This document shows positions 1-64,000 of a DNA stretch of 64,000 nt, one piece after another. Within the stretch, counting starts at the first letter, position 1; every line of letters starts with the position of its first letter. Origin of the DNA: Burkholderiales bacterium. Its GTDB lineage: Bacteria; Pseudomonadota; Gammaproteobacteria; Burkholderiales; SG8-41. The stretch covers positions 62,001 to 126,000 of the forward strand of contig JAIETP010000006.1 of NCBI GenBank assembly GCA_019744975.1, in the 5' to 3' direction. A model generated the notes under the pieces. The model worked only from the letters and a program-made list of their open reading frames with translations, ran no database searches and was not told where the DNA came from. Position numbers and translations under genes: made by a program.

Positions 1-865
1 CAGCCGTAACGGGGCCACTGCACGCGCGCTGGCCGAACGTTATGGCGCCGCATTTGCCAGCACCGACACCGACGAAGCGCTGGCCAATCCTGACATCGAC
101 CTCGTATTCATTTCGACACGACATCATCTGCACGCAGCACTCGCGCTCAAAGCCCTCGTCGCCGGCAAACATGTGTTTGTCGAAAAACCCCTGGCACTGA
201 ACGCGGATGAACTTGAGGCCATCGAAGAATTTTTCCGCACCCATCCCGAAGCACCCCTGCTGATGACCGGTTTCAACCGGCGTTTTTCACCCGCATTGGT
301 GCGGGCCCGCGAAGTACTGGCTGCACGGCAAGGGCCGGCCATGCTGAATTACCGCGTCAATGCCGGATTTCTGCCGCCAGAACACTGGGTGCACGGCGAA
401 CAGGGTGGCGGCCGCAACATCGGCGAAGCCTGCCACATCTACGACGTCTGCAATTTCCTGATTGGTGGACACCCGCAGCAAATCCAGGCCCAAGCCGTCG
501 CGCCCGCTACCGCGCAATGGCGGCGTAACGACAACTTTGTCGCCACGCTCGGTTACCCCGATGGGTCCGTCTGCACGGTCACCTATTCCTCACTCGGTCA
601 CAATGATTACGCCAAAGAACGCATGGAAGTATTCGTCGATGGCATGGTGCTTGCACTCGACGATTACAAATCGCTGACTGTGACCGGCGCTCAAAACCGG
701 AACTGGACCAGCGCAGGGGCTGATAAAGGGCATACACAGGAACTGGCGGCGCTCGCGGACGGCATCCTGACCGGCCAGTGGCCGATTTCACTCGCCGACC
801 AGATCGCCGCCACCCGCACCAGTTTCACAGTAGAAACACTGTTGCAAGGAAACGATGCCCGCTAA
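1..865 (+). CDS. Gfo/Idh/MocA-family oxidoreductase, 5' end outside window
   Basis: The reading frame is open from base 2 to the TAA at 863-865 and gives 287 residues, so the start lies upstream of the window. The visible part covers the end of the NAD(P)-binding Rossmann fold and the whole C-terminal substrate domain: KHVFVEKPLALN, with the family's conserved EKP, then GFNRRFSP and GGGRNIGEACH. It closely matches the C-terminal half of the next gene, even at DNA level around the EKP motif, so it may be the end of a second bi-domain oxidoreductase. The family oxidises or reduces sugar hydroxyls, usually on nucleotide sugars. The position at the head of a glycan locus suggests a sugar-precursor or glycan-modifying role; the substrate is unknown. 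Confidence 0.88.
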   Translation, partial: SRNGATARALAERYGAAFASTDTDEALANPDIDLVFISTRHHLHAALALKALVAGKHVFVEKPLALNADELEAIEEFFRTHPEAPLLMTGFNRRFSPALVRAREVLAARQGPAMLNYRVNAGFLPPEHWVHGEQGGGRNIGEACHIYDVCNFLIGGHPQQIQAQAVAPATAQWRRNDNFVATLGYPDGSVCTVTYSSLGHNDYAKERMEVFVDGMVLALDDYKSLTVTGAQNRNWTSAGADKGHTQELAALADGILTGQWPISLADQIAATRTSFTVETLLQGNDAR

Positions 866-882
866 CCCGCCCAAAGCCAGTC

Positions 883-3138
883 ATGCGCCAGATCCTGCTC
901 AATAGTCAGGGCGCCATTGTTGCGCGCATGCCGCGGCCTGCTGTCGCTGCCGGCGAAGTACTTGTCCGCACCCATTATTCCCTGATCAGCAACGGGACTG
1001 AACTGGCCTCGCTGCGGCCCGGCCCGGCGACCGATGAAGCGCCGGCCCCTTCACTGCCACAGGTCGCCGCCACTTATCTTGGCAAGGCCATCCGCAATCC
1101 GCGCAAGGCCGCGCAGCGCCTAGCCGGCATTGCGCGGCGCACACTCGCCCAGGCAATTCCGCAGCAACCAACCTCGACACCCGCCGAATCCGGACTCCCG
1201 CTCCAATCCGAACTCGACGACCAGGGCTGGAACGTCGGGTACTCCCTCGCCGGCGAAGTTATTGCCTTAGGGGCGGGCATCACCGATCTCGCTGCAGGAG
1301 ACCTGGTAGCCTGCGCCGGTGCCGGCAAAGCCAATCACGCCGATTACGTCAGCGTACCGCGCAATCTCGTATGTCGTGTTCCCCAGGGCTGCGACCTGAA
1401 ACTGGCCGCCACCACAACCGTTGGTACCATCGCATTGCAGGGCGTGCGCCGTGCCGCGCCTCTGCTCGGTGAAACCGTGTGTGTTATCGGCCTCGGTCTG
1501 ATCGGACAAATCACCGCACAACTGCTGCACGCTAACGGCGTAAAAGTACTGGGGCTTGATCTCGACCCGCAACGCGTCGCCAAGGCACTGGCCCTGGGAA
1601 TGCATGCCGGCGCATCCACAACCGGCGAATACCAGCTCCTGGTGCGTGACCTCAGCGGCGGCCGGGGCGCAGACCGGGTGCTGATCACCGCTGCCGCAAA
1701 ATCCGATGCTGTCATCAACCTCGCGATGGAAGTGGTGCGCGCAAAAGGCCGGGTGGTGATCGTCGGCGATGTCGGACTCAACGTGAAACGCGACATTTTC
1801 TACCGCAAGGAAATCGACCTGCTGATGAGCACGTCATACGGCCCCGGCCGTTATGACCGCGGATATGAAGAAGAAGGCCGGGATTATCCTTTTGCGCACG
1901 TGCGCTGGACGCTGAACCGCAACATGCAGGCCTATCTGGACCTGATCGCGGCAGGTCGCATCGACATCGCCGCCCTGATTGAACGCATCATCCCCGTCGC
2001 AGAAGCCCCCGCTGCATACCGGGAGCTGGCAGGCAGCGACGCAGCGACGATGCCGATGGGCGTACTGCTGCAATACCCCGACGATACCCGCCCGCTACCC
2101 GAAGCCCCGGACGCAACCCGCATACATGTCCGCGGCCATCGCAAGCCGGCGGGCAGCGCAATCCGTTACGCCCTCGTCGGTGCCGGCGCTTTCGGCACCG
2201 CGATGCTGGTGCCGCAAATGGCCAAGCGCAAGGATCTGTTCTTCCTTGGCGGCATTGTCAGCCGCAATACGACTACTGCGGGTAATTTCGCACGACAGAA
2301 CCAGATAGAAGTCCTGACCACTGAACTCGACGACGTCCTCAAAGATCCCGCGTTCGACCTCGTCGTCATCGCAACGCGACACCACGAACACGCCGATCAG
2401 GTGCTGCGTTGCCTGCAGGCCGGCAAACACGTGTTTGTGGAAAAACCCCTGGCACTGAACTGGGACGAACTGGATCGCATCACTGCCTGCTACGAGGCCT
2501 TGCCGGAGAAACCGCTACTGATGGTTGGCTTTAATCGGCGCTTCTCCCCTGCAGTGCAAGCCCTGCGCACCGCCCTTGCGGCACGACGCTCGCCATTGAT
2601 CATGAATTACAGGCTCAACGGCGGCTACATTCCGCTCGACAGCTGGATACAAGGCACACAGGGCGGTGGCCGCAACATCGGCGAAGCCTGCCACATGTAC
2701 GATGTGTTCCGCAGCCTCTCCGGTGCACCGGCGGTGTCCGTGAATGCCGAAGCCATCGACCCGCGCGACCTGCCGTACCTGCGCAATGACAATTTCTGCG
2801 CCACCATCCGTTACGCTGACGGCAGCATCGGCAACCTCGTCTACACCGCGCTCGGCCCGAAAACCGGTCTGCCCAAAGAACGGCTGGAAGTTTTCTGCGA
2901 CGGCGAAGCCTATGTGCTGGACGACTACCGTAGCCTGATGCGCGCCAGCGATACACAGCTTCTTTGGCAAGACAATAACGTCGATAAAGGTCACTTTGAA
3001 GAATTGTCGCAATTTGGAAAGGCGCTCACCGAGGGTCATGACAGCCCTGTTTCGTTCCCGGAACTGATTGAAACATCGGCGCTCGCGTTGCACATCGAGG
3101 ATTTGCTGCTGGGCAGAACTGCAGAAGATGCATCATGA
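883..3138 (+). CDS. bi-domain oxidoreductase (zinc-type MDR dehydrogenase fused to Gfo/Idh/MocA)
   Basis: This 751-residue protein joins two oxidoreductase folds. Residues about 1-400 resemble medium-chain alcohol dehydrogenases, with a nucleotide-binding CVIGLGLIGQ stretch near residue 200. Residues about 425-750 form a Gfo/Idh/MocA unit with ALVGAGAFG near 428 and HVFVEKPLALN near 520. The frame is open further upstream, to 778, but the ATG at 883 lies just after the preceding stop and begins a typical MDR N-terminus (MRQILLNSQG). Such fusions recur in polysaccharide loci beside heparinase II/III-family genes, as here. A linked two-step redox change on a sugar is a reasonable guess, but no substrate can be read from the sequence. 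The end overlaps the next gene as ATGA. Confidence 0.88.
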   Translation: MRQILLNSQGAIVARMPRPAVAAGEVLVRTHYSLISNGTELASLRPGPATDEAPAPSLPQVAATYLGKAIRNPRKAAQRLAGIARRTLAQAIPQQPTSTPAESGLPLQSELDDQGWNVGYSLAGEVIALGAGITDLAAGDLVACAGAGKANHADYVSVPRNLVCRVPQGCDLKLAATTTVGTIALQGVRRAAPLLGETVCVIGLGLIGQITAQLLHANGVKVLGLDLDPQRVAKALALGMHAGASTTGEYQLLVRDLSGGRGADRVLITAAAKSDAVINLAMEVVRAKGRVVIVGDVGLNVKRDIFYRKEIDLLMSTSYGPGRYDRGYEEEGRDYPFAHVRWTLNRNMQAYLDLIAAGRIDIAALIERIIPVAEAPAAYRELAGSDAATMPMGVLLQYPDDTRPLPEAPDATRIHVRGHRKPAGSAIRYALVGAGAFGTAMLVPQMAKRKDLFFLGGIVSRNTTTAGNFARQNQIEVLTTELDDVLKDPAFDLVVIATRHHEHADQVLRCLQAGKHVFVEKPLALNWDELDRITACYEALPEKPLLMVGFNRRFSPAVQALRTALAARRSPLIMNYRLNGGYIPLDSWIQGTQGGGRNIGEACHMYDVFRSLSGAPAVSVNAEAIDPRDLPYLRNDNFCATIRYADGSIGNLVYTALGPKTGLPKERLEVFCDGEAYVLDDYRSLMRASDTQLLWQDNNVDKGHFEELSQFGKALTEGHDSPVSFPELIETSALALHIEDLLLGRTAEDAS

Positions 3139-5024
3139 GCAATCACTACCTATATGCGCCAGCCAACAGCAGTGAATGGGGAGAAATCCATGACCCTATG
3201 CTTGCCGCCTGCTCCGAGCGGCATCGCCTGAAACTTGCACCGGCGAACTATCGAAAAATCAGCACTGCTGAGCTCGCACTGTCGGAATCTGCGGGGATCG
3301 TTCTGGAAATGATTTATGGCTGGCCCAACCGCACACACCTGCGGCTGGCCAGCCAGTCTTTACGGCTCGGACGGCAGGCGTTTTTTTATTGGCCCCGCGA
3401 AGAAGCCGTCGAACATATCGACGACGAAAAACTGGCGAGCTATTGGCGCCTATGGCTATTGGTTCAGTTAACGCATTTGCCTTCGCACTACAAAAGCCTG
3501 CTTAAAAATTTTTTAAGGGAAAAAATTCCCGCCCCGATAAAAAGCAGATTGCGCCCTTATTATTATCTGGCACGCACCTTCCCCCGCCGCGTCCTCACTG
3601 AGCGGAGGATTACTGCAGATATGCTCATTCCGGGTTATCTCGAGCGTCGCACCACCAGAACTTGTAACGAAGATCTGAGCCGATTGCTTGCAAATGCACA
3701 ACCGGTACCCATGCGACTTGACCACATGCCTGCGGTCGATTCACGCATCAAAGGCACCGGCGCATATTTACGCACTGATTTCTGGGCAAAAATCAACTCT
3801 GGCGGCAGTTATGGTCACACCTGCTTTGTCGCCAAAGAACTTGCCGCGCTCACTGAACGCCTGATTTGCCACATGCCGCATCGTTACACTTTGCTCGATA
3901 ACTTTGGCATACAACAGACTGTACTACCGCCACCAGGATCGCAGGGCAACGAGCTCACCATTCTCCAGGGCGGCAATCACTATCATTCACAACTGGCTCC
4001 GCTAATGGCAAAAGAACGGCCGGTCTACATCTACGAGCGCCTTTGTCTGGGCAACTATGCCGGGGCCAGGCTGAGCCAGGAATTCAGCATTCCTTACATC
4101 GTGGAGTACAACGGCTCTGAAATTTCGATAATGCGGTCGTTCACCGGTAACGGTTATGCTCACGAAGATATTTATCTGCTGGCAGAAGCTACTGCATTCC
4201 GGCAAGCGACCGTGATATCAGTAATCTCCGATGCCGTCAGGGACGATGTATTGAAGCGCGGGATTGACCCGCGAAAAATCCTCGTGAACCCCAATGGCGC
4301 GGATCTGGATACCTATAAACCTGCAAACCCGAAAGACAAAAATGCCCTGCGCCGGAAGCTGGGATTTACCAACGAAGATCGCGTTATCGCTTTTACCGGA
4401 ACCTTTGGCGGATGGCATGGCATTGATGTGCTAGCCGAAGCCATTCCAGCTATCTGCCAACAGGCTCCGGAAGCGCGATTCCTCCTGATCGGCGATGGCC
4501 ACTACAAACACCTGGTGGATAGCCAGGTTCGGCAACACGGGCTGGAAGGTCGTGTGCATTGCACCGGCCGCGTTCCCCAGGAAGAAGGAGCGCTATTGCT
4601 CGGAGCAGCCGATATTTTTGTATCTCCCCATAGTCGCCACATGGTTGACAGCCGCTTTTTCGGATCCCCAACCAAACTTTTTGAGTACATGGCCATGGGC
4701 GGGGGCATTGTCGCCAGCGATCTGGAGCAAATCGGGGAAGTGTTATCTCCGGCATTACATGCTGATGCACTGCCGTGCGATGCATCCGGGATCCGTGACG
4801 AAAGGGCCGTGTTATGCAAACCCGGTGCGCTGGATGAGTTCGTTACAGCCACCCTGTTCCTGGTTCGACATCCGGATATTTCGGAGACCCTCGGAAAAAA
4901 CGCGCGCAATGCCGCTGAATCCGAATACTCCTGGACCAATCATGTAGAGCGCCTCTGGTCTTTTATCCGGGAGCATAACAATCAAAACTCAGCCAGTGAC
5001 AAGCCAACGGTATTGCAAGTCTGA
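3135..5024 (+). CDS. GT4-type glycosyltransferase with long N-terminal extension
   Basis: The protein has 629 residues. The C-terminal half, from about residue 290, is a GT-B glycosyltransferase of family 4: ILVNPNGADLDTYKP, FTGTFGGWHGIDVLAEAIP, and the donor-site region SPTKLFEYMAMGGGIVASD. It should transfer a sugar from a nucleotide-sugar donor to the growing glycan on the cytoplasmic side of the membrane. The first 200 or so residues match nothing I recognise and have a more AT-rich codon use than the flanking genes, so they may be an added or replaced domain. Usual GT4 enzymes are 350-420 residues long. The start overlaps the preceding stop (ATGA), which suggests translational coupling. 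Confidence 0.85.
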   Translation: MSNHYLYAPANSSEWGEIHDPMLAACSERHRLKLAPANYRKISTAELALSESAGIVLEMIYGWPNRTHLRLASQSLRLGRQAFFYWPREEAVEHIDDEKLASYWRLWLLVQLTHLPSHYKSLLKNFLREKIPAPIKSRLRPYYYLARTFPRRVLTERRITADMLIPGYLERRTTRTCNEDLSRLLANAQPVPMRLDHMPAVDSRIKGTGAYLRTDFWAKINSGGSYGHTCFVAKELAALTERLICHMPHRYTLLDNFGIQQTVLPPPGSQGNELTILQGGNHYHSQLAPLMAKERPVYIYERLCLGNYAGARLSQEFSIPYIVEYNGSEISIMRSFTGNGYAHEDIYLLAEATAFRQATVISVISDAVRDDVLKRGIDPRKILVNPNGADLDTYKPANPKDKNALRRKLGFTNEDRVIAFTGTFGGWHGIDVLAEAIPAICQQAPEARFLLIGDGHYKHLVDSQVRQHGLEGRVHCTGRVPQEEGALLLGAADIFVSPHSRHMVDSRFFGSPTKLFEYMAMGGGIVASDLEQIGEVLSPALHADALPCDASGIRDERAVLCKPGALDEFVTATLFLVRHPDISETLGKNARNAAESEYSWTNHVERLWSFIREHNNQNSASDKPTVLQV

Positions 5025-5025
5025 A

Positions 5026-5853
5026 ATGTGCTCACCCCTTCGCGAAATCGAGACCAGCGACCCTTACAAGGATGAGATACAGAAGCAATGGAATAGCAAT
5101 CCTTGCGGATCCCATTACGTTAAGGACGTCCCTGCTCATACCCTGGAGTGGTTTATTGAAGCTGAGCGCTACCGCTACGACGTATACGGACCATGGCTGA
5201 AGGAAACCATGGAATTCGCCAAACATGCCGGCGAACAAGTGCTTGAAATCGGCGGCGGCATGGGAACGGATTTATGCCAGTTCGCCCGCCACGGCGCATA
5301 CACAACCGATATTGACCTGTCCGCCGGGCATCTTGCACTGGCACAGGAAAACTTCAAGTTGCGGAGCCTCGACGGTAAATTCGTGCATCACGATGCTGAA
5401 AACCTGCCATTCGCAGACGCCACATTTGATCTGGTCTATAGCGTAGGTGTCATTCATCACACACCGAACACCAAAATGGTCATTGACGAAGTCTTTCGCG
5501 TACTCAAGCCGGGCGGCAAGGTAATTGCCGTGGTGTATGCGGAAAACTCCCTGCATTACTGGCGCAACCTGGTTTATGACCTCGGTCTGAAACAGAATTT
5601 GCTGGCGACTTGTTCAATCGGCGAAATCATGTCGCGTCATGTCGAAATTACCGAGAACAATGCCAAACCCCTGGTCAAGGTTTATACCAAACCCAGACTT
5701 TCAAAGTTATTCCGTGAATTCAATAATGTAAATATTCTTCAACGCCATATGACACGGGCAGAAGTTCCAGGCGTTCTGCGCTGGCTGCCTCTGACATGGC
5801 TGGGCCGGTTGATGGGCTGGTACCTGATCGTCAAAGCCTGCAAGCCAAACTGA
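5026..5853 (+). CDS. class I SAM-dependent methyltransferase
   Basis: The 275-residue product has the SAM-binding motif I (VLEIGGGMGTDL), the acidic end of strand 2 (TDIDLS) and a motif region with YSVGVIHHTPN and FRVLKPGGK. These are typical of Methyltransf_11-type enzymes that methylate small molecules or sugars. The ATG at 5026 follows the previous stop by one base. A GTG at 4996 would add ten residues and overlap the previous gene. The enzyme resembles the products at 12597 and 18520, including the YAENSLHYWRN segment and an N-terminal WNSNPCG element like the WEQGPCG of the latter. It probably puts an O- or N-methyl group on a sugar of the glycan; position and acceptor are unknown. Confidence 0.87.
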   Translation: MCSPLREIETSDPYKDEIQKQWNSNPCGSHYVKDVPAHTLEWFIEAERYRYDVYGPWLKETMEFAKHAGEQVLEIGGGMGTDLCQFARHGAYTTDIDLSAGHLALAQENFKLRSLDGKFVHHDAENLPFADATFDLVYSVGVIHHTPNTKMVIDEVFRVLKPGGKVIAVVYAENSLHYWRNLVYDLGLKQNLLATCSIGEIMSRHVEITENNAKPLVKVYTKPRLSKLFREFNNVNILQRHMTRAEVPGVLRWLPLTWLGRLMGWYLIVKACKPN

Positions 5854-5857
5854 CGTG

Positions 5858-7927
5858 ATGCGATTACTACTTTCGCGGCTGAAAGCCGCTTTGCGCCCGC
5901 GACAAAATTTACCTCCCAGGCTCCCCCCGACCACGCTGGCACTGCAGCTTCAGACTGAGGCTACCGAGACTAAAGACTGGATTACATCTCTGCGCAGCAC
6001 GAACCGGTTGTATGGCGATCCATCGGACGAAACAATAACCATGCTGCGCACACACATGCCGCAAGCCGTGGTCGCCACACTTGCCGCAGCAACTGAAATC
6101 CTGCACCACCGGTTCAACCTGCTTGGCAGCGGCCCCTATGTCCCGATCGATCCTGACCGCCCCGGACACAAGGGATACACCCCGATTGACTGGTATCAGG
6201 ACCCGGTTTCGGGATTGCGTTTTCCCAGAGGCATCCCGCACACCGAGTGGGACTTGCTCAAAATGCGCCCCGGCAATGCAGACGTCAAACTTCCCTGGGA
6301 ACTCGCGCGCTGCCAGCACTGGCCTGTCCTGGGCCAAGCATGGCGGATCACCAACGATAGCCGCCACGCACTGGAAATGCTGCGGCAACTGGAAGACTTC
6401 ATGGAGGCCAACCCGGTGGGAATCGGGATCAACTGGACCTGCACCATGGATGTGGCCTTGCGCGCACTCAACTGGGCGCTGGGTCTGGCACTAATCCGCA
6501 AATGCCCCGATGTGGACAACAGCGCCCTGACTGCTGCCTACAGTCACCTGTTTGACCATGGCACCTTCATCTACGACAACCTCGAAAACAAATACGAGGT
6601 CACCAGCAACCACTTCCTGAGCAACGTGGTCGGCCTGTATTACCTCTCGGGGGTGTTCCATGATCTACCCGAAGCTGCCGTCTGGAACACCTTCTGTCGC
6701 GATGCACTGGAGCACGAGATACAGGTTCAGGTGCTGAGTGACGGCGCAGATTACGAATCATCGATTCCATATCACCGCTTGGTCACTGAACTGTTCCTCG
6801 GCGCAGCGCGCCTTGCGGATTTCCGCCAACAACCCTTGTCCGATGACTATCGCCAGCGCCTGAAAACCATGGTCAGCTACATGGCCGCAGTACTGCGGCC
6901 TGACGGCCTGATGCCACAGGTCGGCGACGCCGACGACGGCCGGCTGCACATCTTCTCCCGCTACGGCACATGGATTCCCCAGGACCCGCGCCACCTGTTC
7001 GGTCCCGCCGCACTGACGCTCGGCGAACCGGCTTGGCTGAAACACGCGGGCCCCGATGGCGCCTGGGAGTCTGCCTGGTGGGGTTTCGATATCACCGGTG
7101 TTTCGTTTGCGGACAACGAATTGCCGGACCATGCCGGTCTTTTCCCCGAAGCGGGCATTGCCGTATCGCGCCACAACGGGGAATATCTGCTGATCAGCAA
7201 TGGCATGGTTGGCACCAAGGGATTCGGCAACCACAAACACAACGATCAACTCGGTTTCGAGCTGCATCTTGATGGCAACCCATTGATCGTTGACCCTGGC
7301 AGCTATGTCTACACCTCCGACCCCGAGGCCCGTAATCTGTTTCGCGGCACCCGGTACCACAACACGCTGTCGATCGACGGCGAAGAACAGAATGAATTGC
7401 GTCCGGACTGGTTGTTCCGGCTGTTTGAAACTGCGCATGCCGAACACCGCCATTTTCATGCTGACGAAACTGCTGTCGATTATCACGGCAGGCATATTGG
7501 TTACGAGCGCCTGCCCAATGGCAAAGTCGCACACGAACGGCGATTCCGCCTGTTGCACGGACTACGCATGCTGATCATCAGCGACCTGATCGATGCAAGC
7601 GGAACCCATGATTTATGCTGGCATTTCCATCTTGCGCCGGGTATAACTGCCGGCATTCCGCAAGCGGGATTCTGCCAAATCGAAACCATGGCCCAGCGTT
7701 ACATTCTTGCATCCCTCGACGGACTCGAAACACAATTCAGCGAGGCTTGGTATTCGCCTGCTTACGGCGTGCGCATGCCGTGCCGCGCACTCGATTTCAG
7801 GCATCGAAATCCCGATGCCGGCCGATCACAATGGGGCTTCGCCATTGCACCAGAAGCCAACTTCGAACTACGGGCCGCCAAGGCCGCGCATGCCGAACTG
7901 GTAACCGGCGCCTCAACCATCCACTGA
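5858..7927 (+). CDS. heparinase II/III-family protein
   Basis: The product has 689 residues. An alpha-helical N-terminal half (KLPWELARCQHWP near residue 145, later SNHFLSNVVGLYYLSG) is followed from about residue 430 by the beta-rich heparinase II/III C-terminal domain, with GNHKHNDQLGFELHLDG and PGSYVYTSDPEARN. Characterised members are polysaccharide lyases for heparin-like or alginate-like glycans. I see no signal peptide, so action in the cytoplasm or on an exported chain by another route must be considered. The GTG at 5855 precedes the chosen ATG by one codon. Within an export locus it may trim, proofread or epimerise uronate-containing chains. A paralogue lies at 24105. Confidence 0.85.
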   Translation: MRLLLSRLKAALRPRQNLPPRLPPTTLALQLQTEATETKDWITSLRSTNRLYGDPSDETITMLRTHMPQAVVATLAAATEILHHRFNLLGSGPYVPIDPDRPGHKGYTPIDWYQDPVSGLRFPRGIPHTEWDLLKMRPGNADVKLPWELARCQHWPVLGQAWRITNDSRHALEMLRQLEDFMEANPVGIGINWTCTMDVALRALNWALGLALIRKCPDVDNSALTAAYSHLFDHGTFIYDNLENKYEVTSNHFLSNVVGLYYLSGVFHDLPEAAVWNTFCRDALEHEIQVQVLSDGADYESSIPYHRLVTELFLGAARLADFRQQPLSDDYRQRLKTMVSYMAAVLRPDGLMPQVGDADDGRLHIFSRYGTWIPQDPRHLFGPAALTLGEPAWLKHAGPDGAWESAWWGFDITGVSFADNELPDHAGLFPEAGIAVSRHNGEYLLISNGMVGTKGFGNHKHNDQLGFELHLDGNPLIVDPGSYVYTSDPEARNLFRGTRYHNTLSIDGEEQNELRPDWLFRLFETAHAEHRHFHADETAVDYHGRHIGYERLPNGKVAHERRFRLLHGLRMLIISDLIDASGTHDLCWHFHLAPGITAGIPQAGFCQIETMAQRYILASLDGLETQFSEAWYSPAYGVRMPCRALDFRHRNPDAGRSQWGFAIAPEANFELRAAKAAHAELVTGASTIH

Positions 7928-7933
7928 TGCCTT

Positions 7934-8749
7934 ATGGCGAACTCCCGATCCGAACTGTCCGCCATTGCCACTGCACGCATGATTCTGCGCCATCGCAGGA
8001 TATTGCTGTCGGTGACCCGCGTCGAACTCGCCAAACGATATTCAGGCTCCGCTTTCGGACTGGCGTGGGTATTTCTCTACCCAGCCCTGCTGCTGTCAAT
8101 TTACCTGTTCGTCTACCTCGTGATCTTCAAAATGCGGTTCCCGGGGTACAGCGAAATGGACTACACACTGTTCGTGTTCTGCGGCCTGATACCCTACATG
8201 GGGTTCATGGAATCGATGACCGTCGGGGCATTGTCCATCAAACAGAACGTGCACCTGATCCGCAACGTGATGCTGCCGATCGAACTGATCCCGGTGCGCG
8301 CAGTGGCTGTCGGGCTGGTCACCCAGAGCGTAGCGCTCGTCATCCTGTTCGGACTTGCCCTCACCAATAACTCACTGTCTGTCCACCTTCTTTGGCTGCC
8401 TGTGGTTATCCTGCTGCAAGCGCTTTTTTTGATCGGCCTCGTCCTGGTTGTGTCTGCACTGGCTGTAGCTCTGCCCGATGTCAGCTATTTCGTGAACCTC
8501 GGCGTGCTGTTCCTGATGTTCATTTCACCCATCGGATTCAAGCCGGACATGGTGCCCGCAGGTTTTGCACCACTGATTTATCTTAATCCGGTGCACTACA
8601 TGACGGACGCGTTCCGCTCGAGCATCCTGTCAAACCATGTCATCGACATTGCCAATCTCGGAATTTATGCATTGATCTGCATTTTTACTTTTGCACTGGG
8701 GACGGCATTTTTCAGGCGCTTCAAAGATGTATTAATGGATCATGAGTGA
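7934..8749 (+). CDS. ABC-2 type polysaccharide exporter permease (Wzm type)
   Basis: The 271-residue protein has about six hydrophobic segments and the ABC2_membrane layout. A cytoplasmic N-terminal helix (VTRVELAKRYSGSAFGLAW) is followed by a conserved region before the last helix (YLNPVHYMTDAFRSSIL). Such permeases pair with a Wzt ATPase to move an undecaprenyl-diphosphate-linked polysaccharide across the inner membrane. The ATPase gene follows at once and overlaps it by eight bases. The ATG at 7934 is the only sensible start. The pair shows that at least one glycan made here leaves by an ABC route rather than by flippase and polymerase. Confidence 0.92.
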   Translation: MANSRSELSAIATARMILRHRRILLSVTRVELAKRYSGSAFGLAWVFLYPALLLSIYLFVYLVIFKMRFPGYSEMDYTLFVFCGLIPYMGFMESMTVGALSIKQNVHLIRNVMLPIELIPVRAVAVGLVTQSVALVILFGLALTNNSLSVHLLWLPVVILLQALFLIGLVLVVSALAVALPDVSYFVNLGVLFLMFISPIGFKPDMVPAGFAPLIYLNPVHYMTDAFRSSILSNHVIDIANLGIYALICIFTFALGTAFFRRFKDVLMDHE

Positions 8750-10553
8750 CCTCATTGTAAAAGCGGTAAATCTGGGCAAGACCTACCGTCTGTATGCCAA
8801 GCCACATCACCGATTTCTCGACATGTTCGGGCTGCTGCGCAATAACAATGGCGCTTTTACCGAGCACCACGCGCTTGATCATGTGAATCTGGAGATCCGC
8901 CGCGGCGAAAAAGTCGCATTCATTGGCCGCAACGGAGCAGGCAAAAGCACCCTGCTTAAGCTGATTGCCGGCGTAGCTCAACCCACTACCGGAACACTGG
9001 AAGTCAGCCAGGGCGCGCACGCCCTGCTGCAGATCGGCTCCGGCTTCCATCCTGATTTCACGGGGCGGCAGAACTCACTGTCCTACCTGGCACATCTGGG
9101 CATCACAGGCACAGAGGCGCAGGCAAAACTCGAAAACATCGTCGATTTCGCCGAACTCGAGGAATACATCGACCAACCCACCAAGACATATTCCACAGGC
9201 ATGGTGACGCGCCTGATGTTTGCAACATCCACGGTAATCGAGCCGGAATTGCTGATTCTCGACGAGATACTGGGTGTTGGTGACGCTTATTTTTCGAACA
9301 AAAGTTTTGATCGCATTCGGGAAATGTGTGCCGGAGGCCGCACGACCGTGTTGTTGGTTTCACATGACATTTATTCTGCATCGCGCATCAGTGATCGAAT
9401 GGTTTGGCTTGATGGTGGACGCGTTATCGCAGATGGCCCGGCCTCTAATGTCATGAAAGCCTACGAGGATTCCATAAGGGTGCAAGAAGAGTCCAGGCTA
9501 CGGCGAAAAGCCCGGATGAATATGGCATTGATGCAACAAAATAATCCAGGCATTCGCTGGCTGAAGGTAGATATACGAAGCCTTACCAATATGCCGATGA
9601 ATGGGCCGCTTTTTGTATCGGAAATCAAACTACAGCTAAGAGATCACATCCTATTCGCAGATCTGAGTGATGAAGGTCTTGGCAAAGCCGCCGCCCTTGA
9701 AGGTGTTACAGCGGCCCGCTGGGGCCACTTCACGGAACTGGAAGGGGTCATATGCCGGGAAATGCGTAACTATGGCACCCCCCTGCACCGGGCATCAGTG
9801 CTTTTACCTATCCCCGACGGGATTGATCGCATTACTTTGGAAAACGGAAGCCTGGGCATCCGTTATCTGAGTCAAGCTGATAGCGCCCTGGAACTCATAG
9901 CTTACGGAGCGGGTTTTCAATCAAATCCAGGCTCACTACCGGAGTCACACGGGAAATGGACCGATCATGTTATTTCGCTGTCTGAAAACAGCTCATTGCC
10001 GGGAAAAAATGACTCAATTCTCGGGGGTGCAACCATCCATGGAACAAACGATATATTAATCACAAGCGTTCGCTCATTTGACGATACCGGCAGCGAAACC
10101 CTGATGTTTCAGCATGGCGCGGCAATGTCTCTGGAAATCGGGTTTGAAATACGCAATCCGCAACTGAACCAAACTGCAGATTTGTTGGTGGGGTTTCATC
10201 GCGACGGCATTACCGATGTATGCCGGTTCTTTACTCCAGATCTGAGATTCGACGCCTCCAGTGCACCAGTCGGCGTAGTGAAAATGAAAATCTCAAAAAT
10301 AAATCTTGCCAACGGAACTTACACCGCTTCGCTGACTCTTGCGAAAGCTGGCTACTATGCAGATAACCCTGCCATCTTTTACGCCATAAACCCGGATGTT
10401 TACACCTGCTTGTCACGAGTATTGGAAATACAAATACACGGTGGTGATTTAGTCGCTTCAGGTGCGGGCGTTGTTGGCGAAGCCACATGGCAAGTAGTAC
10501 CGGGAAAATTACCGGAAAAGCATAAAAATTTGATTGTTAAGGAGGTTGGATGA
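8742..10553 (+). CDS. ABC polysaccharide exporter ATPase (Wzt type) with extended C-terminus
   Basis: The product has 603 residues. Residues 1-240 form the ATPase with Walker A GRNGAGKST (62-70), signature STGMVTRL (151-158) and Walker B LLILDE (170-175). A further 350 residues follow, in which roughly 430-590 looks like the beta-sandwich carbohydrate-binding domain of Wzt proteins, and 265-400 is an additional segment I do not recognise. Wzt C-terminal domains are known to recognise the capped end of their own polysaccharide and so set export specificity. Base composition becomes clearly more AT-rich from about 9480 onward, where the extension begins, which suggests domain exchange. The last bases overlap the carbamoyltransferase start (ATGA). 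Confidence 0.92.
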   Translation: MSDLIVKAVNLGKTYRLYAKPHHRFLDMFGLLRNNNGAFTEHHALDHVNLEIRRGEKVAFIGRNGAGKSTLLKLIAGVAQPTTGTLEVSQGAHALLQIGSGFHPDFTGRQNSLSYLAHLGITGTEAQAKLENIVDFAELEEYIDQPTKTYSTGMVTRLMFATSTVIEPELLILDEILGVGDAYFSNKSFDRIREMCAGGRTTVLLVSHDIYSASRISDRMVWLDGGRVIADGPASNVMKAYEDSIRVQEESRLRRKARMNMALMQQNNPGIRWLKVDIRSLTNMPMNGPLFVSEIKLQLRDHILFADLSDEGLGKAAALEGVTAARWGHFTELEGVICREMRNYGTPLHRASVLLPIPDGIDRITLENGSLGIRYLSQADSALELIAYGAGFQSNPGSLPESHGKWTDHVISLSENSSLPGKNDSILGGATIHGTNDILITSVRSFDDTGSETLMFQHGAAMSLEIGFEIRNPQLNQTADLLVGFHRDGITDVCRFFTPDLRFDASSAPVGVVKMKISKINLANGTYTASLTLAKAGYYADNPAIFYAINPDVYTCLSRVLEIQIHGGDLVASGAGVVGEATWQVVPGKLPEKHKNLIVKEVG

Positions 10554-12535
10554 GCCACCGCCCAGTGCTCGGTGTCAATGGCTGCCAAGACACATTTCAT
10601 GACGCTAGCGCGTCATTAGTACTAAACGATGCAATCGTAGCTTCAATTGAAGAAGAGCGTTTCAATGGCATCAAGCACTCCAGGGGCATACCCCATCGGG
10701 CAACTCAGCGCGTCCTAGCCGACTTCAACATAGACCCGGGTGATCTTGGGGGGGTAGGGTTTTATTTGGACCCTTGGTTGCTTATGCGTCATTACTACCT
10801 GCACACCGTACGGCAATTTTATCCGGGGAGCTTTGGCCTTTTTCAGGCGATGCCGTTTTATCTAAAATTTTTACGATCACCCACCTTAATCCGCAATGCG
10901 CTCCAGTTGCCAAAGCATGTCCCGGTCTTCTCCGTCAGACATCACTTATGCCATGCCGCCGCGACCTACTTTGGATCGCAGTTTGATGATGCCGCAATTC
11001 TCGTTGTCGATGGCAGCGGGGAGCGTGAAACTTCTTCCTATTTTACCGGGGAAGGATGCTCATTAAAGCAAATTGGCGCGCCCATGAGCTACCCCACATC
11101 CATTGGTTTTTTTTACGAGGGCATTGCAAGTCATCTGGGGCTGGGGTGGATCGGTGGTGCCGGAAAAATGATGGGGCTTGCTCCTTTTGGAAAACCCGTT
11201 CATTACGAAAAGCTAAGAAAATGGTTTGATTTTAAACCTGATGGCAGCATCGTCATCGACTTAAAAAAAATGGGCTACTACCTTAACAAACCATTCTTCA
11301 CTGAGTCGGGAATAAAAGATATTGGTCCCGCAAGAGCAGCAGAAGAAGCGATTACAGAACAACACGCCCATCTTGCGGCAAGTGCTCAAGTTTTGCTCGA
11401 AGAAGCCGTCACCCACATGGCACTCTGCCTGCGCAAGCGCACCGGGAAGAGCAATCTTTGTTACGCCGGAGGAGTTGCCCTCAATATTGATGCAAATTCA
11501 GCTATTTTGGAAAAGGCGGGTTTCAAAAACATTTACATCATGCCGGCATCTTACGATGGTGGCACCTCCATTGGAGCTGCCATTGCCACTCATTATGCTG
11601 TAAATAACCGCCCCAAACGGATTGCCCCGCTCAACCGGGCAGATCTTGGAACAGTTTATGCCGATGAAGACATCAGCAAAGCACTCAGTGATGCTGGTGT
11701 CGCATTTCGCCGCCTGAATGAATTGGAACTGATCGAACACGTCGCATCAAGACTTGCCCAGGGTGCCGTAGTGGGTTGGTATCGTGGGCGCATGGAATGT
11801 GGCCCCAGAGCCCTGGGCTTTCGAAGCATTTTGGCCAACCCCGAACGCAAAGCGATGGCCGACTACTTGAATACACAGGTAAAGGGGCGCGAGGTTTTTC
11901 GTCCCTACGCATCAGCCGTGCCTCTTGAATTTGCGGATCGTTATTTCAATGTGTCTGCCGCCAGCCCTTTTATGCTTTATAAATTCGAAGTTCGCAAAGA
12001 ATTTCGTGACAAGTTGGCCGCGGTGACTCATGTGGACGGCTCCGCGCGCGCGCAAACTGTAACCCGGGATGAAAACGAAGCATTCCATGCGTTATTGCTT
12101 AAATTTGGGGAAATCAGTGGAACACCTGTACTGCTAAACACCAGCTTTAATCTGGGCGGTGAAACTTTGGTTGAGAAGCCAAGTCATGCGATAGCAAGCT
12201 TTTTGGCTGGAAAAATGGACGTGCTCGTAGTTGGAAATTTTATTGTGGATGAAGGAAAGCCTCCAAGATTCGAATCTTTTGCCGGCTTATCCCCCATGTC
12301 GCCCGGGGTGATCGCCCCTGCTCAAAACATCGGGAATTACAAAAAACAAGAACCAGAGCGATTTGAAGTTTTGGAATCATCGCTCGAAAAATGGGTGCGG
12401 GTATCGATAGAACGGCATGGCGCAGAAGGTTTTTTCCGGAAGTTCTACTCGCGCCCTGTTCTGGCCCTTTTGGGCCTGGTGCTTTCTACCGCCAATCTTT
12501 TAGATCGGCATGTAATTCGTTCGATTAAGAGTTGA
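10550..12535 (+). CDS. carbamoyltransferase, NodU/CmcH family
   Basis: The 661-residue protein shows both halves of the family. An N-terminal Kae1-like ATPase region has HHLCHAAATY near residue 130, LVVDGSGE and later GGVALNIDANS near 306. The C-terminal YrdC-like half has CGPRALGFRSILANP near 420, FRPYASAVP and LLNTSFNLGGE. These enzymes use carbamoyl phosphate and ATP, through a carbamoyl-adenylate, to carbamoylate a hydroxyl on a sugar or antibiotic. Here the acceptor is most likely a glycan sugar. The gene is AT-rich like the 3' part of wzt, so both may have arrived together. One idea is that the carbamoylated residue is part of what the Wzt extension recognises. Confidence 0.9.
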   Translation: MSHRPVLGVNGCQDTFHDASASLVLNDAIVASIEEERFNGIKHSRGIPHRATQRVLADFNIDPGDLGGVGFYLDPWLLMRHYYLHTVRQFYPGSFGLFQAMPFYLKFLRSPTLIRNALQLPKHVPVFSVRHHLCHAAATYFGSQFDDAAILVVDGSGERETSSYFTGEGCSLKQIGAPMSYPTSIGFFYEGIASHLGLGWIGGAGKMMGLAPFGKPVHYEKLRKWFDFKPDGSIVIDLKKMGYYLNKPFFTESGIKDIGPARAAEEAITEQHAHLAASAQVLLEEAVTHMALCLRKRTGKSNLCYAGGVALNIDANSAILEKAGFKNIYIMPASYDGGTSIGAAIATHYAVNNRPKRIAPLNRADLGTVYADEDISKALSDAGVAFRRLNELELIEHVASRLAQGAVVGWYRGRMECGPRALGFRSILANPERKAMADYLNTQVKGREVFRPYASAVPLEFADRYFNVSAASPFMLYKFEVRKEFRDKLAAVTHVDGSARAQTVTRDENEAFHALLLKFGEISGTPVLLNTSFNLGGETLVEKPSHAIASFLAGKMDVLVVGNFIVDEGKPPRFESFAGLSPMSPGVIAPAQNIGNYKKQEPERFEVLESSLEKWVRVSIERHGAEGFFRKFYSRPVLALLGLVLSTANLLDRHVIRSIKS

Positions 12536-12559
12536 TGACAAATAACGGCCGATTAAACT
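12532..12559 (+). promoter_or_regulatory. probable sigma70-type promoter before methyltransferase
   Basis: TTGATG (12532-12537) and TAAACT (12554-12559) are 16 bases apart in the 61-bp gap after the carbamoyltransferase. Transcription would begin near 12566, about 30 bases before the methyltransferase ATG at 12597. A GTG at 12566 opens a 16-codon frame that runs into the methyltransferase start; this may be chance. Only sequence resemblance supports the call. Confidence 0.4.
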
Positions 12560-12596
12560 CCCGGCGTGAGCATCACCATTTTCAAAAAACAAGGTC

Positions 12597-13406
12597 ATGA
12601 ACAGCGAAAAAGCTGACGCTCGAAACGTCATCGACTACTACACCTCTTCGGATGCCGAACTGGCCCAGCGTTATATCGGCGGTCAATTCGAGCTCGGCAC
12701 CCGCCCCTATTACGAAGCTGCCCTGAAGCATCGCTACGATCTTTATCCCGAAATCCCCCGCATCGCGGCTTTTGACCAGTTTTCAGGCAAAGCTGTGCTG
12801 GAAGTCGGAGTCGGTCAGGGCTCTGACCACTTCATGTTCGCGCGCATGGGCGCAAAACTTACGGGGGTGGATCTGACGGAGAAGCACTGCCAGATGACGC
12901 GGCAGTTTCTGCGCACTTTCGATCTGGAGCCGCATGTCATCAATGCCAACGCATGCGAGCTGCCATTCCCGGATGCCAGCTTCGACCATGTGTATTCATG
13001 CGGCGTATTGCTGCTGGTACCCGATCTTCCGCGTGCCATGGCGGAGATCCGGCGCGTTTTGCGTCCGGGTGGCACAGCCACCATCATGCTGTACAACAAG
13101 AAAAGCCTGCACTATTGGTTGAAGACGCGCCTGTATTACGGATGGGCACTAGGCGAAGACGCTGCCATCGGACGTCAGGCTGTGGATGACTGGTACACCG
13201 ATGGCCCGGGCTATATTCGGGTTTATCACTATGGTCCGCACGACCTGCAATGGATCTTCGACGGATTCCGTGACATTGAATATCAGACCTCTTGCCTCAG
13301 TCCAGAACAGATCCCGATCGCCGGCCTTCCCAGCAACATCCGGGTAAAGAAATGGCTCGAAAGCCGGTGGGGATTTTTTCTGTGGGGAAAGGCGACGAAG
13401 CCATGA
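12597..13406 (+). CDS. class I SAM-dependent methyltransferase
   Basis: The 269-residue protein carries motif I VLEVGVGQGSDHF, the strand-2 acid in TGVDLTEKH, ACELPFPDASFD and RRVLRPGGTA, as in Methyltransf_11 enzymes. Its YNKKSLHYWLK stretch matches the YAENSLHYWRN of the product at 5026, so the two are likely paralogues with related acceptors. The start ATG has a weak AAGG five bases upstream and follows a possible promoter. The end overlaps the next gene by four bases (ATGA). GC content returns to the usual level after the AT-rich carbamoyltransferase. A sugar methylation role is inferred from context; the acceptor cannot be told. Confidence 0.87.
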   Translation: MNSEKADARNVIDYYTSSDAELAQRYIGGQFELGTRPYYEAALKHRYDLYPEIPRIAAFDQFSGKAVLEVGVGQGSDHFMFARMGAKLTGVDLTEKHCQMTRQFLRTFDLEPHVINANACELPFPDASFDHVYSCGVLLLVPDLPRAMAEIRRVLRPGGTATIMLYNKKSLHYWLKTRLYYGWALGEDAAIGRQAVDDWYTDGPGYIRVYHYGPHDLQWIFDGFRDIEYQTSCLSPEQIPIAGLPSNIRVKKWLESRWGFFLWGKATKP

Positions 13407-14017
13407 TTCTTGAGTTGCCACGACCTTGCCGCTATGAGGATCTGACTCGCGCCAGCGAATCTGGCGAACTTCTGGAACTGGCACTGATTGCAGACGGAGA
13501 ACCAGCAGAATTGGCTGCAGCCATCAGAGCTTGGGGCTCAGCCATGCCCGCTACGCGGATGAACGTCTTTCATACTCCAGTTTTTTCTGAAGCATTATCC
13601 ATGGCCACCGCTGCCGACAACACCATTACAGCCATTGAAGTGCGGTCTTACAACATGCTTAATCAAACTCCTCAGGCGACAACATGCCGGGTATGGTCTA
13701 CGTGCTCCCCTTATGACGCCTACGGCGTATTGGTAAAAAAAGATTTAGAATCAATAACCTATAACATAATCCGGCGTAATGGCGGTATTTACTTTGCCCA
13801 CGACCCTGCGTATGGCGTAGTGCGGTGGTTTTCGGCTGACGGCTTGCTTGATCGCCTGCGCTACCGCGGCATTCGGCTGTTAATTTACCGCTTAATTTGC
13901 TGTACAGGCCTTGGGCTTTCATGGATGGCCAGCCGCTTCAGCGCAGCGAGCCTCAAGTGGAGAAAGATTCGACCGGCTACGACTACACCGCAATCCAGAT
14001 ATGAATCCAAATCATAA
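13403..14017 (+). CDS. protein of unknown function in glycan locus
   Basis: The ATG at 13403 overlaps the previous stop as ATGA and gives 204 residues. A GTG further upstream, at 13292, would lie wholly inside the methyltransferase and is unlikely. I recognise no domain. The N-terminal half is acidic and leucine-rich (YEDLTRASESGELLELALIADGE is too long to be a motif but shows the character). A hydrophobic stretch near the C-terminus (LLIYRLICCTGLGLSW) could be one membrane helix or an amphipathic anchor, followed by a basic tail. Base composition drops in the second half. The position between two methyltransferases with overlaps on both sides argues that it is a real gene of the operon and could be a partner or modifier of one of them. 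Confidence 0.6.
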   Translation: MILELPRPCRYEDLTRASESGELLELALIADGEPAELAAAIRAWGSAMPATRMNVFHTPVFSEALSMATAADNTITAIEVRSYNMLNQTPQATTCRVWSTCSPYDAYGVLVKKDLESITYNIIRRNGGIYFAHDPAYGVVRWFSADGLLDRLRYRGIRLLIYRLICCTGLGLSWMASRFSAASLKWRKIRPATTTPQSRYESKS

Positions 14018-15359
14018 CCATCTCGCATCGGCTCTCCTTCGCCTGGCCAATGAGGCGGTTTCGCGCGCGCCAGTTGCTGCGGCCAAATCCAGCAGCCACG
14101 GCATCACAACCCCTTTTTCCACTGCCAGCCAATCCGACTGGGCAGAAGCAGTAAGGCTGTGGAACGAGAATGGCAGCCACCTGATTGCAGGCCTCGCCAA
14201 AAGGCCCTGTCCTGCCTGCGGACAGAATGATGCGCGGTCGCTGTTTCAGTCCTACGATCGATATACGTTTGTTGAATGCATCCCCTGCGGATGCTGGTAC
14301 GTTCCGCAGAAAGTCGAAGCTGAGTTGTTCGAACGTTTTTTTTCAGAAACACCCAAGGCTGTCGAAGTCATGCAGCGCACTCTAGAAGGACGCCGAACCG
14401 AAGCCAGTCGGCTGTCCAACCTGGAACGCATCGGCGCTTATCTGGATCAGCTCATCCCGCTTTTGTCCGGAACAAGTGGTTTGCGCTATCTCGACATGGG
14501 CTGCGGACTCGGGCAATCCCTGGAGGCTGCGCAGGCACGAGGGCTGCAGGCAAGCGGTGTTGAATCCTCCCGCGAATGCATCACAATCGCGAGTCAAGCC
14601 GGCCTTCAGGTTTGTCATGTCTCCGACAATGGCCTCCGACAGCAAAAATTCAACCTGATTTCGTTCTGGGAATCGCTGGAGCACATGGTCGAACCCGCTG
14701 CGGTATTACAGGATTGTCTCCAGCACATGGCGCCCAACAGCCTGCTGGCGTTTACGGTGCCAAATCAGAATTCTCCGCCGGTACGCAGCCAACGCGGTGA
14801 TTGCAGCGTTGTTAATGGCGGGTACGACACGCCAGGCCATATTAATTTATTCAATCCGGAGACTATTGAACGTTTGTTGGATCGCAGTGGCTATACTTTG
14901 CTGGCATTGGACGGGCAATATGGCCTTGATTTAAGTGAGCTGATTTCTTATTTTCTGGGGAAACAGCGGGGGGCTTATGACCTTTTGCAAGGTCGGGCCG
15001 TTCAAAGCGGTCTTACCGAAGAAAACCACTCACTTCTGCGCGCGATCGGGCCCGCTTACGCGTTGCTTGAGCGCATTACGTTGACCGCCCCCATTCTTTT
15101 CGGATTTGCATGCCGCAAAGGTGATGCTGGACACTTTGCATCGGCTGTCGCTCAGTATAAAAACAAGCGGCGTAATCAGTTGCTTGAGCAGATTGACCAA
15201 ATGTCACCCATGCCAGGGGATGTTGCCTTACTGCAGCACCAACTAACAGAGGCCGAAGGTCGCATCCACCTCCTCGAGGACGAACTTCGTGTTGCCCGCA
15301 ATCCCCTGCGACGCCTCGTACGCTTCGTTCGCAAAACGCTCAATCCGCCAAAAAGCTGA
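14001..15359 (+). CDS. class I SAM-dependent methyltransferase with N-terminal zinc ribbon and C-terminal coiled coil
   Basis: From the ATG at 14001 the product has 452 residues. Residues about 68-95 contain CPACGQ and VECIPCGC, a four-cysteine zinc-ribbon-like unit. The methyltransferase core follows, with YLDMGCGLGQSLEAAQ, ASGVESS and FWESLEHMVEP. The last 50 residues form a heptad-like helix (HQLTEAEGRIHLLEDELR) ending in a basic tail. This layout resembles sugar C- or O-methyltransferases related to UbiG and the Methyltransf_13/23 groups found in O-antigen loci. It overlaps the unknown gene before it by 17 bases, and the amidotransferase starts three bases after its stop. The coiled coil may mediate dimerisation or docking to other glycan enzymes. 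Confidence 0.85.
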   Translation: MNPNHNHLASALLRLANEAVSRAPVAAAKSSSHGITTPFSTASQSDWAEAVRLWNENGSHLIAGLAKRPCPACGQNDARSLFQSYDRYTFVECIPCGCWYVPQKVEAELFERFFSETPKAVEVMQRTLEGRRTEASRLSNLERIGAYLDQLIPLLSGTSGLRYLDMGCGLGQSLEAAQARGLQASGVESSRECITIASQAGLQVCHVSDNGLRQQKFNLISFWESLEHMVEPAAVLQDCLQHMAPNSLLAFTVPNQNSPPVRSQRGDCSVVNGGYDTPGHINLFNPETIERLLDRSGYTLLALDGQYGLDLSELISYFLGKQRGAYDLLQGRAVQSGLTEENHSLLRAIGPAYALLERITLTAPILFGFACRKGDAGHFASAVAQYKNKRRNQLLEQIDQMSPMPGDVALLQHQLTEAEGRIHLLEDELRVARNPLRRLVRFVRKTLNPPKS

Positions 15360-15362
15360 CTC

Positions 15363-17363
15363 ATGTGCGGCATAGCAGGCGCTTATCGCCCGGTAGGGCA
15401 GGCTGTATCTGACGACAGCGTATTGACCGCCATGCGCGATCGCATGGTGCACAGAGGCCCGGACGGCGGTGATTTATGGCGCTCAACAGACGGTCGCTGC
15501 GCACTGGCACATCGCCGCCTGTCCATCATCGATCTGTCCACGGCCGCCACTCAGCCTATGGCCAATCAGGACCGCAGTGTCGTGGTGACTTTCAATGGGG
15601 AGATTTACAACCACGCCGAACTGCGACAGGAGCTGATGGCCCTGGGCAAATATCGTTGGGTCACCGACCACTCGGACACCGAGGTATTGCTTCACGCGTA
15701 CGAAGAATGGGGCTTGGACTGCGTACACCGCTTCTACGGCATGTTCGCGTTTGCCATTTACGACATGCGCAACCGCGAACGCCCGGCCCTGCACCTGGTA
15801 CGCGACCGCGTCGGGATTAAACCCCTTTATTTCACCAGGACTGACGCCGGGGAATGGCTGTTTGCCTCGGAAATCCGTGCCCTTTTCGCGCACCCTGCGG
15901 TTTCACCGCAGATGGACCGCACCGCGTTTTGGCACTACCTGACCTTCATCGTAACGCCGGCACCCATGACCCTGTTCCGGGGCATTTTCAAATTGCCTGC
16001 GGGACACACCATCACCATCGACCATCGCGGGCAGGCCACCTCCAACGCCTACTGGGATTGCCGCCCCGATGCCGCCAGCACCCTGCGCCCCTCCGACCTG
16101 AGTGAACAGGACGCGACGGACGAGTTGACCCGCTTGCTCCGGCAATCCATCAAACGCCGGATGGTGTCCGACGTGCCCTTTGGCGTTTTGCTGTCCGGTG
16201 GCGTTGATTCCAGCATGAACGTGGCCCTGATGGCCGAACTGATGGATCGCCCGGTATCAACGTTTACGATCGGCTACGAGGGCCAGGAAGAAACCAACGA
16301 GTTTCGTTACGCCCGTCGCCTGAGTGACCGTTACCGCACCAATCACCACGAATCGATCATCAACCACAAGGATGCACAGGACTTCCTGCCCTTGCTGGTG
16401 CAGCTGCAGGATGAGCCGATCGCTGACAATGTCTGCATCCCTCTGTATTTCCTCTCCAAACTGGTCAAGGACAGCGGCACCACGGTGGTTCAGGTCGGCG
16501 AAGGGGCGGATGAGAATTTTCTCGGCTACTGGTGGTGCGACCACTACCGGAACAAGTACGAATCCGTTTACCGGCCAGCGGCACGCGGTGCCGCGTCATG
16601 GTGGCGCAATCTGCTGGGCGGCGCACGCCAGGGATTGACCGGACGCCCCGCCGAAGACATCGACATCATGAACCGCGCCCGTGCCGGACAGGAAATGTTC
16701 TGGGGCGGTGCCGCCTGCTGGTGGGGAGGCATTCGCAAGCAGCTGACCCCGGATGCAGGCCCGTTTGCAGAGACCATCCAATGCCCGGTGCCGGGCCTGC
16801 TGCCGCCGGGATTTGCAACCACCGACAGCCACAATGTTGTGAAGCACTACCTGAGCGGGCTGAATGTTCTCGACCCGGATGTACTGCAAAAAATCCCTTA
16901 CATGGAAATGAAACTGCGCCTGCCGGAACATCTCTTGATGCGTGTGGACAAGCTGACCATGGCCCATTCGATCGAGGCCAGGGTGCCCTTCCTCGACCAC
17001 GATGTCGTCAATTTCGCCACCCGCCTGCCGCCCAGCTACAAACTGCGCGACGGCACCGGCAAATGGCTGCTCAAAAAAGCCGCGGAACCCTATCTGGACC
17101 ACGACATGATTTACCGCACCAAACAGGGATTCGGCGCACCGATGGAGCAATGGTTCAGGGAAGAAAGTTTTGCCAAACGCTGTGTTGCCGCGTTCGAGCG
17201 CTCACGCATCAAAAAAGACGGTTTTCTGGACAACGACTACTTCCGAGGGCTGTTAAATCAGCAAATTGAGGGTCGCGGCGGGTACAGCTTTCATTTGTGG
17301 ACCGTGCTCAATGCCGTGCTGTGGCATGAGTCGTGGATTGAAGGTAAAGCGGACTGCTTTTAG
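15363..17363 (+). CDS. asparagine-synthase-like glutamine amidotransferase (first copy)
   Basis: The 666-residue protein begins MCGIAGAY, so Cys2 can be the glutaminase nucleophile after loss of Met1, and has RRLSIIDLS and FNGEIYNH of the Ntn-type domain. The synthetase half contains the PP-loop LLSGGVDSS near residue 277, QVGEGADENFLGY and IEARVPFLDHD. Classical enzymes turn aspartate into asparagine. In O-antigen loci, relatives such as WbpS amidate the carboxyl of uronic acids, and that role fits this setting better. The usual GEGADELFxGY is GEGADENFLGY here. It is a close paralogue of the gene at 19282, and both lie between methyltransferases. Confidence 0.9.
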   Translation: MCGIAGAYRPVGQAVSDDSVLTAMRDRMVHRGPDGGDLWRSTDGRCALAHRRLSIIDLSTAATQPMANQDRSVVVTFNGEIYNHAELRQELMALGKYRWVTDHSDTEVLLHAYEEWGLDCVHRFYGMFAFAIYDMRNRERPALHLVRDRVGIKPLYFTRTDAGEWLFASEIRALFAHPAVSPQMDRTAFWHYLTFIVTPAPMTLFRGIFKLPAGHTITIDHRGQATSNAYWDCRPDAASTLRPSDLSEQDATDELTRLLRQSIKRRMVSDVPFGVLLSGGVDSSMNVALMAELMDRPVSTFTIGYEGQEETNEFRYARRLSDRYRTNHHESIINHKDAQDFLPLLVQLQDEPIADNVCIPLYFLSKLVKDSGTTVVQVGEGADENFLGYWWCDHYRNKYESVYRPAARGAASWWRNLLGGARQGLTGRPAEDIDIMNRARAGQEMFWGGAACWWGGIRKQLTPDAGPFAETIQCPVPGLLPPGFATTDSHNVVKHYLSGLNVLDPDVLQKIPYMEMKLRLPEHLLMRVDKLTMAHSIEARVPFLDHDVVNFATRLPPSYKLRDGTGKWLLKKAAEPYLDHDMIYRTKQGFGAPMEQWFREESFAKRCVAAFERSRIKKDGFLDNDYFRGLLNQQIEGRGGYSFHLWTVLNAVLWHESWIEGKADCF

Positions 17364-17441
17364 CCACAAAGCGAGCCTTTTGGAAAGGCTGGTCAATGAT
17401 GGCATCATGCTGATGATTTCGTCGATAAACTGGAAAACGAA

Positions 17442-18395
17442 GTGCTTAAATCATTAGCGTTGTGGGTTGCAGGAGCCATCGCAAAAGTCGGGGTCATCCT
17501 TACCGCACCGGTTTATTATTTCGTGGCTCGTACCGGCATTGGCGCTGACTTGTGCCGTAAATTCGGATTCCAGCCGATCCGCCTCCACTACTACCAGCCC
17601 ATCCCGCGCTACGAAACACTGCCGGAGTCGATTTTCACTGATCCCCAGACCTTGCCGGGCATTCAGCTGGACCGCGACCGTTTTTCCGCGACCCTCAAAC
17701 ACCTGTCCCAAAAATCCGCTGAGGCGCAGTGGCCCGACAAGGCAGGCGCTTTGGGCCAGTACCACACCAACAACGACAACTTCGGCTTCAGTTCCGCAGC
17801 CCTGCTGCATACGATGATCCGCACGCACAATACGCAGAAGGTCATCGAGATCGGCGGTGGTTTCTCTTCACTGATCAGCCTGCATGCACTGCGGCTGAAC
17901 CATGGCGACAACTTCCGCTTCGATTGTGTCGAGCCCTACCCATGGCCTTGGCTGGAAGATACCCTGCGCGCACAATCCGGCGCCCGGCTGCTCAAGCAGC
18001 CCGTGGAACAGCTGGACCCGGACATGCTGGCTGATCTGGCTGAAAACGACATCCTGTTCATCGACAGTTCGCATTGCGTCCGGCTGGCCAGCGATGTCAA
18101 TTTTCTGTATCTGCAGGTGATCCCGCGGCTGAAACCCGGGGTCATCGTGCATATTCACGACATCTATATTCCCTACGAGTATCCGCGGGTGCATTTCCAT
18201 GGCCGCCAGAAACTGTTCTGGAATGAGCAGTATCTGTTGCAGGCGCTGCTGACAGATAACCCCCGGCTTGAGGTCATATTGCCAGGTTTTTTTGTGCAAA
18301 AAGACATGGAAAACGAGTTCGCTGCCACGTTCCCCGCTTACGATCCGGTAAAACATCGCAGGACTTCAAGTTTCTGGTTGCGTGTCCGCGGCTGA
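17442..18395 (+). CDS. class I SAM-dependent methyltransferase (Methyltransf_24-like)
   Basis: The 317-residue product starts at GTG 17442. A hydrophobic N-terminal segment (ALWVAGAIAKVGVILTAPVYY) suggests membrane association. The core has VIEIGGGFSSLIS as motif I, CVEPYP at strand 2 and DILFIDSSH at strand 4, as in the Methyltransf_24 group, in which ...FIDxxH... is usual. HIHDIYIPYEYP follows, with an HDI motif that could bind a metal as in catechol-type O-methyltransferases. A 78-base gap separates it from the amidotransferase. I expect O-methylation of a sugar or polyprenyl-linked intermediate near the membrane; the substrate is not known. Confidence 0.8.
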   Translation: MLKSLALWVAGAIAKVGVILTAPVYYFVARTGIGADLCRKFGFQPIRLHYYQPIPRYETLPESIFTDPQTLPGIQLDRDRFSATLKHLSQKSAEAQWPDKAGALGQYHTNNDNFGFSSAALLHTMIRTHNTQKVIEIGGGFSSLISLHALRLNHGDNFRFDCVEPYPWPWLEDTLRAQSGARLLKQPVEQLDPDMLADLAENDILFIDSSHCVRLASDVNFLYLQVIPRLKPGVIVHIHDIYIPYEYPRVHFHGRQKLFWNEQYLLQALLTDNPRLEVILPGFFVQKDMENEFAATFPAYDPVKHRRTSSFWLRVRG

Positions 18396-18519
18396 GTGCG
18401 GCTGCTTCCAGTTAAAATGGCGGCTGTGCGCCGGCTTCGTCGTTCCGGCTCGAAATAACCACAACGACGCAACCGCATTGGCGCCAATGGATTGGCGTTA
18501 ATTTTCCCGGCGATACCGA

Positions 18520-19281
18520 GTGGATCTCAACCAACAAGTACGCTCCTACTGGGAGCAAGGGCCCTGCGGCACCGACAAGGGCATCGTCGGTGAACTCGAG
18601 CCGCTGTCACTGGAGTGGTTTGAGCAGATCGAGGCGCACCGTTATGCGGTGGAACCGTTCATCCATTCCGCCGTCCAGTTCACCCGCCACCATGGCAAGA
18701 CCATGCTCGAAGTCGGTGTCGGCGCCGGGACCGATCATCTGCAGTGGGCCCGCGCGGGCTGCGTCTGCCATGGTGTAGACCTCACCGAAGCCGCCATTGA
18801 AACCACGCGCGCACGGTTTGCGCTGTATGGCCTGCAGAGCGCCCTGCAGCGCTTTGATGCCGAAACACTGCCCTATGCAGACGCCACGTTCGACCTGGTT
18901 TATTCCTGGGGCGTCATCCATCACTCCGAGGACCCGGCACGCATCATCGCGGAAATTCATCGTGTGCTGAAGCCCGGCGGACGTTTTATCGGCATGATTT
19001 ACGGTCGCCGCTCACCGGCTGTGTTCAAACTGTGGGCGCGCTACGGTTTGCTGCGCGGCCGCCCGTGGCGCAGTTTCGCGGACATCGTCTGGCATCACAT
19101 GGAAAGTATCGGCACCAAGTCCTACACCCCTGCCGAAACCTCCGGTTTGCTGGGCGCTTTCCGCTCCTGTGCCATTCGCCCGATCATGACCAGCTACGAT
19201 CTGGCTTCGTGGCCTGCATGGATTGGACGTTTGTTCCCCGAGCGCTGGGGATGGTTCATCACCTTCGACGCGGCCAAGTAG
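18520..19281 (+). CDS. class I SAM-dependent methyltransferase
   Basis: The product has 253 residues from GTG 18520; no ATG lies in frame upstream. It opens with VRSYWEQGPCGTDKG, related to the WNSNPCG element of the 5026 product, then shows MLEVGVGAGTDHLQWA, HGVDLTEAA, ETLPYADATFDLVYSWGVI and HRVLKPGGRFIG. It therefore belongs with the 5026 and 12597 enzymes as a third paralogue in this locus. The 124-base gap before it carries a TAAAAT (18413-18418), a possible -10 box, without a clear -35. The stop codon touches the ATG of the next amidotransferase (TAG ATG), so the two are probably coupled. Confidence 0.87.
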   Translation: MDLNQQVRSYWEQGPCGTDKGIVGELEPLSLEWFEQIEAHRYAVEPFIHSAVQFTRHHGKTMLEVGVGAGTDHLQWARAGCVCHGVDLTEAAIETTRARFALYGLQSALQRFDAETLPYADATFDLVYSWGVIHHSEDPARIIAEIHRVLKPGGRFIGMIYGRRSPAVFKLWARYGLLRGRPWRSFADIVWHHMESIGTKSYTPAETSGLLGAFRSCAIRPIMTSYDLASWPAWIGRLFPERWGWFITFDAAK

Positions 19282-21183
19282 ATGTGCGGCGTCGTCGGCA
19301 CGCTGATATTTGATTCGGGCCGCGGCCAGGTTGATGCCGGCCTGCTGGAACGGATGCGCGACACCATGACGCACCGGGGCCCGGATGGCGCCGGAATCTG
19401 GATCAGTAATGACGGCAAAGTCGGACTCGGACACCGGCGGCTGTCCATCATTGATCTGTCGACCGCTGCCACCCAACCGATGAGCAACGAGAATGGCTCG
19501 CTGTGGCTGAGCTTCAACGGCGAAATCTACAACCACGCGGAAATCCGCCGCGAGTTGGAACAAACCGGACGTTATCGCTGGAAAACCGATCATTCGGATA
19601 CGGAAGTCATTCTTCATGCCTTCGAAGAATGGGGCATCGACTGCCTGCAGCGCTTTCGCGGCATGTTTGCATTTGCGCTGTGGGATGGCGCGCGGCGCGA
19701 ACTGTGGCTGGTGCGTGACCGCATCGGTGTCAAACCGCTGTATTACAGCATGCACCACGGGAAAGTCAATTTCTCTTCTGAAATCAAAGGGTTACTGGAA
19801 GACCCCGGGCAGGAACGCGCCGTCTGTGAAGAAGCGCTTTTTCATTACCTGTCGTTTCTGACCACACCTTCGCCCCAGACCCTGTTCTCCGGCATCCGCA
19901 AACTGGCGGGTGGCACCTGGCTGCGTATCCGCGCCAATGGCGAGATGGAAGAACGCCGCTACTGGGATGCGCTGACCCACACCCGGCCGCTGGTCGGCGT
20001 CAGCGACGCGGAAATCGCCGAGCGCGTGCTTGCCGAACTGCGGGTGGCCGTCAGTCTGCGCAAGGTCAGCGACGTGCCGGTGGGCGTATTCCTCTCCGGC
20101 GGCATCGACTCCAGCACCAACACGGCGCTGTTTTCGGAAGGCGAAGGCGGCCCCGTCAAAACATTTTCCATCGGTTATCGCGGTCAGTATCAGAGCTACG
20201 AAAACGAACTGCACTACGCGCGCCAGATGGCCGCACAGGTCAGCGCCGAATATCACGAGACCCTGCTTGATGTGGATGACCTGATCAATTTTTTGCCGGA
20301 GATGGTGCGCCTGCAGGACGAGCCGATAGCCGACCCGGTATGCGTGCCTGTGTACTATGTGTCGAAACTGGCCCGTGACAATGGCGTGATTGTCTGTCAG
20401 GTCGGCGAAGGCGCGGATGAGCTGTTCTGGGGTTACCCGCAATGGAAAACGGCGTTGATGCTGCAGAACCTGGACAAGCTGCCCGTACCGCGTTTTGTAA
20501 AACACATGGCGCTGGCCGGGCTGCGCGGACTCGGCCAAAAAGACAGCTTCCGTTATGAATGGCTGCGCCGCGGCGCCACCGGTACACCGATTTTCTGGGG
20601 CGGCGCTGAAGCCTTCACTGAAGCCCAGAAACAGCAGTTGATGTCGCCACGGCTGAAAAAACAGTTTGCAGGTCGCACTTCCTGGGAGGCCGTGGCTCCC
20701 ATCCGCAAGCGCTTCGAGGAAAACGCCTGGGAAGCTTCGCCGCTGAACTGGATGACCTACGTCGACCTCAACATGCGCCTGCCGGAGCTGCTGCTGATGC
20801 GCGTGGACAAAATGAGCATGGGTGTCGGCCTCGAAGCGCGCGTCCCCTTTCTCGACCACAAGTTCGTCGAGTTGGCGATGAGCATCCCGCAGGCTGCCAA
20901 GGTGCGCAATGGCACGCTCAAGCATATTCTGAAAACAGCCGTGCGCGGCCTGATTCCGGATGAATTGATCGACCGCAAAAAACAGGGCTTCGGGGTGCCG
21001 GTTTACGAGTGGTTCTTCGACAAGCTCGGGGCATACGCGCGCAAGGAACTCGATTTCTTTTGCAAGCACACTGATTACCTGGACAGGGAACAGGTGTTCC
21101 GCCTGCTCGACTCCGGCAACGGTCCGCAGGCCTGGTACCTGCTCAATCTCGCGCTGTGGTGGAAACAGCATGTTTACCGCTGA
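19282..21183 (+). CDS. asparagine-synthase-like glutamine amidotransferase (second copy)
   Basis: The 633-residue protein starts MCGVVGTL with the catalytic Cys2. It shares long stretches with the copy at 15363, such as HRRLSIIDLSTAATQPM, FNGEIYNHAE and TDHSDTEV. The PP-loop is FLSGGIDSS near residue 270 and the pocket reads VGEGADELFWGY, closer to consensus than the first copy. It probably amidates a sugar carboxylate using glutamine and ATP, though asparagine synthesis cannot be excluded. It is sandwiched between methyltransferase genes, abutting one and overlapping the other by 14 bases, which repeats the arrangement around the first copy. Confidence 0.9.
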   Translation: MCGVVGTLIFDSGRGQVDAGLLERMRDTMTHRGPDGAGIWISNDGKVGLGHRRLSIIDLSTAATQPMSNENGSLWLSFNGEIYNHAEIRRELEQTGRYRWKTDHSDTEVILHAFEEWGIDCLQRFRGMFAFALWDGARRELWLVRDRIGVKPLYYSMHHGKVNFSSEIKGLLEDPGQERAVCEEALFHYLSFLTTPSPQTLFSGIRKLAGGTWLRIRANGEMEERRYWDALTHTRPLVGVSDAEIAERVLAELRVAVSLRKVSDVPVGVFLSGGIDSSTNTALFSEGEGGPVKTFSIGYRGQYQSYENELHYARQMAAQVSAEYHETLLDVDDLINFLPEMVRLQDEPIADPVCVPVYYVSKLARDNGVIVCQVGEGADELFWGYPQWKTALMLQNLDKLPVPRFVKHMALAGLRGLGQKDSFRYEWLRRGATGTPIFWGGAEAFTEAQKQQLMSPRLKKQFAGRTSWEAVAPIRKRFEENAWEASPLNWMTYVDLNMRLPELLLMRVDKMSMGVGLEARVPFLDHKFVELAMSIPQAAKVRNGTLKHILKTAVRGLIPDELIDRKKQGFGVPVYEWFFDKLGAYARKELDFFCKHTDYLDREQVFRLLDSGNGPQAWYLLNLALWWKQHVYR

Positions 21184-21997
21184 AGACACGTACGGTACGC
21201 GCAAACGCTTCGAGTTCTGCCGTGATCTCGTGCAGGAAACCCGCCCTGCGCTGGTGCTGGATGTGGGCTGCGGCACCGGCACCCAGCTGACGCGCCCCCT
21301 TGCTGAAGCGTTCCCCGGCGTGCAGTTCATCGGCGTGGATCCTGACGAGGTCAGCATCCGCTACGCGCAAAGCCTGCCGGCACTGCCCAATTTGCAATTC
21401 GGCGGAACGGCCTTGCTGGACCGCCATACCCGCGCCGATCTGGTGATCGCCTCGGAAGTGGTCGAACACGTGGAAAATCCGGATCAATTCCTCGCCGATC
21501 TTCGTCGCAGGCTGCCTGAAAACGGCAGGCTGGTGATCACGGTGCCCAATGGTTATGGCCCTTATGAAATGGTCGCTGCCATTGAATGCCTGCTGCGCAT
21601 CCTGCGGATTTACTGGGTGATGCGAAAAATCAAGCGCCGGCTGATGCACCAGCCGGCGCCGGAGCGTGCAGTGATGCAGGATTCGCTGGCCATCAGCCCA
21701 CACCTGAGTTTTTTTTCGACAAGCTGCCTGCTACGCCTGTTCAGCAAAACCGGGCTGCGGATTGTCCGTTATCAACCACGGACTTTTCTGTGCGGGTTTG
21801 GTTTCGACAAACTGTTGCCGCGATTCGGGCTTTGTGACTGGAATGCTTCCGTTGCCGACCGCTTGCCTAATTGGTGCAACAGCGCATGGATGTTCGTGCT
21901 GTCCCCTGCCGAGGCCCTTCCCGGGAAACCTTTTGAGCGGGGTTTGCTGTCGCGGCTGCGCCGCCGGCTCAACGAAGCCTGCGCAAGACTGGCCTAG
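21170..21997 (+). CDS. class I SAM-dependent methyltransferase
   Basis: This 275-residue protein has motif I VLDVGCGTGTQLT, the acidic strand-2 end in IGVDPDEVSI and SEVVEHVENPDQFL, followed by PENGRLVITVPNGYG. That is the classic Methyltransf_11/23 pattern. Its C-terminal part (SFFSTSCLLRLFSKTGL) also fits that group. It overlaps the preceding amidotransferase gene by 14 bases, and the flippase starts one base after its stop. It is not a close relative of the 5026/12597/18520 trio, so it may act on a different position or acceptor. Role in glycan methylation is inferred from context. Confidence 0.86.
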   Translation: MFTAEDTYGTRKRFEFCRDLVQETRPALVLDVGCGTGTQLTRPLAEAFPGVQFIGVDPDEVSIRYAQSLPALPNLQFGGTALLDRHTRADLVIASEVVEHVENPDQFLADLRRRLPENGRLVITVPNGYGPYEMVAAIECLLRILRIYWVMRKIKRRLMHQPAPERAVMQDSLAISPHLSFFSTSCLLRLFSKTGLRIVRYQPRTFLCGFGFDKLLPRFGLCDWNASVADRLPNWCNSAWMFVLSPAEALPGKPFERGLLSRLRRRLNEACARLA

Positions 21998-21998
21998 G

Positions 21999-23240
21999 AT
22001 GTCGCTGCACCGTCCTGTCATTCTCGTTTTTTCGGCGGATCTGGCGTCAAAAATCCTGCTCGGCCTGACCTGGCTGTTGCTGATCCGTTACCTGCCGCCG
22101 GAGGAGTTCGCCCTGCTCACGCTGGCCACTTCCGTAGCCACGGTGGCAAGCCAGATGCTCGGTTCCAGCATTAACCGGATTTATATTCTGGACAGTAGCA
22201 GCACCAGCAACGGCGGCCCCGGTCCGCTGGTCCTGTTTCAGGCCGGGGCATTGCTCCTGCTGGGTATTGCAGGATTACCGTTCTCAGGAGCGCTGCCGGG
22301 TACGGCATACATGCTGACGGTGCTGCTGGCCCTAGGCATGCTGCTTTCCGATTTCGGCAAAACCATGTACCAGAAACAGTTGAAGTTTTCGGCGTTCTCC
22401 TTCATTGAACTGGCGCGATCCGCTGTTGTTTCGGCGGCGCTTATCGTACTGCTCATGCAGTTTGGCGCCGGCATCCGCGCCTGGCAGGTCATTGCCGTAC
22501 AAGCCGCCGCCCTGGGCATGTTGTCGCTGATCGTGATCAGCCGGCACCTTGATCTGCGGGAAACGCTGGATCTGCGGCGCGGAATAGATCTTTTGCGGCC
22601 TGTTTTCGGCAACGGTCATGGTTACCTGTTCGCTTATTTTTTTGCGCTCGCTTTCTTTTCGCAGGTCGACATATTCCTGATCAAGGTGCTGTCTGACCAG
22701 GAGACGCTGGCCTCCTTCGGGTCCGCCGCTCGTTATTACCAATTGCTCTCGCTCGCACTGGGCGCCGTGCATGCGGTTTTTCTGCCGACGATGCAGCACC
22801 TTGCAACCCGGCAAGCCCTGGACGAATTTTTCGGCCGGCACTTCAGGATGCTGCTGGTGTTCGCGCCTGTCGTCGGCGTTTGCGCCCTGGCTGCCCCCTG
22901 GGTATTGCCATGGATTGATCTAGGACGTTATCCCGATGCCGTGCCGACGTTCCAGATTCTGTGCCTGTCAGTAATCATTTCCTTCGCCTTCAGTCCGCAC
23001 GTCAACCTGGTCTTTACCCATCGGCGGTTCCGCTTCCTGCTGTTGCTGATTGTCGTGGCACTGGTGGTTAATATCGGACTGGGTTTGATGCTGATCCCGA
23101 CTTACGGCGGACAGGGTGCCGCTGTGGCCACGCTGATTGCTTCGGCCTGTGTCACCGTACCGATATACATCCTGTCCCGGCGGCTGCGCCAGCCCCCTGC
23201 CGGCATTGCTGACGTCGGAAGCAACGGCCACGGTCTGTGA
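21999..23240 (+). CDS. oligosaccharide flippase family membrane protein (Wzx-like)
   Basis: The product has 413 residues from ATG 21999, one base after the preceding stop. A longer frame from 21762 would lie inside the previous gene. It is strongly hydrophobic with about ten to twelve predicted helices (LLGLTWLLLIRYLPPEEFAL, then a regular series) and the distribution expected for the polysaccharide_synt/Wzx branch of the MOP superfamily. Members flip undecaprenyl-diphosphate-linked oligosaccharides to the periplasmic face. Together with the Wzm/Wzt pair and the fused flippase-like block at 27774 this gives three possible translocation routes within 25 kb. Confidence 0.82.
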   Translation: MSLHRPVILVFSADLASKILLGLTWLLLIRYLPPEEFALLTLATSVATVASQMLGSSINRIYILDSSSTSNGGPGPLVLFQAGALLLLGIAGLPFSGALPGTAYMLTVLLALGMLLSDFGKTMYQKQLKFSAFSFIELARSAVVSAALIVLLMQFGAGIRAWQVIAVQAAALGMLSLIVISRHLDLRETLDLRRGIDLLRPVFGNGHGYLFAYFFALAFFSQVDIFLIKVLSDQETLASFGSAARYYQLLSLALGAVHAVFLPTMQHLATRQALDEFFGRHFRMLLVFAPVVGVCALAAPWVLPWIDLGRYPDAVPTFQILCLSVIISFAFSPHVNLVFTHRRFRFLLLLIVVALVVNIGLGLMLIPTYGGQGAAVATLIASACVTVPIYILSRRLRQPPAGIADVGSNGHGL

Positions 23241-23253
23241 CCGGCCGGGCAGT

Positions 23254-23259
23254 TAAAAT
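23254..23259 (+). promoter_or_regulatory. possible -10 box placing the transcript start at the ATG
   Basis: TAAAAT at 23254-23259 is followed after six bases by the ATG of the methyltransferase at 23266. If it is a sigma70 -10 box, transcription would begin on the start codon. I found no good -35 element, so the support is weak. The same spacing occurs before the zapB-like gene and the enoyl-CoA hydratase gene. Confidence 0.3.
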
Positions 23260-23265
23260 AGGCGC

Positions 23266-24084
23266 ATGAAAGTATCCCGCAGCGAATTTTCCTCGGTTTA
23301 TCAGGCCTGCGTACGCGAAATGGCCGAACGCATGCCTGTCGACTGGTCTGCACTGGCCAAGCACAACGCGGGTTGGCGCAAGGCGCGATTTGACGCAGAA
23401 AGTTATCTCGTCACCTCGGAAATCCGCTACTGGCATGCGTTGCGCTTCATGATGTCCGAAGGGGTTCAGAGCGTGCTGGATGTCGGCGGATTCCTCGGGC
23501 CGTTTCCGCTGGCACTGAAACGCCTCGGATATGAAGTGGCCATTGCCGAGCGTTATGGTTATTACGGCAACGCCATGGAGCGGATTGCGTCCCACCTCGA
23601 TGTCAACGGGGTGCGTGTCATTGATGCTGATCTGACCGAGCCCTCGGGTTTGCCCGAAGACGTGAAGGGCCGCTTCGACGCCCTGACCTGTATGGCCGTA
23701 GCCGAACACCTTGCGCACTCGCCCAAGGCCTTGATGGATAACCTGCGTGACGGGCTGCGTCCGGGAGGATCGCTGGTATTTGAGGTCCCAAACGTGGCCT
23801 ACTGGCCGAAGCGGTATGCCTTTTTCTTCCGCGGGGAAACGGTGCATTCGCCGATTGCCGAGGTTTATCACTCCGCAATCCCGTTTACCGGACATCATCG
23901 CGAATATACCTTGCAGGACGCCCGTTATGTGCTGACCGAAGCGGGATTTGAAATCGTCGAAGAACAGACCTTTAACTACACCATCGGCCCGGACCGCCCT
24001 TTTCAATTCCTGAAATACCTGCCCGCCTTCCTGTTCAGGGAATGGGCGGAAGTGATCATGCTGGGATGCCATAAGCCAACCTAG
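23266..24084 (+). CDS. class I SAM-dependent methyltransferase
   Basis: The 272-residue protein has VLDVGGFLGPFPLALK in place of the common glycine-rich loop, IAERYGYYGN at strand 2, FDALTCMAVAEHLAH and LRPGGSLVFEVPNVAYWPK. This layout fits methyltransferases of glycan loci, with the substituted motif I (DVGGFLG) as its distinguishing mark. A 25-base gap separates it from the flippase and a possible -10 box lies directly before the start. It is followed after 20 bases by the second heparinase-family gene. The acceptor is unknown; a sugar hydroxyl or a phosphate cap are both possible. Confidence 0.83.
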   Translation: MKVSRSEFSSVYQACVREMAERMPVDWSALAKHNAGWRKARFDAESYLVTSEIRYWHALRFMMSEGVQSVLDVGGFLGPFPLALKRLGYEVAIAERYGYYGNAMERIASHLDVNGVRVIDADLTEPSGLPEDVKGRFDALTCMAVAEHLAHSPKALMDNLRDGLRPGGSLVFEVPNVAYWPKRYAFFFRGETVHSPIAEVYHSAIPFTGHHREYTLQDARYVLTEAGFEIVEEQTFNYTIGPDRPFQFLKYLPAFLFREWAEVIMLGCHKPT

Positions 24085-24104
24085 GGCGGGGTCTGTTTCC
24101 AGCC

Positions 24105-26348
24105 ATGCATGATTTCAAATCCAGATTGTTGCGTTATGCCGCCACACCACCGGGCACGCTCTGGCGCAAGGCGGTTCGCCGCATCAAATCTGCCTCCGCA
24201 CAACGCGTGCACCGGGCTCGGGATCAATACTGCAGCAGTTATGCACCGGACACTGTCTCCGGCCAGCTGTTTTTGCATCTACAGACTTTTCCGTTGCAGG
24301 AAGCAGCGGCGCGCCCCGAAATCCTGCAGATGCTCACGGAGCATTATCTGGCCCATCGTTTTGACCTGCTCGGCTCAGGCTGGGTGCCCGTGTATCACGG
24401 CGCAGAATGCCGCGGGGTCGAAGAACACCGTTATGAGCCTGTTGCTCAGGCAGGCCTGCCGCTACCCGACCGGATCAATCCCGCCAATCGCCGGGAATCA
24501 TCACGATTGCAGGGCCTGCTGGAGGGCGATTACCGGCCGATCGATTGGCAGCTTGACTTCAAAAGCGGGTTTCGCTGGCGTGAAGACTGCTGGTACAAAG
24601 ACATTGCAATAAGTACCGGTTGTCCGGGAGCAGACATCAAAGTGCCTTGGGAACTGGCTCGCTGCCAGCATTTGCCGCAACTCGCACTCGCGTACGGGCT
24701 TGCCCGCGCCGGCACCCCGGGGTTTCGCGATGCGCTGGAATACCAGCGGGAATTCCGCAATCAGATCATCGACTTCATGGCTGGCAATCCGCCGCGCTTT
24801 GGCGTCAACTGGGCATGCCCCATGGATATCGGCATCCGGATTGCCAACTGGCTGATGGCTTACGATCTGTTTGTCGCTGCCGGCGCAGAATTTGACAATG
24901 CCTTTGTCGCAGCACTGAGCCGCAGCGTCCATGAACATGGCTTGCACATCGCGGGAAATCTGGAATGGAACGAGGCTTTCCGCAGCAATCATTATCTGGC
25001 TGATCTGGCCGGCCTGCTTTTCGCCGGCGCCTATCTGCCCAGCGGTACTACAAGCGACGACTGGATCCGCACAGCAGCCGTTGAATTGCTGATCGAGATT
25101 CCCGCACAGTTCAACGGGGACGGCTCCAATTTCGAGGCCTCGACCTGTTATCACCGCCTCTCTGCGGAAATGGCCGTATATTCGGTGGCACTGCTGTCAT
25201 CCATACTGCGCCGGCGACTGCCGCTGCCCTGGCAGGTATCTGCAACGCGGCCAGGCGGAGTTCCGACACATTGGGAAGATGATGGGCAGATCTTTTCCCG
25301 CGCCCTGACCGGCATTCTGGAGCGGGCTGCGGAGTTCAGCATGCATGCAACTAAAGAAGACGGTTGCGTTGTCCAGATCGGGGACAATGACAGTGGCCGT
25401 TTTTTCAAGTTGCAGCCTGCCGGCGCAGTCATGACGGTCGAACAGGCCCGCCGGCAGCAGGAAAACCTGTCCGGTTATGCAGTTTTGCGGGATAACGAGG
25501 ATTATTGGCTGGAAGACAGCCTTGACCATCGGCATCTCGCCGGTGCAATCGGTGCTTTGTTCGCGCGTCAGGATTTGTCTGATTTCGCCGGCCCGTTCGG
25601 ACTGGACGCGGCCGTGATTCGCATACTGGCCGGAAACCGCCGGTTTCAGGGGTACCGGGATGACTCTCAGCCGATGAAAGCATCGACGGTAAGGAAGGGA
25701 GCCGACCATGAGTTCGTTGCAGTCGAAACCCGGCTGCAGGCGCTACCCAGTACTGGCCGGCAAAGTTACCGGTTTCCGCTGCCGTCAGCCGTCAGCCGGG
25801 ATGCAATTGAAAACTTTGGCTATCCTGATTTCGGCCTGTTTATTTTCAAGGCCAACGGCTTTTACCTCGCTATTCGTTGCGGCCCCCAGGGGCAGGCCGG
25901 AAACGGCGGACACGACCACCACGATCAGCTCTCGGTGGAGCTGGTCATCAGCGGGCATGCCCATGCCCTGGATCCCGGCACGTATCTCTACACAGCGCTG
26001 CCGGAGCGTCGCAATGAGTATCGAGCCGCTGCTGCGCACTTTTCGCCGCGGATTGCAGGCATGGAACCCGGCAGTCTTGCCCAGTTGTTTTCACTCCCGG
26101 ACCTTGCGCGCGCCGAGTGCCTGTATTTCGGCCGAATGGGCTTTATTGGGCGGCACCATGGCTACGGAACTCCGGTCTATCGCGTCATTGCATTCGCAGA
26201 CCATCATGTCGAGATCCGCGATTATGCAGAGGGCAGAACACTCGAAGCCTGCTCCTTTGCCGATGCGGGCACGAACCGCAGCCACCATCAAGGTACGCCG
26301 TTTTCCGCGGGTTACGGCATGCGCTCACGCTCTACGGTGGGCAATTAA
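24105..26348 (+). CDS. heparinase II/III-family protein (second copy)
   Basis: This 747-residue protein shares the architecture of the 5858 product. A helical N-terminal domain contains KVPWELARCQHLPQ near residue 180 and SNHYLADLAGLLFAGAYLP. From about 565 comes the beta-sandwich with GNGGHDHHDQLSVELV and DPGTYLYTALPERRNEY. It is longer than the first copy, mostly in the middle. No signal peptide is visible. Family members cleave uronate-containing glycans by beta-elimination. Two diverged copies beside a bi-domain oxidoreductase and exporters suggest a conserved function in making or finishing the polymer. The GT4 gene starts one base after its stop. Confidence 0.84.
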   Translation: MHDFKSRLLRYAATPPGTLWRKAVRRIKSASAQRVHRARDQYCSSYAPDTVSGQLFLHLQTFPLQEAAARPEILQMLTEHYLAHRFDLLGSGWVPVYHGAECRGVEEHRYEPVAQAGLPLPDRINPANRRESSRLQGLLEGDYRPIDWQLDFKSGFRWREDCWYKDIAISTGCPGADIKVPWELARCQHLPQLALAYGLARAGTPGFRDALEYQREFRNQIIDFMAGNPPRFGVNWACPMDIGIRIANWLMAYDLFVAAGAEFDNAFVAALSRSVHEHGLHIAGNLEWNEAFRSNHYLADLAGLLFAGAYLPSGTTSDDWIRTAAVELLIEIPAQFNGDGSNFEASTCYHRLSAEMAVYSVALLSSILRRRLPLPWQVSATRPGGVPTHWEDDGQIFSRALTGILERAAEFSMHATKEDGCVVQIGDNDSGRFFKLQPAGAVMTVEQARRQQENLSGYAVLRDNEDYWLEDSLDHRHLAGAIGALFARQDLSDFAGPFGLDAAVIRILAGNRRFQGYRDDSQPMKASTVRKGADHEFVAVETRLQALPSTGRQSYRFPLPSAVSRDAIENFGYPDFGLFIFKANGFYLAIRCGPQGQAGNGGHDHHDQLSVELVISGHAHALDPGTYLYTALPERRNEYRAAAAHFSPRIAGMEPGSLAQLFSLPDLARAECLYFGRMGFIGRHHGYGTPVYRVIAFADHHVEIRDYAEGRTLEACSFADAGTNRSHHQGTPFSAGYGMRSRSTVGN

Positions 26349-26349
26349 G

Positions 26350-27690
26350 ATGCGACTGCTGATTCTCAGTTTCTCATATGCCCCACGCGCCAATCCCCGG
26401 GCAACGCGCTGGACCACTCTGGCCGAGGAGTTCGCCCGCTCAGGTCACTCGGTACTGGTCATCACTTCATGGCAACAAGGCTTGCCGGAGCAGGAAACCG
26501 TCAACGGTGTGCAGATTTATCGCGTCGGCATGCAATTTCTGGAGCACCTGCGGCGGAAGATCTCGGCTAACCAGCCTAAGGGCACGGACAAGGCAGTCGC
26601 CGGTTCCACGGGCCCGGCTGAGGCAACTGCGCAGGCCGGCATATTCTTGCGCCTGCTGAAAATGCTGAATCAGGGCCTATGGCGCAAGCTCTGGTGGCCG
26701 GACAGTACCTGTATATGGTTGCGGCCGGCGCTCAATACTGCACGCCGGCTTTTGGCGGAGCAGCCTGCGGATGTCATCATTTCGGTATCTCCGACATTTT
26801 CAGCAGTGGTTGCAGGCCATCTTCTCGCCCACAATAGACAACGCTGCCGGCGCTGGATCATCGATCTCGGCGACCCATTCAGTTTCATGGAGCAGGCCGC
26901 TCCAAATAACATCTGGCTTTACGGCGGACTCAATCGCTGGTTCGAAAAACGCGCATTTCTCCGCGCGGACGGAATTTCAGTGACGACTGCCGGCACACGG
27001 GAAATGTATGCCCGGCTGTATCCGGAATGCGCCGGAAAAATCACGGTGATCCCGCCGCTGCTGTCGCCATCGCCCGAACCAATGGCCTCCGGCCCTTTTT
27101 TCCCGAATCCTGCCGCCACACGACTCGTTTTCATCGGCACCCTTTACCGCCATCTGCGGCGGCCCGATTATTTGCTGCAGCTGTTTTCCGCCATGCTGCA
27201 AGCCCGGCCTGAATTCAACGCTGAACTGCATTTGATCGGGGATACACATGAATGCCGGGAGAGCCTTGCCTCTTACCAGCAACGCCTCGGAACCAGACTG
27301 GTCATACATGGCCCGGTCGACCGGAGCATGGCCGCGCAGGCCATGACGGAAGCCGACATCCTGGTCAATCTCGGCAATGAAACCGCATATCAGTTGCCGA
27401 GCAAACTTGTCGAATATGCGGCCACAGGCAAGCGGATTGTGAATATTTCCAGCCTTGCTTCAGACAGTTCAACCGATTTTCTTAAAAGTTACCCCGTTGC
27501 GCTGTGCCTTCAGGATCAGGGCGCTGTACCATCGGCTGGGCAAATCATGGAGTTTTCCAGATTTTGCGGGGATCGGACTCACCGCGAAATCGATGCATCC
27601 GCAATCGAGAATTTTTTGCGCCCGTTCAGCTTGCGGGTTGTGGCCGGACGCTACGGCAGTTTGTTTGGATTCCCATTGCCGCGCCCATAA
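26350..27690 (+). CDS. GT4-type glycosyltransferase (WbuB-like)
   Basis: The product has 446 residues from ATG 26350. The frame is open back to 25708, but that region belongs to the heparinase gene in another frame. The N-terminus MRLLILSFSYAPRANPRATR is the typical GT4 opening that contacts the acceptor. It continues with VLVITSW, a donor-domain start at VFIGTLYRHLRRPDYLLQLF and an end-motif region DILVNLGNETAYQLPSKLVEY. It likely adds one sugar of the repeat unit on the cytoplasmic side. An 83-base gap follows, in which I see no clear signal, before the large fusion gene. Confidence 0.86.
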   Translation: MRLLILSFSYAPRANPRATRWTTLAEEFARSGHSVLVITSWQQGLPEQETVNGVQIYRVGMQFLEHLRRKISANQPKGTDKAVAGSTGPAEATAQAGIFLRLLKMLNQGLWRKLWWPDSTCIWLRPALNTARRLLAEQPADVIISVSPTFSAVVAGHLLAHNRQRCRRWIIDLGDPFSFMEQAAPNNIWLYGGLNRWFEKRAFLRADGISVTTAGTREMYARLYPECAGKITVIPPLLSPSPEPMASGPFFPNPAATRLVFIGTLYRHLRRPDYLLQLFSAMLQARPEFNAELHLIGDTHECRESLASYQQRLGTRLVIHGPVDRSMAAQAMTEADILVNLGNETAYQLPSKLVEYAATGKRIVNISSLASDSSTDFLKSYPVALCLQDQGAVPSAGQIMEFSRFCGDRTHREIDASAIENFLRPFSLRVVAGRYGSLFGFPLPRP

Positions 27691-27773
27691 GGTCGCGACG
27701 GAATCCTGTTCTTAAAACATGAATTTAATACCAGACCGGTTTTTTGCCGCCGCATGCGACATCGCCTGAAATA

Positions 27774-30700
27774 ATGGAATCTTCCTCAGAAATTCCGGCC
27801 TCCTCCGGGGCACCCGGCTCGGCTTCAGTGTCCGTGGTTGTGCCCTGTTACCGGTGCAGCAAAACCATTCGTCGCGCGGTAACCTCCGTTGCAGCACAAA
27901 CCTGCCGGCCCCTTGAAGTCATCCTGGTCGATGACGGCAGCGGTGACGACACACTGGAGACACTGCTCGACATACAGCGGCAATACGGGGATGTCTGGAT
28001 CAAAGTCATTCCGCTGAAGGTAAATGCCGGCGCCTCCGCTGCACGCAATGCGGGATGGGATATTGCCAAGGGTGAAATGGTCGCCTTCCTGGATGCCGAC
28101 GATGCCTGGCACCCGGAAAAAATCCGGATCCAGCATGAGTTCATGGCCACTCATCCGGAGTTCACTCTAACAGGCCACGGTCATCGCCAGCTTGATGAAG
28201 TGCCGACAGGGCACTCTCCTGCCGGACAAGTCACGCATGACGTTGTTTCGTACAACACCCTGCTCCTGTCCAACCGCTTCATCACCCCATCCGCAATGAT
28301 CCGGCGCGATGTGCCCTTCCGTTTTCAAAGCACCAAACGCCACATGGAGGATTTTCACCTGTGGCTGACCGTTGCCGCGAACGGACACCGCATCGCAATT
28401 CTTGATGCCGAACTCGCCTACATCTTCAAGGCACCTTTTGGCGAACTCGGTTTGAGCGCTGACATCGTTGCCATGGAAAAAGGCGAACTGGACTGCTATT
28501 GGAAACTGCACCAGGAGGGTCAACTCGGCATATTGCCGACACTGTCGCTTTCTGCATATTCCTGCACAAAATTCCTGCGCCGCATCGCCGTCTCCGTGCT
28601 ACTGGGACGGCGGGCGGCAATGCCATGGCTGTTTCCGCTGGTTTATCTGGCGGTAACCCATTCGACGACAGCGCTGCTGATCATTGTCGGATTGTTGGGG
28701 CGCCCCGAAATCGCGACGGACATTGCGCTGATACAAGGCGCCACGCTCGCCACTTTTTATGCGCTGTCGGCCAACGCCCGGAACCTGATTCTGCGGCAAT
28801 CATCCCCCCTGCTGGCCACCGAGGTACTTCTGGCCAGACTGCTGTTGCTGGCCCCGCTGATGGGGGCTTCACTGCTGCTTTCTCTCACCGGCACCACCGT
28901 GCCATGGTGGCTGGCCGCATGTATCGTCATCAGGCGCGGAGTCGAATGGATTAACGAGATCCATCTTTGCGAAGCAGAACTTTCGCAAAAAACGCAGTTC
29001 GCCGTTTCATTCCTGCTGCTGCAGTGCATGCTCTTTTCCCTGGCGGCAGCGAGCCTGGCCTTCGATTGGCCGTTTGCGATGCCCGTCATGATGTTGTGGG
29101 CGATTCTGCCGCTGCTATTCAGCATCCGCTTTCTCGGGACTGCCTCTCACGCCACCCTTCAATCCCTGAAACGCATTTTTGGGGTTCTCACATCCCATGT
29201 CGGATCTACGCTGATCATCGGTTTGCGCATCTACGCGCTCCGGATTCTTGTCGTGCTGATGGTGGCCAAGGACGTTGCGGGGGATTTGTTCACGGCCATG
29301 GCCATCGGCAGCTTTCTGGGTACGTTGTTTGCCAATGTATTCGGCCCCAGCATAGAACTGCATCGGGAACGTGCGGGAAAAACCTACTACCCACCCGTCG
29401 TCAAGCTTGCGCTGGCAGGCAACCTTTTAACGGGCGCTTCTCTTCTCGCTGCGTTGTATTTTTTCCCGACCGCGTTCCCGTTGCTGGGAAAACCTGAATT
29501 CTTTTGGTTGTCGTGCGGGCTTTCCCTGATTGGTGGCGCGCTGATGGTCGCAGCGCAGGGAGTACGGTTGCGCCTGTTGCGCGCCAGCGACGGCCGCACG
29601 GTCTTCGGGCCGGATGTGATTATTCATATCACCATGCTCGGCACGGTACCGCTGGCCTATTACCTGTTCGGGGCGCAAGGACTCGCCAGCCTTTATCTGG
29701 TCGATGCCCTGCTGTGTTACTTTTTTTACAAGAGTTCCGAAATCGGTTTGCATCAGAACCAGCTTGCGAGGCCATTCGTGTCATCCCTTTTCCCTGCCAT
29801 ACTTTCTTTTCTGCTCGTCTTCCCGCTATTTTTTCAGCTTTCCGGAAAAATTTACAACAGCATTGATCCGGTCGTTGACTCCGGCGGTGTTCTGGCCAAT
29901 TTGCCGCTGCCGATTTCGATCATCGCCTGCTTTATGGGCATTCTCCTGCTCGCACGTTACCGTCTTGCAACCCGGTCATTCGCCTTCATCCTGATTTTTT
30001 TCGCGGTCATGCTGCTGTCCGCGGCACTTACCACCAGCGATTCCCTTGAACGCGGCAAACTTCTACTGCTGATCCAGTTTCTGTTACCGGCATTCGGACT
30101 GGTTCTCGGTGAGATGGTTGAGGACGGCAATGCGGATCCTCTGTCTACAGAGAAGGGTTTCATATGGGCGTGCGCGGCCATCATCCCTTTGCAGATACTC
30201 GCGTCCTGGATGCAGGGTCAGCTGAGCCTGTCTCATCACCTCGGACTGTTTTCGGTCTACCAGCACTGGCAATATGTGCCTGTTGTAGTCGTCTCCGCCA
30301 CCCTGATCTCAGCGTCAGCACTCCGCACAACACCCGGCTACCGCCTGCTCTCCATGGCTTTGCCATTGGCGGGTTTGATTTATGCTCTCGCCGCGTTTTC
30401 GCTGCTCGCAAGCGCTCTGGCAATCGCCGGCATAACTGGCTTGGTATTTTTCCAGAAAAAAAGTCGCTTTATGATCTGGATGATTTCCAGCTTGACTATC
30501 GCTGGTTTGGCCGGATATATGCATCTTTTGCGCGGTGAGCCTGAATTCTCAAGCAAGTTCATCTTGCCCTTGTCTCAGGAAAGTCTGCTTTCGCCTCCCT
30601 GTCTGAATGAATCCGCGCGGTTTGTTTCAAATATTGTGCGCCCTGTAGATTCGGATTGCCTTGCAAAAGGCGAGCCCCGTCACCGCCATGGCTATCTGAT

Positions 30701-31445
30701 CGCACTGCCCAAGAAAAAAATCGACGGATCCACCATGCTGATCGTAGAGGGAACGATCGTATCAGGCGGAGTTACTGTTGGCTTGGTGCAGGGGGGCAAG
30801 TGGGCACAGCAACAGAATTTTGACGCGCCAGGGCCTTTCAGAGCCGAATTAAGCCCGGGAGCGGGTGTATTTGAAGGTGTCCTGGCTAATTATTTGCCGG
30901 ATACCGCTTTCACCGAAGTCCGTATCAAGCGCATGAGCTGGGTAAGCTCTTCTCCCATTAACGGCGCAAAAAACAACGCCGAACCGACCGCCCAAACTTT
31001 ACCGGACTGGGCCAATGAATATCTGCCCATCAATCTCCAGGAACGGATTGAAGACTGGATGCTGTTCGGCCGACCAATTTTTTCCAGTACTACCAGCTTC
31101 TTTTTTGGCCACCCTCCGATGGACCGCTCTGTTAGAACCAGCGCGCATAATTACTACATCGACTTAGTCTACAACTTCGGAATAATCGCTTTGCTACCGA
31201 TTGGCGCGCTCTTCGTATACACCACCAGACTGCTGTGGCAAAGACGGAAAGATCTGTTTGAATCGCAACGGTTGCTGTGGCTGGCCATCCTGGTCGCGTT
31301 TTTTATCATCATAGACAGCAACTTCAAGGTTACGCTGCGCCAGCCCTATCCCGGAATTTTCGCCTTTTTTCTCTGGGGATTATTACTGGCACGTTTGCGA
31401 ATCCCCGGTACCGAGCGCCCTATCAACAGCAGCGGCAACCGCTAA
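27774..31445 (+). CDS. three-part fusion: GT2 glycosyltransferase, flippase-like block, O-antigen polymerase/ligase-like block
   Basis: One uninterrupted frame gives 1223 residues from ATG 27774 (a TTG at 27744 is in frame). Residues about 18-260 are a GT2 domain: VSVVVPCYR, LVDDGSGDD, SAARNAGWDIA and FLDADDAW. Residues about 285-700 form a series of ten or more hydrophobic helices resembling MOP-type flippases. Residues about 715-1205 form a second helical block ending in SAHNYYIDLVYNFG, like the HNxxL motif of WaaL/Wzy proteins. Within it, residues about 940-1060 form a soluble beta-rich insert, probably periplasmic. Such activities are normally on separate proteins. The fusion could couple sugar addition, flipping and polymerisation for one glycan. 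Domain calls rest on motif and hydropathy reading only. Confidence 0.75.
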   Translation: MESSSEIPASSGAPGSASVSVVVPCYRCSKTIRRAVTSVAAQTCRPLEVILVDDGSGDDTLETLLDIQRQYGDVWIKVIPLKVNAGASAARNAGWDIAKGEMVAFLDADDAWHPEKIRIQHEFMATHPEFTLTGHGHRQLDEVPTGHSPAGQVTHDVVSYNTLLLSNRFITPSAMIRRDVPFRFQSTKRHMEDFHLWLTVAANGHRIAILDAELAYIFKAPFGELGLSADIVAMEKGELDCYWKLHQEGQLGILPTLSLSAYSCTKFLRRIAVSVLLGRRAAMPWLFPLVYLAVTHSTTALLIIVGLLGRPEIATDIALIQGATLATFYALSANARNLILRQSSPLLATEVLLARLLLLAPLMGASLLLSLTGTTVPWWLAACIVIRRGVEWINEIHLCEAELSQKTQFAVSFLLLQCMLFSLAAASLAFDWPFAMPVMMLWAILPLLFSIRFLGTASHATLQSLKRIFGVLTSHVGSTLIIGLRIYALRILVVLMVAKDVAGDLFTAMAIGSFLGTLFANVFGPSIELHRERAGKTYYPPVVKLALAGNLLTGASLLAALYFFPTAFPLLGKPEFFWLSCGLSLIGGALMVAAQGVRLRLLRASDGRTVFGPDVIIHITMLGTVPLAYYLFGAQGLASLYLVDALLCYFFYKSSEIGLHQNQLARPFVSSLFPAILSFLLVFPLFFQLSGKIYNSIDPVVDSGGVLANLPLPISIIACFMGILLLARYRLATRSFAFILIFFAVMLLSAALTTSDSLERGKLLLLIQFLLPAFGLVLGEMVEDGNADPLSTEKGFIWACAAIIPLQILASWMQGQLSLSHHLGLFSVYQHWQYVPVVVVSATLISASALRTTPGYRLLSMALPLAGLIYALAAFSLLASALAIAGITGLVFFQKKSRFMIWMISSLTIAGLAGYMHLLRGEPEFSSKFILPLSQESLLSPPCLNESARFVSNIVRPVDSDCLAKGEPRHRHGYLIALPKKKIDGSTMLIVEGTIVSGGVTVGLVQGGKWAQQQNFDAPGPFRAELSPGAGVFEGVLANYLPDTAFTEVRIKRMSWVSSSPINGAKNNAEPTAQTLPDWANEYLPINLQERIEDWMLFGRPIFSSTTSFFFGHPPMDRSVRTSAHNYYIDLVYNFGIIALLPIGALFVYTTRLLWQRRKDLFESQRLLWLAILVAFFIIIDSNFKVTLRQPYPGIFAFFLWGLLLARLRIPGTERPINSSGNR

Positions 31446-31450
31446 CTACC

Positions 31451-32242
31451 ATGCCTGTTGCCTTGAACCCTCACGAGCCTGTCACTTTGTCCGTGGTAAG
31501 CCACGGGCAGGGCCATTTGATCGATACCCTGTTCCGGGACCTGAGAGCACATTGCGGATCGGGCATTGAGGTGACGCTGACACTGAATCTGCCTGAAACG
31601 CTCCCCTTCGATCCAGCGGCGATGCCGTTCAAGGTCAGGGTAATCCGCAACCCGCAGCCCAAGGGTTTCGGCGACAACCATAATGCTGCGTTTGCGTCGG
31701 GCTGCTCCGGGTATTTCTGTGTGATCAACCCCGATATTCAACTGACGGGAAATCCGTTTCCGGTTCTGATCAAAGCGCTGAATGATCCACAGGTCGGCGT
31801 CGCCGCCCCACTCATCCTCGATTCACAGCATAGGGTTGCCGACAGCGCGCGGAAGTTTCCAACCGTCCTTTCGATTCTGGGCAAGGTTTTTCATAAAAAA
31901 ACCACACCCGATTATGTGATTGCCGGTGATGTTTTATATCCGGACTGGGTTGCCGGGATGTTCATGCTGTTTCGTCGTGAAGTTTTTGCCGAGCTTCGCG
32001 GATTCGATAAAAACTATTTCCTGTATTACGAAGATGTTGATCTTTGCGCGCGTCTCCGGCTTGCGGGATATGTCACCGCACTGTGCCCGGACGTATCCGC
32101 TATTCACGATGCCCAGCGGGCGAGCCATCGCAGTTTCCGTTACCTCAAGTGGCACCTGAGCAGCCTATTGCGATTCTTTATTCTGTCCGCCCTCCGGAAA
32201 ATCAGTCCTGCCAAACCAAAAACCCGGCCCCGTGACCAATAA
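31451..32242 (+). CDS. GT2 glycosyltransferase
   Basis: From ATG 31451, five bases after the fusion gene, the product has 263 residues. It has VTLSVVSHGQ at the start, VIRNPQPKGFGDNHNAAF, the metal-binding NPDIQL in place of DxD, and YYEDVDLCARLRLAGY with the catalytic acidic pair. These features mark the rhamnosyltransferase-like WcaA/GT2 branch common in O-antigen loci. It should transfer one sugar, possibly a deoxyhexose, to a lipid-linked acceptor. A frame open to 31277 lies within the fusion gene and is not a likely start. Confidence 0.85.
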   Translation: MPVALNPHEPVTLSVVSHGQGHLIDTLFRDLRAHCGSGIEVTLTLNLPETLPFDPAAMPFKVRVIRNPQPKGFGDNHNAAFASGCSGYFCVINPDIQLTGNPFPVLIKALNDPQVGVAAPLILDSQHRVADSARKFPTVLSILGKVFHKKTTPDYVIAGDVLYPDWVAGMFMLFRREVFAELRGFDKNYFLYYEDVDLCARLRLAGYVTALCPDVSAIHDAQRASHRSFRYLKWHLSSLLRFFILSALRKISPAKPKTRPRDQ

Positions 32243-32292
32243 AAAATCTTTGCAATCACAACAAATCTGGATGCCGATACACTGAAAAACGC

Positions 32293-33339
32293 ATGCACCC
32301 GAGACTAAAAACCAATAATTTCGACTTGCTCCGGTTCCTGTTCGCCGGAAGCGTATTTCTGGTTCATGCTCATGTACTGTCGGGGCATGCCGACCTGCAG
32401 GCTTTAAGCGCGATTTTGTCCTCTGAAGTTGCCGTCCGGGGATTTTTCGTCGTCAGCGGCATTCTGGTGTTCATGAGCTTCGAGAATTCCCGAAGCCTCC
32501 GGTCTTACGCAGAGAAACGTTTGCGCCGGATTTACCCGGCCTATTTTGCCGCGGTCATGCTTGGCGCGGTGTTTCTGGTAATACTGAGCACTGCGGCGCC
32601 TTCAGACTATTTTTCCCTGGAATGGATCAAATATGTCCTGGCAAACCTGGTTTTTCTCAATTTTATCCACCCCACCTTGCCCGGCGTTTTTCCCGACAAC
32701 ATATTCCGCGAGGTCAACGGCGCGTTGTGGACGCTCAAGATTGAAGTCATGTTCTATGCAGTGATCCCGCTGATCGTACTCGCCTGCCGCCGCTTTGGAC
32801 GCCTGTGGATACTCGCCATCATCTACGCCGCCTCGGTTCTCTACACTTACATCCTTACAGGGCTTGCAGAAACCACCGGCTCACCGATGTATGTCGTGCT
32901 GGCAAGGCAGCTTCCCGGACAACTCTCTTATTTCGTTTCGGGGGCGCTGATTTATTACTATCTGGATGTTTTTGAAAAACATCTTTTCAAGTTTTTGATT
33001 CCTGCTGCCTGCGTATTGATCGCTCACAAGTTTTATCCCCTGCCTGCGCTGGAGCCTTTGGCATTGGCAACTGTGGTCGCGTTTTTCGGGTTTTTCCTTT
33101 ATGCAGGCAATTTCGGCAAACACGGGGATTTTTCCTACGGTATCTACATTCTTCATTTCCCCATTCTTCAAGTCATGGTACATGCGGGATTTTTTGAGCG
33201 GTCCCCGTATTTTGCCCTCGCCGTGGCCTGTGTTCTGGTTCTGGGGGCAGCGGTGCTGATGTGGACTTTCGTGGAAAAACGGTTTTTGCTGAGATCATCC
33301 CACTACATCACCACCGAACGCGATGCCGCCAAACAATAG
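32293..33339 (+). CDS. acyltransferase family 3 membrane protein
   Basis: The 348-residue protein begins NFDLLRFLFAGSVFLVHAH, the conserved N-terminus of acyltransferase 3 proteins with the catalytic-type His in the first helix. It continues with RRIYPAYFAAV and about ten hydrophobic helices. Members such as OafA O-acetylate glycans, moving acetyl groups from cytoplasmic acetyl-CoA across the membrane. A glycan O-acetylation role in this locus is likely. The 50-base gap upstream shows no clear promoter. The 3' end overlaps the next gene by 17 bases. Confidence 0.88.
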   Translation: MHPRLKTNNFDLLRFLFAGSVFLVHAHVLSGHADLQALSAILSSEVAVRGFFVVSGILVFMSFENSRSLRSYAEKRLRRIYPAYFAAVMLGAVFLVILSTAAPSDYFSLEWIKYVLANLVFLNFIHPTLPGVFPDNIFREVNGALWTLKIEVMFYAVIPLIVLACRRFGRLWILAIIYAASVLYTYILTGLAETTGSPMYVVLARQLPGQLSYFVSGALIYYYLDVFEKHLFKFLIPAACVLIAHKFYPLPALEPLALATVVAFFGFFLYAGNFGKHGDFSYGIYILHFPILQVMVHAGFFERSPYFALAVACVLVLGAAVLMWTFVEKRFLLRSSHYITTERDAAKQ

Positions 33340-34288
33340 CCGCATCCTGGTCACCGGGGCCACCGGCTTTGTCGGCCAGGCTTTGCTGGCGCGCCTGAAG
33401 GACTCCGAACGTCCTGTTCGCGCGGCACTGCGTTCGCCAACGTCTATTTGTGCTGCCGGCGAGAATGCCGTAGTCGGCCATATCGGCCCGGACACCGACT
33501 GGCGGCAGGCGCTGCAAAACGTCGACAGTGTTGTGCATCTGGCGGCACGCACGCATGTGCTGGATGACAGCCATGCCGACCCGCTGGCCGCATACCGGGA
33601 CATCAATGTGCTGGGTTCGGTCCGTCTGGCGCAGCAAGCTGCTGCGGCAGGTGTGCGCCGCCTGGTATTCCTGAGTTCGGTCAAGGTCAATGGCGAAGGC
33701 ACTGCCTTAAGCCCGTTTACCGAAACCGACGTGCCGGCACCACTTGACGCCTACGGCATCACAAAATTGGAAGCGGAAATCGCCCTGCGACGCATCGGTG
33801 TCGAAACAGGATTGGAGATCGTCATTCTGCGCCCGCCTTTGGTTTACGGGCCCGGCGTCAAAGGCAATCTCTTGCGGCTACTGGATCTGATCGATCGTGG
33901 AATACCTTTGCCACTGGCATCGATCCGGAATCAGCGCAGCCTGGTCAATGTCGACAATCTGGCAGATGCCATCGCGTGCTGCGTTGATGCGCCTGCCGCG
34001 GCAGGAGCAACCTACATGGTCAGTGACGGGGAAGACGTCTCCACGCCGGGTCTGGTCGGCAAACTTGCCGCAGCCATGGGCCGCTCGCCGCGGCTGCTGC
34101 CATGCCCTCCTGCCCTGCTCACTTTCGGCGCCGCCATGCTGGGAAAACACGCCTTGGCTTTGCGCCTGACCGGATCACTGGTCGTCGACAGTTCACGCAT
34201 CCGCCAGGATCTCAGTTGGCAACCACGAAGCTCGCTGGATCAAGGACTTAAGGCGATGGTGCGATGGTATCATCGCGACAAATTCTGA
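33323..34288 (+). CDS. NAD-dependent epimerase/dehydratase (WbpV/WbpK-like)
   Basis: The product has 321 residues with ILVTGATGFVGQALL as the NAD-binding loop and YGITKLEAE as the YxxxK catalytic motif of extended short-chain dehydrogenases. In Pseudomonas O-antigen loci an enzyme of this kind (WbpV or WbpK) sits directly before WbpL and WbpM and reduces UDP-4-keto-6-deoxy-GlcNAc to UDP-QuiNAc or UDP-FucNAc. The same order is seen here, so I infer the same reaction; which epimer is made cannot be decided from the sequence. Confidence 0.83.
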   Translation: MPPNNSRILVTGATGFVGQALLARLKDSERPVRAALRSPTSICAAGENAVVGHIGPDTDWRQALQNVDSVVHLAARTHVLDDSHADPLAAYRDINVLGSVRLAQQAAAAGVRRLVFLSSVKVNGEGTALSPFTETDVPAPLDAYGITKLEAEIALRRIGVETGLEIVILRPPLVYGPGVKGNLLRLLDLIDRGIPLPLASIRNQRSLVNVDNLADAIACCVDAPAAAGATYMVSDGEDVSTPGLVGKLAAAMGRSPRLLPCPPALLTFGAAMLGKHALALRLTGSLVVDSSRIRQDLSWQPRSSLDQGLKAMVRWYHRDKF

Positions 34289-34313
34289 AAACATTCCCGG
34301 ACTCACGACTATC

Positions 34314-35297
34314 GTGTGGCTCGCCATCTCCACCGTCCTGACTGCGTTTTTTGTTGCCGTGCTGAGCGTTGGCTGGCTGGCACACAGCCGTGCTGCGCGG
34401 CTGGCTCTCGACCAACCCAACGCCCGGTCACTTCATACCTCCCCGGTCCCCCGTACTGGCGGTATCGGTCTTCTGCTCGGGGTGGCCGCAGGCTGGACCT
34501 GGATTGCCCCGCATCTGCCGTGGTTATTCTGGGCCGCCCTGCTGCTGCTAATTGGGGTGTCGCTGCTGGATGATCTGCGCGGACTGTCCGCCGCCGTACG
34601 CCTGGCCACACACCTGTTTGCGGCAATGCTGATGGCATCGGCATTGCCCGCCCTGCATGAATCCTTGCTGTTGTTTGCAGTGGCGGTGCTGGCCATCGGA
34701 TGGATGTGCAATCTCTACAATTTCATGGATGGATCCGACGGGCTGGCCGGCGGCATGGCGGTATCCGGATTCCTGGTTTACGCCGTGGCTGCATGGCTCT
34801 CCGGGAGCGTCCAGTTTGCATTGCTGAATCTGGCAGTGGCCGCAGCCGCCACCGGATTCCTGGTGCACAACTTTCATCCGGCACGCATCTTTCTAGGTGA
34901 TGCCGGTGCCGTGCCGCTGGGTTTTCTGGCCGCGTCTTTTGGCATTGTCGGCTGGCTGCAACACGATTGGACCTGGTGGTTTCCGCTGCTGGTGTTTTCG
35001 CCGTTTATTGTGGATGCGAGCGTGACCCTGGCGCGACGGCAGCTGTCGGGCGCCCGTGTCTGGGAAGCCCACCGCGATCATTATTACCAGCGACTGGTGC
35101 AACTGGGACTGGGCCATCGCGGCACTGCGTTCGCAGAATATGCACTGATGGCAACAAGCGGGATAGCCGCACTGTGGGCTGTTTCTCTTGGCGAGCACCT
35201 GCGACTGGCCGTAATCGCCACCACTTGCGTTCTGTATGCCGGATTGATCTTGGTGATTGAGCGCCGATGGCGCGAATGGCAACGCCTGCATGCCTAA
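34314..35297 (+). CDS. wbpL: undecaprenyl-phosphate sugar-1-phosphate transferase (WbpL/WecA family)
   Basis: The 327-residue product starts at GTG 34314. It has the family motifs HTSPVPRTGGIG in the first cytoplasmic loop, LLDDLRGLSAAVR with the DDxxx pair, NFMDGSDGLAGG and IFLGDAGAVPLGFLA, on about ten hydrophobic helices. Enzymes of this family begin O-antigen synthesis by moving HexNAc-1-phosphate from UDP onto undecaprenyl phosphate. Its placement between WbpV/K- and WbpM-like genes argues for a FucNAc or QuiNAc primer, as in Pseudomonas aeruginosa. The last eight bases overlap wbpM. Confidence 0.9.
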   Translation: MWLAISTVLTAFFVAVLSVGWLAHSRAARLALDQPNARSLHTSPVPRTGGIGLLLGVAAGWTWIAPHLPWLFWAALLLLIGVSLLDDLRGLSAAVRLATHLFAAMLMASALPALHESLLLFAVAVLAIGWMCNLYNFMDGSDGLAGGMAVSGFLVYAVAAWLSGSVQFALLNLAVAAAATGFLVHNFHPARIFLGDAGAVPLGFLAASFGIVGWLQHDWTWWFPLLVFSPFIVDASVTLARRQLSGARVWEAHRDHYYQRLVQLGLGHRGTAFAEYALMATSGIAALWAVSLGEHLRLAVIATTCVLYAGLILVIERRWREWQRLHA

Positions 35298-37101
35298 CTA
35301 TCGCATCGTGCTCGCCGTCGCCCACGATCTTCTTGCAGCCGCTGCCGCGTGGCTGATTGCGTACTGGCTGCGATTCAACCTGGAGCTTCCAGAGCTTTAT
35401 AACGAGCAATCTCTGAAATCGGTGCTCTGGGTGGTGCCCTTGTACGGGGCCATGTTCCTGTTTTCAGGCCTGTATCGCGGCATCTGGCGTTTTGCCAGTC
35501 TGCCAGACCTGCAGCGCATTATTGTTTCTGTGACGCTGGGTGCGTTGGCCGTGCCCGCCATGCTGTTCATGCTGCAATTGTCCGTGCCACGCTCGGTACT
35601 GGTAGTGAGCCCGGTTTTGCTGGTCATGTTCATGGGCGGCAGCAGGCTGGCATACCGGGGTTGGAAAGAGCGCCGCTTCGGCGCATTGATCCAGGGACAG
35701 CGGGAGCCGGTGATTGTCCTAGGAGCCACGGAAGCGGCGGCAGCCCTGATCAAGGATCTGGTACGCAGCCCGCAATGGCAAGTCATGGGCGTATTCGACA
35801 ACGACCGGGCGAACCATGGCCGCCAGATACACGGGACCACAGTTCACGGGGCGATCAGTGATCTGCCGAAACGGCTGCCACGCCTGAATGTCCGATACGC
35901 CATTATCGCCATGCCCGAGGCCAATCACAGCGCACGACGGCAAGCCGTCGAGGTTGCGCGCACATCCGGGCTGCAGGTGCTGACGGTACCTTCTTTCGAC
36001 GACCTGATGAGCGGCCGTGTTACTGTTTCGCAGATTCGTAATGTCGAACTCGATGACCTGCTGGGCAGGGATCCGATCCGGCTCGACACCACCAAACTGC
36101 AGGATTGGCTGGGCAATCACGTTGTAATGGTTTCCGGTGCCGGCGGCTCGATTGGTTCAGAACTTTGTCGGCAAATCGCCCGGTACCAGCCGCAGCGCAT
36201 CGTCCTTTTTGAAAACAACGAGTTTTCACTTTATGCGATGGAGCAGGAATTTGCAGGACGGTTTCCGGACGTTCCGATCAGCCTGGTAATCGGGGATGTC
36301 AAAGACCGCCGCCGGGTGGAACAGGTCCTATCGACACTAAAACCCACTGTTATTTTTCACGCGGCCGCTTACAAACATGTCCCTTTGATGGAAAGCGAAA
36401 ACGCATGGCAAGCCGTCATCAACAATGTGGGCGGAACCCGCGTACTCGCTGAAACTGCGCAAGCCCATCACGTTGAAAAATTCGTGCTGATTTCCACCGA
36501 CAAAGCGGTCAACCCCACCAATGTGATGGGCGCCACCAAACGCATGGCAGAGCTGGTCTGCCAGTCGCTGCAGCAGCGTGGCGGCACGCGCTTTGTCATC
36601 GTGCGTTTCGGCAATGTGCTCGGCTCCACCGGCAGCGTGATCCCGAAATTTCGCGAGCAGATCGCCGCTGGCGGCCCGGTCACGGTCACCCACCCGGAAA
36701 TCACCCGCTTTTTCATGTCGATTCCGGAAGCGGTACAGCTGGTGATGCAGGCCGGGCTGATGGGCGGCAACGGCGAGATTTTTGTGCTCGACATGGGTGA
36801 GCCGGTAAAAATTGCCGATCTCGCACGCGACATGATCCGGCTGTCCGGATTCGATGAAAAAGACATCAAGGTCGTTTACACCGGACTGCGCCCCGGCGAA
36901 AAACTCTACGAGGAATTGCTCGCCGCGGATGAAAATTCGCTGCCGACGCCGCACCCGAAACTGCGTATCGCCAAGGCGCGTCCGGCGCCGGCAGAATTAC
37001 TCGATCAGCTCACCCCGTGGTTCGCGCGCACTGCGCTGCCCGATGACGCAACCGTGCGCAAAGAACTGCAACAGTGGGTGCCGGAGTACTATCCACAATG
37101 A
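35290..37101 (+). CDS. wbpM: UDP-GlcNAc 4,6-dehydratase-type protein (WbpM/CapD family)
   Basis: From ATG 35290 the protein has 603 residues. Four hydrophobic helices occupy residues about 1-115, a CoA-binding-like domain follows (PVIVLGATEAAAALIKDL), and from about 275 comes the catalytic short-chain dehydrogenase domain with VVMVSGAGGSIGSEL, FHAAAYKHVPLMES and STDKAVNPTNVMGATKR. WbpM converts UDP-GlcNAc to UDP-4-keto-6-deoxy-GlcNAc, the precursor of FucNAc and QuiNAc. The motif set is complete. A start at 35257 is possible but would overlap wbpL by 41 bases. Confidence 0.92.
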   Translation: MPNYRIVLAVAHDLLAAAAAWLIAYWLRFNLELPELYNEQSLKSVLWVVPLYGAMFLFSGLYRGIWRFASLPDLQRIIVSVTLGALAVPAMLFMLQLSVPRSVLVVSPVLLVMFMGGSRLAYRGWKERRFGALIQGQREPVIVLGATEAAAALIKDLVRSPQWQVMGVFDNDRANHGRQIHGTTVHGAISDLPKRLPRLNVRYAIIAMPEANHSARRQAVEVARTSGLQVLTVPSFDDLMSGRVTVSQIRNVELDDLLGRDPIRLDTTKLQDWLGNHVVMVSGAGGSIGSELCRQIARYQPQRIVLFENNEFSLYAMEQEFAGRFPDVPISLVIGDVKDRRRVEQVLSTLKPTVIFHAAAYKHVPLMESENAWQAVINNVGGTRVLAETAQAHHVEKFVLISTDKAVNPTNVMGATKRMAELVCQSLQQRGGTRFVIVRFGNVLGSTGSVIPKFREQIAAGGPVTVTHPEITRFFMSIPEAVQLVMQAGLMGGNGEIFVLDMGEPVKIADLARDMIRLSGFDEKDIKVVYTGLRPGEKLYEELLAADENSLPTPHPKLRIAKARPAPAELLDQLTPWFARTALPDDATVRKELQQWVPEYYPQ

Positions 37102-38342
37102 TCGGCGCAATGGTATTGCAGCCCTTTACCACGGGCATCGGAGCGCTCGGTCGCTGGAGCGCCATCGCCATCGGCGCATCGGTGCCGGTTTCGATTGCAC
37201 TGGATAACGTGCTGTTGGCCGTCGCCCTGCTCGCCTGGCTGGTCGGTCTGCAGTACCGCGACAAGCTGCGGCAGACCTGGGCCAACCCGGTGTATCGCGC
37301 CGCCCTGCTGCTGTTTGTAGTGCTGCTGACGGGAACGCTTTACGGCAAACCGGCCCCGGGGGATGCAAACCTTTTTTTGCTGAAATATCTCGACCTGGCG
37401 CTGATCCCGGTGCTGGGCTGGGCTTTTATCACTGCATCCAGCCGGGAACAGGGCTTACGAACTCTGGCCTGCGGTCTTACGCTGGTACTGTTGATTTCCT
37501 GTGCGTTAAAAATCGGCTTGATCCCTCCCGACCCATGGCTGCGAGGTACGCCGGAATCGTTGCTGCGTGGCATGCCGGAATCCCCTGTTGTGTTCAAACA
37601 ACGCCTGACCCATAACATCCTCATGGCTTTTTCCGGATTTTTATTTGCTTGGTTATGCGTTAGTGCAAGGGCAGGTATAGCAAAAATCGGCTGGGGTAGC
37701 TTGAGCTTACTGGCTGTCGCCAACACCATGCTGATGGTCGAAGGCGCAACCGGTTACGTCCTGCTGGCAGCCTTGGCCCTGCTGTTTAGCTGGCAGCACC
37801 TCCGTTTCCGGGGGGTGGGCATTACCATCGTCCTAAGTCTGATCATCGCCGCGACGCTGATTATGGTCCCGGGACCGTTCCAGAACCGGGCCGGCCAGAT
37901 ACTCCATGAACTGGAGCAGGAAAGCGCCGACCGTCCCGCAACCACTTCAACCGGTTTCCGCATGGAGTTCTACCGCAACACCATGACCCTGATCGAAAAA
38001 AATCCGCTATTCGGCACCGGCACCGGCAGTTTTCCCGCCGCCTACGCGGAACTGGTCAAAGGCACCGGCCAGAATCCCTCGCGCAACCCGCACAACGAAT
38101 TCATGCTGATCACCGTGCAGACCGGCCTGATCGGCCTGGCTGCGTTTCTCTGGTTACTTTGGCAGCAATGGCGCCTGGCCCCGCAGCTGCCAACGCCAAT
38201 CGAACGCGGCCTCGCCCAGGGACTGGTGGTGATGATGGGCATCATCTGCATGCTCAACTCCGCGCTGCTCGACCATACTGAGGGACTGCTGTATGCGTGG
38301 CTGACGGCTTTGCTTTATGCGGGGTTAAAATCAGATGCGTGA
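37098..38342 (+). CDS. O-antigen ligase/polymerase family membrane protein
   Basis: The ATG at 37098 overlaps the wbpM stop as ATGA and gives 414 residues with about eleven hydrophobic helices. A large loop precedes the conserved NPHNEFMLITVQTGLIG near the C-terminus, the HNxxL-type motif of WaaL and Wzy proteins. GTGTGSFPAAYAEL in the loop is also typical. It either ligates undecaprenyl-linked glycan to lipid A-core or polymerises repeat units; sequence alone does not decide. It closes the long plus-strand locus, and its TGA stop lies within the first unit of the heptamer array that follows. Confidence 0.85.
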   Translation: MIGAMVLQPFTTGIGALGRWSAIAIGASVPVSIALDNVLLAVALLAWLVGLQYRDKLRQTWANPVYRAALLLFVVLLTGTLYGKPAPGDANLFLLKYLDLALIPVLGWAFITASSREQGLRTLACGLTLVLLISCALKIGLIPPDPWLRGTPESLLRGMPESPVVFKQRLTHNILMAFSGFLFAWLCVSARAGIAKIGWGSLSLLAVANTMLMVEGATGYVLLAALALLFSWQHLRFRGVGITIVLSLIIAATLIMVPGPFQNRAGQILHELEQESADRPATTSTGFRMEFYRNTMTLIEKNPLFGTGTGSFPAAYAELVKGTGQNPSRNPHNEFMLITVQTGLIGLAAFLWLLWQQWRLAPQLPTPIERGLAQGLVVMMGIICMLNSALLDHTEGLLYAWLTALLYAGLKSDA

Positions 38343-38491
38343 CTGGTGACTGGTGACTGGTAATTGGTAACTGGTGACTGGTGACTGGTGACTGGTAACT
38401 GGTGACTGGTAACTGGTAACTGGTGACTGGTAACTGGTGACTGGTAACTGGTGACTGGTAACTGGTGACTGGTAATTGGTAACTGGTAAAA
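38338..38491 (+). repeat. 21-unit heptamer array, unit GGTRAYT
   Basis: Twenty-one seven-base units run without break from 38338 to 38484, with a degenerate 22nd to 38491. Apart from the first base of the first unit, only two positions vary: G or A at position 4, C or T at position 6 (GGTGACT, GGTAACT, GGTAATT). The first unit contains the TGA stop of the gene before. Two inverted units (AATTACC, AATGACC) follow at 38513-38526. Seven is not a multiple of three and no frame crosses it, so it is not coding. It is too short-period for CRISPR. Confidence 0.95.
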
Positions 38492-38559
38492 CCAACACCC
38501 TAAGCACCTTCCAATTACCAATGACCAAAAATAGCCCTCAGGCCGCTTTATGGCACATA

Positions 38560-38576
38560 ATGTCAAAGTCTGACAT
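38560..38576. promoter_or_regulatory. probable ParD operator palindrome
   Basis: ATGTCA (38560-38565) and TGACAT (38571-38576) form a perfect inverted repeat with a five-base centre, 16 bases before the antitoxin ATG. Antitoxins with ribbon-helix-helix N-termini repress their own operons at such sites. A ribosome site GGAG (38581-38584) follows. Confidence 0.5.
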
Positions 38577-38591
38577 ATCTGGAGATGCCCC

Positions 38592-38864
38592 ATGTCCCTC
38601 AACGTATCGTTGCCTACCGAATTGGAAAACCGTGTGCGTGAGCACGTGGCCTCAGGCTTGTACGGCTCCGCCAGTGAAGTAATCCGCGAGGCATTGCGTT
38701 TGTTCGAGGCCTATCAAACGGTACAGGCCTCCAGCCTTGCGGCACTGAAAGCGGATATCAATCAAGGCCTGGCGGATGCCCGGGCAGGCCGGGTGAGCGC
38801 TATTGACGTTCGTGCAATCAAGGCAAAAGGCCGCGCCGTTTTGCAGTCCAAGGGCTCTGTTTGA
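38592..38864 (+). CDS. parD: type II antitoxin, ParD family
   Basis: The 90-residue protein has a ribbon-helix-helix N-terminus (SLNVSLPTELENRVREHV, then SASEVIREALRLFE) followed by a charged C-terminal arm that would wrap the toxin. This is the ParD/CopG arrangement. A GGAG ribosome site lies seven bases upstream and a palindrome before it is a likely autoregulatory operator. The stop codon overlaps the ATG of the toxin gene (TGATG), as is usual for such pairs. It should neutralise ParE and repress transcription. Confidence 0.9.
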   Translation: MSLNVSLPTELENRVREHVASGLYGSASEVIREALRLFEAYQTVQASSLAALKADINQGLADARAGRVSAIDVRAIKAKGRAVLQSKGSV

Positions 38865-39157
38865 TGGCTGGCGTGGTTTTCACGCAAAGCGCGCAAACCG
38901 ACTTGCTTGAAGCCTGGCTGTTCATCGCCGAGGAAAACCAGACCGCTGCGGATCGCACCCTGGATGCCATCGAGCTTCAGGCGCAAGCGTTATCGACACA
39001 ACCGCTGATAGGGCGAGCGCGGCCAGAGCTGGCAGAAGGTGTGCGCAGTTGGCCGACATCGACGCCTTACATCCTGTATTACCTTACCGGCAACGATAGC
39101 GTGACCATACTGCGCGTTCTCCACCATGCGCGGGATATCCAGAGCGTCAGCTTGTAA
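38864..39157 (+). CDS. parE: type II toxin, ParE family
   Basis: The 97-residue protein fits the RelE/ParE superfamily: VFTQSAQTDLLEAWLFIAEE, then DAIELQAQALSTQPLIGRARPEL and TPYILYYLTGNDSVTILRVLHHARD, ending in the conserved basic-histidine strand. ParE toxins poison DNA gyrase; others of the fold act on ribosomal mRNA, so the target is inferred. The ATG at 38864 overlaps the parD stop. The pair sits between the forward heptamer array at 38338 and inverted heptamer copies at 39187, separating the O-antigen-type block from the core-type block. Confidence 0.9.
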   Translation: MAGVVFTQSAQTDLLEAWLFIAEENQTAADRTLDAIELQAQALSTQPLIGRARPELAEGVRSWPTSTPYILYYLTGNDSVTILRVLHHARDIQSVSL

Positions 39158-39186
39158 AATCCGCGCTCAAACAACATGCACGGTTG

Positions 39187-39206
39187 ATCACCAGTCACCA
39201 GTCACC
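39187..39206 (-). repeat. inverted heptamer copies
   Basis: ATCACC followed by AGTCACC (39193-39199) and AGTCACC (39200-39206) are reverse complements of the GGTRAYT unit of the 38338 array. They lie eight bases before the ATG of the WaaE-like gene, on the far side of parDE. Confidence 0.8.
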
Positions 39207-39214
39207 AACTAAAC

Positions 39215-39964
39215 ATGCGCGTATCAGCCATCATCATCACCAAAAACGCCGAGCCGACCATCCGCCGATGCATCGAATCGGTCGCCTGGGCCGACGAAAT
39301 CGTCGTGGTTGATTCCGGCAGCACCGACCGCACCGAAGAAATTTGCACTGAATTCGGCGTGCGTTTTTATCGCACCTCCGATTTTCCCGGACACGGCCCG
39401 CAGAAAAACCGCGCGCTGGACCACGCTCGGGGTGAATGGATCGTCTCGCTCGATTCCGATGAATGGATGCCGGCTGAACTGCGCGATGAAATTCAGCGCA
39501 AACTGGCTGATCCGGGAAAAGACGCGGCGTTCGCGATTCCGCGCCGCTCCAGTTTCTGCGGCCGCTTCATGAAACATTCCGGCTGGTGGCCGGATCATGT
39601 GGTGCGGCTGTTTCGCCGTGAAGCCAGCCGGTTCTCCGAGGACCACACCCACGACCGGCTGCTCATCAAGGGCAGCACCGGCAGGCTGCGCCAGCCGATC
39701 ATGCACGAAGCCATTACCGATCTCGACCAGATGATCGGCAAGATGAACCTCTATTCCTCATCCTCGGCTCGCATGTTCCACAAAAACGGCCGCCGAGCAT
39801 CAATCTGGACCGCGCTGCTGCACGGCGGCTGGGCGTTTTTCCGCACTTATTTCCTGCGCCTGGGATTCCTCGACGGGCGCGAGGGATTCATGCTCGCCGT
39901 GGCCAATGCCGAAGGGTCTTACTACCGGTATTTGAAACTGATGCTGCTTTCCGGTCAAAAATAA
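39215..39964 (+). CDS. GT2 glycosyltransferase, WaaE/KdtX-like
   Basis: The 249-residue protein has VSAIIITKNAEPTIRRCIES, VVVDSGSTDRTEEIC, the metal-binding SLDSDEW and CGRFMKHSGWWPDHVVRLFR. This signature is shared by WaaE/KdtX enzymes, which add a beta-glucose to heptose I in LPS core. A core-oligosaccharide role is therefore likely and agrees with the GT9 gene nearby. The TAAAAT at 39155-39160, overlapping the parE stop, could be a -10 box for this gene. Confidence 0.85.
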   Translation: MRVSAIIITKNAEPTIRRCIESVAWADEIVVVDSGSTDRTEEICTEFGVRFYRTSDFPGHGPQKNRALDHARGEWIVSLDSDEWMPAELRDEIQRKLADPGKDAAFAIPRRSSFCGRFMKHSGWWPDHVVRLFRREASRFSEDHTHDRLLIKGSTGRLRQPIMHEAITDLDQMIGKMNLYSSSSARMFHKNGRRASIWTALLHGGWAFFRTYFLRLGFLDGREGFMLAVANAEGSYYRYLKLMLLSGQK

Positions 39965-39978
39965 AGTAACTGTGATTA

Positions 39979-40123
39979 AGAGTGCGTAACAAAATGCCAT
40001 ATCTCCCTCATCCCAACCCTTCTCCCGGAGGGAGAAGGGCTTTTCATCCCTCTCCCTCCGGGAGAGGGACCGAGGGTGAGGGTATTTTTGACGTCGAATG
40101 TCATTCATTTTGTTACGCACTCT
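39979..40123. mobile_element. 145-bp MITE-like palindromic element
   Basis: Perfect 18-bp terminal inverted repeats lie at 39979-39996 and 40106-40123 (AGAGTGCGTAACAAAATG and its complement). The interior is itself a near-palindrome made of two CCCTC...GAGGG arms around a short AT-rich centre, so the whole element can fold into one long hairpin. It has no coding capacity. The flanking GTGATTA on both sides (39972-39978 and 40126-40132) may be a target duplication or part of the octamer repeats it sits in. Confidence 0.65.
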
Positions 40124-40227
40124 AAGTGATTAGGTGATTGAGTGATTAAAACCGCAGGCGACAGCCCCCCAATCACCTAATCACTTAATCACCCAATCAC
40201 TTAATCACCAAATTCACCTAATCACCG
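40124..40227. repeat. inverted octamer array (hairpin)
   Basis: Three units on one side (AAGTGATT, AGGTGATT, GAGTGATT, 40124-40147) face seven inverted units of AATCACNN type (40171-40227) across a 23-base GC-rich centre. The eight-base period holds except for one extra base in the sixth inverted unit. The array can form a stem before the GT2 gene at 40249. Confidence 0.9.
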
Positions 40228-40248
40228 AACGTCCAGTCACCAAGCCAA

Positions 40249-41058
40249 ATGCGCACCGCAGTCATCGTAACCACCTACAACCGCTCCGACGCCTTGCGCG
40301 CCGTGCTGGAAGGTTACTTGGTGCAGGACCGGCAGGATTTCGAATTGCTGGTGGCGGATGACGGCTCGACTGACGATACCCGCCGGCTGGTCGCTGAATA
40401 CACCCGGCGCGCGACTTTCCCGCTGCGCCATGTCTGGCAGGAAGACCGCGGCTTCCGGCCCGGTGCGGCGCGCAACCGCGCGCTGGCCGCGACCGGCGCG
40501 GATTATGTGATTTTCACCGACGGTGACTGTGTGCCGCCCGCGGATTTTGTACGTCGCCATGTGACACTGGCCGAGCCCGGTTATTTTCTCGGCGGCAACC
40601 GCATCCTGCTGGCGGAAAGTTTTACCCGCCGCGCGCTGGAACAACAGCTGTCCCTGCACAAACGAAGTAATGCCGCCTGGGTGCTGGCCTGGCTGCGCCG
40701 CGACATCAACCGCCTGCTGCCCCTGCTGCGTTTGCCCGACGGCGCATTCCGCCGACGCCATCCGGCGCAATGGGCAGGCATCAAGACCTGCAACTTTTCC
40801 GCCTGGCGTGCCGATCTGCAGCGGGTCAACGGTTTTGATGAGGCCTACTCAGGCTGGGGGCTGGAAGATTCGGACCTGGTGATCCGTCTGCTCCATGCCG
40901 GCATCAAACACAAAAGCGCACGTTGTGCGACGCCGCTGTTTCACCTCTGGCATCGCGAAAACGACCGCAGCCAGCTGCCGGAGAATCAGCGCCGGCTGGA
41001 TGAACTGCTGGCCTCGCCGCGCATCGAGGCACAACTCGGCCTGAGCCAGTACGCATGA
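40249..41058 (+). CDS. GT2 glycosyltransferase with galactosyltransferase-like C-terminus
   Basis: The product has 269 residues: TAVIVTTYNRSDALRAVLEG, VADDGSTDDT, AARNRALA, the metal-site FTDGDCVPP, and near the C-terminus GWGLEDSDLVIRLLHAGI. This last block is the Glyco_transf_7C-type region found in chondroitin-like and LPS glycosyltransferases. It lies between the WaaE-like and GT9 genes, so a sugar of the LPS core is the likely product. The final four bases overlap the next gene (ATGA). Confidence 0.85.
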   Translation: MRTAVIVTTYNRSDALRAVLEGYLVQDRQDFELLVADDGSTDDTRRLVAEYTRRATFPLRHVWQEDRGFRPGAARNRALAATGADYVIFTDGDCVPPADFVRRHVTLAEPGYFLGGNRILLAESFTRRALEQQLSLHKRSNAAWVLAWLRRDINRLLPLLRLPDGAFRRRHPAQWAGIKTCNFSAWRADLQRVNGFDEAYSGWGLEDSDLVIRLLHAGIKHKSARCATPLFHLWHRENDRSQLPENQRRLDELLASPRIEAQLGLSQYA

Positions 41059-42137
41059 CCACCCGCGCACCGGGGCGAATCCTGGTGGTGGTCACCCGCC
41101 GCATCGGCGATGTGCTGCTCGCCACACCGCTGATCCGTTCACTGAAACAGGCCTGGCCCGCCGCACAGATTGATGTACTGGTGTTTGCCGGCACCGAGGG
41201 TGTGCTCGTCGCCAATCCCGATGTTCATACGGTACACACGGTAGCCGAACGTCCCGGTCTGCCGGTGCATCTCGGCTTGCTGCTGCGCCTCTGTCGGCGT
41301 TACGAGCTCGCGCTGTCGCTGGTGCCCGGTGACAGGCCGACGCTTTATGCCTGGCTCGCCGGACAACGCAGCATCGGTTTGCTGCTGGATCAGCCCGGAC
41401 AGCGCTGGAAGCAGCACTTGCTCGATCAGTGGGTCGCGCTCGACGCCGCCAACACCCACACGGTGCGGGCGCACCTGCAACTGGCCGGAGCACTCGGCAT
41501 CCCCGCGGTCTCCGACGTCGTGTTGTCCTGGTCGCCGGAAGACGCGGCCGCCGTCGATACACTGCTGGTCAAACCCTGTGGTGCGCTGGCGGTGCTGCAT
41601 CCTTATCCGAAATTCCGCTACAAGATGTGGCATCAGCAGGGCTGGATCGATGTCGCAAGCTGGCTGCTCGACAACGGGGTGCGAGTCGTACTGACCGGCG
41701 GCCCGGATGCCGATGAACGCGCTTATGTGGATGCCATTGCACAACAACTGCCGGCCGGCGTCATCAACGCCGCCGGCAAACTTCCACTCGGGGGCGTCGC
41801 CGCACTGCTGTCCCGCGCGCAGTTTTATGTCGGCCCCGACACCGCGGTCACCCACATGGCCGCCGCGACCGGTGTGCCGACCATCGCCCTGTTCGGCCCG
41901 ACCGATCCGCTGAAATGGGGACCCTGGCCCCAGGGCCATCCTGCCGCAAACAATCCCTGGCGCCGCAGCGGTGATCAGCGCAGCGGCAATGTACAAATCA
42001 TCCAGGGCCGCGCCAGTTGTGTACCCTGCGGCCACGAGGGCTGCGAACGGCATATCGGCAGCAGTAGTGACTGCCTGTTGGCCATCCCCGCAACTGCCGT
42101 GATTAATTTTTTAAAAACAATAAGTTATGCAAAATAA
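41055..42137 (+). CDS. GT9 glycosyltransferase (ADP-heptose:LPS heptosyltransferase family)
   Basis: This 360-residue protein has the GT9 N-terminus ILVVVTRRIGDVLLATPLI and the donor-site block YVGPDTAVTHMAAATGVPTIALFGPTD (only the ends are characteristic: GPDTAVTHMAA and LFGPTDP). A cluster of cysteines follows (CVPCGHEGC), also seen in WaaQ-like enzymes. It should add heptose or a related sugar to the inner core of LPS. WaaC, WaaF and WaaQ cannot be told apart here. The end overlaps the methyltransferase gene by 11 bases. Confidence 0.87.
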   Translation: MTTRAPGRILVVVTRRIGDVLLATPLIRSLKQAWPAAQIDVLVFAGTEGVLVANPDVHTVHTVAERPGLPVHLGLLLRLCRRYELALSLVPGDRPTLYAWLAGQRSIGLLLDQPGQRWKQHLLDQWVALDAANTHTVRAHLQLAGALGIPAVSDVVLSWSPEDAAAVDTLLVKPCGALAVLHPYPKFRYKMWHQQGWIDVASWLLDNGVRVVLTGGPDADERAYVDAIAQQLPAGVINAAGKLPLGGVAALLSRAQFYVGPDTAVTHMAAATGVPTIALFGPTDPLKWGPWPQGHPAANNPWRRSGDQRSGNVQIIQGRASCVPCGHEGCERHIGSSSDCLLAIPATAVINFLKTISYAK

Positions 42138-42996
42138 TCCTCTGCCCTACATCACCGACTGCCCGGTGGGCTGTACAGCCCCGATCGTCGATACCACTTT
42201 GATCGTCGATGAAGGTGCGCTGCGGCGCTGCAGCGGCTGCGGCCAGTTGCTGAGCCGCGCCAGCGAAGCGCGTTACTGGGAAACCATGGCGCAGTTCGAT
42301 GCCGGGGAATTCAACCTGATCGACGGCCAGGCGCTCGGCCGCCGCGACGCCGTGGCGCAACGCCGCCTCGCACGGATTGCCGCGTTGTTAAGCAAGGCAC
42401 CACGCGACATCCGGCTCTGCGACATCGGCTGCTCACGCGGCCAGTTCGTTGCCGCCGCCATCGGCGCCGGATTTCCGGCTGAAGGTGTGGAGCCTGCGCC
42501 GCGTATCGCCGAAGCGGCGCGCCGCGCCGGGCGGCCGGTACGCACCGGCCTGCTCGAAGACCAGAAATTTTCCGACGCAACATTTGACGCGCTGACGCTG
42601 TTCGAAGTGGTGGAACACCTGCGCGCCCCGCTGCCGCTGCTCGCCGAATGCCGGCGCATCCTGAAACCCGGCGGCATCTTGCTGATCAGCACCGGCAATG
42701 CCGCCAGCTGGACCACCGCGGCGATGGGTGCGCGCTGGGATTATTTCGACATGACGCGCGACGGCGGGCACATCAGCTTTTTCAACCCGCAGTCGATGGC
42801 ACAACTCGCCGCCAATGCCGGATTCCGTGTCGAGCGCATCGATACCGCTCGCGTCAAATTCGCCGACCGGGAAAACACGCCGCGTCTGCGTTATGTGCTG
42901 GGCAAGCTGGTGGCGGAAGCCTTGAACCTGCCGGCACAGCTCACCGGCCGCGGCCACGACCTGCTCGCCTATTTGCGCAAACCTTCCGCGGGCTGA
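42127..42996 (+). CDS. class I SAM-dependent methyltransferase
   Basis: The 289-residue protein has an N-terminal cysteine set (DCPVGC and CSGCGQ) that may bind zinc. The core follows with LCDIGCSRGQFVAAA, AEGVEPAP, FDALTLFEVVEHLRAP and RRILKPGGILLIST. It belongs to the Methyltransf_23 group often found with LPS glycosyltransferases. It is translationally linked to the GT9 gene and meets the minus-strand GT39 gene tail to tail with a 28-base overlap. A core or O-antigen sugar is the likely acceptor. Confidence 0.84.
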   Translation: MQNNPLPYITDCPVGCTAPIVDTTLIVDEGALRRCSGCGQLLSRASEARYWETMAQFDAGEFNLIDGQALGRRDAVAQRRLARIAALLSKAPRDIRLCDIGCSRGQFVAAAIGAGFPAEGVEPAPRIAEAARRAGRPVRTGLLEDQKFSDATFDALTLFEVVEHLRAPLPLLAECRRILKPGGILLISTGNAASWTTAAMGARWDYFDMTRDGGHISFFNPQSMAQLAANAGFRVERIDTARVKFADRENTPRLRYVLGKLVAEALNLPAQLTGRGHDLLAYLRKPSAG

Positions 42997-44408
42997 GCCG
43001 CGCAGGCCGTGCCGCGGCACAGCAGGTACAGATCATTGCCGCCAAGGCGGTATTGCGCGGCAATGTTGCCGAGTTTTGGATCTGCTGCATAGGCGATCAC
43101 GAAGCCGTCGCTCCAAACCGCGGGCGGGAAGGTCAGCGGCGGCTGCGGCAGCCGCGCGGCATCAATGTAGGCAGCAACCGACAGACCGCTGGCGCTGACG
43201 TTGCTGGTGTACAGCGCATGGCCCCGGGTCTGGGCGGTGATGGCCTGCGCCGCTTCCGCATAATTCGCGCCGCGATAACGCGCCTGGTAGACGGGGAAGG
43301 CCACCGTCACCACCACCAGCTTCAGCACGATGACGGCGATCAGCCAGCGCTGCGTCAGGCGCAAAATCTGCGGTCCGCCCAGCCACAACACCCTTGCGAT
43401 GACCAGGCCGGCCAGCGGATACAGCGGAATCAGGTAACGGACATGGCTGTGCGGCGCGAGCCAGTACGGCAAATAATTCACCAGTAAAATCCACGCTGCG
43501 GTTTTCAAGGCGGCGTCCCCTGCCGGCGGCAGCGTGGCACGCTGCCGCGCCAGCAGCCACAGGGCCAGGAGTCCGGCCGGGGCGAGACAGAGCAGCGTTT
43601 CCAGCGGATAGGCAATCAGCTTGGTCAGGTAGCTGCCGAGGCTGTCGGGCGCGAGTTTGGCGAGGATTTCGCTGAACATCCGGGAACCTTGCGCGCGGTT
43701 GCTGGCAAAAATCATCAGCCAGCCCAGCAGCAACGCGGCACCCGCGGCATGCAAGATCAGCGCCGGCAATGACAACAGGAAACGGCGGTAATCCCTGCGA
43801 AACAGCAACACCAGTCCGGCGCCGGCATAAAACACGTACGCCGTCAGCGCCTTGGCCATGAACGCGGCATAGAGCAGGACGACCGCCAGCGCCAACAGCG
43901 AATATTGCTTCCGTTCGCAGGCCAGCCACAGGCAGGTGATGGCGCTGAACACCAGCAATCCGAACAGCGGATCGACATAGGCCAGCCAGCCGCGGTAAAA
44001 AAACAGGTCGGCCAGCGTGACGTACACCGTCGCCGCCACCGCGCTGAAGACGCGGTCTCCGTACAGCGACTGCGCCAGCCAGGCCACCACCGCAGCAGTG
44101 AGCAGCGTCGCGGTGATGGTGATGGCGCGCGCCACCACCAGCATGGCATCCCAGCCGAACAGGCTCGCCGGCGGAATGATCAACCACGCGAACAGGGGCG
44201 TGTGCTGCAGGTCGGCGCCGAACAGCAGACGTTTGACCGGCTCGCCGTGGAACCACATCTCCAGCGCCGAGATCGGAAAAATCGCCTCTTCGCCGACGTA
44301 ATAAAACCCGAGGGCGGGCAGGAAAGTCGCTGCGGCGACGGCAAACAACAGCCACCAGGCACGCCGGGAAACGATGTCGGAATCAGTCACGGAGGGAGTG
44401 TGCAACAT
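42969..44408 (-). CDS. GT39/ArnT-like membrane glycosyltransferase
   Basis: From the ATG at 44408 (a TTG at 44468 is in frame but lies within the upstream gene) the protein has 479 residues and about eleven hydrophobic helices. The first periplasmic loop reads YYVGEEAIFPISALEMW, with an acidic pair as in ArnT and other GT-C enzymes, and QHTPLFAWLIIPPASLFG follows. Such enzymes move a sugar from an undecaprenyl-phosphate carrier to lipid A, core or protein at the periplasmic face. It is the last gene of the minus-strand operon and would be the transfer step for the sugar made by wecE/wecD. Confidence 0.82.
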   Translation of the reverse strand: MLHTPSVTDSDIVSRRAWWLLFAVAAATFLPALGFYYVGEEAIFPISALEMWFHGEPVKRLLFGADLQHTPLFAWLIIPPASLFGWDAMLVVARAITITATLLTAAVVAWLAQSLYGDRVFSAVAATVYVTLADLFFYRGWLAYVDPLFGLLVFSAITCLWLACERKQYSLLALAVVLLYAAFMAKALTAYVFYAGAGLVLLFRRDYRRFLLSLPALILHAAGAALLLGWLMIFASNRAQGSRMFSEILAKLAPDSLGSYLTKLIAYPLETLLCLAPAGLLALWLLARQRATLPPAGDAALKTAAWILLVNYLPYWLAPHSHVRYLIPLYPLAGLVIARVLWLGGPQILRLTQRWLIAVIVLKLVVVTVAFPVYQARYRGANYAEAAQAITAQTRGHALYTSNVSASGLSVAAYIDAARLPQPPLTFPPAVWSDGFVIAYAADPKLGNIAAQYRLGGNDLYLLCRGTACAAQPAEGLRK

Positions 44409-44416
44409 TCCGTCTT

Positions 44417-45565
44417 TCAAGGCACGGAATGCGCGACAAACATCCGCGCCAGCAGCTTGCGATAACAATCAGGCAACGCATGGTGGGCATCGATGAATTC
44501 GGTGGCCGTGCAACCGTGCAGCTCCGACGGACCGGCATCGAACAGCGGGATGTCCTGTTGTTGTGCCCAGCCCTGCAATACCGCCTTGGTTCTGGCCAGG
44601 CTTGCACCGCTGTGCGCTGATGCGGCGAGCCGGGCATCCAGTCCGGGCAGCAAGGGCGGCATGAACAAAACCACGCGCACACCACGCGCCCGGGCACGGC
44701 GCAACAGAACACCCAGATGATCCAGCAAGCCGGCATCGGGCTGCCCCGCCGTGTTTGCCAGTGCCCGCGCATATTGCGACGAAGCGCTCGCAGCCTGCGC
44801 CAGCACGCCGGGCGCCCTCGCCGCCGTGATCCGTTTCTGATCAGCGAAGGTCGCGCTGCCGTCAAAACGGAAACCGACGCACTGCCCGCGAAAAGTGGTG
44901 TCGTAATCCCGCGCCGTCAGCCCATCAATACAAGGGTACGGTTCGCCCGCTGGCGCGACAAAAAACTGCCGCGCCGTGCCTGAGGGTTGCGTCGAATCTG
45001 CGATTTCGCCGAGGATTTCTGCCAGATGGGTGATGCGCGGCAGGCTCAGCGCCTCGCGCAGCTGCGCAGCCACAGACGGTGCCGCAGGCGGCGCCACAGC
45101 GGCTGCAGACAAGTCCGTCGGCCCCGGCGCATTCCCCTCGTAGACAAAACCCAAAGCCCAGTCGAGCGGGATCACCAGCCAGCGCACCTGCCCGCTCCAG
45201 TGGTCCACCACATAACCGGCTTCACCGATCACCGAAGGCAGCGGATTGCCGGTCTGGGCAAAGTTGTAGGCCCTGAGCCCGGCGGGGAATGCATCGGCGG
45301 TGATGCTCATCGCCGTCGAAGAACCGAACACCAGCGTATTGATTTCCGCCAGCCGGTCATTGGCGCGCAGGGTTTTGAACGCACGGTTGCTGGTGATCGG
45401 TGGCGCAAAGGTCACGCCCCGGGTTTCCTGTTGCCACTGGCTCGCCAGCCGGTTTTTGTCATGGCGGTAATCATTGCCGATCAGCACCAGATTCAGCGCT
45501 ACGACCGGCGCCAGCAGCGCCAGGCATCCGCCAATCACCCATCCCGTGTATGCGCGCGGTGACAT
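44417..45565 (-). CDS. SGNH/DltD-like hydrolase partner of MBOAT protein
   Basis: The product has 382 residues from the ATG at 45565, which overlaps the MBOAT stop (TGATG). One N-terminal helix (residues about 9-29) would anchor it with the main domain in the periplasm. VFGSSTAM (GSS at 81-83) looks like the nucleophile block, and DAHH (359-362) the DxxH block, of SGNH-type acyl carriers such as AlgX, AlgJ and DltD. These proteins work with an MBOAT partner to acylate a glycan. Overall similarity is modest, so the function is inferred mainly from motif and neighbour. Confidence 0.72.
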   Translation of the reverse strand: MSPRAYTGWVIGGCLALLAPVVALNLVLIGNDYRHDKNRLASQWQQETRGVTFAPPITSNRAFKTLRANDRLAEINTLVFGSSTAMSITADAFPAGLRAYNFAQTGNPLPSVIGEAGYVVDHWSGQVRWLVIPLDWALGFVYEGNAPGPTDLSAAAVAPPAAPSVAAQLREALSLPRITHLAEILGEIADSTQPSGTARQFFVAPAGEPYPCIDGLTARDYDTTFRGQCVGFRFDGSATFADQKRITAARAPGVLAQAASASSQYARALANTAGQPDAGLLDHLGVLLRRARARGVRVVLFMPPLLPGLDARLAASAHSGASLARTKAVLQGWAQQQDIPLFDAGPSELHGCTATEFIDAHHALPDCYRKLLARMFVAHSVP

Positions 45566-47118
45566 CAGAATTGAAAATACAGAAACTCGGAATGCCGGCC
45601 GAGATTGACGATCACCGCCAGCATCAGCGCCAGCGTCAGCAGCGCCCAGGGCAGTGAAATGCGCCAGCGGATGCGCGACGGCGCCTCGTTCAGCACGCCC
45701 AGTGCCGGCTTCGCCGCCGCCATGATTTGCTGGGTGTTCGGTGCCAGCCAGACGATCAGCAGCAGGATCCAGATCCAGTTCAGCACCCCCGTGCGCGGCA
45801 GCGCCGGTGTTGCGCCGAATGTAATCCCCAGCGCAGCCAGTGCCGCACCAATGCCACCCGCTCTGGCAAACCAGGCTTCGGGCAACACCAGGCCATTCAA
45901 ACCGGCCATCGCGCGCAGGATCGCCATCGCCGATTCCACATCCGGCGCGCGGAACAGCACCCAGCCGATCACCACGGCGACAAATGTCAGCAGGCAAGCG
46001 GCACGACGGCCCCAGGGCGTCGATTGGTGCAGGTTGTGGCCGAGGCTGCGGCGAAATTCGCGCCAGCCGTGATTGATCACCAGGTACAGGCCGTGCAATG
46101 CGCCCCACAACACGAAGGTCCAGCCCGCGCCGTGCCACAGCCCGCCCAGCAACATGGTCAGCAGCAGATTGATATAACGCCGGGTCCGGCTCTTGCGATT
46201 GCCGCCCAGCGGCACATACAGATAATCGCGCAGGAAGCGCGACAGCGTCATGTGCCAGCGTCGCCAGAAATCGATCATGTTCACCGCCTTGTACGGTGAA
46301 TGAAAATTCACCGGCAGGCGCACGCCGAACAGCAGCGACAAGCCGACCGCCATGTCGGAATACCCGGAGAAATCGAAATACAGCTGGAAGGTGTAGGCCA
46401 GTGCGCCGCACCAGGCTTCGAGGAAAGTCAGCGTCACGCCGGCGCCCGGCGCATCAAACACCGGCCCCACGTACGGCGCCACGCCGTCGGCAATCAGCAC
46501 TTTCTTGGCCAGGCCGAGCACAAACAGCGTCAGGCCGGCCGCGATCAGATCGTACTGCGGCCGGTAAATTTCGCGCTGCGCGAACTGCGGCATCATTTCG
46601 CCGTGGTGCAGGATCGGTCCGGCGATCAGGTGCGGAAAATAGGTCACGAACAGCCCGTAATGCACCAGATTGTATTCACGCGCCTTGCCCTGGTGGGCGT
46701 CGACCAGGAAGGCGATCTGGGTGAAAGTGAAAAACGAAATGCCCAGTGGAAGGATGATTTCGCCAAAACTCAGGCCGCTGCCGGTCAGCGCGTTGTAGTT
46801 GCTGAGGAAAAAATTCGCGTACTTGTAATAGGCGAGCAATGCGAGGTTGGCAATGACGGCCAGGGTCAGCAGGCGGAAACTGCGGCGGGTGTCACCCGCC
46901 GCCTGCGCCCGCGCGATGGCGCTGCCGGCGCTGAAGTTGCACAGAATCGATACCAACAGCAACGCAACATAGGCCGGACTCCACCAGCCGTAAAAAAACA
47001 GCGAAGCGATTGCCAGCCAGCCCGCCGCCAGTTTGGCGCTGACCCGCCCCAGCCCGAAGAACACCAGCAGCGTCAGCGGCAGGAACAGGAAAATGAAGGC
47101 GTGGGAGCTGAAGAGCAT
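45565..47118 (-). CDS. MBOAT-family O-acyltransferase (AlgI-like)
   Basis: The 517-residue membrane protein carries the AlgI signature: YFDFSGYSDMAVGLSLLFG, FWRRWHMTLSRFLRDYLYVP (His289) and LLGGLWHGAGW (His329, the expected catalytic His). About eleven helices are visible. AlgI-type proteins pass acetyl groups through the inner membrane to a periplasmic transferase. Here that would be the SGNH protein encoded next. Its presence in the operon suggests that the added sugar or the LPS is also acylated. The ATG lies eight bases from a heptamer repeat region that separates it from wecE. Confidence 0.93.
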   Translation of the reverse strand: MLFSSHAFIFLFLPLTLLVFFGLGRVSAKLAAGWLAIASLFFYGWWSPAYVALLLVSILCNFSAGSAIARAQAAGDTRRSFRLLTLAVIANLALLAYYKYANFFLSNYNALTGSGLSFGEIILPLGISFFTFTQIAFLVDAHQGKAREYNLVHYGLFVTYFPHLIAGPILHHGEMMPQFAQREIYRPQYDLIAAGLTLFVLGLAKKVLIADGVAPYVGPVFDAPGAGVTLTFLEAWCGALAYTFQLYFDFSGYSDMAVGLSLLFGVRLPVNFHSPYKAVNMIDFWRRWHMTLSRFLRDYLYVPLGGNRKSRTRRYINLLLTMLLGGLWHGAGWTFVLWGALHGLYLVINHGWREFRRSLGHNLHQSTPWGRRAACLLTFVAVVIGWVLFRAPDVESAMAILRAMAGLNGLVLPEAWFARAGGIGAALAALGITFGATPALPRTGVLNWIWILLLIVWLAPNTQQIMAAAKPALGVLNEAPSRIRWRISLPWALLTLALMLAVIVNLGRHSEFLYFQF

Positions 47119-47125
47119 TTTTTCG

Positions 47126-47203
47126 GGTGACTGGTGATTGGTAACTGGTAATTGGTGGCGCGATGCGCCTTTACCAATTACCAGTCACCATTTACCAATT
47201 ACC
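47126..47203. repeat. inverted heptamer array between MBOAT gene and wecE
   Basis: Four GGTRAYT units (47126-47153) plus GGT face four inverted units (47173-47200) plus ACC across GGCGCGATGCGCC. The arms can form one long stem. The wecE stop codon (TAA, complement of 47199-47201) is made by the outermost inverted unit. Confidence 0.92.
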
Positions 47204-48338
47204 GCCTTTCAAAGAACTGCCGAACTGTCGCAGTAATCTTCCGCACCTCGTCTTCCCCGAGGCCGTAGTACAGCGGCAGCCGCACCAGGCGGTCGGCGAG
47301 GTTTTCGGTGACCGGCAACGCACCCCCAGTGCGGCCGAACTTGCGGCCTGCGGGCGACGCATGCAGCGGCACATAATGGAACACCGCGTGCACTCCGGCC
47401 GTCTTCAAGTGGGCCAGCAGCGGACCACGCTCGGCGGCGGTGCGGGTGAACAGATAGAACATGTGGCCATTGCCGGACACGCCTTCGGGCTCGACCTGCG
47501 GCAAGGTGAGCAGGCCTTCATCGGCCAGATCCTGCAGCGCTTCGCGGTAAACCGCACACAGCTGCTGGCGCCGCGCGATGATGGATTCGGCGCGTTCGAG
47601 CTGGGCCCACAGGAAGGCGCCGATCAGCTCGCTGGGCAGGAACGACGAACCAATGTCCACCCAGGTGTATTTATCGACTTCGCCACGGAAAAATTTCGAG
47701 CGGTTGGTGCCTTTCTCGCGGATGATCTCGGCCCGTTCGACCAGCGCGGCATCATTGACCAGCAGTGCGCCGCCCTCGCCGCTGATGACGTTTTTGGTTT
47801 CATGGAACGACAGGCAGCCGAGGTGGCCGATCGCGCCCGGCCGCCGGCCCTTGTACTCCGAGAGCACTGCCTGCGCCGCATCCTCCACCACCAGCAGCCG
47901 GCGGCGATGCGCGATGTCCATGATCTGATCCATTTCGCAGGCGACGCCGGCATAGTGCACTGGCACGATGGCGCGGGTTTTCGCGGTGATTGCCGCTTCG
48001 ATCAGTTTCTCGTCGAGGTTCAGCGTGTCCGGTCGGATGTCGACAAACACCGGCACAGCACCGCGCAGCACAAAAGCGTTGGCCGTCGAGACGAAGGTGT
48101 ACGAGGGCATGATGACTTCGTCGCCGGGCTGGATGTCGCAGAGCATTGCCGCCATTTCCAGTGCCGCGGTGCAGGAATGTGTCAGCAGTGCGCGTTTCGC
48201 GCCGAGTTTCTGCTCCAGCCAGCGATGGCACAGCCTGGTGTAATGTCCGTCGCCCGACAAATGGCCGCGCGCCACCGCATCGGCGATGTACTCCAGCTCG
48301 GGGCCGATGGTGAAGGGTTTGTTGAAGGGGATGGTCAT
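47199..48338 (-). CDS. wecE: TDP-4-amino-4,6-dideoxygalactose transaminase
   Basis: The 379-residue protein follows Escherichia coli WecE (RffA) along its length, with the remembered blocks DIQPGDEVIMPSYTFVSTAN, VPVHYAGVACEMD, FHETKN (PLP lysine 182) and EIIREKGTNRS. The enzyme transfers an amino group from glutamate to TDP-4-keto-6-deoxyglucose to give TDP-Fuc4N. WecD then acetylates this to TDP-Fuc4NAc; a WecD-like gene lies in the same operon. No rmlA/rmlB genes are in the window, so the TDP-sugar must come from elsewhere. The start overlaps the next upstream gene by four bases. Confidence 0.93.
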   Translation of the reverse strand: MTIPFNKPFTIGPELEYIADAVARGHLSGDGHYTRLCHRWLEQKLGAKRALLTHSCTAALEMAAMLCDIQPGDEVIMPSYTFVSTANAFVLRGAVPVFVDIRPDTLNLDEKLIEAAITAKTRAIVPVHYAGVACEMDQIMDIAHRRRLLVVEDAAQAVLSEYKGRRPGAIGHLGCLSFHETKNVISGEGGALLVNDAALVERAEIIREKGTNRSKFFRGEVDKYTWVDIGSSFLPSELIGAFLWAQLERAESIIARRQQLCAVYREALQDLADEGLLTLPQVEPEGVSGNGHMFYLFTRTAAERGPLLAHLKTAGVHAVFHYVPLHASPAGRKFGRTGGALPVTENLADRLVRLPLYYGLGEDEVRKITATVRQFFERR

Positions 48339-49207
48339 AACGGACGCCGGGCCACCGCAAGCAATGAACCACCGAAGGGCAGCGACAAGCCGGCGCGGAT
48401 CAGCAGGCGTTCCGCGTCAAGCGCACGCTCCAGCAGCGCATTGCTCACGGCGCCGATGCGCAATTCGGCCAGCGGATCGTAATCGGGCGCGGCAGTGCGG
48501 CGGGTCAGTCGGGATAACATCATCAATGGCAGCAGCGCGGAAACAAAGGAAGTCATTTTAACGATCTCACAGCCCGCCCGCGCGAGCTTCTGCCGCAGTT
48601 CGCCCGCGGTATAACGCCGCACATGGTGGGCGCGCACGTCGTACTCGCTCCACAGGAAGGGATGCTGCGGCACGGTCAGCAGCAGGCTGCCGCCGGGACG
48701 CAGTGCGCGGTACATCTCCATCAGCACGGTTTCGTCCTCGGCGATGTGTTCGATGACGTCGAAGGCGCCGATGACATCGAACTCGCGGTCGAAAGGCATG
48801 CGCCGCGCATCCATCTGCAAAAACGCCGCTTGCGGCACGCGGGCGGCGGCAAACTGCAGGCCTTCGGTCTGCGCTTCGGTGGCGCTGAGCCGCGCCTGCG
48901 GAAACGCCGCGGCCACGCCCTGCAGTACATAACCGGTGCCGCAGCCAACCTCGAGAAAATCGGTGAACGCCGGCGCCTGGCGCTGCAGCGCCCAGACGAT
49001 CAGCCGGTTGCGCGCGCGGAACCAGAAATTACGCGATTCCAGTACGGCCAGCTCGGCGAACAGCGCCGGATCAAAACCTTCGGCTTGCGCGGCCAGTTCC
49101 GGCGCGAGGGCGATGAAGCCCGCGCGTTGCTGCGGCCGGTAGCCGCAGGCGCTGCAATCCCAGGCTGCTGCAGACAACACCGTGCCGCAGCCCGGGCATA
49201 ACCTCAA
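48335..49207 (-). CDS. class I SAM-dependent methyltransferase with zinc-ribbon start
   Basis: No in-frame ATG serves as start. TTG at 49207-49205 overlaps the stop of the EamA-type gene and has GGGAG about nine bases upstream; from there the product has 290 residues. It begins LCPGCGTVL with CSACGY following, a four-cysteine unit, then shows FLEVGCGTGYVLQGV, SATEAQTEG, FDVIGAFDVIEHIAED and YRALRPGGSLLLTVP. This is a Methyltransf_11-type enzyme. In this operon it might methylate the lipid-linked amino sugar or the final acceptor. The stop overlaps wecE. Confidence 0.82.
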   Translation of the reverse strand: MRLCPGCGTVLSAAAWDCSACGYRPQQRAGFIALAPELAAQAEGFDPALFAELAVLESRNFWFRARNRLIVWALQRQAPAFTDFLEVGCGTGYVLQGVAAAFPQARLSATEAQTEGLQFAAARVPQAAFLQMDARRMPFDREFDVIGAFDVIEHIAEDETVLMEMYRALRPGGSLLLTVPQHPFLWSEYDVRAHHVRRYTAGELRQKLARAGCEIVKMTSFVSALLPLMMLSRLTRRTAAPDYDPLAELRIGAVSNALLERALDAERLLIRAGLSLPFGGSLLAVARRPL

Positions 49208-49566
49208 CCCTGGCTCCCGACGATGATGCCGGCGGTAATCAACACCAGTCCGGCAATCTTCCAGGCATTCACCGGCTCGTGGAACACCAGCGCACTCAGC
49301 ACCAGCACCAGCACAAAGGCCAGGCTCATGAAGGGATAGGCGTGCGACAGTTCCAGCTTGGTCATGGCAGCCATCCACGACACCACCGCCAGCAGGCCCG
49401 CTGCCAGCGCCGAAATCACCCAGGGATTGACCAGCAGCTTGGCCAGGAACCAGAGGCGGTCGGGTGTCTCCAGCGGAAATGCCCCGGCGGCGACGACCTG
49501 CCACTTGATCACGATCTGGCTGTAAACAGTCAGAAAAATAGTAATAAAAACAAATAGATAGCTCAT
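49204..49566 (-). CDS. four-helix EamA/SMR-type membrane protein (ArnE/ArnF-like)
   Basis: The 120-residue protein has four hydrophobic helices: YLFVFITIFLTVYSQIVIKW, then WVISALAAGLLAVVSWM, AYPFMSLAFVLVLVLSAL and IAGLVLITAGIIVG. Its HAYPFMSLAFV stretch is typical of ArnE and ArnF, which flip undecaprenyl-phosphate-Ara4N. ArnE and ArnF act as a pair; only one such gene is seen here, so it may form a homodimer. The neighbours (GT2, GT39) match such a flippase role. The ATG at 49566 overlaps the upstream stop as ATGA, and a GTG at 49575 is also in frame. Confidence 0.82.
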   Translation of the reverse strand: MSYLFVFITIFLTVYSQIVIKWQVVAAGAFPLETPDRLWFLAKLLVNPWVISALAAGLLAVVSWMAAMTKLELSHAYPFMSLAFVLVLVLSALVFHEPVNAWKIAGLVLITAGIIVGSQG

Positions 49567-50228
49567 GTCGTCCACCGGTGATAAACATCGACGGGTTGCC
49601 GGAAACGAAATCCCAGCGTCGCATACAGATTGGCCGCGGCGACATTGGCGGCGGAAATCGAACTGCTCAGTTCAGCATGCCGGCGGAAGAGGTCATCACA
49701 CACTGCCGTCCACAGGTGTTTGGCGATGCCGCGCCCGCGCGATGCCGCAGCCATTGCATGCAGCACCAGGCGCCCGCCATCCACCGCGATGAACCCGGCC
49801 GGCTGTCCCTCGAACATCAGGCCATAAACATTTCCTGCGGCGTGTAACTGGCGCAACCAGTTGTCGTAACGCAAATCGGCCTGCGCCGCGGATAAATGAA
49901 AATCGCGATGGAAGCGGCCGTGGCGGAATGCACCATGGCAAATCGCCAGCACTGCGTCGAGTGTGCTGTCGCGCGAAAACCGCGCACGGGCATCCGGATG
50001 TCCGGTAAACCGCTCGCGTGTGCAAAACGGCTCGATCAGCGTGTCGCAGTAATAAAATCCGTGCTGGTGCAGCAGCGCCTTCGACGCCAGCGCATCGACC
50101 TTGACGCTGTAATGCCCGGGGCGGCGCGCGGCTTCCTGCAGCGCGTCGGCATCCAGCCCGTCGATTTCAAAACAGTCACGGCCGAAGGCCGCGCTGTCCC
50201 ACTCAATGCGCCGGATCGCGGGGTGCAT
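49563..50228 (-). CDS. wecD: GNAT acetyltransferase, WecD-like
   Basis: The 221-residue protein has a GNAT core near its C-terminus: YGLMFEGQPAGFIAVDGGRL, AMAAASRGRGIAKHLW (acetyl-CoA loop) and SAANVAAANLYATLGFRFR. The segment HGRFHRDFHLSAAQADLRYD resembles the region of WecD that precedes its GNAT core. With wecE in the same operon, acetylation of TDP-Fuc4N to TDP-Fuc4NAc is the most likely reaction. It overlaps the preceding GT2 gene by 26 bases. The symbol rests on context as much as on sequence. Confidence 0.75.
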   Translation of the reverse strand: MHPAIRRIEWDSAAFGRDCFEIDGLDADALQEAARRPGHYSVKVDALASKALLHQHGFYYCDTLIEPFCTRERFTGHPDARARFSRDSTLDAVLAICHGAFRHGRFHRDFHLSAAQADLRYDNWLRQLHAAGNVYGLMFEGQPAGFIAVDGGRLVLHAMAAASRGRGIAKHLWTAVCDDLFRRHAELSSSISAANVAAANLYATLGFRFRQPVDVYHRWTT

Positions 50229-51162
50229 AATCGAACGTCGTGTTCATCACGATATACAGCGGCCGCTTCTTGGCTTCGTCGAAGGTCTTGCCCAGGTAAA
50301 TCCCCAGCATGCCGAGGATACTGATGGTAATGCCGCCGATGAAATACACCGACACCATCAGGCTCGGCCAGCCCATCACCGGCGAACCGTAGAACAGCGC
50401 ACGCAGCAGGATGTAGAGCCCGGCGGCGAATGACAGCATGGACATCACAAAACCGAAACGCACGGCAAGGCGCAGCGGTTTGTCGGAGTAGGCGATGATG
50501 GTGTCCATCGCGAGTTTCCACAGCTTGCCGAAGGTATAGGTGGAACGCCCTTCATGGCGCTCGGCATGGCTGACTTCGATGCTGGCGGTGGGGAAACCCA
50601 TCCAGTTCACCAGCCCGCTGAAAAAGCGCAGTTGCTCGCGCATGCTGCGGCAGGCCAGCACCACCTTGCGCGAAATGATGCGGAAGTTGCCGGCGGCGCT
50701 GTCGTAATCGGTATCGGCGAGCCAGCTCAGCAACAGGTAAAAACACCAGGACGAAAAACGTTTCAGCAGGCCGTCAGTGCGGCCGCCGCGGCGCGCCAGC
50801 ACCACGTCGTAACCTTCCTGCGCCTTGGCGTAGAGGCGCGGGATTTCTTCGGGACGGTCCTGCAGGTCGCAGTCCATCACCACCACCCAGTCGCCCGCGG
50901 CCACGTCGAGGCCCGCGGTAATGCCGTAGTGCTGGCCGAAATTGCGGCTGAACTGCAGGCCTTTGACGCGCGGATCAGCAGCGGCCAGCGTACGGATGAT
51001 TTGCCATGACCGGTCGCCGCCGCAATCTTCGACCAATACGATTTCAAAATCCCGTGTCACTGGTTCAATCGCCGCCACCAGCCGGCGATAGAGTTCATCG
51101 AGGCAGCCCTCGGCCTTGTAGACGGGGATCACGACAGAAAGGTGTGTGGAAAGCGAGGGCAT
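50203..51162 (-). CDS. GT2 polyprenyl-phosphate glycosyltransferase (ArnC/GtrB-like)
   Basis: This 319-residue protein shows LSVVIPVYKAEGCLDELYRR, LVEDCGGDRSW, SRNFGQHYGITAGLDVAAGD and the metal-site VVMDCDLQDRPEEIP. Two hydrophobic helices follow at about 230-255 and 265-290, each ending in LGIYLGKTFDEAKKRP-type cytoplasmic sequence. This is the layout of ArnC and GtrB, which load one sugar from a nucleotide carrier onto undecaprenyl phosphate on the cytoplasmic side. Given wecE/wecD, the likely product is undecaprenyl-phosphate-Fuc4NAc. Confidence 0.88.
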   Translation of the reverse strand: MPSLSTHLSVVIPVYKAEGCLDELYRRLVAAIEPVTRDFEIVLVEDCGGDRSWQIIRTLAAADPRVKGLQFSRNFGQHYGITAGLDVAAGDWVVVMDCDLQDRPEEIPRLYAKAQEGYDVVLARRGGRTDGLLKRFSSWCFYLLLSWLADTDYDSAAGNFRIISRKVVLACRSMREQLRFFSGLVNWMGFPTASIEVSHAERHEGRSTYTFGKLWKLAMDTIIAYSDKPLRLAVRFGFVMSMLSFAAGLYILLRALFYGSPVMGWPSLMVSVYFIGGITISILGMLGIYLGKTFDEAKKRPLYIVMNTTFDYAPRDPAH

Positions 51163-51168
51163 GGCGGG

Positions 51169-52911
51169 TCAGCTCTCCGTAGTTGCGAGGAACTGGTTGC
51201 GGTAGAGCTGCGCATATTTGCCTTCACGCGCCAGCAGTTCGGCATGGCTGCCGCTTTCGGCGATACGTCCCGCATCCAGCACCACGATGCGGTGAGCCTT
51301 CTCGATGGTCGACAAGCGGTGCGCGATGACCAGCGTGGTGCGCCCGCGCATCAGCACTTCGAGCGCAGCCTGCACATGGCGTTCCGATTCGGTATCCAGC
51401 GCCGAAGTTGCCTCGTCGAGAATCAGCACCGGCGCGTTTTTCAGCAACGCACGCGCGATCGCCAGGCGCTGGCGCTGGCCGCCGGAGAGTTTGACGCCGT
51501 TTTCGCCGACCATGGTGTCGAGCCCGCCGGGCATCTGCTTGATGAATTCCATCGCATGCGCGGCCTCGGCCGCGGCGATGATCTCGGCGCGCGACAACTT
51601 GTTCATCACACCATAGGCAATGTTCGCCGCCACCGTGTCGTTGAACAGCACCACGTCCTGGCTGACCAGCGCAATATTGGCGCGCAGCGCGGCGAGTTTC
51701 AGATCGGAAATGTCATGACCGTCGAGCAGGATGCGCCCGCCAGTGGGGGTGTAGAAACGCGGCACCAGGTTGGCCAGCGTGGTTTTACCGCTGCCGGACG
51801 CGCCGACCAGCGCCACGGTTTCGCCCGGCGCGATCGCGAGGTCGATGCCGTCCAGCGCATGGCGGCCATCGGTGCCATAGGCAAATGACACGCGTTCGAA
51901 ACGGATTTCACCACGCGCACGGCCCGGATCCGCGGTGCCGGTGTCGGGCTCCCCCGCCTGGTCGATCAGCGCGAACACGCTTTCCGCGGCGGCCAGGCCG
52001 CGCTGCAGCGGTTCATTGACGCTGGTCACGCGTTTCAGCGGGGCGGTCAGCATCAGCATCGCGGTGATGAACGAGACAAAGCCGCCGACGGTGATCTGCG
52101 CGGTGTTCGACTGCTGCGTGGCGAGGTAGACGATGGTCGCCAGCGCCAGCGCCGCGATGAACTGCACGATGGGTACGCTGGCCGCAGCCGCCGCCACCTG
52201 CTTCATCAGCTGGCGGCGCACGCTGTTGGCCTGCGCGTCAAAACGCTGTTGTTCATAATCCTGCCCGCCGAACAGCTTGACCACGCGGTGACCCTCAATA
52301 GTCTCCTGGATCACCTGGGTCATGTCGCCCATCTGCTGCTGGACTTCGCGGCTGGAGTTGCGCAGGCGCACGCTGATCACCCGCACCACCAGCACGATGA
52401 CGGGCGCCATCACCAGCGCGAGCAATGTCAGCTTCCAGTTCAGCCAGAACATCCAGCCCAAGAGGCCGATGATCACCAGCGTGTCCTTGAACACGGCGGT
52501 CAGCACGCTGGTCGCGGCGGTGGTCACCTGCATCACATCAAAAGTCAGCTTGGAAATCAGGTTGCCCGAAGTCTGGTCATCGTAATAACGCGCCGGCAGG
52601 GTCAGCAGTTTGCGGAACATCACGCCGCGCAAATCCATCACCAGCCGGTTACCCACCCAGGACAGCGCGAACTGCGCCACGTATTCGGCAAAGCCCCGGA
52701 TCACGAACAGGCCGAGGATGAACACCGGCGTCCAGCGGATCACCGCCTCGTTTTTTTCGACGAACACGCCGTCGAGCAGGGGCTTCAGCAATGCCGGCAG
52801 CGCCGGTTCGGTGGCGGCGACGATGATGATGCCCAGCACACCCAGGGCAAACACCCGCCAGTACGGCCGCACATGGCGTACCAGTCGCAAATAGAGCGCC
52901 GTGCCGGACAT
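51169..52911 (-). CDS. msbA: lipid A/LPS core flippase MsbA
   Basis: The 580-residue product is an ABC exporter half-transporter of the length of Escherichia coli MsbA (582). Six helices lie in residues about 20-320. The ATPase has Walker A GASGSGKTT (370-378), signature LSGGQRQR (475-482) and Walker B VLILDEAT (495-502). It flips lipid A-core to the periplasmic face. A GTG at 52965 would add 18 residues, but the ATG at 52911 aligns with the usual N-terminus. It heads the minus-strand operon. AAGATA at 52928-52933 (TATCTT on the minus strand) is a possible -10 box. Confidence 0.9.
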   Translation of the reverse strand: MSGTALYLRLVRHVRPYWRVFALGVLGIIIVAATEPALPALLKPLLDGVFVEKNEAVIRWTPVFILGLFVIRGFAEYVAQFALSWVGNRLVMDLRGVMFRKLLTLPARYYDDQTSGNLISKLTFDVMQVTTAATSVLTAVFKDTLVIIGLLGWMFWLNWKLTLLALVMAPVIVLVVRVISVRLRNSSREVQQQMGDMTQVIQETIEGHRVVKLFGGQDYEQQRFDAQANSVRRQLMKQVAAAAASVPIVQFIAALALATIVYLATQQSNTAQITVGGFVSFITAMLMLTAPLKRVTSVNEPLQRGLAAAESVFALIDQAGEPDTGTADPGRARGEIRFERVSFAYGTDGRHALDGIDLAIAPGETVALVGASGSGKTTLANLVPRFYTPTGGRILLDGHDISDLKLAALRANIALVSQDVVLFNDTVAANIAYGVMNKLSRAEIIAAAEAAHAMEFIKQMPGGLDTMVGENGVKLSGGQRQRLAIARALLKNAPVLILDEATSALDTESERHVQAALEVLMRGRTTLVIAHRLSTIEKAHRIVVLDAGRIAESGSHAELLAREGKYAQLYRNQFLATTES

Positions 52912-52989
52912 CGTTTTCACAGGGCGAAAGATAGCAAACTTTTGATAATAAAGAAAAAGCTGCACGATACCGGATGCTGGCGCGCACCA

Positions 52990-53016
52990 TAAAAAAGCCG
53001 CGCAAAGCGCGGCTTT
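52990..53016 (-). terminator. rho-independent terminator after the btuB-like gene
   Basis: A seven-bp GC stem (GCCGCGC at 52995-53001, GCGCGGC at 53005-53011) around AAA is flanked by A5 and T5 tracts, so the element could also work on the other strand. It sits 24 bases past the end of the TonB receptor gene and 79 bases before msbA, and would separate the two. Confidence 0.9.
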
Positions 53017-53039
53017 TTCAGCTTATTGCGACGGCCGGT

Positions 53040-55016
53040 TTAACGGAAGGTATAACGCGCCGTCACATACAACATGCGTTCCGGCGCCGGCAGCGCCGAA
53101 TAAGTCGGGAAGCCGGTGAACACGCCGTACGAGAAGTAATGCTCGTTGAACAGGTTCTGTATGCCGGCGGTGAAGCGCCAGTCGGCCTGGTCGTAGGCCA
53201 GTTTCAGGTCAACGACGGTATAGGCCGGCATTTTCTGGTTGAAGGTGTTCCGCTCGTCACCGTCATAACGCTGCTCGCCGGTGTAACGCAACGCGGCATC
53301 AATGCGTGCCTTCGGCATGAACTTCCAGCCCGCGCCCAGACTAGCGGCATGGCGCGGCACCAGCGGTACATCGTTGCCGGCGATCGCTGTGCCGCCGAAG
53401 CGGCCGGCTCGGAACTCCGCCTCGGTATAGGTATAACCGGCCGACAGATCGATACTGGATGTCGCCTGCCAGCGTGCCTCTGCTTCGATGCCGCGACGCT
53501 GCGTCGGCGGCAGGTTGCGGTTGGTGAAGGTCGCTGGGTCGAGCAGGATTTCGTTATCCAGCTCGATTTCATACAGCGCCAGCCGGTAGCGTGCAGTGGC
53601 ACTGACCGATTCCAACCCGATTTCGCGGTCGCGCGCGGTCTGCGGCTCGAGCAAAGCGACGGTCGCGGTGAACAGGCTGTAGTTATCGTTGACATTGGGC
53701 ATGCGGAAACTGCTGCCGATTTTGCCGTATGCCGCCCAGCTGCCGCCGAGCGGCTGGCGCAGCGCCAGTTCGTAGGCATCAAGATTGCGCTTGCGTTCGG
53801 TGCGCGCCACGGCATTGCCCGGATCCGCCACGCCGTAAGTCACGCGCTGGCCACGGGCGCCGAGGGCGACCGAGGTGCCGCCGGCAAACGTCGTCGTATG
53901 CTGGGCGTACAGCGCATCGCTGCGCTGCGTCGCCTGCGGACGGCCGATGACAGACGGTCCGGCCCTGCCCTGAAAATCCCAGTCCTCGACATCAATGCCG
54001 GCCACCAGCGTGTGGTTCATGCCGCCGAACTGGTACGGCAGTTTGGCGCGCGGCGTGAACAACCACTGGGTGGATTCCGTTTGTACATTGTTGCGGAAGG
54101 CTGTCGCCACAAAAAACGACGAGTCGGTGTCTTTTTTGCGATAAGAAACATTCGCGGCAATTTCACCGGCACCCAGTCGCATGTTGCCGCCGAGATTCAG
54201 GTACCCGCCGCTCAGCAAGGCGAAATCGCCCGGCAGTGCCGCCCGTTTGCGGTTCACCCTGATCTGCGCTTCGCTGATCGATCCCGGCAATTCGGAGCGC
54301 TGGTCGTCGCCGCCGGCTTTCAGCGTCAGTGCGCCGCGGTCACCGGTATAGCGCCAGTCGAGCTGGGCGCTGTCGATGCGCACTGCATTGTTGTCGCGAT
54401 AACCGTCGCTTTCACGATGCGCCATGGTCAAGCGCAGCCCGGTACGTTCGCCGGCGATGTTGGCGCCGACCCGGACATCACGTGTTCGATAACTGCCGAC
54501 GCCGGCTTCGACGAAACCGCTGCGGCTATTCGCCGCCGGCGCCTTGGTGATGATATTGATGGTGCCACCGGTAGCACCAGCGCCATAGAGTATTGCGCCG
54601 CTGCCGCGCATGACTTCGATGCGTTCGATGGAGTCGAGCGGAATCGCCGACCAGTTCACCGTGAGCTGTTCGTTTTCGCTGATGCGCTGGCCGTCGAGCA
54701 GCACCAGCGTGTTCTGGTCGCCGAAAACGCCGAAGCCGCGCAGATCCACCTGCAGATTGGGCGTGCCCGACAAGTCACGGGTCTGCACGCCGGGCAGCAT
54801 GCGCAACAACTCGGGCACGGTGCTGGCTGTGCTGTTGCGGATGTCTGATTCGGTAATGACCGTGACGCCGACCGGGAACTGGCGCTGAACATCCGGGAAA
54901 CGGGTGGCGGTCACAACCACCGGTGACAGTTCACTGGCTGGAGCCGGAGCATCTGCCGCGTAAGCGGGAATGGCTGCCGCGCATAACGCCGCGGCGATGG
55001 GGTGATAACTCTTCAT
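53040..55016 (-). CDS. btuB: TonB-dependent vitamin B12 receptor BtuB
   Basis: From the ATG at 55016, with AGGAAAT upstream, the protein has 658 residues. A signal peptide ends at AYA-AD near residue 20. A TonB box (SPVVVTATRF) and plug domain follow (LLRMLPGVQTRDL, IPLDSIERIEVMRGSGAILY, ATGGTINIITK). The barrel runs to the end, with last residues TARYTFR. BtuB of Escherichia coli has 614 residues. The cobalamin riboswitch in its leader supports B12 or another corrinoid as the substrate. A frame open to 55184 runs into the riboswitch and is not the start. Confidence 0.87.
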   Translation of the reverse strand: MKSYHPIAAALCAAAIPAYAADAPAPASELSPVVVTATRFPDVQRQFPVGVTVITESDIRNSTASTVPELLRMLPGVQTRDLSGTPNLQVDLRGFGVFGDQNTLVLLDGQRISENEQLTVNWSAIPLDSIERIEVMRGSGAILYGAGATGGTINIITKAPAANSRSGFVEAGVGSYRTRDVRVGANIAGERTGLRLTMAHRESDGYRDNNAVRIDSAQLDWRYTGDRGALTLKAGGDDQRSELPGSISEAQIRVNRKRAALPGDFALLSGGYLNLGGNMRLGAGEIAANVSYRKKDTDSSFFVATAFRNNVQTESTQWLFTPRAKLPYQFGGMNHTLVAGIDVEDWDFQGRAGPSVIGRPQATQRSDALYAQHTTTFAGGTSVALGARGQRVTYGVADPGNAVARTERKRNLDAYELALRQPLGGSWAAYGKIGSSFRMPNVNDNYSLFTATVALLEPQTARDREIGLESVSATARYRLALYEIELDNEILLDPATFTNRNLPPTQRRGIEAEARWQATSSIDLSAGYTYTEAEFRAGRFGGTAIAGNDVPLVPRHAASLGAGWKFMPKARIDAALRYTGEQRYDGDERNTFNQKMPAYTVVDLKLAYDQADWRFTAGIQNLFNEHYFSYGVFTGFPTYSALPAPERMLYVTARYTFR

Positions 55017-55171
55017 GCTGATTTCCTTGATAGTGCGTACCCGCCGTACGCTGGGTGCAACACAAAGGAATCGCCGTGAGAGCTGACCGGGAATAATGGC
55101 ACCCGCCATGAATGACAGGCATATCCGGTAGGCCGCCCTGCGCGACTGTTCCTGACCACGCTTCAGGCCGG

Positions 55172-55362
55172 TCTCCGGGCTCACAACCTCTGGCGCATCA
55201 CCTTCCCATCCCCGTGGGGACAGTGGCTATTGATGCGTCATGGCGCTTGTTGCTCTAAGCGCCGGTTGCTTACCGTTGCGGGGGCAGCACAGGCTTTAGT
55301 CATGAGACTTCACCTGTTTCCCGTTTAACCGGCCTCCCGTGAGGGAAAGCCGGCACCTGAAA
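55172..55362 (-). ncRNA. cobalamin riboswitch
   Basis: On the minus strand the leader has the conserved core GCCCCCGCAACGGTAAG (55286-55270), GCCACTG, GGGAAGG and the B12 box GAGCCCGGAGACCGGCCTG (55192-55174). TTCAGG near 55361-55356 can pair with CCTGAA at 55177-55172 to close the P1 stem. About 155 bases separate it from the btuB-like ATG. Binding of adenosylcobalamin normally lowers expression of the downstream gene. Confidence 0.93.
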
Positions 55363-55411
55363 CGCGTCCAGATCGTGCCGCTTGCGGTCGCGGCCGTCCT
55401 GGACAGGGCGG

Positions 55412-55417
55412 ATTGTA
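55412..55417 (-). promoter_or_regulatory. probable -10 box for the riboswitch leader
   Basis: TACAAT on the minus strand (complement of 55412-55417) lies about 50 bases before the riboswitch and would start transcription near 55405. No strong -35 is seen. Between this box and the zapB promoter at 55578 there is an AT-rich stretch with nothing else I recognise. Confidence 0.45.
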
Positions 55418-55577
55418 GCGCAGAACCATCACCGGGAAAAACAAAATTGTTATTCAAAAACAAATACTTATAAAAACAGCTTTGCACTGCGCTCTTCGTG
55501 CAGAGTCAGTGACCACTTCGCCAGTACCAAAGCGGCGCCAGACGTGCCAAGTTACTTTCAAAAGCGCCCCTTAACTG

Positions 55578-55607
55578 TTGACCCGCCAAGATTTTCCCCA
55601 CTATAGT
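55578..55607 (+). promoter_or_regulatory. sigma70 promoter, apparently leaderless, for zapB-like gene
   Basis: TTGACC (55578-55583) and TATAGT (55602-55607) are 18 bases apart and close to consensus. The start codon ATG begins at 55614, the seventh base after the -10 box, so the transcript should start on or next to the A of the ATG. No ribosome-binding site can exist between them. Confidence 0.7.
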
Positions 55608-55613
55608 GCGCGC

Positions 55614-55814
55614 ATGGAAGCCGAACTCAAGGCCCTGGAGGACAAACTCGCGCAATTTGTCGAGATCAACCAGCGGCTACGCGACGATACGCAACGACTG
55701 CGTCAGGAACTGGCTTCGACCCTCCATCGCAACAAACAACTCGAAGAAAAAATCACCGCCGCGAGCGATCGTCTGGAGCAGATCGTCAAACAAATTCCCG
55801 CCGAGGAAACATGA
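55614..55814 (+). CDS. small coiled-coil protein, ZapB-like (TIGR02449-type)
   Basis: The 66-residue protein is almost entirely one heptad-rich helix: ELKALEDKLAQFVEINQRL, then RLRQELASTLHRNKQLEEKI. Small coiled coils of this type are encoded just before zapA in many beta- and gammaproteobacteria and are taken as division-associated ZapB-like factors. The ATG at 55614 sits directly after a near-consensus promoter, so the message may be leaderless. A frame open to 55578 would overlap that promoter. The 3' end overlaps zapA by four bases (ATGA). Confidence 0.85.
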   Translation: MEAELKALEDKLAQFVEINQRLRDDTQRLRQELASTLHRNKQLEEKITAASDRLEQIVKQIPAEET

Positions 55815-56119
55815 GCGCCGACCCAAAGGGTTTGCAGATCAACATCATGGGGCGCGAATTTCGCGTCGCTTGTGCGGAACATGAGCAAAAAGGTTTGCTC
55901 GAAGCCGTTGAATACCTGAACAGCAAAATGCAGGAAATCCGTGATCGCGGCAAAGTCATCGGCCTCGAACGCGTCGCCATCATGGCCGCGCTGAATATCA
56001 CGCACGAATTCCTCTCGATGAAGGTCGGCGGCTTTGACATCGCGGAAACCAAGCGTAGAATTCAACGCATGGAAACGGCCATCGATCAGGCGATGGCGGA
56101 GCAAGCCAAGCTGTTCTAG
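55811..56119 (+). CDS. zapA: cell division protein ZapA
   Basis: The 102-residue protein has the ZapA N-terminal domain (LQINIMGREFRVACAEHEQK, LLEAVEYLNSKMQEIRD, ERVAIMAALNITHEFL) and a C-terminal coiled coil (RRIQRMETAIDQAMAEQAKL). ZapA binds FtsZ and bundles its filaments at the division ring. Gene order zapB-like, zapA, 6S RNA is the usual one in this class. The start overlaps the preceding stop, so translation is probably coupled. Confidence 0.94.
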   Translation: MSADPKGLQINIMGREFRVACAEHEQKGLLEAVEYLNSKMQEIRDRGKVIGLERVAIMAALNITHEFLSMKVGGFDIAETKRRIQRMETAIDQAMAEQAKLF

Positions 56120-56235
56120 ATTCACCTCGCAGTGTGTTTCGCGAAATCTGTTCTGCTGGGCTTCCCGCAGTTTTTCCCTGACGGTGTTCCGTTCAACGTT
56201 TCCCCTGCGGTGTTTGTTCAGGCCATATACTCTTT

Positions 56236-56384
56236 GAGCCAATAACATCGCTCTGGTCGCCGACCACAGCAGTTTCGGTGTGCACGTCCCACGCGGATGA
56301 GCCTGAAGAAACTCGGAAGGTGGCCGCCTTGAACCCTAGGTTCAGGATGCTGGTCTGCGACGGCACATGCGGGGGACCCCACAA
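56236..56384 (+). ncRNA. ssrS: 6S RNA
   Basis: The region downstream of zapA contains the 6S landmarks: TTTGAGCC near the start, a central segment with GTGCACGTCCCACGCGG, the strongly conserved CCTTGAACC followed by a GGTTCA partner, and CTGCGACGGCA toward the 3' end. The two halves can fold back on each other. TATACT at 56226-56231 is a good -10 box for a start near 56236. 6S RNA mimics an open promoter and holds sigma70 RNA polymerase in stationary phase. The exact ends are estimates. Confidence 0.88.
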
Positions 56385-56386
56385 TC

Positions 56387-56410
56387 AATGCGGCCTGGCC
56401 GCATTTTTTA
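56387..56410 (+). terminator. rho-independent terminator of 6S RNA
   Basis: AATGCGGC and GCCGCATT (56387-56394, 56398-56405) form an eight-bp stem with loop CTG, followed by a T run to 56410. It lies directly after 6S RNA and before the EVE-domain gene. Confidence 0.88.
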
Positions 56411-56435
56411 TGTGCAGCATTTACGGGTATTAAAG

Positions 56436-56888
56436 ATGCGCTACTGGCTGATCAAATCCGAACCCGATGCCTACAGCATTGATGACCTCGCCCGCGATAA
56501 AACCACGCCGTGGACGGGCATCCGCAATTATCAGGCGCGCAATTTCATGCGTGACCAGATGAAAGTCGGCGACCAGGCCTTCTTTTATCACTCCAACTGC
56601 GACGAGCCGGCCATTGTCGGCATTGCCGAAGTCGGGGCAACAGCCTATCCCGATGCCACGCAGTTCGACCGCAAGCACAAATATTTCGACGAAAAAGCCA
56701 CGCGCGAAACCCCGCGCTGGGTGCATGTCGATTTCCGTTTTGTCAAAAAGACCAAACCGGTCACGCTGGCAGAACTTCGCGGGCACAAGGCACTGGCCAG
56801 AATGCAGCTGCTCGCCCGCGGCAACCGGCTGTCGATCACGCCGGTGGATCCCGATGCGTGGAAGTACATCCTCACGCTGATGAAGTGA
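56436..56888 (+). CDS. EVE domain-containing protein
   Basis: From ATG 56436 the product has 150 residues and spans one EVE domain: MRYWLIKSEPDAYSIDDL, WTGIRNYQARNFMRDQMK, FYHSNCDEPAIVGIAEV and WVHVDFRFVKK. EVE and related PUA-like folds bind modified bases in DNA or RNA; bacterial members are poorly understood. The frame is open upstream to 56367, but that crosses the 6S terminator. The gene is separated from zapA by 6S RNA and is probably transcribed on its own or by read-through. Confidence 0.92.
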   Translation: MRYWLIKSEPDAYSIDDLARDKTTPWTGIRNYQARNFMRDQMKVGDQAFFYHSNCDEPAIVGIAEVGATAYPDATQFDRKHKYFDEKATRETPRWVHVDFRFVKKTKPVTLAELRGHKALARMQLLARGNRLSITPVDPDAWKYILTLMK

Positions 56889-56904
56889 CTCGGACCTGAC
56901 ACCG

Positions 56905-57702
56905 ATGCTCGAATGGTGGTGGGCTTACCTCGCGCTCGGCGCCTTTGTCGGTTTTTTTGCCGGCCTGCTCGGCATCGGCGGCGGTGCAGCGATGGTACCG
57001 GTGCTGGCCTTCATCTATGCCGCCAAGGGCTTTGATCCGGCGCAGGTCGTGCATCTCGCACTGGGCACCTCGATGGCGACCATCCTGTTCACTTCCATTT
57101 CCAGTGTCCGTGCGCACCAGCGCCATGGCGCGGTGGACTGGCAGATCGTACGCCGCATGGCGCCGGGTATCGTCATCGGCACCTTCAGCGGCGCATTGCT
57201 GGCCAGCGCGCTGGACGTCCGTTTGCTGGCCATCGTGTTTACGCTGCTGATTTATTACATCTCGGCGCAGATGTTTTTTGGCAAGAAACCCGCGTCGGGT
57301 GCCATGCCTCTGACGAGTGCGGGGCTGAACCTGGCGTCGGGCCTGATCGGAGTGATCTCCAGCCTGACCGCCACCGGCGGCGCCGCGCTGGTCGTCGCCT
57401 GGCTGGTCAAGCGCGGCATCGCGATCCACCAGGCCATTGGTTCCGCCGCAGCCATCGGCTGGCCGCTCGCTGCCGCAGGTACCGCCGGCTTTCTGATGAC
57501 CGGCATCGGACAGCCGGGAATTCCCGCCTACAGCCTGGGATTCATCTATCTGCCCGCGCTGGCAGGCATCGTCATTGCCAGCATGCTGCTGGCGCCGCTG
57601 GGCGCCCGCCTCGCCCATCGCACACCCGGTGCACTGCTGAAAAAAATCTTTGCTGTGCTGTTGTTTACGCTGGCGACTAAAATGTTGATCAGCTTCTTTT
57701 AG
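56905..57702 (+). CDS. sulfite exporter TauE/SafE family permease
   Basis: The 265-residue protein has about eight hydrophobic helices. The family motif GLLGIGGGAAMVPVL lies near the N-terminus and its repeat SSLTATGGAALVVAWLVK in the second half. LALGTSMATILFTSISS is also typical. Members export sulfite, sulfoacetate or other small organic anions; the substrate here is not known. It ends at TAG 57700-57702, with the octamer array starting in its last bases, and faces the CoA-transferase gene tail to tail. Confidence 0.92.
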   Translation: MLEWWWAYLALGAFVGFFAGLLGIGGGAAMVPVLAFIYAAKGFDPAQVVHLALGTSMATILFTSISSVRAHQRHGAVDWQIVRRMAPGIVIGTFSGALLASALDVRLLAIVFTLLIYYISAQMFFGKKPASGAMPLTSAGLNLASGLIGVISSLTATGGAALVVAWLVKRGIAIHQAIGSAAAIGWPLAAAGTAGFLMTGIGQPGIPAYSLGFIYLPALAGIVIASMLLAPLGARLAHRTPGALLKKIFAVLLFTLATKMLISFF

Positions 57703-57802
57703 TGACCAGGTAATTGCGTGATTAGGTGATTAAGGAATTAAGTGATTGGGGCCCAGGCAGCATCGTTCTCAATCACCTAATCACCTAATCACTTAATCAC
57801 CG
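57701..57802. repeat. inverted octamer array between convergent genes
   Basis: Five units (AGGTAATT, GCGTGATT, AGGTGATT, AAGGAATT, AAGTGATT; 57708-57747), preceded by AGTGACC, face four inverted AATCACNN units (57771-57802) across a 23-base centre. This is the same unit type and centre length as the array at 40124. It fills almost the whole gap between two convergent genes and could act as a shared terminator stem. Confidence 0.9.
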
Positions 57803-57804
57803 CC

Positions 57805-59028
57805 CTAAACCGCTCCAGCCGCCTTCAACGCGGTAATCTCCGCATCGGTTTTTTTCAAAACCGTGCGCAATATCTCATCCGTATGCTGTCCCACCACCGG
57901 CGGCGGAATGTCGTGCGTCAGCGGTGTGCCGGAAAATTTCATCGGGCTCGCGACCAGCGATACCTTGCCCGCCGCCGCGTGCGGCAATTCGAATTTCATG
58001 CCACGCGCGATCACCTGCGGCTCTTCAAACACTTCCTTGATGGTATTGATCGGCCCGTTGGCGACACCTGCATCGTCGAGCAGTTGGACCCATTCCCTGG
58101 TCGTGCGCTTTTCGAAAACCTCGTTCAACAGCCGTGTGATCTCGATGCGGTTTTTCACGCGCTCGGCATTGACCGCAAACCGCGGATCCTTGGGCAGATG
58201 GGCGCAACCTGCCGTCTCGCAAAACTTGTTGAACAGGTTGTCGTTACCGCAGGCGAGGATGATGGCGCCGTCTTTGGTCGCAAAGGTCTGATAGGGCACG
58301 ATGTTCGGATGTGCGTTGCCGATGCGCGTCGGCGATTCGCCGGTGGCAAAGTAGTTCATCGCTTGATTGGCAAGGAAAGCGACACAGCTGTCGAGCAAGG
58401 CAACATCAATCCACTGCCCCTTGCCGGTGACCGCGCGATGGGCCAGCGCCGCGCAGATCGCGATGCTGGCGTACATGCCCGTGGTCATGTCGATGATCGG
58501 GATGCCGACGCGCTGCGGACCGCCGCCGGGCATGCCGTCGGCTTCGCCGGTGATACTCATCAGCCCGCCCATGCCCTGTGCCATGAAATCGTAACCGGGG
58601 CGATCCTTGTACGGGCCGGTCTGGCCGAAACCGGTGACCGAGCAGTAGATCAGGCCGGGGTTGAGTTTGGCGAGGTCGTCATAACCCAGACCGTAACGCG
58701 CCAGATCGCCCACCTTGTAGTTCTCCACCAACACGTCAACGCCTTTCGCCAACTCGCGCACCAGTTGCTGGCCCTCGGGCTTGCTCAGGTTCACCGTGAT
58801 CGATTTTTTGCCGCGATTGGCGGCGCAGAAATAGGCGCCCTCCTTCGTTTCATTGCCCTGTTCGTCCTTGAGGAAAGGCGGGGCATAGGCGCGCGAATCA
58901 TCGCCCTTGCCGGGACGCTCCACCTTGATCACCTCGGCGCCAAGGTCGGCGAGGTTCTGTGCGGTCCATGGTCCTGCGAGCACGCGGGAGAGGTCCAGTA
59001 CTTTGATATGCGATAAGGGTCCGGCCAT
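57805..59028 (-). CDS. CaiB/BaiF-type class III CoA-transferase
   Basis: The 407-residue protein has IKVLDLSRVLAGPWTAQNLA, the CoA-binding region VIKVERPGKGDDSR, NRGKKSITVNLSKPEG and the catalytic-type aspartate 147 in RPGYDFMAQ. Family members move CoA between carboxylic acids such as succinate, oxalate, formate or carnitine derivatives. The neighbours (enoyl-CoA hydratase-like, 3-hydroxyacyl-CoA dehydrogenase, Bug protein, enolase-superfamily enzyme) suggest activation of an imported organic acid; which one is unknown. Confidence 0.92.
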   Translation of the reverse strand: MAGPLSHIKVLDLSRVLAGPWTAQNLADLGAEVIKVERPGKGDDSRAYAPPFLKDEQGNETKEGAYFCAANRGKKSITVNLSKPEGQQLVRELAKGVDVLVENYKVGDLARYGLGYDDLAKLNPGLIYCSVTGFGQTGPYKDRPGYDFMAQGMGGLMSITGEADGMPGGGPQRVGIPIIDMTTGMYASIAICAALAHRAVTGKGQWIDVALLDSCVAFLANQAMNYFATGESPTRIGNAHPNIVPYQTFATKDGAIILACGNDNLFNKFCETAGCAHLPKDPRFAVNAERVKNRIEITRLLNEVFEKRTTREWVQLLDDAGVANGPINTIKEVFEEPQVIARGMKFELPHAAAGKVSLVASPMKFSGTPLTHDIPPPVVGQHTDEILRTVLKKTDAEITALKAAGAV

Positions 59029-59070
59029 GATGATTCCTGAAAATAATTAACTAAAAAATAAACGAAAAAC

Positions 59071-59127
59071 CGTTCGGGCTGAGCCTGTCGAAGCCCTGCT
59101 GCCCTTCGACAAGCTCAGGGCGAACGG
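59071..59127. repeat. imperfect palindrome with GAGCCTGTCGAAG/CTTCGACAAGCTC arms
   Basis: CGTTCGGGCTGAGCCTGTCG and the matching inverted arm ending GGCGAACGG form a long hairpin around CCCTGCTG. Short palindromes with CTTCGACAAGCTCAGGGCGA are common intergenic repeats in proteobacteria. It lies between the hydratase and CoA-transferase genes, whose 154-base gap holds nothing else I recognise. Confidence 0.75.
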
Positions 59128-59182
59128 GGTTGGTTTATCACGCTTGTAACTAAGCGCTTAGAGATAAACTAGCGCCCGCGCT

Positions 59183-59968
59183 TTAACGTCCTTGAAATTT
59201 TGGCTTTTGCTTGTTGATGAACGCATCGTAACCGATGCGGTAATCGTCGGTATCGAAGTAATCGAAATTGGCGTCGATTTCGGCGGCGCTCAGCGGCGCC
59301 GGCTGCGGCGCCAGGCGACGGATGAACTGTTTGTGCCAGCGCGCGACCAGCGGTGCGCCGGCGCAGATACGTTGTACCGTCGCCTCGGTTTCAGCAGCGA
59401 GTTCGCCATCCGGCACCAGCCGCGTCAGCAAACCCTTGGCTTCCGCTTCCTCCGCGCCCCACATCCGGCCTTCGACCAGGATTTCCAGCGCCACCGCGCG
59501 CCCGACCAGCGGCAGCAGCGCGGCGAGTTCGTCCCAGGCGATGGCAAACCCCACGCGGTTGATCGGCACACCGAAACGCGCACTGTGCCCGGCGATGCGC
59601 AAATCGCACTGGCAGGCCAGCTCCAGGCCACCGCCGGCGCAGGCGCCGTGGATCATCGCCACCGTCGGGTGCCGGCATTCGCCCACAGCGCGCAAGGCGC
59701 CGTACACCAGTTCACGGTGATAGGCCTTGCCCTGCGCCGCGGTATTGCGCACTGTCGCAAACTCCGCCATGTCGGCGCCGGCTGCAAACGCCGCCGTGCC
59801 GGCGCCGCGCAGCACCACGCAGCGCAGGGTATCGTCAGCCGACAGCCGCCGAATCACCGCGGTGAGTTCGCGCCACATCGCGACCGTCAGTGCATTGCGT
59901 TTGGGGGGATTGGACAACGCGACCGTGGCCACCGGGCCCTCGCGTGTCAGAAAAATTTCGCCGCTCAT
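59183..59968 (-). CDS. enoyl-CoA hydratase/isomerase family protein
   Basis: The 261-residue protein has the crotonase oxyanion loops FAAGADMAEF and GACAGGGLELACQCDLRIAG, the second with the first catalytic-type glutamate. The region where the second glutamate of true hydratases sits reads PINRVGFAIAWDEL and does not show the usual PGxGGT pattern, so it may be an isomerase, hydrolase or decarboxylase of the family. TAAAAT lies seven bases before the ATG at the same spacing as the zapB promoter. The preceding azlD gene ends nine bases away. Confidence 0.88.
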   Translation of the reverse strand: MSGEIFLTREGPVATVALSNPPKRNALTVAMWRELTAVIRRLSADDTLRCVVLRGAGTAAFAAGADMAEFATVRNTAAQGKAYHRELVYGALRAVGECRHPTVAMIHGACAGGGLELACQCDLRIAGHSARFGVPINRVGFAIAWDELAALLPLVGRAVALEILVEGRMWGAEEAEAKGLLTRLVPDGELAAETEATVQRICAGAPLVARWHKQFIRRLAPQPAPLSAAEIDANFDYFDTDDYRIGYDAFINKQKPKFQGR

Positions 59969-59977
59969 GCCGCGATT

Positions 59978-60319
59978 TTAAATGATGACTGTGCGCACAT
60001 AACCCGCGGCCATGAAAAATCCGACGCCACAGACCAGACCGACAAACATGTTGCGGCGGGCCAGGCGCCAGGCGATGAAAGCCACGGCACAGGCCAGCAG
60101 GCGGTCCATCAGCGCGGTCTGCGCCAGCAGGCCCGAAGGCGCGACGATGATGCGCGCGACCAATCCGGCGACCAGCGCGTAGGCCACGCAGGACACCCAC
60201 TCGAACATCGCGCTTTGCGGATTGAGCCGGCCCGACAGCAACACGCCGAGCCCGCGCCACAGCCAGGTGGCGAGCCCGCAGGCCAGGATCATCAGGCCGA
60301 TGTCAGTGGCGGTTGGCAT
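59978..60319 (-). CDS. azlD: AzlD-family membrane protein
   Basis: The 113-residue product from ATG 60319 has four hydrophobic segments (IGLMILACGLATWLWRGLGV, then VAYALVAGLVARIIV, LLACAVAFIAWRLA and FVGLVCGVGFFMAAGYV), fitting AzlD. AzlC and AzlD together export branched-chain amino acids or related compounds. The gene overlaps azlC by 17 bases. The longer frame to 60412 lies inside azlC. Confidence 0.88.
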   Translation of the reverse strand: MPTATDIGLMILACGLATWLWRGLGVLLSGRLNPQSAMFEWVSCVAYALVAGLVARIIVAPSGLLAQTALMDRLLACAVAFIAWRLARRNMFVGLVCGVGFFMAAGYVRTVII

Positions 60320-61028
60320 GTGCCCTCTGCAATAAATACGCAGCCGTTCCACCAATAAACCCCGCACCGAGCAGGCTCCAGCCGGGTGCAACGGCATGCA
60401 GCAGCAGCGCAACTGCCGCGCCGCAGACCAATGCGGTGATCGACGCCTTCGAGCGCGCCTCGCCGACCAGGGTCACAAAAAAATACAAAGGGGTCAGCAG
60501 TGCCAGGCCAAAACGCGCCAACGGCGGCAACGCGCCGATCAGCAACTGCCCGATGACTGCGCACACGGCAGCGGCGCCGATGCACACCGCGGAAAATCCG
60601 ATGAAGTACTGCCAGCGCGCTTCCAGGTCTTCAAGGTCGCGGTCTTCGAAGCGACGGATCGCCACCGCCCAGGTGGTCATCGACACCAGTTGCGCCGCCA
60701 GCAGGAACTGCCACAGCCGGCGCTTGCTGCTGCCGTCGCGCATCAGCGGCATCAGGGTCAGCGTCATCGGGAAAAACCGCGCGGCGCTCAGCGACACCGC
60801 CAGCACTGTCGCCAGCACTGCGGCGCCGCCGGCCTGCATTTCCATCAGCACCAGTTGTCCGGGCAGCGCCCAGATGGCGAAAGTCGCCGCCAGTGTCAGC
60901 CATACCGGGTAGCCGGCATCGGCGGCCAGTGAACCATAACCGAGGAAGCCCGCGCCCAGCACGGCAGCAGGCACGCCCAGTGCTTCGCGCGCACCGGTGC
61001 CGAAGGCGCGTCTGCCGTCGACAGTCAA
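60303..61028 (-). CDS. azlC: AzlC-family permease
   Basis: The 241-residue protein starts at TTG 61028, which overlaps the preceding stop as TTGA. It has the AzlC N-terminus (AREALGVPAAVLGAGFLGYGS), WALPGQLVLMEMQAGG and SLSAARFFPMTLTLMPLMR. With AzlD it forms a small exporter of branched-chain amino acids or analogues. Its position inside an acyl-CoA operon suggests that the exported compound may be a pathway intermediate or by-product. There is no in-frame ATG near the start. Confidence 0.9.
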   Translation of the reverse strand: MTVDGRRAFGTGAREALGVPAAVLGAGFLGYGSLAADAGYPVWLTLAATFAIWALPGQLVLMEMQAGGAAVLATVLAVSLSAARFFPMTLTLMPLMRDGSSKRRLWQFLLAAQLVSMTTWAVAIRRFEDRDLEDLEARWQYFIGFSAVCIGAAAVCAVIGQLLIGALPPLARFGLALLTPLYFFVTLVGEARSKASITALVCGAAVALLLHAVAPGWSLLGAGFIGGTAAYLLQRAHANRH

Positions 61029-61942
61029 CGCCGGGGATCGCGCGGCTTGGGCTGGGTGCGCGGCGCAGGCGCGCAGACGCCTGAATCGAGGAACTCGGTC
61101 AGTTTTGCCAGCTGCACCGACGCCTGCTTGCGTACGGCCTCGGTATCACAGCCGTGCCAGTCATAAAACCCCTTGCCCGCCGCGGCGCCGGTCTCGCCAT
61201 CCTTGACCATGGCTTGCAGCATCGGATTGGCGATGCCGTTGTGGAACAGCTCGGGCACGATGGAAGCCTGCGCGCCGGCATGAATACTCAAACCACTGAT
61301 GTCCTTCTGCTCGATCAGGCCGGTGATGCACATGCGCGGCGCCAGCATGCGGCGCGCGGCATGGTCGATGTCGGCGGCACTGGCGACACCCGCTTCAATT
61401 AAATAATAGGCCTCATGCAGGATCGCGTGCTGCAGGCGGTTGACCAGGAAACCGACTATGGGTTTGTACAGAACCACCGGTTCCTTGCCCGTACGCCGCA
61501 GCGCTTCCGCGGCAATATCCACCAGCGCCGGCGGCGTCTGCGGCCCGGCCATCACCTCCACCACCAGTGCCTGGTCGGCGGGCATGAAATAGTGCAGGCC
61601 GAGAAAACGGGCCGGATGTTTCAGCGGTTTGGCGAGTTCGACCAGATCGAGCCCCGAAGTACCGGTGGCAATCAGGTAATCAGCGCCGGGCCAGGCGGCC
61701 TCAAGTTCCTTATAGACGGCCTGTTTGGTGGCCACATCCTCCGGCACCAGCTCCAGCACCAGGTCCGGCGGCGTCGCCGGCAGTTTGTCGACCGCACGCA
61801 CACCCGGCGGCAAATCCTTCAGCGACGCGGCGCGGCTGCTGCGCACCGTGGTCTCAAAACCATGTTTGGCAAACGTGCTGGCCACACCGCGGCCCATCAC
61901 GCCATAGCCGTAGATCAGGATGGAATGGATTTTTTTGGTCAT
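61025..61942 (-). CDS. 3-hydroxyacyl-CoA dehydrogenase family protein
   Basis: From the ATG at 61942 the product has 305 residues. ILIYGYGVMGRGVASTFAKH carries the NAD-binding GxGxxG. LELVPEDVATKQAVYKEL, ATGTSGLDLVELA and FLGLHYFMPADQALVVEV follow, with the HxF-type catalytic histidine. The 3HCDH C-terminal domain has VGFLVNRLQHAILHEAYYLI. The enzyme should oxidise a 3-hydroxy acid or its CoA ester; gulonate dehydrogenase-like relatives are also possible. It heads the minus-strand five-gene run. A frame open to 62095 has no supporting homology. Confidence 0.9.
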   Translation of the reverse strand: MTKKIHSILIYGYGVMGRGVASTFAKHGFETTVRSSRAASLKDLPPGVRAVDKLPATPPDLVLELVPEDVATKQAVYKELEAAWPGADYLIATGTSGLDLVELAKPLKHPARFLGLHYFMPADQALVVEVMAGPQTPPALVDIAAEALRRTGKEPVVLYKPIVGFLVNRLQHAILHEAYYLIEAGVASAADIDHAARRMLAPRMCITGLIEQKDISGLSIHAGAQASIVPELFHNGIANPMLQAMVKDGETGAAAGKGFYDWHGCDTEAVRKQASVQLAKLTEFLDSGVCAPAPRTQPKPRDPRR

Positions 61943-62085
61943 CGTTCGAGAAATCCTGAAATAAGTCCGGGGGATTGGTGCTGTGCGCCGCGTCGGATGA
62001 CGCGCACATCGCCAGCGTAGGCTAACCAAGTTGCAAGGCATTGCCAACTGCCGGGATGCCGGGGCATAAGTGGCCCGTTGGAAGG

Positions 62086-62114
62086 TTGACACCATGTGGA
62101 TATGGGTTTAACGT
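62086..62114 (+). promoter_or_regulatory. probable promoter for the Bug-type gene
   Basis: A perfect TTGACA (62086-62091) lies 17 bases before TAACGT (62109-62114). Transcription would begin near 62121 and give a leader of about 80 bases that contains three 12-bp repeats. The -10 match is poor. The rest of the 261-base divergent gap shows no clear operator. Confidence 0.45.
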
Positions 62115-62160
62115 TTTCGGCAACAATAACTACAACACCAAATGAGATGCGCGTCCGGCG

Positions 62161-62196
62161 CATCCCGCAAAACATCCCGCAATACATCCCGGAGGA
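62161..62196 (+). repeat. three 12-bp direct repeats in the leader of the Bug-type gene
   Basis: CATCCCGCAAAA, CATCCCGCAATA and CATCCCGGAGGA follow each other at 62161, 62173 and 62185. The third contains the GGAGG ribosome site. An in-frame ATG at 62147 would translate them as IPQN-IPQY-IPEE, but that start would spoil the signal peptide. Confidence 0.7.
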
Positions 62197-62203
62197 GTTG
62201 CTG

Positions 62204-63160
62204 ATGAAACGATTGCTGATCGCCATCGCCTGTGCCGCAATCCCGTTCGCCGCGCATGCGCAGGGTTTTCCGAACAAGGCCATTACCGTTGTCGTGCCGA
62301 ATCCGCCGGGAGGGATGAACCAGATCCATGCCCAGCCGCTGTCGGCGGTGATCGAGCGCCTGACCAAGCAGCCGGCGCCGGTGGTCAACCGTTCCGGCGG
62401 CACCGCTGCGGTCGGCACCGCCTATGTCGCCAACCAGCCGGCTGACGGCCACACGCTGCTGGTCACCACGCCGAATCTGTACCTGGTCATCGAGAAGGAC
62501 AAGCTCTACGGCATCAAGTCGCCGTACACGCTGGCGCAGATCCAGCCGGTGGCGCTGATGAGCGCTGATCCGCTGATCATGGTGACCCACCCCTCGGTAC
62601 CGGTCAAAACCGCGAAGGAGTTTGCCGGGCTGCTGAAAAAGAAAACCGGCGTCTACACCTTCTCATCCTCGGGACCCTACGGCATCACCCACGTGCCCTT
62701 CGAAATGTTCATCGACACCGTCGGCATCAAGATGCGCCACGTGCCGACCACCGGCGGCGGCCCGGCCATCACCCAGGCCCTGGGCGGTCATGTCGACGCC
62801 ACGGCCAGCGGCCCGGCTGCTGTGTATCCCTACGTCTCGACCGGCAAACTCAAGGCCATCGGCAATACCGGCATCAACCGGCATCCGTCGTTCCCCGATA
62901 CACCGACCCTCAAGGAACAGGGCATTAATGCCGAAGCCTATCTGTGGGTCGGCCTGTTCACCGCAGCCGGCCTGCCCGACGCCACGCTGAACCAGTTGCG
63001 CGACCTCGTGCGCAAGGCTGCCACCGATCCGTCGTTCGTCGACGCGCTGAAAAAAGTGCAGGTCGTACCCGATTATCGTGATACGCAGGAATTCAAGGCC
63101 TTCTTTGATGCCGACTACAAACGCATGGCGGTTGCCGTGCAGAAAATCGGCAAGATTTGA
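62204..63160 (+). CDS. Bug/TctC-family periplasmic solute-binding protein
   Basis: From ATG 62204, with GGAGGAG 62191-62197 as ribosome site, the product has 318 residues. A signal peptide (MKRLLIAIACAAIPFAAHAQ) precedes FPNKAITVVVPNPPGG, the family N-terminus. VVNRSGGTAAVG, HVPTTGGGPAITQALGGHVD and GNTGINRHPSFPDTPTLKEQ are also characteristic. Bug proteins bind carboxylates or amides and feed tripartite tricarboxylate transporters, though many are orphans without TctA/TctB, as here. It likely captures the acid handled by the neighbouring CoA enzymes. Confidence 0.93.
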   Translation: MKRLLIAIACAAIPFAAHAQGFPNKAITVVVPNPPGGMNQIHAQPLSAVIERLTKQPAPVVNRSGGTAAVGTAYVANQPADGHTLLVTTPNLYLVIEKDKLYGIKSPYTLAQIQPVALMSADPLIMVTHPSVPVKTAKEFAGLLKKKTGVYTFSSSGPYGITHVPFEMFIDTVGIKMRHVPTTGGGPAITQALGGHVDATASGPAAVYPYVSTGKLKAIGNTGINRHPSFPDTPTLKEQGINAEAYLWVGLFTAAGLPDATLNQLRDLVRKAATDPSFVDALKKVQVVPDYRDTQEFKAFFDADYKRMAVAVQKIGKI

Positions 63161-63213
63161 GCACAAAGCTGCGGCATAACACATAAGTATTTGATTTTAT
63201 TGGATATTTAGCG

Positions 63214-63238
63214 CGGCGCCCCCGGGCGCCGTTTTTTT
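63214..63238 (+). terminator. rho-independent terminator after the Bug-type gene
   Basis: CGGCGCCC and GGGCGCCG (63214-63221 and 63224-63231) form an eight-bp GC stem with a two-base loop, followed by seven T (63232-63238). It would end the Bug transcript 14 bases before the next start codon, leaving read-through as the main route to the next gene. Confidence 0.92.
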
Positions 63239-63252
63239 CTGGAATACAGACC

Positions 63253-64000
63253 ATGCGCATCAAACGTATCCAGGCCATCGCCGTCAGCCTGCCGATGATC
63301 AAGCCGGTGAAAATGTCCTTCGAGGAAGTGCGCAATGCCGAAAACATTTTGGCGCGTATCGAAACCAGCGACGGCATCATCGGCTGGGGTGAAGCCGCTT
63401 CAGCGCCGACGATGACCGGCGAAACCCCGGGCAGCATGATCGCTGCGGTGCGTTACCTCGCCGACAAACTGGAAGGCATGCCCGCCGACGACATCGCCGC
63501 GGCGATGCATCGCGCCGGCCAATATCTTTACGGCAACAACGGCGCCAAGGCCGCGATCGAAATGGCGCTGTTCGATGCGCTGGGCCAGGCCCGCGGCAAA
63601 CCGGTGTACGAACTGCTCGGCGGCGCGCGACGCATGCGCATCCCGGCGCTGCGCCTGATCGGCACCGGCAGCACCGAAGGCGACATCGCGGAAACCAAAA
63701 AGCGTCTTGATGAAGGTTATGTCGCGATCAAGATCAAGGTCGGCGTCGGCACACCCGAAGCCGATGCCGAACGTGCGCGCGCGGTCGCTGGTTCCGTCAA
63801 GGACGACAAGGTACTGATCTGCACCGATGCCAATCAAGCCTGGACGCCGGATGAAGCGATCCGCTTCGTGCGCGGCATCGCCGACACGCGTATTGAATTT
63901 TTCGAACAACCCGTCGCAGCACACGACGTCGCCGGCATGGCGCGTGTCGCCGCCGCCAGCCGCGTCAAGATCGGTGTCGATGAAGGCCTGCACAGCCTCG
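63253..64000 (+). CDS. mandelate racemase/muconate cycloisomerase family enzyme, 3' end outside window
   Basis: The frame is open from ATG 63253 to the window edge, giving 249 residues. The N-terminal capping domain (MRIKRIQAIAVSLPMIKP, GWGEAASAP) precedes the barrel, with AIKIKVG carrying the KxK lysines, the metal ligands in TDANQAW and EFFEQP, and KIGVDEG. All visible catalytic residues of the muconate cycloisomerase/dipeptide epimerase branch are present. The reaction could be cycloisomerisation, racemisation or dehydration of an acid taken up by the Bug protein. Its terminator-adjacent start suggests separate regulation. Confidence 0.9.
   Translation, partial: MRIKRIQAIAVSLPMIKPVKMSFEEVRNAENILARIETSDGIIGWGEAASAPTMTGETPGSMIAAVRYLADKLEGMPADDIAAAMHRAGQYLYGNNGAKAAIEMALFDALGQARGKPVYELLGGARRMRIPALRLIGTGSTEGDIAETKKRLDEGYVAIKIKVGVGTPEADAERARAVAGSVKDDKVLICTDANQAWTPDEAIRFVRGIADTRIEFFEQPVAAHDVAGMARVAAASRVKIGVDEGLHSL

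Follow-up and report, generated by a model that had tools for sequence, protein, structure and literature searches.

In bacteria, the addition of sugars, the flipping and the joining of lipid-linked sugars are usually the work of separate proteins. The window analysed here, a stretch of 64,000 nucleotides from a Burkholderiales bacterium, contains a reading frame that combines parts of all three kinds, which raises the question of whether one chain could carry out these steps together.

Architecture of the fused protein

The gene spans positions 27774 to 31445 on the forward strand, where all features named below also lie, and has an ATG start followed by 1223 codons and a stop. An alternative TTG start at 27744 would add ten residues. 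No stop was found inside the frame up to 31445, in agreement with the single intact 1223-residue frame described in the initial annotation. A missed stop or a frameshift between the blocks is contradicted by two relatives: L023, 85% identical, is intact across 1223 codons, and L024 (71-72%) is intact across the junction of the first and second part.

The chain consists of four parts in one frame, assigned by profile matches and predicted folds: a GT2 glycosyltransferase, a MOP-fold membrane block, a WaaL-fold membrane block (the C block) and a beta-sandwich insert. When the parts were submitted separately to Pfam, GT2 alone scored above the cut-off and neither membrane block did. The GT2 domain (residues 18-214, positions 27825 to 28415) matches PF00535 with 101.6 bits against a curated cut-off of 23.3 (E 5.9e-29, residues 20-148). 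The GT2 motifs noted earlier are read from the translation as VDDGS at 52-56, D107-A-D109 and E192-D193, and we take them to be the catalytic motifs. The NCBIfam TuaG model also matches this part, with an E-value of 2e-29 and far below the cut-off of the model, and the best of its solved GT2 relatives is a chondroitin synthase (E 3.5e-18). A linker follows (residues 215-282, positions 28416 to 28619), which is 90% identical between the window and L023.

The MOP-fold block covers residues 283-660 (positions 28620 to 29753), and its fold and 12 transmembrane helices are predicted. The first half of the C block (residues 661-930, positions 29754 to 30563) contains the WaaL-like transmembrane helices 1-9 and a YQHxQYVP motif with H831 and Y834. 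The insert (residues 931-1070, positions 30564 to 30983) lies in a long loop, and the second half (residues 1071-1223, positions 30984 to 31442), recognised by hhalign to Wzy_C proteins, adds a periplasmic helix, the loop with the HN motif and the WaaL-like helices 10-12. Two polytopic blocks are indeed seen in the family-averaged hydrophobicity, with 12 peaks at 298-645 and 12 at 681-1202, a count that omits one peak (996) lying within the insert. The border between them had been placed at 705-715; the WaaL match begins at 661-663, and the true border is near residue 660.

The positive-inside rule is used to orient membrane proteins, and on this basis the GT2 domain is predicted to be cytosolic: the loops of the MOP block carry on average 2.2-3.2 lysines and arginines after even helices and 0-1.2 after odd ones. 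In the C block the bias between loops is weak. From the helix count, the loop after C-block helix 9, which carries both the insert and the HN motif, is predicted to be periplasmic, as in the WaaL fold.

Between the window and L023, dN is far below dS in all parts compared, i.e. they are under purifying selection. The values of dN and dS are 0.092 and 0.599 for GT2, 0.055 and 0.651 for the linker, 0.074 and 0.654 for the MOP block, 0.089 and 0.834 for one part of the C block, 0.068 and 0.751 for the other, and 0.085 and 0.62 for the insert.

The two-block core and its relatives

The two membrane blocks together form a core of about 800 residues that, judged by its relatives, is a family of its own and a widespread pair. 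A family-level search of 74 genomes found the core in nine, all among the 21 of the genus and including the window's own. Two of these copies, G026 = L023 (85-86% identical) and G013 = L024 (71-72%, cut by a contig end 49 residues into its GT2 side), likewise have the GT2 domain and the insert. The remaining six are 800-833 residues long; five are complete and unfused, while the sixth (G016 = L034) runs into a contig end ahead of the core. At order level, five of 300 genomes matched, the own genome included, and two new ones have the full core. At class level there were 15 matches among 369 genomes: four span both blocks (again including the own one, and with a stop within the match in G399), one consists of a C-terminal fragment, and the remaining ten are weak and lie around the Wzy_C region.

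Scanning named genomes with the alignment of the core yielded 41 loci, from Pseudomonas, Herbaspirillum, Hydrogenophaga, Denitromonas, Zoogloeaceae and others; other contig labels were Deltaproteobacteria (3), Planctomycetes (2), Verrucomicrobiales (1) and Elusimicrobiales (1). The members from Planctomycetota (2), Elusimicrobiota (1) and Verrucomicrobiota (1) are single metagenome contigs and possibly misbinned. As exact peptide patterns served to find the 41 loci, more members probably exist, and the motif counts given below lean towards those patterns. A scan of genome contigs with a single protein query gave no match. The residue counts omit L052 (a broken frame with two tandem copies) and L062 (a fragment); L040 nearly duplicates L039 and is included in alignment A2 but absent from A3, A4 and A8, and the full cores L064, L066 and L067 from the class-level search were left out of the alignments.

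In the tree, in which the rows on long branches are unsure, the three GT2-fused copies form one clade (100/100). The rows closest to them are the unfused L030 and L048 (98/98) rather than the other proteins of their genus, and the cores of the genus belong to two distant clades. Since the nearest kin of the fused clade lie outside its own genus, the core is, on the evidence of this tree, one that moved between lineages. Other arrangements also occur: stand-alone C blocks of 428-479 residues (L046, L047, L060, L019) are found beside or apart from full cores, and L055 from Elusimicrobiales (1208 residues) has 395 residues beyond the core. One core member matches GT4 families (PF00534, E 3.5e-16); by its length this seems to be L055, with GT4 at the opposite end from GT2 here.

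Genes around the fused protein

The neighbours form a surface-polysaccharide cluster, with heparinase-family lyases, GT4s, asparagine-synthase-type amidotransferases, methyltransferases, an acyltransferase and an epimerase. A WecA-type initiating transferase (34314 to 35297, PF00953) and a dehydratase (35257 to 37101, PF02719) are of WbpL and WbpM type, respectively. The cluster also encodes a separate Wzx-type flippase (21762 to 23240, PF13440 E 5.2e-8) and a separate protein of the Wzy_C / O-antigen-ligase family (37074 to 38342, PF04932 E 2.3e-21). An ABC-2 exporter (7934 to 8749) is present too, with an ABC ATPase (8742 to 10553) whose Wzt_C match, E 5.9e-5, is below its cut-off. The separate Wzx was matched in two of the 21 genus genomes and the separate Wzy_C in 18, i.e. 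in eight of the nine with the core and ten of the twelve without.

The initial annotation had proposed an all-in-one assembly factor. This holds in that three kinds of part are joined in one chain, with GT2 cytosolic and the HN loop periplasmic by predicted topology. As a replacement of the usual proteins it is not supported: the separate Wzx (21762-23240), Wzy_C (37074-38342) and ABC exporter (7934-10553) rule out the fused protein as the sole factor of its cluster.

A proposed mechanism

We propose, with a probability of about one half, that the three fused units act in succession on an undecaprenyl-diphosphate-linked oligosaccharide, coupling addition, flipping and transfer across both membrane faces. 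The cytosolic GT2 would first add a sugar onto the lipid-linked unit, and the MOP-fold block would then flip the glycan lipid through the inner membrane. At the periplasmic side the WaaL-fold block would take the lipid, detach the glycan from the diphospholipid and pass it on to an acceptor; this is most likely a growing surface-polysaccharide chain, a polymerase-like use. The beta-sandwich insert lies next to the active site and may serve to hold this chain. We infer each of the activities, as well as the substrate, the succession of steps and any direct hand-off.

Polymerase or ligase

The relation of the C block to the WaaL/Wzy proteins is seen in profile comparison, since hhalign against 21 Wzy_C proteins gave a probability of 97.1 and an E-value of 5.6e-11, and in the predicted fold, for which WaaL (GT121) is the best match. 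With PF04932, the C block of the window alone reaches 10.7 bits against a curated cut-off of 31.7 (E 0.47); eight of the 41 members match at E 0.1, the best with 4.9e-9. The HN motif of the initial annotation is found as H1125-N1126 in TSAHNYYID (codons at 31146 to 31151), and the profile comparison aligns H1125 with the invariant histidine of the Wzy_C proteins. According to the available part of PMC10920833, a histidine activates the acceptor in O-ligases, its place being taken by Asp or Glu in most polymerase families of that clan. By alignment, H1125 would correspond to this histidine.

The C block could instead be a ligase, in which case the protein would make, flip and attach one finished glycan, as a longer counterpart of WadA, with lipid A-core as the acceptor or a side branch on a polysaccharide exported by a separate Wzx or ABC system. 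We give this a real chance, if a smaller one than the polymerase-like mechanism. The WaaL fold and the histidine of the HN motif point to it, and H1125 is kept in 35 of 41 rows of A4, the window included (34 of 41 in A2, whose rows differ slightly). The coexisting Wzx, Wzy_C and ABC exporter would then serve the main chain, and WadA, as far as the available text of PMC9938171 goes, is a precedent for a glycosyltransferase and an O-antigen ligase in one chain. However, the histidine is missing in six of 41 natural members, while Asp1130, five residues past the His position in the profile alignment, is invariant, and the separate Wzy_C is a better WaaL candidate. Because that protein is matched in 18 of 21 genus genomes and the core in nine, with copies from two distant clades, and because H1125 is replaced in 6/41 rows and D1130 in 0/41, we slightly prefer a polymerase over a ligase from the sequences.

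Q768, Y834, D1130, Y1133, R1189 and P1191 of the C block are kept in 41/41 rows. Candidates for the two diphosphate-binding arginines of WaaL are R1189 (41/41), R1118 (40/41) and R1091 (35/41). Compared with the WaaL O-antigen ligase (PDB 7TPG, CAZy GT121), the C block differs in the histidine missing from six members, the invariant Asp1130, the fused partners and the insert. With Wzy-type polymerases (CAZy clan GT-C1), as described in the accessible part of PMC10920833, it shares the proposed role, the O-antigen-type clusters and an invariant Asp close to the HN motif; neither a polymerase model nor a solved structure was matched. The insert, noted earlier as soluble and beta-rich, has strands at residues ~975-1058 and is at most a candidate carbohydrate-binding module. 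Residues 961-1060 are filled in just 7-9% of the 41-row family alignment, and the 130-residue insert, like the GT2-side extension, is present only in the three GT2-fused copies, i.e. the window, L023 and L024.

Origin of the fusion

The GT2 head looks like a later addition to the core. Met283 (positions 28620 to 28622), at or near the fusion point, is invariant in all 11 rows of alignment A1 (where it is M13). Of the eight unfused rows, four begin with it, three carry a short extension before it when the earliest possible start is used, and the last is truncated. This pattern suggests that a GT2 gene lying upstream became joined to the core close to or at the old start codon. No GT2 gene was found directly ahead of unfused cores at E 1e-8, the nearest being 1.7 kb upstream. 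A tblastn search of plasmids matched 625 records, none over more than 80% of the query, and the best 20 of the 625 cover the GT2 part only.

A junction at or near the old start Met is also what would be expected if GT2 and the core were independent and a stop codon between two operon genes had been lost neutrally, the core perhaps still being made alone from Met283. GT2 is fused in only three of 41 A2 rows, L034 being truncated upstream of the core by its contig end. We consider a neutral fusion unlikely, as the constraint on the linker equals that on the domains (dN 0.055, dS 0.651) and the junction has persisted through the divergence of three species.

The MOP-fold block

A relation of the middle block to MOP flippases had been suggested; it stands by fold and fails by sequence. 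The predicted fold matches the MOP superfamily (Wzx/MurJ/MATE). None of 39 members matches the MOP families PF01943, PF13440, PF14667, PF03023 or PF01554 at E 10, where the HMMER filters drop most matches above 0.1, and hhalign against 20 Wzx proteins gave a probability of 4.7. Sequence searches of the PDB, run with the core and with each of its two blocks, gave no relative, and among the best 25 of 40 NCBIfam families matching the core there are glycosyltransferase names alone.

This missing sequence kinship to flippases could mean that the MOP block no longer transports, and is a scaffold that docks GT2 and the transferase together or to a separate Wzx. Separate Wzx proteins exist in the window and in other core loci, and the stand-alone C blocks have no MOP block. 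We find such a scaffold rather improbable: R336, R355, R387, E391, E395, E402, R490, R598 and D614, mostly in or near predicted helices 2-4, 7, 10 and 11, are kept in 40/40 rows and would hardly be needed by a scaffold, and the dN/dS of the block is as low as in the other parts. The model places R387, E391, E395 and E402 within helix 4, with R490 and R598 in helices 7 and 10, respectively. According to the available text of PMC11706664, the WzxE cavity is formed mostly by helices 1-2 and 7-8 with parts of 4 and 10, and has Arg pairs inside. The block shares with WzxE, MurJ and MATE the fold, 12 predicted helices and charged residues within helices. It differs from them in having no detectable sequence similarity and in being joined to a WaaL-fold block in 40/40 rows, the joined core having been the query by which these rows were gathered.

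Draft assemblies are the source of all three fused copies, one of which is cut by a contig end, but an assembly or sequencing artefact joining two genes is rejected as next to impossible, short of an error common to all three: the same in-frame junction recurs in assemblies from three different species, and the copies are 71-85% identical and differ mainly by synonymous changes.

Comparison with known systems

Among the nearest known systems is WadA of Brucella which, in the available parts of PMC9938171 and PMC10920833, shares an N-terminal cytosolic glycosyltransferase of ~266 residues, a 12-TM O-antigen-ligase-type block and active sites on both membrane faces. Its glycosyltransferase is proposed there to act on the LPS core, which is flipped by MsbA. 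WadA joins GT25 directly to GT121, while the protein studied here has GT2 instead of GT25, an additional 12-TM MOP-fold block between and the beta-sandwich insert. MprF, a lipid synthase and flippase in one protein, follows the same principle of a lipid made and translocated by one chain, with a different substrate, as far as the available description goes. The open-licence literature, outside which most subscription journals fall, gave no flippase-polymerase or flippase-ligase fusion in titles or the starts of abstracts among the matches listed. The parts belong to known families or folds and the steps are known; their covalent combination was not found described, and the core family is unnamed in the Pfam and NCBIfam searched.

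More tentatively, the core may represent a widespread unnamed class with flippase and polymerase or ligase in one molecule, each lipid-linked unit moving inside the chain from the membrane channel to the transfer site, a class to which two clades have independently added a glycosyltransferase (GT2 in front here, GT4 behind in Elusimicrobiales). If true, the resulting enzyme would resemble a synthase, adding, flipping and joining with no release of its substrate. Direct hand-off of the lipid from flippase to polymerase in the Wzx/Wzy pathway is hard to test with separate membrane proteins; in a naturally joined pair it can be tested directly, both with a structure and with a split chain.

Surroundings of the core in other genomes

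Core genes occur in clusters of O-antigen type in Pseudomonas, Herbaspirillum and Hydrogenophaga, and on scattered contigs from other phyla. Such clusters may seem to miss a part, because the first half of the core has no named Pfam family above the cut-off and no credible NCBIfam model among the matches listed. Counting partners within the fetched flanks, which are short in several loci, 23 of 39 core loci have a second polytopic protein of ~475 residues (alignment A5), directly adjoining the core in 20. A separate Wzy_C protein is found in 8/39, together with A5 in L031 only, and neither is seen in nine. A Wzx-like protein is present in 14/39, one of them (L047, 976 residues) doubtful. In Pfam, five A5 members matched nothing better than E 0.27; A5 found nothing credible in NCBIfam, and its comparison with Wzy_C, the C block and Wzx showed no relation. 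A5 is present in two of 14 genomes queried and gave no match in the window's genome, which is weak evidence of absence.

The cluster of L037 (Pseudomonas guguanensis) combines a GT4, the core, A5, an RmlD-like gene, a dehydratase, a 406-residue frame and epimerase-, WecA-, PglD- and WbpM-type genes, and no further flippase gene was recognised within its fetched flanks. Genome-wide, one PF13440 match was found off the cluster (C12:101981, profile range 197-284; the core is at ~242 kb of its contig), which we take for MurJ by this profile range; such profile searches overlooked the window's own Wzx with PF13440, so that absences are weak evidence. A transposase lies upstream of this cluster.

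Gene content of the window cluster

The window holds three distinct export-type systems within a span of ~22 kb, an ABC-2/Wzt system (7934-10553), a Wzx (21762-23240) and the MOP-fold block of the fused protein (28620-29753), which suggests that at least two glycan pathways are stacked in this cluster. It also encodes two heparinase II/III-family lyases (5855-7927 and 24105-26348) and two asparagine-synthase-type amidotransferases (15363-17363 and 19282-21183). Lyase, amidotransferase and Wzx co-occur again at three loci of core relatives in other genomes (L023, L039 and L056), and lyase and Wzx at L044. This gene content hints at a glycan that contains uronamide.

The GC content drops to 0.49 at window positions 10001-12000, with flanks of ~0.53 (within 8001-14000), and is 0.56-0.65 across most of the remaining window. 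The low-GC stretch, perhaps acquired DNA, overlaps a carbamoyltransferase gene (10550-12535) as well as the end of the gene for the Wzt-type ATPase.

Variants and partners of the core

The C block, the WaaL-like second half of the core, is found on its own (428-479 residues) at four loci, L046 (5783-7087), L047 (7495-8781), L060 (9914-11353) and L019 (811-2250). At L046 and L047 it shares the cluster with a full core and a protein of the A5-type family. These polytopic proteins of ~475 residues, with the motifs YQRG, SRGMILN and DRWVGxEG, lie beside or close to the core in many clusters (L042:12399-13841 and 22 more core loci). No name for the family was found in Pfam or NCBIfam; it is possibly an unrecognised polymerase or transferase.

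In Elusimicrobiales (L055:9929-13555) the core protein is 1208 residues long, its C-terminus extended by ~395 residues. The extension is apparently a GT4 glycosyltransferase, apparently from a separate fusion event at the opposite end of the core from the window's GT2. In Pseudomonas mosselii (L052) the core occurs twice in tandem (9986-12456 and 13839-16514), the first copy having a broken frame with pieces of 670 and 168 residues.
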